DNA of 31,325 bases from a bacterium (lineage in GTDB: Bacteria; Orphanbacterota; Orphanbacteria; Orphanbacterales; Orphanbacteraceae): assembly GCA_025782575.1 (NCBI GenBank), contig JALGYY010000021.1, positions 1 to 31,325 of the forward strand. Reading direction: 5' to 3'. Below, piece after piece: positions 1 through 31,325 of this stretch. The position numbers and the translations under genes are program-made. Numbering within the stretch: position 1 is the stretch's first letter; every line of letters starts with the position of its first letter. The notes beneath the pieces are model-generated. The model saw only the letters and a list, made by a program, of their open reading frames with translations, had not been told where the DNA came from and searched no databases.

Positions 1-1
1 A

Positions 2-793
2 AAGAGATTCGTGGAGATCGAAAAAATCGTCGCCTCGCTGAAGATCGCTCCGAAGACCCGTGAGTCGATCCGGCCGATCGGACTGCAGGAACCGGGGGTC
101 GGGCGGGATCGAAGCGCCGATCACGAGAATCTCTTTCAGCCGAATCGAACCCCTGAGAACTATCAAATTGAGAGCGATTTTACGGATGACTCGGCAGATC
201 AGTCCGGGGGCAACTCTCCAATCGATAGCCCGAAGAAGAAACTCGAACATCGCTACGAAATCCGATTTTCGGCGAGCGAGGAATTCTGCCGGGACCTGGA
301 ACGGGCGAAGAGGGTCTGCTCCCGTAGTTGGAATCTGGAAGCGATCCTCGGACGTGCGATCAAGGACCTGCTGGAGAAGCGGGACCCGGAGCGGAAAGAG
401 GAGCGGCGGGAGAAGAGAAAGGTCAGAAAGCAGAGCAAGTCGGGGGGCCAGGCGCAGAGACTGGCGCAGGGCAATTCCCCAATCAAACCGGCAACCGTGA
501 GCGGCTCAAAAACAGCCGATGAGAAAGAGTCTCCAGTCACTGGAGCAGAGGGGCTGCCCGTTCGTTCCCGACACATCCCGGCCCCCTTGCGGGACGCAGT
601 ATTCAACCGCGACGATGGGCGCTGCACCTACACCAGTTCTCTCGGCATCCGATGCGACTCGACCGCCCATCTGCAGATCGATCACATCACGCCGTATTGC
701 CGGGGAGGGGAGCACTCCCTCGAGAATCTGCGCATCCTCTGCGGTAAGCACAACCGATTGGCGGCGCGGGAGATGTCACTGACGAAACGTTGA
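2..793 (+). CDS. HNH endonuclease, 5'-truncated by window edge
   Basis: Partial gene: the frame is open to the left edge and reads KRFVEIEKIVASL before any stop, so the GTG at 11 is probably internal. From memory of the family, HNH proteins with a similar KREIEE(I/L)VA stretch carry a further N-terminal region, which would lie outside the window. The visible part has a charged, low-complexity middle (Lys/Arg/Glu-rich, about residues 115-165) and a C-terminal HNH nuclease domain: RHIPAPLRDAVFNRDDGRC, then IDHITPYCRGG, then ENLRILCGKHN. Those supply the Cys pair, the DH and the final HN expected of a metal-dependent HNH fold. It is probably a DNA nuclease of unknown target. Genes of this type are often multicopy and may be mobile, but no terminal repeats or partner genes are visible here. 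Confidence is high for the domain, low for the role. Confidence 0.85.
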   Translation, partial: KRFVEIEKIVASLKIAPKTRESIRPIGLQEPGVGRDRSADHENLFQPNRTPENYQIESDFTDDSADQSGGNSPIDSPKKKLEHRYEIRFSASEEFCRDLERAKRVCSRSWNLEAILGRAIKDLLEKRDPERKEERREKRKVRKQSKSGGQAQRLAQGNSPIKPATVSGSKTADEKESPVTGAEGLPVRSRHIPAPLRDAVFNRDDGRCTYTSSLGIRCDSTAHLQIDHITPYCRGGEHSLENLRILCGKHNRLAAREMSLTKR

Positions 794-1054
794 GAGACGG
801 GGGAGTAGGACGGAAAACGAGAAGCGGTTCAAGTGGATCGGGAGAGAAACGCATGCGTCACCGGACAGCCCCCGAAAACTGATCGATTTGCTTCAGGATT
901 GAGCGCGGCGAAACGCAGTCAGGAAGAGGACAGGCTGCCTGACCGGGCACTCCGAGAGTAGCCCCCCGATCGCCTCGCGCCGGGCGGCCCATATGCTGCC
1001 GGCTGTCGCCGCCGGGCCGCCAAATAAATGGGGAAACTACAGCAGTACTTGCAC
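794..1054. other. Intergenic stretch with no recognisable gene
   Basis: No credible reading frame was found between the HNH gene and the tRNA promoter; the only open frame, on the minus strand, is short, Arg/Ser-rich and crosses the tRNA. An 8-bp inverted repeat (GGCGGCCC at 983-990, GGGCCGCC at 1014-1021) could form a hairpin with a 23-nt loop, but it has no T-run and lies about 190 bp after the HNH stop, so I do not call it a terminator. Confidence 0.5.
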
Positions 1055-1083
1055 TTGACCGTTCGGGAAGGCGGCCCTACACT
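1055..1083 (+). promoter_or_regulatory. Sigma-70-type promoter of tRNA-Leu
   Basis: TTGACC (1055-1060) and TACACT (1078-1083) are separated by exactly 17 bp. Transcription would start near 1090, about 12 nt before the mature tRNA 5' end, a normal distance for a single tRNA gene. Confidence 0.75.
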
Positions 1084-1101
1084 CAGGGGTCCAATGTCGG
1101 T

Positions 1102-1188
1102 GCCGAAGTGGCGGAATTGGTAGACGCGCATGATTCAGGGTCATGTGAGCTTACGCTTGTGGGGGTTCGACTCCCCCCTTCGGCACCA
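1102..1188 (+). tRNA. tRNA-Leu (anticodon CAG)
   Basis: An 87-nt class II tRNA. The acceptor stem pairs GCCGAAG (1102-1108) with CTTCGGC (1178-1184), followed by A and an encoded CCA (1186-1188). The anticodon stem CATGA/TCATG encloses loop TTCAGGG, giving anticodon CAG at 1136-1138, which reads CUG leucine codons. A long variable arm with a TGAGC...GCTTG stem and the T-loop GGTTCGACTC support leucine. Only 4 bp separate its 3' end from the stop codon of the convergent DUF1460 gene. No duplicated 3' end that would suggest an integration site was seen nearby. Confidence 0.97.
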
Positions 1189-1192
1189 TTTT

Positions 1193-1984
1193 TCAGCGAA
1201 ACAGATAGAAAATCACCCCATCGAACCGCGGCCCGTCCTTCCCCCCATTCAGATACTCCAGCAGCTTGACGTTCGACACCTCTCCTGAGAGCGAAGAAGC
1301 GTGGTGGAGCAGATCCCCGTCCAGAACGATCCCCTCATGGGAAACGAAATAGCCGCTCTTCACGTTCTTTTCATTTACGAACGCGACGCCGCAGACGGGG
1401 GGGAGATTTGACAGCACCCGGGAGTCAATGTGCTCGGCGGGGAGATAGGCGATTTCACCTGACCACTCCCAGTCGACGGGAAGCAGCCGTTCACCTGACT
1501 CTTTTAGATTGAGCGTCATGGAGATGAAGACGAGATTACTATCGGGTGCGACTTCTCGCGTGATGGGCCGAAAATAGGGGGAGTGCAGAATCCGGTCGGT
1601 AGTGAAATGGTATCGAGTCTCGTAGCTCGGCTTGCCGTCTCGATAGTGGATTTCGATGATCTTTTCGCGGGCACCGGCAATGCTCTCGCTGTGGGCGAGC
1701 GCGGCATCGGTCAGAACGAGAACCGTGCAGTCAGCCTGATCGAGGCGAAAAATAGGATCAGGATCCCGGCCCGATTCTTCGCCGAGACAACCGAGAACGT
1801 ACGGTACGCCGAGCCTCGCCCTGGCCAGTAACTTGAGACGGCCTTCCAGACCGAGTTCCTGCCAGCGGGCCGATCCGAGCAATGAGTCGAGCGGTGCCGG
1901 ATCCACCGAATCCACATGGGCAGGCTCCGCAAGAACCGGCGTGGCCACCATCACCAACCATCCATATAATAGAACAGTTCTCAT
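1193..1984 (-). CDS. DUF1460 (amidase-like, NlpC/P60-type fold) exported protein
   Basis: 263 residues. An N-terminal signal peptide ends near VLA/EP (residues 1-19), so it acts in the periplasm or at the surface. The DUF1460 pattern is visible: ARLGVPYVLGCLGE, then LDQADCT with the presumed nucleophile Cys86, IHYRDG, then VSHEG with the presumed catalytic His216, and LLHHASS. Known members have an N-acetylmuramoyl-L-alanine-amidase/NlpC-P60-like fold; the natural substrate is not settled, peptidoglycan being the usual guess. The start codon overlaps the stop of the upstream glycosyltransferase by 4 bp (ATGA), so they are translationally coupled. It is the last gene of the 1193-8390 operon. 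The family call is firm; the activity is inferred. Confidence 0.85.
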   Translation of the reverse strand: MRTVLLYGWLVMVATPVLAEPAHVDSVDPAPLDSLLGSARWQELGLEGRLKLLARARLGVPYVLGCLGEESGRDPDPIFRLDQADCTVLVLTDAALAHSESIAGAREKIIEIHYRDGKPSYETRYHFTTDRILHSPYFRPITREVAPDSNLVFISMTLNLKESGERLLPVDWEWSGEIAYLPAEHIDSRVLSNLPPVCGVAFVNEKNVKSGYFVSHEGIVLDGDLLHHASSLSGEVSNVKLLEYLNGGKDGPRFDGVIFYLFR

Positions 1985-3759
1985 CGCCCTCTCCTCTCCC
2001 GTGAGTTCTGCAGCTTGTCGGCGATCGCCTCTTCCCTTGCCGCGTCATCGAAACGCTCGAGGTCCCTGTACACTCTCGCAAGATTTCGGCGGGGTCGCTC
2101 GTCATACGGATCGATACGGATCGCCGCGTGCAGATAGCGGAGCGCCGAAGAAAGATCGCCCTGCATGAGATGGAGAAGGGCGAGATCATTTCGCACCTCG
2201 GCGTCATGGGGGGAAAGCTCGACCGCACGCTTCATGTGGGCCTGGGCCTCCTCCACCTCACCCACCTCCCGATAGAGCGTGGCGAGCTGCCGGAGAGCCA
2301 TCCAGTGGTCGGGATCGATTGCGAGGACCTCGCGATACTCCTGGATCGCCTCGGTCCGCGCCCCATCTTCCTGAAAAAAGAGCGCCCGGTTCACATGGAG
2401 GGGGAGCATCCCCTCCGTTCGAGGATCGAAGTCGATCGGATTGAAAGAGGAAGTCGCGGGTATGAGAAACGCCAGAGCCGTGCTATAGCCGGCTACTTTT
2501 CCCCAGCGACGTTCACGCAATTGCAGAACTCCCCACCGGACCGCCTCGGCCGCAAACAGGATCAGGAACGGCGCCGCACCGACGCGATAACGGGAGAAAA
2601 GAAAGAAGACGACCAGCGCGGCGAGATTGGCGAGTACCGCCATATAAACCGGCGCTCGCTTCCTGAATCGCCCCATCGAGATCACGAGCCCGATCAGCGC
2701 GAACGGTGCAATCCATCCGAACGTGACAGGAAAGAGGCGGAGCGCCGGGAAACGGTCTCTCAAGTAGTAGAAATTCTCGTTGTCCGGCATCTCCCTGTCG
2801 TTCCAGAAGAGCAGAAATTTCGAACCCCAGAGCCGGGCGGCATCGGCACGGTTCTCTCCCATCCAGCGAAAGCCCTGGCCGAACCAGAATCGTGACAACG
2901 CTGCCGGCGAGTGTTCGATTCCCGACCGGCGCTTGGCCTCTTTCAGAAAGTCGATCTGTTCGAACTTGGGATCGGGCCGAACAAACGGGAGCTGAGTGTA
3001 GAGTCCGATGGCCGACTCATTATTTCCGATATAAAAGTTCTGCCCCCCCTGGGAAGTGACCAGAATGAGATCGTCAGAAACAATGGCGTTACGAATGGTT
3101 ACCGGCCCGATGGCGAGAATCCCCCCTGCCAGAAGCCACGCCCCCCGTCGAATCGACCCCTCGGTCGGACGGAGACCCGCGATCAGAATCAAAACCCCCG
3201 CTCCGAGTAAGAGCAGCATGTTCTCGCGAACCAGTACGGATAGCCCCAGTATGACCCCGGCGAGGAGCGCGGCCGGTGATGAGCGTGCGCGGGCAAGGGC
3301 ATAGCACCCCGCAACGCCGAGAAAGACCCCGAGCGCCGTCTTCATGATCTGCGCTTCATAGAATGGAAACGGTCCGTAGAGAGCGGCTGCCAGAGCGGCG
3401 ATCAGCCCCGTCGTCCGCCCGAAGAGCAGAAAGCCGAGCGCCGCCGTGAGTCCGATCGTAGCCACCCCCAGAATGATCTGAATGACACGAACCGCATCGA
3501 AATTCTCCCCCGCCACCGAGTAAATTCCGGCGAGAAAGTAAGGGTAGAGGGGAGCCTGGTAAAACGGGCGGCCTGGTGCGGCGCCTTCCCCTTCCAGGAT
3601 CGAGAGGGCCTGCTCATGATAGGAGAGTGGATCCAGATGGAGCCGGTCCAGAAATTCGTAGTCAGACAGATCGGCGAGATAGACGAGCCGAAGCGCGAGG
3701 GCAAGGGCGAGGATTGCGAACAGCGCCCACCGAGGCAGCCTGGTCGACCCGGGGGACGT
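1981..3759 (-). CDS. GT-C membrane glycosyltransferase with C-terminal TPRs (start uncertain)
   Basis: About 592 residues if the frame is taken back to just after the upstream stop. It resembles PMT/ArnT-like glycosyltransferases that use polyprenyl-linked sugars. Conserved N-terminal features (a first membrane segment after LPRW, LHLDPLSYHEQA with the likely acidic catalytic Asp, and RPFYQAPLYPYFLAGIYS) lie upstream of the first GTG at 3514-3516, so that GTG is not the true start. About ten membrane segments follow, with GQNFYIGNNESA in a loop, then TPRs over roughly residues 451-592. Between the stop at 3763-3765 and 3516 the frame has no ATG, GTG or TTG. The sequence GGAGAGG (3766-3772) is 6 nt before an ACG at 3757-3759, and CTG occurs at 3736-3738. 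Either a rare start codon or a base error is likely. The 3' end overlaps the DUF1460 gene by 4 bp. Confidence 0.8.
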   Translation of the reverse strand, partial: TSPGSTRLPRWALFAILALALALRLVYLADLSDYEFLDRLHLDPLSYHEQALSILEGEGAAPGRPFYQAPLYPYFLAGIYSVAGENFDAVRVIQIILGVATIGLTAALGFLLFGRTTGLIAALAAALYGPFPFYEAQIMKTALGVFLGVAGCYALARARSSPAALLAGVILGLSVLVRENMLLLLGAGVLILIAGLRPTEGSIRRGAWLLAGGILAIGPVTIRNAIVSDDLILVTSQGGQNFYIGNNESAIGLYTQLPFVRPDPKFEQIDFLKEAKRRSGIEHSPAALSRFWFGQGFRWMGENRADAARLWGSKFLLFWNDREMPDNENFYYLRDRFPALRLFPVTFGWIAPFALIGLVISMGRFRKRAPVYMAVLANLAALVVFFLFSRYRVGAAPFLILFAAEAVRWGVLQLRERRWGKVAGYSTALAFLIPATSSFNPIDFDPRTEGMLPLHVNRALFFQEDGARTEAIQEYREVLAIDPDHWMALRQLATLYREVGEVEEAQAHMKRAVELSPHDAEVRNDLALLHLMQGDLSSALRYLHAAIRIDPYDERPRRNLARVYRDLERFDDAAREEAIADKLQNSRERRGR

Positions 3760-3762
3760 GGA

Positions 3763-5010
3763 TCACCTCTCCCGCCGGTAGGAGTGAACAGCCTCGTGCA
3801 GATCATGATCGCTTAATGTATGGTCCGATTCCTTCGCTCTCTCAAGAATACTGCGGACAAGCTCCTTCTCCGGCTCGATCCCGTTCTTCTCCAGCCAATA
3901 GGAGACATTCGCCTGACCGCTCATGGGGCCCACTTCGATCCGCTGATTGCGACCGAACATGCCGGCCGGCACACCCGAGTATACCCAGTCGGCAAGTTCG
4001 GTATCCCCTCGGCGGAGTGCTTTCACCACGGCCGAAGCGTGCACGCCTGTCGCCGTCCGAAACGCGTCCGAACCGAATACAGGATAGTTCCTTGGAATGG
4101 GAACGCCGAGAGACGAGGAGACCTTTTTGCAATACTCATGAAGGGCGGTCAGATCATTGTCGATCCAGCCGAGAAGCTTGAGATTCACCAGGAGCAGATC
4201 GATCGGCAGGTTACCGCATCGTTCTCCCACGGCGAGCGCCGTACCATGAACACGTGACACCCCCGCTTCAATCGCTTCGATCGCATTCAGAAGTGCCATC
4301 CCCCGATCGCAGTGACCGTGCCAGTCGATCTTGACCGCTTCACCGGACTTCAAAATAATGCCGCGCACGAACTTGACGATCTCCCGTACTCCACGGGGAA
4401 TGCTGTGCCCCACTGTATCGGCAATGCAGATGCGCCGCGCCCCGCATTCAATAGCAGTCGTATATAGCTTCTCCAGCACGTCAGGATGGGCCCGCGTCGT
4501 GTCTTCGGTGACATACATCACCGGGAGTCCCTCTTTCACGGCGAAGGTCACCGCTTCTTCCGTGTGGGCGAGAAGCCGCTCGACCGACCAGTTTTCCGTG
4601 TAGAGCCGGATCGGGCTCGACCCGATGAAAGTGGAAGCTTCCACTGCGATCCCGCTTTTCTGGGAGATCCGGACGATCGGCTCGATGTCCTTTATCATCG
4701 TGCGGGCGGCACAGTTCGGTGCGATCGGAAGGTCGGCGTGGGCGATTTCACGGGCGAGCCGGAGCGCATCCGCTTCCGACCGCCGACCCGCCCCCGGCAG
4801 CCCGATATTGGCCGCCTGGATCCCGAGCCTCGCCATGAGATGCAGGATTTCCAGTTTCTCCTCGATTGGAGGATTGCTCACTGAGGGAGACTGGAGTCCG
4901 TCCCGGAGTGTTTCATCATCGAACTCGATCTGGCTCAGGAGGGAATGGGAACCGGCCTGCTTGTTCCAGTCGAAGATCAGATCCCTAATGTCACCACGTT
5001 GATTAATCAT
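3763..5010 (-). CDS. 2-isopropylmalate/homocitrate synthase-like enzyme (HMGL-like family)
   Basis: 415 residues from the ATG at 5008-5010, which has GAGGAG 8 nt upstream; the longer open frame would overlap folC and has no homology-like sequence. A TIM-barrel acyl-CoA condensing enzyme: DETLRDG (32-38) supplies the metal-binding Asp and catalytic Arg, HGH (231-233) and GERCGN (262-267) the remaining metal ligands, and SSPIRLYTENWS and MYVTEDTTRA match the isopropylmalate/homocitrate synthase class. It is shorter than typical LeuA (about 500 residues) and lacks the C-terminal leucine-sensing domain; the last 100 residues are helical. Likely reaction: acetyl-CoA condensing with a 2-oxoacid. 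The exact substrate cannot be assigned, and the neighbours (folC, glycosyltransferase) do not form a leucine pathway. Confidence 0.85.
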   Translation of the reverse strand: MINQRGDIRDLIFDWNKQAGSHSLLSQIEFDDETLRDGLQSPSVSNPPIEEKLEILHLMARLGIQAANIGLPGAGRRSEADALRLAREIAHADLPIAPNCAARTMIKDIEPIVRISQKSGIAVEASTFIGSSPIRLYTENWSVERLLAHTEEAVTFAVKEGLPVMYVTEDTTRAHPDVLEKLYTTAIECGARRICIADTVGHSIPRGVREIVKFVRGIILKSGEAVKIDWHGHCDRGMALLNAIEAIEAGVSRVHGTALAVGERCGNLPIDLLLVNLKLLGWIDNDLTALHEYCKKVSSSLGVPIPRNYPVFGSDAFRTATGVHASAVVKALRRGDTELADWVYSGVPAGMFGRNQRIEVGPMSGQANVSYWLEKNGIEPEKELVRSILERAKESDHTLSDHDLHEAVHSYRRER

Positions 5011-5035
5011 GATTCGGACTCCTCGACCGACCCTA

Positions 5036-6385
5036 TCATCCCGCCCTCTCCTTCGCAAGGTGGGCGCGGAATGCAGACCGGATGTCCCCGGCCAGATAGA
5101 GCGAGCCGGTAACGAGCAGAGGACCGTTTCTCTGTCTCGCAAGGGCGACTGTCATGGCTCGTCTCCAGTCCGGAATGATCCGCACCGGAGTAACAGGATC
5201 GACTGTGCGTAGCCGGCGTTGCAGTTCTTCCGGGGGGACTCCCCGGGGGTGGCTTGACCGGGTCAGTATGAATTCGCTCGCCACAGGCGCCAGCCGCCGG
5301 AACATGACCTCATAATCCTTGCCCGTGGAACCGCCGAACAGAATCAGGCACTTTTCATCTGGATAGAGTTGTTTGATCAGGCGGGCGAGAACACCCGCGG
5401 AATCGCCGTTATGAGCCCCGTCCAGAATGACAGGAGGGTCATGAGAGAGGAACTCGGCACGACCCGGCCAGTCGACCCCCCTCATGGCACGACGTACCAT
5501 AGTCTCGCTTCTTTCAGGAAGCAGCTCCCCGAGCGCGGCGATCGCGGCCGCCCCGTTTTGAATCTGATGGGTGCCGAGGAGCGAGAGGTCGACCGAGCGC
5601 CACCGGGTATCTTGCTCGCGATAATGGAACCGGCTTCGCTCCTGGTTGATGGATCCCATCCTCGCATGAAAGTCCTCGCCATAAACGATCGGCCGAGCGC
5701 CGAGACGGAGCGCGTGATTGATCAGATGCTCACGGATCCGCTTTCGTTGTCTCCCGATCACAACAGGCTTTCCGGGACGCATGATGCCCGCCTTTTCCCC
5801 GGCGATCCGTTCGAGTGTCCCGCCCAGAATGTGAGGATGGTCCATGCTGATCGATGTAATGATCGACAGATCGGGGTCTGTGACATTCGTGGCGTCCAGC
5901 CGGCCACCAAGACCGACCTCGAGCACGGCGAAGTCGGCGTCATTCTCGGCGAAGTGCAGGAGCGCCGCAGCTGTGATCGACTCGAAATAGGTTCGTGATC
6001 CGCCCGGTGTATCGAAGTAGGTGAATCGAGCACGAATCGTCTCGATCACTCCTGCGAAATCGCCATGGGAGATGATCCGCCCGTTCATGCGGATCCTTTC
6101 GCGAACGGATTGCAGGTGGGGGGATGTAAAGAGCCCGGTTCGATACCCATGTTCCTGGAGGAGCCGGGCGAGGATCGACGCCGTGGAGCCTTTCCCCTTG
6201 GTGCCGGCAACGATCACGATCCGGTAATCCCTGTCCGGATCACCGATCTCGGAAAGCGCCTCCCGGAGAAGATCGAGCCGCATCATGTCGTCACAGAAAG
6301 TGAGCCCCACCCGCTTTTCCCAGTCCACCAGCCGATCCAGAAACTGGATCGACCGATCGTACCGGGCATCGTCCCTTGCTACCAC
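5036..6385 (-). CDS. folC: Bifunctional dihydrofolate/folylpolyglutamate synthase
   Basis: 449 residues, the usual length. This Mur-ligase-family enzyme adds glutamate to dihydropteroate and to reduced folates in the cytoplasm using ATP. Visible motifs are the P-loop GTKGKGST (61-68), the SPHL loop (88-91), EVGLGGRLDATN (156-167) and DGAHNGDS (322-329) where the C-terminal domain binds. The ATG overlaps the stop of the LolA-like gene by 7 bp, so they are probably coupled, and the next gene follows after 25 bp. No accD or dedD partner, common next to folC elsewhere, is present. Confidence 0.95.
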   Translation of the reverse strand: MVARDDARYDRSIQFLDRLVDWEKRVGLTFCDDMMRLDLLREALSEIGDPDRDYRIVIVAGTKGKGSTASILARLLQEHGYRTGLFTSPHLQSVRERIRMNGRIISHGDFAGVIETIRARFTYFDTPGGSRTYFESITAAALLHFAENDADFAVLEVGLGGRLDATNVTDPDLSIITSISMDHPHILGGTLERIAGEKAGIMRPGKPVVIGRQRKRIREHLINHALRLGARPIVYGEDFHARMGSINQERSRFHYREQDTRWRSVDLSLLGTHQIQNGAAAIAALGELLPERSETMVRRAMRGVDWPGRAEFLSHDPPVILDGAHNGDSAGVLARLIKQLYPDEKCLILFGGSTGKDYEVMFRRLAPVASEFILTRSSHPRGVPPEELQRRLRTVDPVTPVRIIPDWRRAMTVALARQRNGPLLVTGSLYLAGDIRSAFRAHLAKERAG

Positions 6386-7098
6386 GACTCTCCTTCCACC
6401 TCGAATACCTCTGTCCCCTCCGGAGGCACGAAAGTGAACAGGGAGGGCTGCAGACCGGGATTAATGGAAAAGTCGTCAAAAGCAAAAACAGTGTGATCAC
6501 CGGAGACCTCCCAGAACTCGCATCGTACCGGCAGATTCGTTTCCCTCCGAATGAGGAGTTCGATCGACCGTACTTCCGTTTCCAGGTCGGTCCCTTCTTT
6601 CGGTGTCAGCACGATTCGCTCGACGAAGTAGCCGGTGCTCCGCTCCGCCTCTTTCACCTCGACGTCGAATCGATCGGCCAGCCCCTCGGCGCTCCCGCCG
6701 AAGGCGAGAAAAATGCCGGGTACCACCAGCTCCGGATCAACATCGTAGCGGTGAGCTTGCTGTAGTTCCGGATAGTAGAGCCAGATTCGGTGGTCGGCGA
6801 TAAGAACGAGGCTCGAGTCCGGCTCGGTGTACTGCAGAAGAAGCTGGTCCGGCTTTCGATAGGAGAGCACACCCGAAGAGGAAATCGTCTCGTCGAAGAG
6901 GGGCACTTCTTTCGTGTGGACGAAAGAGGCCTGAAGATCAAATAGTGACTCGTGGGCAGTCTGAAGTCGAGCGATGGCCCCGCTCGGGTCGATCGCGCTT
7001 TCTGCCGCAAGTGTGTCGGCCTGCTGCGCGTGAATCGCCCCGGGGGCGACCACGATCACCGCCACCAGGATAGCCGTCTTCAATGCAGGGAGTGTCAA
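6379..7098 (-). CDS. lolA: LolA-like outer-membrane lipoprotein carrier
   Basis: 239 residues if started at the TTG at 7096-7098, just after the HEAT-gene stop; this gives a clean signal peptide ending AIHA/QQ at residue 24. An ATG at 7191 in the same frame would add 31 polar residues and overlap the HEAT gene, so I prefer the TTG, though its ribosome site is weak. The mature part matches LolA: ALARLQ-like start, LQASFVHTKEVPLF, SSSGVLSYRKPDQLLLQYTE, ADHRIWLYYPELQQAHRYD, then beta strands ending FTFVPPEGTEV. LolA shuttles lipoproteins across the periplasm to the outer membrane. That fits an organism with at least three lipoproteins in this window. LolB and LolCDE are not here. Confidence 0.82.
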   Translation of the reverse strand: MTLPALKTAILVAVIVVAPGAIHAQQADTLAAESAIDPSGAIARLQTAHESLFDLQASFVHTKEVPLFDETISSSGVLSYRKPDQLLLQYTEPDSSLVLIADHRIWLYYPELQQAHRYDVDPELVVPGIFLAFGGSAEGLADRFDVEVKEAERSTGYFVERIVLTPKEGTDLETEVRSIELLIRRETNLPVRCEFWEVSGDHTVFAFDDFSINPGLQPSLFTFVPPEGTEVFEVEGESW

Positions 7099-7105
7099 TC
7101 TGGTA

Positions 7106-7693
7106 TCAGGACCGGTTTCGGCGTGCTTCCGCCCGGTCGATCTCCACGAGGGCATCACCGGCGAAGAATCGGACGAGCTCATCTTCGTCACCGGTCTTTG
7201 CCTTTTTCAGAGGCCCTTCCGCGCGACGATCCCCGATCAATCCGAGCGCGTAAGCCGCCGATTGCCGGACACGTGGATCGCTCTCTCCTAGGGCCGTGAC
7301 CAGAAGGTCGACGGCATCGGCGCACTCGAGCCGGCCGAGCGCTTCCGCAGCAGCTGTTCGGACTGTAACCACCTCGTCGCCCTTGAACAGTTCGATCAGC
7401 GGCTGTATCACACCCGGCTCATCAAAAAACCCGAGCGTAAAGGCGAGGTACTCTCTGACCGCCGACTCTTCATGATCGAGGTTTTCGAGCAAAGAGGGAG
7501 TCGACGGCGCTCCGATGTAACGGAGCTTGATGAACATCCGGTTCCGCATCGGATCGTTATCGTCCAGAATGGACTGGACCATCGTGTCCAGATAGCGGGC
7601 CGCCTCCTCCTCTTTCGTTTCCGCCGTAACGGACCCGGCAAAGAACAGAATGGCCAGAAAGCAGGCCCCCAGAAGTACGCCTCGATTGATCAT
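7106..7693 (-). CDS. Exported HEAT-repeat protein
   Basis: 195 residues. The signal peptide runs from MINRG to about VTA/ET (residue 24). The rest is helical with HEAT/PBS-lyase-like repeats: SAVREYLAFTLGFFDEPG (about 77-94), TVRTAAAEALGRLECADA (110-127) and RVRQSAAYALGLIGDRRA (141-158), plus flanking degenerate copies. Such repeats bind other proteins; no catalytic residues are apparent. It lies 15 bp after rpmI and 7 bp before the LolA-like start, so it may act in the same envelope process, but its partner cannot be told from the sequence. Confidence 0.82.
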   Translation of the reverse strand: MINRGVLLGACFLAILFFAGSVTAETKEEEAARYLDTMVQSILDDNDPMRNRMFIKLRYIGAPSTPSLLENLDHEESAVREYLAFTLGFFDEPGVIQPLIELFKGDEVVTVRTAAAEALGRLECADAVDLLVTALGESDPRVRQSAAYALGLIGDRRAEGPLKKAKTGDEDELVRFFAGDALVEIDRAEARRNRS

Positions 7694-7708
7694 CTGATCA
7701 GAGCCCCG

Positions 7709-7903
7709 CTATCCCGGCAGGAGCCGGGCGATCCGCCGGGTGTCCCCCGGACTGCAAACGGTGTATTGGCGAAGCTTCCGCTTCTGCTTCTGAGACTTGT
7801 GAGAAAACATGTGGCTCGTGTAGGCGTGGCCACGGAGGAACTTACCTGTAGCCGTCCGTTTGACACGCTTAGCCATACCCTTGTGAGTCTTCATTTTCGG
7901 CAT
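7709..7903 (-). CDS. rpmI: 50S ribosomal protein L35
   Basis: 64 residues, the standard length. The N terminus [15 protein letters not shown] is diagnostic, followed by [14 protein letters not shown] and the C-terminal core [11 protein letters not shown]. It is a basic component of the large ribosomal subunit. In most bacteria rpmI lies between infC and rplT; here the neighbours are a small Cys/His protein (17 bp upstream) and the HEAT-repeat gene (15 bp downstream), so the usual IF3-L35-L20 arrangement and its L20 feedback control appear broken. Confidence 0.96.
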
Positions 7904-7920
7904 CGGTCAGTCGCGCCTTT

Positions 7921-8115
7921 CTATTTCTTTCGCGCTCGAAGCATTTCACAGCACACACGTGCGAGAGGTTCCGAGTGGTGAAGCATTCCACAGACTTCGC
8001 AGCGGTGTTTTCCGCCGACCCGCCCATCTACTTCCGCTTTCTTGAGCAAGATATCGAAGGTGCTGTTCGCGGTCGCTTTGATAAGAATCGATTGTCCCTG
8101 AGTCTTCTGAGTCAC
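7921..8115 (-). CDS. Small Cys/His protein between rpsU and rpmI, unknown function
   Basis: 64 residues from a GTG at 8113-8115 that is preceded by a good ribosome site (AAAGGAG, about 7 nt away); a longer frame to 8169 lacks such support. I do not recognise the family. The N-terminal half (SILIKATANSTFDILLKKAE) could form strands and a helix. The C-terminal half has CEVCG, then HHSEP, then VCCEMLRARKK: a Cys-x2-Cys followed 12 residues later by Cys-Cys and with two His between, which could bind zinc. The basic tail and tight placement between two ribosomal protein genes suggest an RNA- or ribosome-linked role, by inference only. Confidence 0.7.
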   Translation of the reverse strand: MTQKTQGQSILIKATANSTFDILLKKAEVDGRVGGKHRCEVCGMLHHSEPLARVCCEMLRARKK

Positions 8116-8189
8116 AATCTTCTCCTTTCGCGGACCAGTCAGGACTTCGTCCTGCCGGAGGGATCCCACGGCGACAGAGAACCGGTGAT

Positions 8190-8390
8190 CTAGTATTCTC
8201 TGGTCTTCAATGCCTCCGTGCGGCGTCGCTTTTCAGCTTTGAGAGCCTTTTTTCGACGCCGTTCACTCGGCTTGAGAAAACGAGCCTTCTTCCGCATGTC
8301 CTGGATGATTCCGTCTTTCTCGCACTTCTTCTTGAACCGACGGATCGCCTTTTCGATTGGCTCGTTATCCTTGACCTTCACTTTCGTCAT
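8190..8390 (-). CDS. rpsU: 30S ribosomal protein S21
   Basis: 66 residues from the ATG at 8388-8390. Family signature: KVKDNEPIEKAIRRFKKKCE, followed by DMRKKARFLKPSERRRKKA and a basic tail. S21 binds near the 3' end of 16S rRNA and aids initiation. A longer frame to 8498 would add 36 residues not found in S21, so it is rejected; a GTG four codons upstream of the ATG is possible but has no properly spaced ribosome site. It is the first gene of the long minus-strand operon, with a promoter about 115-140 bp upstream. Confidence 0.94.
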   Translation of the reverse strand: MTKVKVKDNEPIEKAIRRFKKKCEKDGIIQDMRKKARFLKPSERRRKKALKAEKRRRTEALKTREY

Positions 8391-8504
8391 TCCTGCAATC
8401 ACATCCTTTCGCAATGAAATTTCCGATACGAACTCAGACAGGTGACGGGCGGGGCGAGAAACCGCGACCGGTCTGTGCGGAGTTCGATCGGAGACCAATC
8501 TCGA

Positions 8505-8532
8505 AAGTTACCAGAAATGTCTGCCTTGTCAA
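8505..8532 (-). promoter_or_regulatory. Probable sigma-70 promoter of the rpsU operon
   Basis: On the minus strand TTGACA (8527-8532) and TAACTT (8505-8510) are 16 bp apart. A start near 8498 would give a leader of roughly 108 nt before rpsU. The -35 is perfect, the -10 moderate. Confidence 0.6.
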
Positions 8533-8610
8533 CCCTAAAGTCCCCCGGGGCGCCTTCTGAGGGCGAACGGGGCCGAAAAGACCCGATCGACGGCGAGGGA
8601 CAGGGGCTCC

Positions 8611-8640
8611 TTGACCCCTTCCAAGGCACCATGATATCAA
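8611..8640 (+). promoter_or_regulatory. Possible promoter of the sigma-54 activator gene
   Basis: TTGACC (8611-8616) and TATCAA (8635-8640) are 18 bp apart. Start near 8647 would leave only about 16 nt before the TTG start, which still holds the AAGGAG ribosome site at 8648-8653. It diverges from the rpsU promoter, with about 80 bp between their -35 boxes. Confidence 0.45.
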
Positions 8641-8662
8641 TAGAGGGAAGGAGTGTAAACCG

Positions 8663-10153
8663 TTGGGAATTCTAGTCCTGGTAGGCGAGATCCCCCCCCG
8701 GAACCGTGATCTCCCTGACAATCTTCGCGCCCTGGGTGACTCGATCACCCAGCTCCCCACCGGGGAGGAGACGCTGCGCCACCTCAAAGAGGATAGGGCG
8801 GATCTCGTTATTGTGGGGAACCCCACGGACGTCTCCCCCCGCTCCTTTCTTCAGACCGTCAGGAGGCGACTGCCAGGAATAGAGGGTGTCCTGCTACTCG
8901 ACTCCCCGAAAGGGAGCGCCCCACAGAGAGACGACTACCTCGACCTTTCCGGCCTTCCCGATCAGGAGATCATCGACGCCATCCACGGGCTTTTGAGCCG
9001 AACCGAGTCTCCCAGGACCGGCGCAAACCTGATCGGCGTAAGCGAGGCGATGGAGCAGATCAGGCAGACCATCCGGCAGGTTGCGCCGACGACCATGACC
9101 GTTCTCATCACCGGTGACAGCGGTACCGGCAAGGAAGTGGTCGCTCAGCTCCTTCATGAGCAGAGTAAAAGAAGCAAATCGGCGTTCATAGCCGTCAACT
9201 GTGCCGCCCTCCCCGAAGGGGTTCTGGAGAGCGAGCTCTTCGGCCACGAAAAAGGAGCTTTTACAGGCGCCACGGCGAGGCGGCAGGGCCGTTTTGAACT
9301 TGCCCACAAAGGGACTCTCTTCCTGGACGAGATCGGCGACATGCCGGTGCAGACTCAGGCCAAACTCCTTCGGGTACTCGAGGAAAAGCGCTTCCTGCGG
9401 GTGGGTGGAGTCCGGGACGTAACCGCGGATGTCCGTCTGATCGCCGCTACCAATTCCGATCTGGAAGCGGGCGTCGAGGGGGGCTCATTCCGGAAGGACC
9501 TCTACTATCGTCTGAACGTCATCAATATTCACCTCCCCCCCCTCCATGAAAAGCGCGAAGATATTCCCGAGCTCGTGGAGTGGTTCGTGGACAAAATCTC
9601 CAGGGAACACAGTCTCCCCCCCGTCCGGTTCTCTCAGGAGGCGCTCGGATATCTATCCGAATATCACTGGCCGGGAAACGTCAGGCAGCTCCGTAACCTG
9701 ATCGAAAAGATCGTGATCCTTCAACGGGGTGGAGAAGTCGGGATCTCCCGGGTATCGAGCCTGCTGGGCGAACGATTCTCACGCTCCAAGAACCTGCCGA
9801 TTCCCGCTCCCATGGGCCAGCAGGCGGAAAGGGAGTTGATCTACCAGACACTTTTGGCGATCCGGCAGGAGCTGAATGATCTTCGCCAGGCCATTACGGG
9901 TAGCGGCACCCAAATGGCGGGCGGCATCGATCCGCGGCCACCCCCCCCCACTGAATACCATGCCGATGCTGAACTGGTGGAGATCCCCGAGGAAGAGGCG
10001 GGCGATTCCATGCGAACCGCGGCCGATTTCGAGAAGGAAGGAATCAGGCAGGCCCTCAGCGAAGCGGACGGGAACCGCAAACAAGCAGCCAGAATTCTCG
10101 GGATCGGGGAGCGGACGCTTTACCGCAAACTGAAGCGATACAACCTGAACTGA
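8663..10153 (+). CDS. Sigma-54-dependent transcriptional activator with degenerate receiver domain
   Basis: 496 residues from a TTG at 8663, with AAGGAG 9 nt upstream; no other start fits. Order: receiver-like domain (about 1-112), AAA+ domain with Walker A GDSGTGKE (151-158), GAFTGA (198-203) that contacts sigma-54, and Walker [10 protein letters not shown]; then a linker (370-455) with [16 protein letters not shown]; then a Fis-type helix-turn-helix (459-496, [20 protein letters not shown]). The receiver has no phosphorylatable Asp: the usual LLD position reads IVGNP, so control is probably not by classical phosphorylation. No histidine kinase is adjacent. It activates RpoN promoters; no convincing -24/-12 site was found by eye in this window, so targets are unknown. 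Confidence 0.93.
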
Positions 10154-10188
10154 CCCCGCATTTCTCTTCGGGAAATAAACTACAGCAG

Positions 10189-10220
10189 AACGCCCCCCCG
10201 CGCGATTACGGGGGGGCGTT
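10189..10220. terminator. Two-way intrinsic terminator between convergent genes
   Basis: AACGCCCCCCCG (10189-10200) and CGGGGGGGCGTT (10209-10220) are a perfect 12-bp inverted repeat around an 8-nt loop. On the plus strand it runs into TTTATTAT; on the minus strand into a T-poorer tail. It lies 35 bp after the activator stop and 26 bp after the ppdK stop, so it probably serves both. Confidence 0.9.
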
Positions 10221-10246
10221 TATTATGTCGCTTCAAAGAGGCGCCT

Positions 10247-13036
10247 CTACTTTCGAGCCTTCTTTCTGCTTTTTTTCTTTGCTGTTTTCTTTCGGGCCTT
10301 AGGCTTTCCGACCGTGTTGCCGTTCTGCTCGATCGCCGCATGAGCTGCGGCCAGACGGGCAATCGGTACGCGGTACGGCGAACAGCTCACGTAGTCGAGT
10401 CCCAGCGAGTGGCAGAATGCGACCGAGTTCGGCTCGCCTCCATGCTCCCCGCAGATCCCCACTTTGAGGTTCGGTTTCACCGACCTCCCCTTCTCCACAC
10501 CGATTCTCATCAGCTCGCCTACCCCTTCGCGATCGACAACCTGGAATGGGTCGTCCTTCAGAATGCCGTGATCGACGTAATAGGGGAGGAACCGGCCCGC
10601 ATCATCTCGTGAGAGCCCGAACGCGGTCTGCGTCAGATCGTTTGTTCCGAAGGAGAAGAAGTCCGCCGATTCAGCTACTTTGTCCGCCGTCAGAGCGGCG
10701 CGGGGTATTTCGATCATCGTGCCTATCGTGTACTTCACATTGACCTTCTTGGCGGCGATCACCTCTTCGGCTACCCGCTGAACCACCTCACGCTGGAGCT
10801 CCAGTTCCCGCTTGGTCGACACGAGAGGGATCATGATCTCCGGAATGACCTTGATACCCGACTTCTGCACCTTACATGCCGCCTCCATGATCGCCCGCGC
10901 CTGCATCTCGGTTATCTCTTCATAGACGATTCCGAGGCGGCAACCACGATGGCCGAGCATGGGATTGAACTCATGAAGCCTGTCGACCGCCTCCTGAATC
11001 GCTTCCGGTTTGACGTTCATCTTCCTGGCCAGGCTCTTGATCTCGGCCGGAGTATGGGGGAGAAACTCATGCAGCGGCGGGTCGAGCGTGCGAATCGTAA
11101 CAGGAAGTCCGGCCATGACCTTGAAGATCCCTTCAAAGTCCTTGCGCTGCATGGGGAGCAGCTTCTTGAGGGCTTTCTTCCTCCCCGCCTTGTTATCGGC
11201 GAGAATCATCTCGCGCATGGCATCGACCCGCTCAGCGTCGAAGAACATATGCTCCGTACGGGCAAGCCCGATCCCCTCGGCCCCGAACTGCACGGCACGC
11301 CTGGAATCTTCCGGCGTCTCGGCGTTGGTCCTCACTTCGAGCCGGCGGAAACTGTCGGCCCATTTCATGATCTTCTCGTACTCCCGGTACAGGAGGGATT
11401 CACTCTTATCGAGTTCGCCAGTCACAACCCGCGTGATCTCCGACTCGATCGTAGGCACTTCACCCAGCATCACTTCGCCGGTCCCTCCATCAAGCGAGAT
11501 CCAGTCCCCTCTCTTGATGGTATGGCCCTGCACTTTAATCACACCCTTTTTCACATTGACACTCACGTCACCACAACCGGCGACGCAGCACTTTCCCATA
11601 CCCCGGGCAACCACAGCGGCGTGAGACGTCATTCCTCCCCGGGAAGTGAGGATCCCCTGAGCGACGGCCATGCCGTGGATATCGTCCGGTGAGGTCTCCC
11701 TGCGGACGAGAATGACCCGAGCTTTCGGATCGGCGACCACTATGCTTTCCGCGGAATCGGCTGTAAAGACAACCCGGCCGGTGGCGGCACCCGGTGAAGC
11801 GTTCAGCCCCTTGGCGACTACCCGCCGCTTCGCGGTAGGATCAAACATCGGGTGAAGGAGATGGTCGAGCTGATCCGGATCGACGCGCATGACCGCCTCT
11901 TTCCTCGTGATCAAGCCCTCTGCCACCATGTCGACGGCGATCTTGATTGCCGAAATCGCCGTTCGCTTTCCCGTTCTGGTCTGAAGCATCCAGAGTTTGC
12001 CCGCCTGAACGGTAAACTCGATGTCCTGCATTTCCCGGTAGTGCTTCTCGAGCTTTTTGTAGATTTTCTCGAGCTCTTTGTAGACCTTGGGCATCTCTTC
12101 TTCGAGCGACACGAGGTCGGTACCCAGCTCTGCTTTTCCGGCCAGATTGATCGGATGAGGTGTTCGAATTCCGGCCACCACGTCCTCGCCCTGGGCGTTG
12201 GTCAGGTATTCCCCATAAAAGCGCTTTGCTCCTGTAGCGGGATCACGGGTGAATGCCACACCTGTCGCGCTCGTCATACCCAGATTACCGAACACCATGG
12301 CCTGCACGTTTGCCGCTGTCCCCCAGTGGCCCGGAATCTTGTTGAGCCGGCGATAGTCGATCGCCCGCTTCACGTTCCACGAAAGAAAGACCGCACCGAT
12401 CGCGCCATAAAGCTGATCCATCGGCCTGTCAGGAAACTTGCTTCCGGTCTTCTTCGCAACGAGCGCTTTGAATTCAGCGACAAGTTGTTTCAGATGATCA
12501 GCGGAAAGATCGGAATCGCGGAGGACGTGTCCCTTCCTTTTTCTCTTCTCGAGAATGTTCTCGAATAGTTCGGAAGGAACGCCCAATACGACATTTCCGT
12601 ACATTTGAACGAATCGCCGGTAACTGTCATAGGCAGTCCGCGGGTTATCCATTGCGCGGGCAAGGCCGGCGACCGTACTGTCATTCAGACCGATATTTAG
12701 GACCGTATCCATCATGCCGGGCATGGAAAGGCGAGCCCCGGAGCGGACGGAGAGCAGCAGGGGGTTCTTCTTGTCGCCGAAGCGGCCGCCCATGGTCTTC
12801 TCCACACGGGCAATCGCCGCTTTGACTTCGGCTTTCAGGCCCGCGGGGAAACGCTCACCGCTTGCGGCGAATTCGTTGCAGACATCCGTGGTGATGGTGA
12901 ATCCCGCAGGTACGGGAATCCCCAGCCTGGACATCTCCGCCAGATTCGAGCCTTTGCCTCCGAGCAGATTCCTCATGTTAGAGCGGCCTTCTGCTTTTCC
13001 GCCGCCAAAGTAGTAGGCCATCTTCTTCTTGTTCAT
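10247..13036 (-). CDS. ppdK: Pyruvate, phosphate dikinase
   Basis: 929 residues. It interconverts ATP + phosphate + pyruvate with AMP + PPi + phosphoenolpyruvate in the cytoplasm. Domains: ATP-grasp N terminus (FGGGKAEG, GGKGSNLAEM, SVRSGA at 96-101), central phosphohistidine domain with GGMTSHAAVVARG (467-479; catalytic His472), and C-terminal PEP-binding barrel with GICGEHGGEP (860-869; catalytic Cys862). It is longer than the usual 870-880 residues, partly because of a Lys/Arg tail from about 910 (KPKARKKTAKKKSRKKARK), which looks like the basic tails of histone-H1-like proteins and has no place in the known mechanism. Transcribed alone; about 157 bp precede it without a clear promoter. 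Confidence 0.97.
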   Translation of the reverse strand: MNKKKMAYYFGGGKAEGRSNMRNLLGGKGSNLAEMSRLGIPVPAGFTITTDVCNEFAASGERFPAGLKAEVKAAIARVEKTMGGRFGDKKNPLLLSVRSGARLSMPGMMDTVLNIGLNDSTVAGLARAMDNPRTAYDSYRRFVQMYGNVVLGVPSELFENILEKRKRKGHVLRDSDLSADHLKQLVAEFKALVAKKTGSKFPDRPMDQLYGAIGAVFLSWNVKRAIDYRRLNKIPGHWGTAANVQAMVFGNLGMTSATGVAFTRDPATGAKRFYGEYLTNAQGEDVVAGIRTPHPINLAGKAELGTDLVSLEEEMPKVYKELEKIYKKLEKHYREMQDIEFTVQAGKLWMLQTRTGKRTAISAIKIAVDMVAEGLITRKEAVMRVDPDQLDHLLHPMFDPTAKRRVVAKGLNASPGAATGRVVFTADSAESIVVADPKARVILVRRETSPDDIHGMAVAQGILTSRGGMTSHAAVVARGMGKCCVAGCGDVSVNVKKGVIKVQGHTIKRGDWISLDGGTGEVMLGEVPTIESEITRVVTGELDKSESLLYREYEKIMKWADSFRRLEVRTNAETPEDSRRAVQFGAEGIGLARTEHMFFDAERVDAMREMILADNKAGRKKALKKLLPMQRKDFEGIFKVMAGLPVTIRTLDPPLHEFLPHTPAEIKSLARKMNVKPEAIQEAVDRLHEFNPMLGHRGCRLGIVYEEITEMQARAIMEAACKVQKSGIKVIPEIMIPLVSTKRELELQREVVQRVAEEVIAAKKVNVKYTIGTMIEIPRAALTADKVAESADFFSFGTNDLTQTAFGLSRDDAGRFLPYYVDHGILKDDPFQVVDREGVGELMRIGVEKGRSVKPNLKVGICGEHGGEPNSVAFCHSLGLDYVSCSPYRVPIARLAAAHAAIEQNGNTVGKPKARKKTAKKKSRKKARK

Positions 13037-13193
13037 AGAACCACAATCCCTTCTGGAGTATTCATCATTCGGGTATCATTGTCACAGCGTATAAGCTAAG
13101 TGGCGGGCAAGTCCAGCACAAGGGCCGTCGGGAAATATCTCTCGCGGCACTCATTGAGGGCAACCGGAAAAGGACTCGGGGACCACCTGGCCA

Positions 13194-13817
13194 TCAGCGG
13201 TCTGAAATGGACTCCTCGATATTCTGGAGAGCCGCAAGAAGCTCCTGCAGGAATGTAGCGGAGAACCGGTTGATCACGATGGCAGGATCGATCGACTCAA
13301 TCTGAGACAGGACCAGTTCATACTCACCAAGGGCGAAATAGGCTTGCGCCACGGCGAGCCGAACGTCCCGTATCTCGATCGATTCGTTCCCCCTCAGGCG
13401 AAACGATGAATCGATCAACAAGGCAGATTCGCCGGCGTTGGCCGCCTGCCGGAATTCATTCATGGAATTAAGGACAAGACACCGGCCGGCCTGAGCATCC
13501 GCTTCGACGAATCCACGGGCAACGGCCTGGTCCCAGAGATCGAGCGCTTCCGGATACATCTCGTTCATGTAACGGACCCATCCCAGTCCGGAGTAGCCAT
13601 CGCCAAGACTCTTGTTCGTTGCGATGGCCTCACCGAACCGCTTGTCTGACTCTGTCATGTCCCCCTCGGAGAAGGCGAACCAGGCCCGGTCGATCAGTTC
13701 GATGTATGGATCAACCGTGGGGCCATTGTTATCGTCACCGCATCCTGAGCCGAGTACGACAGCGAGAACCACTGCCGACGCCAAGGCTGACTTCCAGTAG
13801 GAATTCCTAGCTTTCAT
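13194..13817 (-). CDS. TPR-like lipoprotein
   Basis: 207 residues. A lipoprotein signal peptide ends VLGSGC with Cys26 as the acylated residue, followed by an acidic spacer GDDNNG, so it should be anchored in the outer membrane or periplasmic face. The rest is helical with TPR-like repeats (RAWFAFSEGDMTESDKRFGE, GYSGLGWVRYMNEMYPEALD, AQAYFALGEYELVLSQIE). It follows the giant beta-helix gene by only 7 bp and is the last gene of the cluster, so it is probably co-translated and may help export, assembly or anchoring of that protein; this is inference. Confidence 0.85.
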   Translation of the reverse strand: MKARNSYWKSALASAVVLAVVLGSGCGDDNNGPTVDPYIELIDRAWFAFSEGDMTESDKRFGEAIATNKSLGDGYSGLGWVRYMNEMYPEALDLWDQAVARGFVEADAQAGRCLVLNSMNEFRQAANAGESALLIDSSFRLRGNESIEIRDVRLAVAQAYFALGEYELVLSQIESIDPAIVINRFSATFLQELLAALQNIEESISDR

Positions 13818-13824
13818 AGCACCG

Positions 13825-16800
13825 TTACCTTACGAGGATCATTTTGCGGGTGGCGGTCTGCTCACCCGATTCGAGCCGGTAGAAGTAGACCCCGGACCCG
13901 GCCGAACGACCGGATTCATCAGTCCCTCTCCAGGCAGCCTCATGACGGCCCGCTTTCTGCACACCGGTCAACAGTGTTTTCACGAGCCGACCGCGAACGT
14001 CATAGACCCGAAGCGTCACGTCCTGTCGTTCCGGGAGGTCAAAGAGGATCCGGGTCACCGGATTGAAAGGATTCGGCGCATTGGCGTAGAGGGCGAAGAG
14101 CTTGGGAACAACTTCTTCGCTCACGGCACTCTTGGAGTAGCGTAATGCGTACGTCCCGCTCCCCTCGATCTCCGCGGTTACATCCGCGCGAACGGGGTCG
14201 ATCGTGGATTCGATTCTCTCCCACTCGTCCTCGACCCGTCTGTAGATCGAAAGGTGTGTCAGCTGATCCTTTTCCAGGTCAAATCGATCCGTTGGTGCCG
14301 TCAGATGAAGGGGTTGCGTCGGGTTCACTTGAGAGAAATTCACTCGATAAGCGGAGCTGAGAACCGACGACCCGTCGGGCGCTTCCCCTCCACCGGCATC
14401 CACCACTTCCATCAGGACGGCCCCTGATCGTCCGATCGCGCCGGGGAGCGCCGCGATCGTAATCAGACGATCCGAGCTCCTCACCCGCCCTCCTTCTCCC
14501 TTGAGGAAAAGAGTCGAGGAGAAGAGTCGATTGACGAAACCGACCACGCCGCATCGATCCACAGCGCGCACTTTCACCACAAGACTATCGCTCGTCTCCA
14601 GTGCGACGTTATCAGAGGAATAGACGGAAAGTCCTCCTGCTTGGAGCCTGAGCGGAACATTGACAGTATCGAAGTCAACTGTGTCACCGAGAACGACGCC
14701 GTTACTATCCACTACTTCGACGAATTCTCCATAGAGAAGATCGAGTGAGATCGAGTCGCGGGCGAGCCCTTCGTCAGGCACGATATGGAAGTTAGCCACG
14801 CCGGATATCGACGTATGAAGCAATACACCCATTGTGAGATCCGGAGCGGTCGTATCCGGGCAGATCGGATCGCTTGCCGACGCAACACCTATGTGAGCGT
14901 CGAGGTCGGCTGACGAATCAATTCCGGAAAAGAGCGTCGGCGAACATTCCTGATAGCGGAAGAAGCGCGGGTTCAACTGACCGGACGCGAAGTCCCACCG
15001 CTGATCCGTGTTACAGAACTGCGGATCACCGGACAGGTCGTCCGAGGATGGAGGAAGGTTCTGATAGTTACCGCCGCCGTTGGCCCACACGTTGTTGTGA
15101 GAGTATTCCGGCAAGCGCACACCGGCAAAGTGGGGGAAGAGGGACAGTCCGAAGCCGCCGTTATTCGTGACAACATTGTTGAAGATATGGAGCTCACCCT
15201 CCGGCTCGCTCAAGGAGATTCCACCTGCGGCGTTACGGAAGAAGACGTTGTTATCGACGGATCCCCCCGTCACCTGTTCCATTCGAATGCCGCCGTACTC
15301 AACCGCCGTGTTACTGGAAATGATGTTGCCGCGGATCACCGGGTCGCTGGTATCGAATATGTAAATTCCACCACCAATACCCGCTCTGTTTTTAAAGATA
15401 TAGTTACTGTAGATCCTCGGGGAGGTCGCCCCTGTGATCGAGATGCCCCCCCCCCAGTTTTCAGTCTGATTTGCTCGGAAGGCACAATCCCGAATGGTCG
15501 GGCTCGCCCCCTGGATCACCCTTATTCCGCCCCCGTTTGTAGTCTGGGCCGTGCCACTACGGAACTCGAGTCCTTCAATTATTGTGAGCGAATCGATCAG
15601 ATGGCTCATGTCACCGGCCTCAGTGTCCGTTCTCATGGCGATTGTGAGGACCGGACCGTTGCCGGCTCCCCGTATGATCGTTCTCGTATTCGTCAGGCGA
15701 GGGTTCGGCGCGGTCGAATCCGGATTGGCAGGATCAGGTAAGTTGGAAAAGCCCTCATTCCACCCCCCACGCATTACGATCGGCTCTCTAAGCACGAGAT
15801 TCTCGATGTAGGGGAATGCCGTGTCGGGCCGGGCAACCTCTACGGTATCGCCGGGGCTGACAACTGCGAGTACTCCCGCAATTGTAGGTGAAGCATTTTC
15901 TTTGCAGACATGTGGGAACACGGGGATATCGCTCGAAACTGTCTTCCTGACAAGAAATCTGTGGCCCGGCTCGGTACAGCCGGCTCCACGTGCACCCCAC
16001 CAGGATCGGGCGCAGGAATCGCGCAGCGCACTCCGCCCGGCCTGGATTTCTCGGAGGCTGTAGAGCAGGCCGAAGTCCCCGTTCCCGGGATCGCAGAAGG
16101 ACGGATCCGCGATTACATGAACCGGATTCGCCTGAGCACTGAGTACGAGCGAATCCCCCCCAGGGTTCTGGAAGAACAGATTGTCACTTATGTTTGCGCC
16201 CACCTCCTGGGTGGTCGCATAGCCCGCGCCCCCTTCGGAAAAGGCGACGATGTTTCTTTGGATGAGGACATTGGCGCCTTCCGTTTCTATCACGCCGGCG
16301 CCTTCCCCCGTGGCGTTGTTCGCATAGAAGGTATTGGACTCGTACCGGGAGAGAACCGGTGAGCTGACCGAATCGATATAGAGGCCCGCCCCCCGCTCTG
16401 CGGTGTTATCCGAGACAAGGTTCTGCGAGAACCGGGGCGACGCACCCTTCGATACGAATGCAGCTCCTCCCAGTATCGCCGTATTCCCGAAGATATGGTT
16501 GTTCCTAATTGTCGGTTCGGCGCCCGCGCCGATCCGTATGCCGCCGCCGAGCGAGTCACTTCCCCCAGTAATCCGGATGCCGTCGACCATCGTAGCATTA
16601 GGCCGATTCAGCAGCAGGGTTGAACCGACCGCCTCATCATCGATCTCGATGACCGAGCCGTTTCCGCCTCCATCAATAATCGTGATGTGAACCGCCGGAT
16701 CTCTCCCGGTTCCCACCAGAGGGAACCCTCCAAGCAGCTGAACGTTGGATGGCAGGGTGATGTTCTCGAAATAGGTACCCGCAACTATATTGACCGCGTC

Positions 16801-19800
16801 GATCGAGTCGCCGCTCGATATGCCGGCCATGGCAGCGACATCAATCGCATCCTGGATTCTATGAGCTGCTTTATCGGCCCTGTCATACGGATACTCGTTG
16901 GAGCCGTTCGGGTTCACAAAGTGGATCGCCGTCTTGCAGCCCACATCGTAGGCCCCTATATTCGTCCCGTTCCGCCCCGCAAGGATATTGGGAGAATGAT
17001 CGAATATTCTGAAATCGAGACCGGGGTTGCAATAACGGGGATTGTCCGAAATGTTCGTGGAATCCGCAGCCGGGTCGGGCAGGCAGACCGCGAAATCCAG
17101 GTCGCAATCGAAACCACGATTCTGAAACACGTTATTGTGATCGAACTCAATCCCAGTCCCGCCCCTGGCCTGCACTCCCTTACCATTGAATGTGATGCTG
17201 TTGTTGTAGATTTGCGGGGCAGAGTCAACAACACGAATCGCCCAGCTGTTAATGGAGTTTCGGGTAATCGTATTGTTTGCGAAACGGCCGCCGGCGCCGC
17301 CCAGGTAAACAAGTGATCCGTCCTCTTCACTCGTACCGCTTTCGACGATCAGATTTCGCTCGAAACGGGGTCGGGATCCGTCGGTAGCGAAGAAAATCGC
17401 CCCCTCCGATTCCGATCGACCATTATTGAATAAATTGTCGATGATCGTGGGCGAAGCGTCGCCGGTGATGAGCATGATCCCACCTGAATCCGCTTTCCCG
17501 TCTTCGAACTGGAATCCTTCGATGATCGTGGTGGAATCGACACCGTTCCCGGCTGTAATGATGCGCCGGGAGTTCCCTCCAGTGAACCGGCTCCGGAAAA
17601 AGATCCGCGTATCTTCCGTGAAGTCGTTGACCGCATATCCCCCTTTGTAGGAAACACCGGACACCAAATCAAACTGATCGCTATAGGATCCCTGCGACAC
17701 CTTCACTGTGTCCCCCGCACTCAGGTGGGGGGAAATCGCCGATATTGTTCTGGAAGCGTTTCTTTTACATCGGAATGGAAAATGGGATTCCGGTGCAGTG
17801 GCATTAGCCAGAAAGACCTCATCGTCACAGATTGCCGTCGGTGAGATCGGAAGGGCACCAGCAACCGTGTCACCAGTACAACTGAACGTGTCGTCCGCTG
17901 CCGGCGAGCAAGTGCTGATTCGGAAATCCAGGTTCTCGGAATCCGCGAAATCAGGATCCTCTTCGATGTTGTTCCGCGCCGGTATGCGGCCCGAGAGAAC
18001 AACGATGTTCTTTTCCTGTCCGGTGGAATCCTGATTTCCTTTTACGACATTCTGGTTAACGTCCTTGGAGAGTTCATTGAACACGAGCCCTCCCATGCCG
18101 CCTTCGTTCAACGCCACGACGTTCATAAGGAATCGCACACGGTTGTCGTTGTTCAGACCGCCGAATTCGACATAGAAACCGCCTCCGGCGGGCTCGCCCG
18201 GCTCAGAGCTGATCGTGTTGTTCACGATCGTGTTCTGAATGATGAACGGAATGGCATTTTTGGAATTATCATTCCCCTGCACGTCGATTCCGGCGGCACG
18301 CCACTCCGGATGAGTCGCTCGATCGACCCGGTTTCCCACGACGAGATTGTTTCGGATCAATGGCCGCGCCGTACTGGAAACAGCTATTCCAGGACCGCTC
18401 ACGCCGTCGGCATGTGTGATTACACAGCCCTCGACGCCACCCCGCGGAACCAGGATCGAATTCCCCACAGTGAAGTGAACCGTCGGCTCACCTTCGCCGA
18501 TTCCCCTCAATATTGTGTTGGACGGACTGGCCACTCGTTCCGTGAACTGATTATCCGTCCACCCACCCTGAAGGAAGGCACCGCCTGTCATCGTGACGTT
18601 CGCATCATAGGTTCCTGCAGCAATTCGAACAGTATCCTGCGCTCCCGCAACACCTGCGATCTTCTGGAAATCCGATGTCGCGTCTTCCGGCGTGGCGTAG
18701 GGGAACGTCCCCTCCTGGTCACCCGGAACTACGTAGTGTGTCGAAAGGTTGCAGCCCGCACCGAGAGCCCCGATCGGAAAGCTACCAGGGGCGATATCAT
18801 CGAGGCCGCTCTCGGAGAACATGCGATAGTCTCCGACTTCAGCGTCGCAGAAAAACGGGTTGAGTGACGAAGAATCGATCAGTGTCGGAAGGCACCCTCC
18901 GAGGAAATCATCATCGTTGCCGTACAGATTGGATGATCGGAGTTCCACGGTAGCGCCACCTGAACATCCGAATACGGCTCCGCCGGTATTTGACGCAAAG
19001 AGGGAGAACTCGAACTGGACACTGCTCCCGTTCTCGGCCTGAATCAGTGCGTTAGACGGAGTAAATGTCTCATTCCCAACGACACTGATGTGCTTGAACA
19101 GTGAGGTCCCACCTTCGACCCGGACGAGGGCGCCATCGATGTCCGGCGCCCCGGTCAGGACGAGGAAGCTGGCAGTGAACGGGCCGCCCGTGCCGTCAAT
19201 GCGAATCACTGCTTCATTCGGGTCAATCGGGAACAGGACAGTCCCCGAAAGACTGGGATCAGGTCCATCCTGTTCGAAGCCGGGCGAGAAACCGCCGAGC
19301 AGGACCATCTCTTCGGAGATCACCAGATTGGTGAAATACTCTCCTGAAGCCACGCGAATCGTATCCCCCGGTGCCGCAATATTGACAGCCTCTTCAATTG
19401 TTCGTGCTGCATTCGCCGGAACGCTGAATGGAAAAACATCGCCGCCGCTGACCGAAACGTACTTCGTGCCCGCCCGGCAACCGACTTCCCATGCACCGAT
19501 GGCGGTTCCGTCCGAAGCCGCATCGCGGATCGGCGACTCGATGAAGAGCCTGTAGTCGTTCGGCTCACCGCAGAATACAGGCGCCGTATCAAACAGGTTG
19601 GTAATCGAATCGGGTTCGCAACCGAAGAAATCCCGCCCCTCGCCGTTGTCACTGAAAACGTTGTAGGTGACGTCGCCTCCCTGGCTGTCACCGCAATAGA
19701 TGGCGAACCCAGCCGAAGTCTTTCGAAAGATATTGTCTCGAATCAGCGGATTTCCGGATTCAACGTGCAGGATCCCGGCCTCCGGTGATGCGCGGCAAAA

Positions 19801-20484
19801 CGCGAAGGTATTGTGAACAATTGTAGGCGAACCTTCGCCAACGAATAGAGCGGCGCCGCGAGCACCACCCGATTGGCAGTTGAAGAAGATGTTCCGCTCG
19901 ATCCGAGGAGAACCGGCCCGCACGAATACTCCTGCCCCATCCGACTGGTTCGCAATAATTTCCCGCAGGTAAAACCCCCGAAACAGTGTGGATTCATCCG
20001 GGCCGCTGAATGCATAGGTGGTGTCGAACGTGGTGTCTATATCCACGATGGTCGTCTCGACCTGAACGATCGTCGAATCGTAGTCGAAGATCACCGCCTG
20101 CTCGTTGATCGGCCTTGTGATGACCGTCCACAGACTGTCGATATCGAACTGGTTTCCTCCACCGCCGACCGCCACGTCCGCATCCCAGCCTCCGAGAACC
20201 GACACACCCTGAGGGATGCGGATCGTCTCATCGAAACGGAATCCGAATGATTCGAAATCGTTGAAATCGATCCCGGATACGAGAACGGTGTCACCTGTTT
20301 CCGCAACATCGAGAGCGGCCTGTATGCTGTGGGCGGGTGTGAGGGGAGACAGGTATGCTCCTCCCGGATCCTCGGGTATGCCGTAGCTGTTATGTACGAC
20401 GTATCTCGTGGAGCCTTCCACCGAGATTGGAGCCGCAAGCAGCGTCAGAAATGACAGAAGGAGAAAGCCGTTTCGGCCGTTCAT
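13825..20484 (-). CDS. Giant six-module beta-helix surface protein with C-terminal sorting domain
   Basis: 2219 residues. Signal peptide to about VEG/ST (residue 24). Six tandem right-handed beta-helix modules follow at about 26-336, 340-578, 582-886, 888-1183, 1187-1503 and 1508-1875. Each opens with a DUF1565-like pattern (TI..A...A..GDTV.VA.G.Y...L.L....L.GGW) and continues with helix rungs such as SPTIRDCAFRANQ. Modules 1, 2, 4, 5 and 6 close with FC or YC, usually followed within about ten residues by DYR or a similar DF.. sequence, and a second Cys 31-39 residues later in 1, 2, 4 and 5. Residues 1876-2125 are beta-rich without helix repeats. The tail (2136-2219) is a FlgD/T9SS-like sorting domain: NAPNPFNPVTRILFDLP, LRVYDVRGRLVKTL, GVYFYRLESGE, ending RKMILVR. 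Similar proteins are surface adhesins or polysaccharide-binding proteins; no lyase residues could be identified. The ATG has AGGAG 11 nt upstream. Confidence 0.92.
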   Translation of the reverse strand: MNGRNGFLLLSFLTLLAAPISVEGSTRYVVHNSYGIPEDPGGAYLSPLTPAHSIQAALDVAETGDTVLVSGIDFNDFESFGFRFDETIRIPQGVSVLGGWDADVAVGGGGNQFDIDSLWTVITRPINEQAVIFDYDSTIVQVETTIVDIDTTFDTTYAFSGPDESTLFRGFYLREIIANQSDGAGVFVRAGSPRIERNIFFNCQSGGARGAALFVGEGSPTIVHNTFAFCRASPEAGILHVESGNPLIRDNIFRKTSAGFAIYCGDSQGGDVTYNVFSDNGEGRDFFGCEPDSITNLFDTAPVFCGEPNDYRLFIESPIRDAASDGTAIGAWEVGCRAGTKYVSVSGGDVFPFSVPANAARTIEEAVNIAAPGDTIRVASGEYFTNLVISEEMVLLGGFSPGFEQDGPDPSLSGTVLFPIDPNEAVIRIDGTGGPFTASFLVLTGAPDIDGALVRVEGGTSLFKHISVVGNETFTPSNALIQAENGSSVQFEFSLFASNTGGAVFGCSGGATVELRSSNLYGNDDDFLGGCLPTLIDSSSLNPFFCDAEVGDYRMFSESGLDDIAPGSFPIGALGAGCNLSTHYVVPGDQEGTFPYATPEDATSDFQKIAGVAGAQDTVRIAAGTYDANVTMTGGAFLQGGWTDNQFTERVASPSNTILRGIGEGEPTVHFTVGNSILVPRGGVEGCVITHADGVSGPGIAVSSTARPLIRNNLVVGNRVDRATHPEWRAAGIDVQGNDNSKNAIPFIIQNTIVNNTISSEPGEPAGGGFYVEFGGLNNDNRVRFLMNVVALNEGGMGGLVFNELSKDVNQNVVKGNQDSTGQEKNIVVLSGRIPARNNIEEDPDFADSENLDFRISTCSPAADDTFSCTGDTVAGALPISPTAICDDEVFLANATAPESHFPFRCKRNASRTISAISPHLSAGDTVKVSQGSYSDQFDLVSGVSYKGGYAVNDFTEDTRIFFRSRFTGGNSRRIITAGNGVDSTTIIEGFQFEDGKADSGGIMLITGDASPTIIDNLFNNGRSESEGAIFFATDGSRPRFERNLIVESGTSEEDGSLVYLGGAGGRFANNTITRNSINSWAIRVVDSAPQIYNNSITFNGKGVQARGGTGIEFDHNNVFQNRGFDCDLDFAVCLPDPAADSTNISDNPRYCNPGLDFRIFDHSPNILAGRNGTNIGAYDVGCKTAIHFVNPNGSNEYPYDRADKAAHRIQDAIDVAAMAGISSGDSIDAVNIVAGTYFENITLPSNVQLLGGFPLVGTGRDPAVHITIIDGGGNGSVIEIDDEAVGSTLLLNRPNATMVDGIRITGGSDSLGGGIRIGAGAEPTIRNNHIFGNTAILGGAAFVSKGASPRFSQNLVSDNTAERGAGLYIDSVSSPVLSRYESNTFYANNATGEGAGVIETEGANVLIQRNIVAFSEGGAGYATTQEVGANISDNLFFQNPGGDSLVLSAQANPVHVIADPSFCDPGNGDFGLLYSLREIQAGRSALRDSCARSWWGARGAGCTEPGHRFLVRKTVSSDIPVFPHVCKENASPTIAGVLAVVSPGDTVEVARPDTAFPYIENLVLREPIVMRGGWNEGFSNLPDPANPDSTAPNPRLTNTRTIIRGAGNGPVLTIAMRTDTEAGDMSHLIDSLTIIEGLEFRSGTAQTTNGGGIRVIQGASPTIRDCAFRANQTENWGGGISITGATSPRIYSNYIFKNRAGIGGGIYIFDTSDPVIRGNIISSNTAVEYGGIRMEQVTGGSVDNNVFFRNAAGGISLSEPEGELHIFNNVVTNNGGFGLSLFPHFAGVRLPEYSHNNVWANGGGNYQNLPPSSDDLSGDPQFCNTDQRWDFASGQLNPRFFRYQECSPTLFSGIDSSADLDAHIGVASASDPICPDTTAPDLTMGVLLHTSISGVANFHIVPDEGLARDSISLDLLYGEFVEVVDSNGVVLGDTVDFDTVNVPLRLQAGGLSVYSSDNVALETSDSLVVKVRAVDRCGVVGFVNRLFSSTLFLKGEGGRVRSSDRLITIAALPGAIGRSGAVLMEVVDAGGGEAPDGSSVLSSAYRVNFSQVNPTQPLHLTAPTDRFDLEKDQLTHLSIYRRVEDEWERIESTIDPVRADVTAEIEGSGTYALRYSKSAVSEEVVPKLFALYANAPNPFNPVTRILFDLPERQDVTLRVYDVRGRLVKTLLTGVQKAGRHEAAWRGTDESGRSAGSGVYFYRLESGEQTATRKMILVR
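14860..20409 (-). repeat. Six tandem beta-helix modules within the giant gene
   Basis: Protein-level repeats of about 240-370 residues; DNA identity between copies looks low, so the duplication is old. Modules 4 and 6 share an opening variant with an extra Cys (FRCKRNASRTI and PHVCKENASPTI), while 2, 3 and 5 have FPF, FPY or YPY without Cys there. This suggests the array grew by copying more than one unit. Confidence 0.8.
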
Positions 20485-20567
20485 GGCGAAAGAAACTCCT
20501 TTCCAAACAAAAAGGGCGAGTACCCGATGTTGATAGCCCCACCCCGGTCAATTCTGCAGGAGCGGCT

Positions 20568-20596
20568 ACTATAGCAACCGTCTATCCGGCTGTCAA
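20568..20596 (-). promoter_or_regulatory. Strong sigma-70 promoter of the giant beta-helix gene
   Basis: On the minus strand TTGACA (20591-20596) and TATAGT (20568-20573) are exactly 17 bp apart. The -35 lies inside the last codons of the asparaginase gene. Start near 20561 gives a leader of about 77 nt containing the AAAGGAG ribosome site. Confidence 0.8.
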
Positions 20597-21682
20597 TTCA
20601 CCCGGAACGTGTGGATGACGGGAAGAAACGCGGCGGACCGGCCTCCCCGCCGGGGCTCCGGCAGGTGACTCCACTGCCCCCGTAAAATCTAATTCGAACG
20701 AAGATTCCAGACGGCCTACACGCCGCCCCACCCAGTTCGTAACGGGCTGAGTGGTCGGTCCGGCGCCCCCCCATGGATCGATACCGAGAAGCCGAAGGGC
20801 GTGGCGCGCAGCTACCTCGATCTCATCCAGGAAACCATCTTCCAGTTTGATCGCGATCCCGAGCCGCCGACCGGGAAGACCGATACCGATCACTCCCTTG
20901 GCACCGACCTTCGAAAAGAGGACATCCCCCCCCTCTTCCATCAGGAGTGTGTCCAAACGGCCGTCTCCCGCGATCAGGAGTGGGTGACTCATCATCGCCA
21001 TTCGTACACGGCTCGCCGCATCGGCCCGTCTTCCGTCAAAGGAATCCGTTGCAATTCGGGCGAACGAAGTCGCAAGCGCCGACAGGGCGCCTCGAAACGT
21101 CGGAATCCCACAACCGTCGACAGCGGGAATGGCCATGGGACAGGGTGTGCCGGTCACCTCTTCCAGAGCAAGTGTCACCGCTCGCTGTACCGGATGATCC
21201 GCTTCAATGTAGTCTTCGATCGGCCAGCCTTTGAGCCTTGCCAGCGCCAGCATGCCGGCGTGTTTACCTGAGCAGTTATTGTGAATCCGCCCGAATGGGA
21301 TCCCCTTGCCGACCAGGTCATCGCGTGCACCCTCGTGCATCGGCGCGTGAGGTCCGCAGAGCAGATCCTCCTCTCCGAGACCGATCCGAGCGAGGATCTC
21401 CCGCACGATCTCCACATGGATCGGCTGCCCGCTGTGAGAGGCAACCATCATGGCCAGGTGGCGCACCTCGAAACCGAAATGCTCCATCCCACCCGCCTCA
21501 ATGAGCGGAAAGACCTGGATCGGCTTGGCGGCGGACCTGAAAAAAGTCTCGTAATCGGGATCACCGAGGGAATAAACGATCTCCCCGGAAGGGGAGGCGA
21601 CGGCAATATGGCCCACGCGCCGGCCTTCCAGGCCGCCACCACGAAATGATCTCACCAGTATTGGACTCATGCAGCAGCTCAT
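20582..21682 (-). CDS. L-asparaginase II-type (PF06089 family) enzyme
   Basis: 366 residues; the start may be the ATG at 21668-21670 (four codons in) since neither has a good ribosome site. It belongs to the Rhizobium etli-type asparaginases, unrelated to E. coli AnsA/AnsB. The known catalytic set is present with even spacing: Ser50 and Lys53 in RSAAKPIQ, Cys137 and Lys140 in NNCSGKHAGM, Cys191 in DGCGIPTF. Known members hydrolyse asparagine to aspartate and ammonia using zinc held by the Cys/Lys cluster. No signal peptide, so it is cytoplasmic. It lies between two exported-protein genes, 27 bp after one, and carries the next gene's promoter in its 3' end. The Gly/Ala/Pro/Arg-rich C-terminal tail is unusual. 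Confidence 0.9.
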   Translation of the reverse strand: MSCCMSPILVRSFRGGGLEGRRVGHIAVASPSGEIVYSLGDPDYETFFRSAAKPIQVFPLIEAGGMEHFGFEVRHLAMMVASHSGQPIHVEIVREILARIGLGEEDLLCGPHAPMHEGARDDLVGKGIPFGRIHNNCSGKHAGMLALARLKGWPIEDYIEADHPVQRAVTLALEEVTGTPCPMAIPAVDGCGIPTFRGALSALATSFARIATDSFDGRRADAASRVRMAMMSHPLLIAGDGRLDTLLMEEGGDVLFSKVGAKGVIGIGLPGRRLGIAIKLEDGFLDEIEVAARHALRLLGIDPWGGAGPTTQPVTNWVGRRVGRLESSFELDFTGAVESPAGAPAGRPVRRVSSRHPHVPGELTAG

Positions 21683-21709
21683 TGGGCAGGCCGTTACAAA
21701 CGGCGTGGA

Positions 21710-23335
21710 CTAGCGAACGACGATAAACTTGGTGACCTGCTCGTCCCCTGTGGCTATGGACTTCACGTAGAGGAGATAGACACCGCTCACGACAAGCTCG
21801 CTATCCTCATTCCGCATATCCCAGTTGGAAGTGCCACCAAGAGCGCCGCCACGGTGTTCCCATTCGCGAATGAGATCGCCTGCCGCGGTGTAGATCTGAA
21901 CGAGCGCCTCGGACGGCAGATGTTGGATCTGGATCCGCTCTTCATTTTCCTCCCAGGCGGCTCTTCTCTTGTAGGGATTCGGGACAACCGTAATCCTCTC
22001 AAGGTCCTCGGATGATACGGACCGGGGGAAAATGCGCTCCTCGCGAAGCTGGTCCGAGCTTTCGCTGGAAGTGAGGGTATCGAAGGTCGTGACAAAGTAA
22101 TTATAGGGGAACCCGTTGTGGACCCCCTCGCGATCCATGTAGACAATGGGGTCCTGCCGGAGGACCGGGAGGTCTTCCTCATTGCAGAACTTGAATTCCT
22201 TCAAAATGATGAAGTTGTCCGCGTTAGTGATATCGGACCGGTAGATTCGGTACCCGTCTATCTTACGGTAGAGCACGCTCAGAACACCCAAGGTATCGTT
22301 CGAAGCCGGTACGAACCCGATCACCTGAATGTCCGTTCTATCCGTCACCCAGGTGGAGTCAAAAGTCGTATCCGCCTCTACGATGAGGGTATCAATCAGA
22401 AGCTGACAGGTATCGAGATCGATCCCGGGAACAGCCACCGGATCGCATGTGTCTACCACTACGGTCGTATCCCGGAATGTGACGAATCGGAATGACAATC
22501 CGAAATCAAAGTCCGCCCATTCCCCCGGCCGGCAGAAGAGTAATTCCGATCGTCCATCGTCCGATGAGGAGACACGATCGGATTCGCTCGCCCCATGCTC
22601 AATGTAACTCCAGGCGAACCGAAGTCTATGAGAGATCGCCGGAATTCCGAACCGCTCTCCCTCGTTGACGGATCCCTCGGAAAGGGAAAAGAAGATCCCG
22701 GCTTTTAGCTCGACCGAATCGATTCCCGGCCGGAAGTCCGCAGGGATCGTTATGAACTCAGACTCTCCGGTTCCTGCCTCCTGCCAACTGAACTGGATCG
22801 GATTCCCTGAAATCGTACCAGCCTCGCCGAGGGAATCGGCCCCCTCGGATCGGACGAAGATTGTGACACTCTTACAGATATCGGGGAGCCCGCGCGACAC
22901 AGGAAGAGCGGAGCCCGACCAATAGGTGAACGCCTGCGGGTTGGTTGAGTCAAAGCTCGCCTCGGCCACCTCGGGATTCGTGAACTCTCCGACTTCGGCC
23001 GAGGACCGGATCTCAATATCGAGGTCACAGTCTCCCTGGAAATCGCCCGAGATTTCAAACCCGGCTGTCCCGCCCCATGAGGTGTCGACGACGATGAGCT
23101 CGCTGATTTCATTTTTCGGCGGATTGCGCCATTCGAGATGAATCGCCTGAGCATCGGGAGTCGCCGTAATGGCGATTTCCGGAGTATTAATCTCGGCCAT
23201 GCCGATGACCGGAACGAGCAGAGCAATCGCGAGCAAAGCTCTCAACAGGATTGGGATGAACCGTCGCACTGAAGGGGCGGCACGTCCGCGACATTTCAAC
23301 ATGCCCGGCACGCAGCCGTTCTGTCGATCACTCAT
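21710..23335 (-). CDS. Exported 541-residue protein with C-terminal sorting domain
   Basis: A signal sequence with a long basic N-region (hydrophobic part about 27-46, ending GMA/EI) leads to a fibronectin-like stretch (ITATPDAQAIHLEWRNP). The middle is beta-rich with Cys and Asp/Thr-rich segments (about 289-335), then a fibronectin-like part (YRKIDGYRIYRSD, NYFVTTFDTL). The tail (451-541) is a T9SS/FlgD-like sorting domain: VPNPYKRRAAW, LPSEALVQIYTAAGDLIREW, SGVYLLYVKS, ending KFIVVR. No enzyme motif was recognised. The ATG at 23333-23335 has AAGGAGAG upstream. It is 81 bp after the upstream lipoprotein gene and may be exported with its operon partners. Likely surface-exposed or released; function unknown. 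Confidence 0.85.
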   Translation of the reverse strand: MSDRQNGCVPGMLKCRGRAAPSVRRFIPILLRALLAIALLVPVIGMAEINTPEIAITATPDAQAIHLEWRNPPKNEISELIVVDTSWGGTAGFEISGDFQGDCDLDIEIRSSAEVGEFTNPEVAEASFDSTNPQAFTYWSGSALPVSRGLPDICKSVTIFVRSEGADSLGEAGTISGNPIQFSWQEAGTGESEFITIPADFRPGIDSVELKAGIFFSLSEGSVNEGERFGIPAISHRLRFAWSYIEHGASESDRVSSSDDGRSELLFCRPGEWADFDFGLSFRFVTFRDTTVVVDTCDPVAVPGIDLDTCQLLIDTLIVEADTTFDSTWVTDRTDIQVIGFVPASNDTLGVLSVLYRKIDGYRIYRSDITNADNFIILKEFKFCNEEDLPVLRQDPIVYMDREGVHNGFPYNYFVTTFDTLTSSESSDQLREERIFPRSVSSEDLERITVVPNPYKRRAAWEENEERIQIQHLPSEALVQIYTAAGDLIREWEHRGGALGGTSNWDMRNEDSELVVSGVYLLYVKSIATGDEQVTKFIVVR

Positions 23336-23416
23336 CGACCCTTACTCTCCTTGCCGGACCAGCAGGCAGGACTCTTGTCCAGTCCCAACTCGGTCCGTGT
23401 TCATTAACTTGAGCCA

Positions 23417-25453
23417 TCAAGAACGGAATTTTTCTCCGAACAGGTTGACCATTATTAATTCGATCGCCTGCTTCGTAACCAGAGGGTCGAAGTAATAGAG
23501 GGGCATCCCGATATAGACTACATTCCCCCTCCTACCGTCTGACGGAATAAACAATGCGACAGGCAGCTCGCTACCGATGGGGACACCATCCGGATCGATC
23601 TCGCGCCGGAACTCCCATAGTGGGACGACACCCCGGTCTTTCCTGTACTTGAGCCTCTCGCAGAGTGCAATTCCTTCAAGTACTCTGAGCTGTGCCCGTG
23701 TGCTGTCTACGATGAGATCGGGAATCCCGGCAAAGAGTGACTTGGCGCTCCAGAGCTTGTCGAACCTCTCGCTGATCTGAGTCGTCTCGATACCACAGTA
23801 TTCGTAGATCGGATGAGGGATAGAATCAGCGACAACCGGATGGAACCAGACCATCTCCGAACCGCAGTTGTCCGGCGAGGCATTGAACAGGTGCCAGCAG
23901 GGACTGGGAATGGGGACAAACCCGGTATCCACAAAGTCATTGTCGGGGGTGAACCCCCAGCCGGGGATGAAACCGGAAATGAGCAGATTCCCCCCCGCGT
24001 CTACATAGGACCAGATCGGATTTTCGCTCCGATCATTCAGAGAGGAAACGAACGGCTGTGCCGCATTGAGTTCATCCTGAAGCGAGAGGATGAGTGTCGT
24101 TGATTTGCTCATCTCCCGGACCGGCGGCTTGGGAATATTACCTCCGGACAGAGGCCTGAACACGACATCGAGACTGAAATTCTCAAGGAGGGTATCCTCC
24201 CAGAACGGCTCGTACAAGTGGGGTGGCGGGAAGAAATCCGGATCATCGTCGACCCAGAAGTCGACCCAGTGCATGACCGATGTCGTTTCGACATCGACCG
24301 GCCCGGCAAAGACCTGGAACTCGAACTTTCCCTCCACGATCAGCCCCGCTTCGTCCCTGGCGCGAGCGAAGAAAGTGTGGACGCCCTTGGTAGGGGTGAA
24401 TCTCTCCCCCGGTCCTGGAAATCGCCTGTCAGCCAGATCCCATGGTCCCCAAATGAGGTTATCGTACGCGTGACTGTAGCCGGTGACGACACCGTCATAG
24501 GATCGGAGGTCCGCCGTCCAGCTGAAGATGAGCTCCGTCCCCTCGAAGATCTGGCCTCTCAAAGGAGCCGAGGTACTGGCCCGCTCACCCATCACGTTGG
24601 ATCGGATAAGGAACGCCCCGGACGGGTTCTCGGCAACTCCCCACAGGAAGTAGTTCGTCCCGTTGATCGGAATCTGCTCCACAGCCCCGGCCTCATCGAT
24701 CGACCTAACAAAGAACATGTGCCTGGTAGCCGCGCTCACTGTCGGTTCGAGGTTTCGGAGAACAACGGATTGCGTGTCGGCACTCACTCGCACCCAATCC
24801 AGACGGTTCCATGTCTCTCTCGTGACCGGCGCGGAACTGACATGGCCGTATTTTCGCTCGAGCTGACCGACTGTTTCATGGAAAAACTCGTATGCCGCTA
24901 CCCGGTTGTCCGGCCTGTCGGGATCGGTCCCCTCCCAGTGCACACTCACTGCGGGACCTGTCACGCTACCCGATTCCAGAGGCCCCCTCGTGATCCGCGT
25001 CGTCGGCGCAACCGTAACCGAGTTGAAAGTGATAAGCGCAGGAGAAGGATCCCTCTTGTCCAGATTGTCGATCGCCCGGATGAAGAACGTATGGAAGCGG
25101 AAGAACTGCTCTGTAACGATCTCGTCTCCCCCGTCTCCCGGGATTGTATCGAAGACGCAGCAGGAGTCGGAGGCGATAACGAAAGTCGAGCCGGTCAACG
25201 CCGTGGAGATCCAGTCCGATGTGTCATCCCAGGCATACTCGAACCCCGAGATCTCGCCGTCCACATCCTCGCCGAACCAGTTGAGATCAACCAGGTAGGA
25301 ATTCTTATCAAATGGCTTAGGTCCACCGGATATTTCGGTTCGAGGGGCGGCATTCGTAATGGGACCGGAAAGATCCCCATCATCACAGGCCCCTGCGATG
25401 AGGATCACCGCCGCAGCCAAAGTAATTGCAAGTAACCAGTGCTTTACATTCAT
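23417..25453 (-). CDS. Lipoprotein with three Ig/Fn3-like domains and a Rossmann-like C-terminal part
   Basis: 678 residues. Lipoprotein signal ending IAGAC (Cys23). Three beta-sandwich-like domains follow at about 36-145 (APRTEISGGP, EISGFEYAWDD, FIRAIDN), 150-265 (VHWEGTDPD, FFVRSIDEAG) and 280-383 (IFSWTADL, FFARARDEAG). The 385-678 part is different: ILSLQDELNAAQPFVSSL, IWSYVDAGGNLLISGF and GNVVYIGMPLYYFD, ending with a helix. It reads like an alpha/beta domain of the GATase1-like type often attached to surface proteins, but no catalytic Cys-His pair could be seen. The first domain is clearly related to that of the next lipoprotein upstream. Gap to that gene is 19 bp, so they form one operon. 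Function unknown. Confidence 0.85.
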   Translation of the reverse strand: MNVKHWLLAITLAAAVILIAGACDDGDLSGPITNAAPRTEISGGPKPFDKNSYLVDLNWFGEDVDGEISGFEYAWDDTSDWISTALTGSTFVIASDSCCVFDTIPGDGGDEIVTEQFFRFHTFFIRAIDNLDKRDPSPALITFNSVTVAPTTRITRGPLESGSVTGPAVSVHWEGTDPDRPDNRVAAYEFFHETVGQLERKYGHVSSAPVTRETWNRLDWVRVSADTQSVVLRNLEPTVSAATRHMFFVRSIDEAGAVEQIPINGTNYFLWGVAENPSGAFLIRSNVMGERASTSAPLRGQIFEGTELIFSWTADLRSYDGVVTGYSHAYDNLIWGPWDLADRRFPGPGERFTPTKGVHTFFARARDEAGLIVEGKFEFQVFAGPVDVETTSVMHWVDFWVDDDPDFFPPPHLYEPFWEDTLLENFSLDVVFRPLSGGNIPKPPVREMSKSTTLILSLQDELNAAQPFVSSLNDRSENPIWSYVDAGGNLLISGFIPGWGFTPDNDFVDTGFVPIPSPCWHLFNASPDNCGSEMVWFHPVVADSIPHPIYEYCGIETTQISERFDKLWSAKSLFAGIPDLIVDSTRAQLRVLEGIALCERLKYRKDRGVVPLWEFRREIDPDGVPIGSELPVALFIPSDGRRGNVVYIGMPLYYFDPLVTKQAIELIMVNLFGEKFRS

Positions 25454-25472
25454 GATTTAACCCCGGAGTTCT

Positions 25473-27863
25473 CTACGGAACGAAGAACTCAACCGTCCTT
25501 CGTTCGCCTTCGGCGCCCCCTATTCCTTCCAGATCAATCGGGGTGACAATGAACCGATATCTTCCTCGGAAGCCGCCGATGTTGATTACGAGATTAAGAG
25601 TACCGTCCTCCTCGGGGCTGGTCTCTACGTTTCTCACGATATTGGTCTGGGGATTCTGACTGTCTTTCAGGAGGATGAGACTATACTTGACGAGAATATC
25701 CTCGTTCGGCCCATCCACGTCCGTCACGTTCAGGGAGATGGTGATGAGGTTTCCTGCTTCGGGGACGAGAGTAGAATTCTCCTGGGGTGAGAGAACCTCG
25801 ACCACGGGCTTAAAATTGACAAAGAACTGGAATGACGCGCGCGCCTTTTCCCGTCTTCCGAATGAGTCGATTCCACCGATATTGAGGATGTGAGCTACAT
25901 CCTGCGGGCTCTCGCGAATATTGTCTATGGTACTGAAAAAGATCTGTCTCGAATCGAGCGATTCAGGGGAGACGACACCCGTCCCTGTAATATCCCAGAA
26001 GGACCCGACCACCGAATCACCGACCACCGAATCCCTGTCGGATATGGACCACCAGAAGAAGAGCTGGCTCAGGTAAGGAATACGAATTCCTTCCTGTTCA
26101 GTAATATCAATCGGTTCTTCCACATCGGGATCATTCGCCGGAAGGTACTTGACCGAATCGATCCGCGTTTCCGGGTCGTAATTAATAGTGAAACGCCGCC
26201 GGGCCGACCCTTCTCCCGTGCTCCATACACCTGTTTCATCCTGGGTCTCGACGCTGAACTGGTACTGATCCTTCGGGGTGAGCGCCTCGTATATTGCGGT
26301 CGTCGTATCGGGTCCCACCGTGATCGGCTGAGGATCGAATCCCTGCATCTGATAGCGGTACGCAATCACTTTCCCGCCGGCAGAAACTCCTCCCCAACAG
26401 AATTTGACGTTTGAAAACGCCGTGAGCGTCTCCTCTTCAGCAGGACTTCGGAGCGTGTCAATCCCCAGAGGAGTCAGCCTCTCTTCAAAACAGAAACGGA
26501 GTTCAGGCGCGATAACGAGCGATGGTATCAGATCGGTCACGTCGAGGACAATAAAACCTCTGTCGTCATTTCCGGCGTAGAGTGTTGATCCGTCAAGCGA
26601 AACGCCGGTGACATCTGCGGAAAAGTCGAGCCGGGAAAGGACAGACGGATTCACCGGATCACTTACGTCGATCGTGGCGAGGCCGTTGGACCCGTCAGCA
26701 AGATAGAGAACTCCGTCACCCGTAATCAGGTCGCTGGCGAATCCGCCGGTGTTCAGCATGGAAAGGGTGGTATCGAGTCCTCCAGCCACATCCAACGAAA
26801 TCGTCCAGAGCCCTTCGCGCCCGTCGGCGACAAAAAGCAGATCGTCCTGCAAATGGAGTGAGCGTGCCGAAGACCGGAAATTGAACGGCCGAAGCCTCGC
26901 ACCCTGTTCAGGGGGAAGGAAGATCAGCTCACTCCTCGACGGATCGAATTCCAAGGCGAAGATCCCCGCGGTATCGGCTGCCACGTAGACGAGCCCATCC
27001 TGCGAAATTACGTCCAGAAACGGTGTTCGGGTATTGGGTCGGAACCGGGCCAGAAAAACGGGATCGACTGGAGCACCGATATCAAGAGCGATGACGCCGT
27101 TTCTTCCGTCTGCGAGGAACAGAAAGTCCCCGTCCTGATCGATGCCGGTAACGGACCGCCCGAGAGTCAGATACTCACCTACAAGTACCGAATTGGGCGG
27201 ATCACTGATATCGACGATCTTCATGCTCCCTTCGCCGTCAGCGATATAGGCGTAGTTATCACGGATAACTAAGTCGAGACCGGTCCCCCCCGTAAACACA
27301 GTCCTCACCCGTTGAATATCGTCGGGATTGCTGATGTCATAAATGTCGAGGCCGTTTTCTCCGGCGGCAACGAACAGGTAATCCCCGGATCGGATGAGGC
27401 GAAGAGCGACTTCGCGCAGAATGACCGATCGTGGCTCGACCTGGGTAAATGCTTCAAAGTTAACGAAATCGGGCGTGCGATCCTCTTTACCCTCGTTGTC
27501 GATCGCCCGTACCCAGAAGATGTGGTCTTTTACCTGCGCCTGATCACCGCCGATCGCCGTCGGAAAGACGAACTCGGAATCGGTCTTGGCGGTGAAATGC
27601 CATTCCACTCCTCTCCGGGCGGTATCACCGATCGCGTATTCATACCCCCGGATCAACCCATCATCGTCGAACCCCTTCCAGAAAAGGTGTACACGATAGA
27701 AAGTGGACGTTGAATCCACAGGTCCCACCGTGATCACCGTCTCGGGAGCCTTGTTCTTATCCGGTTCCGGTGGATCGGTCTGCTCGCACCCTAAAACCAG
27801 CAAATATCCGGCAAGGAGAACGAGCAAGAGGAGAGACAGGTCGAGCAGCCTTTTTCGTGGCAT
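25473..27863 (-). CDS. Lipoprotein with seven LVIVD-type repeats (predicted beta-propeller)
   Basis: 796 residues from the ATG at 27861-27863; an in-frame TTG at 27902 would leave almost no leader after the predicted promoter. Lipoprotein signal ending LVLGC (Cys26). Next is an Ig/Fn3-like domain (about 37-140) related to that of the following gene. Seven repeats (about 150-445) fit one seven-bladed propeller: YLFVAAGENGLDIYDIS, YAYIADGEGSMKIVDIS, FLFLADGRNGVIALDIG, LVYVAADTAGIFALEFD, LLFVADGREGLWTISLD, VLYLADGSNGLATIDVS and TLYAGNDDRGFIVLDVT. The C-terminal third has further beta-sandwich segments (FCWGGVSAGGKVIAYRY; LSPQENSTLVP...). LVIVD proteins are surface proteins of unknown function. 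First gene of the minus-strand cluster, behind a strong promoter. Confidence 0.87.
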   Translation of the reverse strand: MPRKRLLDLSLLLLVLLAGYLLVLGCEQTDPPEPDKNKAPETVITVGPVDSTSTFYRVHLFWKGFDDDGLIRGYEYAIGDTARRGVEWHFTAKTDSEFVFPTAIGGDQAQVKDHIFWVRAIDNEGKEDRTPDFVNFEAFTQVEPRSVILREVALRLIRSGDYLFVAAGENGLDIYDISNPDDIQRVRTVFTGGTGLDLVIRDNYAYIADGEGSMKIVDISDPPNSVLVGEYLTLGRSVTGIDQDGDFLFLADGRNGVIALDIGAPVDPVFLARFRPNTRTPFLDVISQDGLVYVAADTAGIFALEFDPSRSELIFLPPEQGARLRPFNFRSSARSLHLQDDLLFVADGREGLWTISLDVAGGLDTTLSMLNTGGFASDLITGDGVLYLADGSNGLATIDVSDPVNPSVLSRLDFSADVTGVSLDGSTLYAGNDDRGFIVLDVTDLIPSLVIAPELRFCFEERLTPLGIDTLRSPAEEETLTAFSNVKFCWGGVSAGGKVIAYRYQMQGFDPQPITVGPDTTTAIYEALTPKDQYQFSVETQDETGVWSTGEGSARRRFTINYDPETRIDSVKYLPANDPDVEEPIDITEQEGIRIPYLSQLFFWWSISDRDSVVGDSVVGSFWDITGTGVVSPESLDSRQIFFSTIDNIRESPQDVAHILNIGGIDSFGRREKARASFQFFVNFKPVVEVLSPQENSTLVPEAGNLITISLNVTDVDGPNEDILVKYSLILLKDSQNPQTNIVRNVETSPEEDGTLNLVINIGGFRGRYRFIVTPIDLEGIGGAEGERRTVEFFVP

Positions 27864-27930
27864 ATCAGCAGATGTCCGCCTTCGTAAACCGAGAGAAATC
27901 AACCAGGTTTGGCTTTTTATACGCTGCGCG

Positions 27931-27960
27931 ACTATACCAAAGCCTTTTCCAGAGTGTCAA
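27931..27960 (-). promoter_or_regulatory. Strong sigma-70 promoter of the surface cluster
   Basis: On the minus strand TTGACA (27955-27960) and TATAGT (27931-27936) are 18 bp apart. Start near 27924 gives a leader of about 60 nt. The hexamers are identical to those before the giant beta-helix gene. Confidence 0.75.
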
Positions 27961-28011
27961 CCCGAAACCCATCTCTCGTGAGAACCTTAAGCCTGTGCTA
28001 GGCTGTCCGCC

Positions 28012-31000
28012 ATGATGGATACGCGGCCTTCCCGAACGGTTCCCGCGGCGGCTGATCTAGCCATAGCCGCCTGCTTCTTTCTGTCCGGATTCAGTGCCCT
28101 CGTCTTCCAGGTCGCGTGGGCACGATACGTCGATCTCCTTTTCGGCCACACGATCTACGCTGTAACTACCGTACTGGCCGCGTTCATGGGCGGCCTGGCA
28201 CTCGGGAGCCACCTTCTCGGCCGTTATGCGGATCGGATGCGGAATCCGCTGGCACTCTACGGAGTTCTGGAGGTGCTGGTCGGATTCTATGCCCTTCTGC
28301 TCCCCCTCATTCTGAGCAATCTCAATCCTCTCTACCGCATTCTCTACCAATGGGCCGGGGGCTCATTTCTCCAGTTCAGTCTGATCCGCTTCGTGCTTTT
28401 CTGTCTTCTGCTCCTTCCGCCGACAACCCTGATGGGAGGGACGCTCCCTGTCCTTTCGCGCTATTTCGCCCGCCGAAGCGATGGGATCGGTGGGACCGTC
28501 GGCGGACTCTACGGCTTGAACACGCTGGGCGCCGTGTGCGGCACATTCGCATCCGGCTTTGCGCTGATTCCCGCGATCGGCCTGGCCAACACGAACCGTC
28601 TGGCTGCCGGGATCAGCATGACCGTCGGATTGGGGACGATTCTGCTGGCGCGGGCCATCACGGCCGCCGACCGTTCTGTCGAGCCTGACAGTGGCCCGAC
28701 TGTAATGAAAGAACCCGGAGGAGCCGAACCTGCCGGAAAATCCTCCAGACTCGTGCTTATGGTCTATGCATTCTCGGGGCTCGCGGCTCTCGGGTACGAG
28801 GTTATCTGGACCAGGCTCCTCATCATGCTCGACTATTTTGACTCGGACACCTACTCGTTTACGACCATGCTCGGCACATTTCTGCTCGGCCTCTCAGTGG
28901 GGAGTCTCGTCGCCTCTCGCTTTACAGACCGTTTGAGGCGGCCGCTCTTCACTCTCGGAATCGTCCAGGTACTGATCGGGCTCACATCCCTGCTGTCGCT
29001 CTTCTTCCTGGCCTCCCCCGGCCAGATGATCCACTTCGGGGAGCGGTCATGGGAGTCCCGGGTGGGCGTCTATTTCGTGCGGAGCTTTCTGGTGATGATC
29101 GTTCCCACTCTATTGCTCGGCTCTGTACTTCCGATCGTAACTCGGATCTATGTGCGGCGACTGGGTAAGGTAGGCGCACAAATCGGCCGTGCGTATGCGA
29201 TGAATACGGTTGGTTCGATCGTGGGAGCGACGATCACCGGATTCGTTCTGATCCCCTTTCTAGGTGCGAAAAACAGCCTTCTTCTACTGTCGTTTGTCAG
29301 CGTTCTTCTCGGTGTTCTTCTTTTTTCGGGTAGCAGACTGCGGGAAAGGGGGAACCGTGTCGCTCTCGTCGCCTCGCTCCTGGCGTTCGGGGTCATGGCC
29401 GGATTCGTTCCGAAGCAGAAGCTTTATCGAATAGCGGCCGAGGGGGATCGCCTCCTCTATTATGATGAAGGGAGCACGGCTACCGTGACCGTACTCGGGC
29501 ATGCTGACGGGTCGAAGTCTGTAAACGTAGACGGCGTGCCTGTGGCCGGCACCGATCCGATCATGTTGACCGATCAGAAATCGCTCGCCCACCTCCCGAG
29601 CCTCGTACTCGAAAACCCCAGCTCCGCGCTCACTGTCGGCTTCGGGTCCGGCGGATCCTCCTGGTCGTTCTGCCTCCACTCACACATGACAAAGGTACGA
29701 TGCGTCGAGATTGCGCCCAATGTGATCGATGCGGCTCCCCATGTCGCGGAATCCAATCACGGTATCGTGGATTCTCCCGAGTTCCGTGACAAATATGGCG
29801 TGATCTACGACGACGCCAAGAGCTATCTGAATCTGTCAGGCGATCGATATGATGTGATCGCCACGGATTGCACCGATCTTGCATACAAGAGCAACGCCAA
29901 CCTCTATACCAGGGAGTACTTCGAACTGTGCCGGAATCGTATTCTCCCGGGGGGTGGCCTCGTGATCTGGTTGAACATCACCGGCCTGACCGAGTTCGAT
30001 CTGAAAAGCGCCTTCAAGACTTTCCTCTCTGTTTATCCCGAGGGGAGCGTCTGGTATTTCTCCAATGTCCCGACTCATTACGTCCTGCTGCTCGGAACGG
30101 ACAGACCGCTGCAGATCGACCTGGCAAAATACCTGCGCCGTTTCTCTGATGAAAGAATCGAACAGGACCTCGCCGAAGTCGGGCTGAACGATCCCTGGAA
30201 GTTTCTAGGATCCTACCTGGTTTCCGGTGAGCCGCTTCACAAGTACGTGGAAGAGGGTCGGATCAACACCAATGAAAACGCCTATCTCGAGTATTCCGTC
30301 CCCCGCACCGGGTCAGACATTTACAATGCGTCCAACCTGGAGGGGCTGGTCAGGCTGAAACAGCCGATTACGCCATTCCTGACGAACATTCCTGCCGGTA
30401 CCGATCTCACCCCTTTATCAGACGCTTATAACGGCGATCTTCATCTTCTGAACTCGATCATCGCCCTCTGGCGATTGCGCTTCGAGGAGAGTGACCGTCT
30501 GTTGAAGCTCGCCGCCGAGGCAAACCCTCGGGACCCGAGCCGGCAGGTGATGGCATCCGTCCTCGAGTCGCAGTCGAAGGCCTTCCGCGCTCATGTCAAG
30601 CGCTCGATGGAAGGAGGCGAACAGTCAGCGAGCAAGGTTTACAATCAAGCTCTGCTCCAATATGAGGAAGGGCGGTTCGACGAGGCGGCCAATACGTTTC
30701 GCCGCTCTCTTTCCCTGGATGAGTCGAACCCGGAAGCCCATACGATGCTCGGCCTCTCATTATTGCAGAGCGGTGATCCGAGTGGAGCGACACGGTCGCT
30801 GGAGAGGGCGATCGCCATCAATCCCGATTTTGAAATCGCACACAAGAATCTGGGGGACATCGCCGTTCAGGCCAGCGACTTCTATGCCGCTGAGAGTCAC
30901 TATCTACGCGCCACCTCCATCAAAGATGACTACCTGAGCGCCAGGAGGAATCTGGCCTTCGTCTATGCTCGTTCCGGCCGGAATGAAAAGGCCATCGAGC

Positions 31001-31080
31001 AACTGGAGCACATTCTTCGATTCGCTCCGAATGACCAGCGGGCGAAAGCAATGGTGAAACAACTACAAGAGGACGACTAG
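28012..31080 (+). CDS. Membrane / spermidine-synthase-like / TPR fusion protein
   Basis: 1022 residues (or 1021 from the second ATG). About 12-14 membrane segments (1-465) form two similar halves: SGFSALVFQVAWARYVDLLF near 25 and SGLAALGYEVIWTRLLIML near 255, each followed by a LxGLxxGS-type segment and a charged loop. Then a spermidine-synthase-like Rossmann domain (475-700): TVGFGSGG (541-548) in place of the usual GGGDGG, VEIAP, YDDAKSYL, YDVIATDCTD and NLYTREYF. Last come TPRs (about 870-1015). The catalytic Asp of aminopropyltransferases in GGGDGG is missing, so true spermidine synthesis is unlikely; substrate unknown. No clear ribosome site or -35 precedes it; TGCTAGGCT (27996-28004) could be an extended -10 for a leaderless message. 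Confidence 0.88.
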   Translation: MMDTRPSRTVPAAADLAIAACFFLSGFSALVFQVAWARYVDLLFGHTIYAVTTVLAAFMGGLALGSHLLGRYADRMRNPLALYGVLEVLVGFYALLLPLILSNLNPLYRILYQWAGGSFLQFSLIRFVLFCLLLLPPTTLMGGTLPVLSRYFARRSDGIGGTVGGLYGLNTLGAVCGTFASGFALIPAIGLANTNRLAAGISMTVGLGTILLARAITAADRSVEPDSGPTVMKEPGGAEPAGKSSRLVLMVYAFSGLAALGYEVIWTRLLIMLDYFDSDTYSFTTMLGTFLLGLSVGSLVASRFTDRLRRPLFTLGIVQVLIGLTSLLSLFFLASPGQMIHFGERSWESRVGVYFVRSFLVMIVPTLLLGSVLPIVTRIYVRRLGKVGAQIGRAYAMNTVGSIVGATITGFVLIPFLGAKNSLLLLSFVSVLLGVLLFSGSRLRERGNRVALVASLLAFGVMAGFVPKQKLYRIAAEGDRLLYYDEGSTATVTVLGHADGSKSVNVDGVPVAGTDPIMLTDQKSLAHLPSLVLENPSSALTVGFGSGGSSWSFCLHSHMTKVRCVEIAPNVIDAAPHVAESNHGIVDSPEFRDKYGVIYDDAKSYLNLSGDRYDVIATDCTDLAYKSNANLYTREYFELCRNRILPGGGLVIWLNITGLTEFDLKSAFKTFLSVYPEGSVWYFSNVPTHYVLLLGTDRPLQIDLAKYLRRFSDERIEQDLAEVGLNDPWKFLGSYLVSGEPLHKYVEEGRINTNENAYLEYSVPRTGSDIYNASNLEGLVRLKQPITPFLTNIPAGTDLTPLSDAYNGDLHLLNSIIALWRLRFEESDRLLKLAAEANPRDPSRQVMASVLESQSKAFRAHVKRSMEGGEQSASKVYNQALLQYEEGRFDEAANTFRRSLSLDESNPEAHTMLGLSLLQSGDPSGATRSLERAIAINPDFEIAHKNLGDIAVQASDFYAAESHYLRATSIKDDYLSARRNLAFVYARSGRNEKAIEQLEHILRFAPNDQRAKAMVKQLQEDD

Positions 31081-31220
31081 GCCGGACAGACTCCCCGCTC
31101 TCGATCCGTTCCTTCCGCCACTCCTTTGGAGAGATCCTCCAGAGAAGCACTCGTATTGTCATCAGGGCTGCCCCCATGACTTCGGCCACTTGATCATGGC
31201 CTGGGAGCGCCGGCTGGATA

Positions 31221-31257
31221 CAACAAGCCGCCGGAGCTGAAGCCCCGGCGGCTGTTG
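31221..31257 (-). terminator. Hairpin after the right-edge gene, possible terminator
   Basis: CAACAAGCCGCCGG (31221-31234) pairs with CCGGCGGCTGTTG (31245-31257), a 13-bp GC-rich stem with one bulged A and a 10-nt loop. It lies 26 bp after the stop of the minus-strand partial gene. There is no T-run on either side, so it may instead only protect the RNA end or stop both convergent transcripts with help. The rest of 31081-31283 holds nothing recognisable. Confidence 0.55.
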
Positions 31258-31283
31258 ATCGGTCGAAATTCGCTTAAGACTGC

Positions 31284-31325
31284 TTAGCGAATAAGAACCA
31301 TCTTGCGTGTCTGAGTGTCGCTACC
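31284..31325 (-). CDS. 3' end of a further sorting-domain protein (partial)
   Basis: Only the last 13 codons and TAA lie in the window: GSDTQTRKMVLIR. This matches the end of the 2219-residue protein (GEQTATRKMILVR), the last strand of a FlgD/T9SS-like C-terminal sorting domain. So another exported, minus-strand gene starts to the right of the window, convergent with the 1022-residue fusion gene. Nothing else about it can be said. Confidence 0.75.
   Translation of the reverse strand, partial: GSDTQTRKMVLIR

Follow-up and report, generated by a model that had tools for sequence, protein, structure and literature searches.

A candidate type IX secretion-linked surface gene block with a conserved three-gene core and variable neighbors

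Type IX secretion (T9SS) is known mainly from cultured Bacteroidota; SprB of Flavobacterium johnsoniae, for example, is a giant surface protein exported by this route, and its gene stands next to genes for accessory proteins. On the surface of Porphyromonas gingivalis, PorZ and PorU are held through the PorV and PorQ barrels (PMC8545088). Among T9SS signals, type-A domains are the most frequent, and type B needs PorP/SprF (PMC10202324). Here, we analyzed a stretch of 31,325 nucleotides (the window), which is the entire contig C30 of a 4.88 Mb genome in 49 contigs (G000) from an uncultured relative of Candidatus Eisenbacteria and in which an earlier note had picked out six genes as a candidate surface system. 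Our reading, which we hold to be about evenly balanced between right and wrong, is that these genes encode a T9SS-linked surface module with a conserved core and exchangeable cargo; we infer that its products are exposed and docked at the surface, form a complex, and bind a ligand.

The locus resembles the PorU-PorV-PorQ-PorZ system (PMC8545088) in encoding a predicted surface protein, here called tail541, whose C-terminal domain is PorZ-like, and in having sister genes near PorV/PorQ-family genes. It differs in that tail541 has no recognized PorZ propellers, the window cluster has no PorV/PorQ, the block adds two Fn3 lipoproteins, and there are several tail541-type copies per genome. Like the SprB operon, the block places a predicted-exported giant beside accessory proteins, but this giant has a type-A tail rather than the type-B domain of the SprB adhesin system (PMC10202324) and a beta-helix rather than SprB repeats, there is no sign of gliding, and Pfam and NCBIfam scans found no PorP/SprF-like partner among the block's proteins. 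With the Sus-like systems of Bacteroidota (PMC5080379) it shares surface-type lipoproteins and, at sister loci, a TonB-dependent receptor beside tail541-type genes; the window's annotated genes gave no Pfam match to a SusC-like TonB-dependent receptor or a SusD-like lipoprotein. Lipoprotein 1 has the LVIVD repeats of LVIVD/choice-of-anchor B proteins, but here an Fn3-type lipoprotein carries the propeller as an insertion.

Layout of the block and its lipoproteins

All six open reading frames (ORFs) proposed in the earlier note, which had reported minus-strand genes 7 to 97 bp apart, were recovered on that strand, with gaps of 19, 81, 27, 97, and 7 bp (Table 1). They are transcribed in the order lipoprotein 1, lipoprotein 2, tail541, asparaginase II, giant, and TPR lipoprotein, followed on the same strand by pyruvate, phosphate dikinase (PPDK). 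Lipoprotein 1 starts at an ATG; the mechanical ORF opens farther out, at a TTG at 27902. An Rfam scan of the whole window matched a tRNA alone.

Table 1. Features of the block and its conserved neighbor in the window
Feature	Position	Strand	Description
First-gene promoter	27931..27960	-	TTGACA-18-TATAGT
Lipoprotein 1	25473..27863	-	Lipobox, Fn3-like N-domain, LVIVD propeller (~residues 150-455), Fn3-like C-terminal part
Lipoprotein 2	23417..25453	-	678 aa; lipobox, three Fn3-like domains (33-383), further C-terminal domain
tail541	21710..23335	-	Exported-type protein, PorZ-like C-terminal sorting domain (442-541)
Asparaginase II	20582..21682	-	Cytoplasmic; optional block member
Giant-gene promoter	20568..20596	-	TTGACA-17-TATAGT
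Giant beta-helix protein	13825..20484	-	2219 aa; type-A/FlgD_ig tail (~2137-2217)
TPR lipoprotein	13194..13817	-	207 aa; found in the family only
PPDK	10247..13036	-	TIGR01828, 1374 bits; conserved block neighbor

The two lipoproteins do share an N-terminal domain, as had been claimed: they are 40% identical over about 145 aa in this genome, and the lipobox cysteine is invariant in the alignments of lipoprotein 1, lipoprotein 2, and the TPR lipoprotein. In Bacteroidota, the cysteine of exported surface lipoproteins is followed by K-(D/E)2 or a comparable signal (PMC5080379); the residues in that position here show a weak acidic bias with few CRKEE-like cases and no clear export signal of the Bacteroidota kind.

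Pfam LVIVD repeats match lipoprotein 1 at 97 bits; assignment to the choice_anch_B proteins was rejected, with a score of 15 against a cut-off of 100. The propeller is missing from lipoprotein 1 homologues outside the window's family, in which the profile match breaks off at about position 144 and resumes at 455-488; the simpler explanation is that it was gained in this family rather than lost elsewhere. The repeats of the TPR lipoprotein fall slightly under the Pfam cut-off, and no match to this protein was found in the non-family loci read.

Lipoprotein 2 belongs to no Pfam family, a search with 16 members giving chance-level matches only, and a PDB sequence search with profiles of lipoprotein 1, lipoprotein 2, and tail541 returned no match. 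A structure of lipoprotein 2 was predicted from eight sequences (mean pLDDT 60), and in this model residues 33-383 resemble tandem Fn3 domains (Foldseek E down to ~1e-10). Structural re-alignment, which covered residues 33-381, gave a Z of about 9, modestly over background, with a match list almost wholly of Fn3 and Ig. Motif reading and strand order raise the idea that the C-terminal domain might be glutamine-amidotransferase-like. The lipoprotein 2 gene has a tandem duplicate in G003 (L038/L039) and three tandem copies in G428 (L171); in G001 it carries one in-frame TAA (L034/L035, C43:29174-31207), which is either an assembly error or a sign of a broken copy.

Promoters with identical hexamers had been placed before the first gene and the giant gene, and both are present. 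The exact pattern TTGACA-N16-18-TATAGT occurs eight times in the 4.88 Mb genome, two of them within this stretch, where about 0.02 would be expected. The first-gene promoter is near-invariant in seven of seven family genomes; that of the giant gene persists in G001 and G003 but has decayed in G004 and G006 and is missing from G002. As a separate observation, seven of the eight exact matches in G000 precede exported-looking genes (N-termini read by eye; small numbers), and the pattern may perhaps mark a surface-protein promoter class in this genome.

Gene order in the family and in other phyla

The window's phylum is represented in the genome collection compared by seven genomes, all of one family (G000-G006). 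In the six that could be read whole (G000-G004 and G006), the genes run in the order lipoprotein 1, lipoprotein 2, tail541, giant, TPR lipoprotein, and the fragmented G005 is consistent with this as far as it can be read; the scattering that the earlier note had named as contrary evidence was not what we found. Giant orthologues measure 2216 to 2273 aa in five family genomes. Because family synteny reaches well past the cluster, we widened the comparison beyond the family.

A lipoprotein 2 profile matched 47 of 386 sampled genomes, many through the N-domain alone, and in the phylum of G331 homologues occur in 43 of the 47 genomes and in every one of the 26 good ones. Outside the family, 34 genomes have lipoprotein 1 and then lipoprotein 2 on the same strand. 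At these loci, a tail541-type gene comes directly next in 23 and beyond an insertion on the opposite strand in 4 more, a FlgD-tailed protein lies directly upstream in 24, and asparaginase and PPDK lie downstream in 13 and 20, respectively; since the loci were chosen by lipoprotein 2 match and many come from one phylum, these counts are not independent events. The full order FlgD-tail, lipoprotein 1, lipoprotein 2, tail541-type, asparaginase, FlgD-tail, PPDK is present in seven genomes (G331, G406, G410, G411, G412, G417, and G418) and equals the order in the window, where the giant fills the second FlgD-tail position. Families f26, f67, f70, f135, f159, and f215 lie outside both the window's phylum and that of G331, which brings the number of phyla to at least three. 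The conserved core is lipoprotein 1, lipoprotein 2, and the tail541-type protein. The proposed six-gene unit stands in that its order is kept and its core recurs across at least three phyla, but the propeller and the TPR lipoprotein are lineage-specific and the slot of the giant is exchangeable.

A different explanation of the same arrangement is that these are independent surface proteins, co-expressed or co-inherited beside PPDK without forming a physical complex. The long family synteny would fit this, as would the variable presence of the asparaginase and cargo genes, the giant's own promoter in some genomes, and the fact that PPDK and asparaginase are ordinary metabolic enzymes. Yet the order and strand of the trio are kept across phyla, whereas the sigma-54 activator gene that flanks PPDK in the window is absent elsewhere wherever the 3-6 kb past PPDK is readable, and we regard this explanation as unlikely.

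Asparaginase was correctly named in the earlier note: the protein matches Asparaginase_II (PF06089) at 338.8 bits against a cut-off of 25, over positions 1-321 of 322, and is single copy in G000. It is present in G000, G002, and G005 only and absent from four of the seven family genomes; although optional in this family, it occupies the same place in another phylum. The cargo positions vary as well, the downstream FlgD-tail slot holding a subtilase in G412 and G277 (with homologues in five other genomes) and the upstream FlgD-tailed proteins falling into several groups with little mutual similarity outside the tail. In the window, a divergent MFS/spermine-synthase-like/TPR gene (28012-31080, plus strand) stands before lipoprotein 1; a FlgD-tailed gene on the cluster strand takes its place in G003, G004, and G006, so the MFS/spermine-synthase-like/TPR gene may have been inserted so as to part cargo from core.

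These neighbors could also be read as a protein- or peptide-utilization locus, in which secreted enzymes or binders supply amino acids, removal of the amide falls to asparaginase, and PPDK connects the carbon with PEP. Consistent with this are the FlgD-tailed subtilase in the cargo slot of several genomes, the asparaginase adjoining tail541 in two phyla, and PPDK downstream in 20 non-family genomes; however, the window cluster has no protease, its cargo being the beta-helix protein, asparaginase is missing from most lineages, and the block includes no transporter; we hold this reading to be distinctly improbable. PPDK adjoins the block across phyla (window, L046, L114, L118, L123, L180, L182-L187, L197, L199, and L200), which places a central-metabolism gene beside surface genes.

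Sorting tails and type IX genes

FlgD- or T9SS-like tails had been ascribed to two of the proteins; both tails are of the sorting type, but they belong to different classes. The tail of the giant matches the type-A model TIGR04183 at 37.4 bits against a cut-off of 23 (residues 2137-2217 of 2219), and the protein also has Pfam beta-helix and FlgD_ig matches, with CHU_C at 17.3 against a cut-off of 27. Identification of the giant as NosD was rejected (TIGR04247, 51.7 bits versus 300; the beta-helix matches in part only).

In the window's tail541, no TIGR04183 match was found; instead, the protein matches the last ~90 positions of PorZ (profile 667-757) at 42.7 bits, and the PorZ C terminus is matched too by 13 of 15 tail541 relatives. 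A full PorZ identity was rejected, since this score falls short of the equivalog cut-off of 260 and the body is not recognized as propellers. Across seven genomes, a profile of the tail541 tail picked up 25 genes (3-4 each) with scores over 80 bits, all other tails scoring below 63 bits; judged by sequence, the tail541-type sorting domain is a class separate from ordinary type-A tails. Structure prediction for tail541 from seven homologues gave a mean pLDDT of 37 and no usable fold.

The earlier note was right that no T9SS core gene lies in the window; core genes are found elsewhere in the genome. SprA over the cut-off and C25 (sortase-like) peptidases are present in eight of eight genomes searched, and type-A tails in G000 number at least 75 matches. 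The GldM model TIGR03517 gave no match in the searched genomes and none in the controls either. The PorV/PorQ family accounts for 11-15 matches per genome, not all above the cut-off (G000-G004, G006, and G031), an expansion of the family. With SprA, C25, PorV/PorQ-family genes, and many type-A tails in the genome, the reading of the tails as sorting signals is sound, and they fit the type IX route proposed for them.

Of the 25 tail541-type genes picked up by the profile, each one that is not part of a window-type cluster has a PorV/PorQ-family gene no more than about 5 kb away, and many stand immediately ahead of it; in more distant genomes, some tail541-type genes have no PorV/PorQ neighbor within the stretch read. 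No PorV/PorQ gene lies in the window-type clusters of six family genomes and G031, which have the two lipoproteins instead. The order at the sister loci is TonB-dependent receptor, tail541-type, PorV/PorQ, and the pairing of tail541-type and PorV/PorQ-family genes also occurs in further phyla.

Alternatively, tail541 and the lipoproteins might be a general accessory of T9SS attachment, with a PorZ-like role for all cargos, instead of a dedicated surface system. A PorZ-like C-terminal domain distinct from the cargo tails and in low copy number, sister genes near PorV/PorQ-family genes, and lipoprotein 2 homologues in all the good genomes of one phylum would be expected of such an accessory. Only about the last 100 residues of tail541 match PorZ, however, far below the full-model score, its body does not look like propellers, and several tail541-type paralogues per genome suggest specialization; we consider a general accessory very unlikely.

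A proposed docking platform and its sister loci

The earlier note had the products build one surface complex, with the propeller and beta-helix as putative binding faces and the TPR lipoprotein as a possible helper; an assembled complex is plausible. How the surface module would work can be outlined from the literature on PorZ/PorU attachment and type-A signals, from which we take tail541 to be exported and docked, the Fn3 lipoproteins to belong to a platform, and the type-A cargo to be variable. Lipoproteins 1 and 2, with their Fn3-like domains, would be lipid-anchored in the outer membrane, and the C-terminal domains of tail541 and the giant would direct these two proteins across that membrane via the SprA/PorV translocon. 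A PorV/PorQ-type barrel would then hold tail541 at the surface, where it would make up a platform together with lipoproteins 1 and 2. The giant, with its type-A tail, would be cargo, a binding fiber at or beside this platform; a subtilase occupies its slot in other lineages. Asparaginase would stay in the cytoplasm, possibly acting on products of the surface work. Two observations weigh against this picture: the window-type clusters hold no PorV/PorQ gene, and the lipoproteins show no clear export signal of the Bacteroidota kind.

More doubtful than the module itself, and on balance improbable, is a stronger form of this proposal: that the trio is a new, widely inherited T9SS platform that has PorV/PorQ-type docking of its own, takes interchangeable cargo (the beta-helix giant, a subtilase, and others), and in several phyla is genetically coupled to asparaginase and PPDK and so to central carbon metabolism. 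In the open-licence papers searched, we found no description of the lipoprotein 1-lipoprotein 2-tail541 trio and no paper joining Eisenbacteria and type IX secretion. What makes the locus of interest is that a surface gene set with a distinct sorting-tail class is inherited across at least three phyla and is near-universal in one. If the trio is a docking platform, candidate-phylum bacteria gain a defined surface apparatus, and the many PorV/PorQ paralogues and the two T9SS tail classes become a testable question.

The shared N-domain is not confined to the window cluster. A profile search found three lipoproteins with it per family genome, and one extra in G003, all in a window-type locus or in a locus of the type on contig C13. 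The latter, a sister cluster in G000 (L057, C13:118000-137000, 3621-16821 on the plus strand), holds genes for a TonB-dependent receptor, a PorV/PorQ-family protein, an NHL lipoprotein, a tail541-type protein, a lipoprotein with the shared N-domain, and two FlgD-tailed proteins, and its arrangement is repeated in G001-G003 (L058-L060). A shorter trio of TonB-dependent-receptor-like, tail541-type, and PorV/PorQ-family genes recurs in G000 (L134, C21), G031 (L135, C46), and G002 (L136, C3); ExbD/TonB-like genes come next after the trio at L134.
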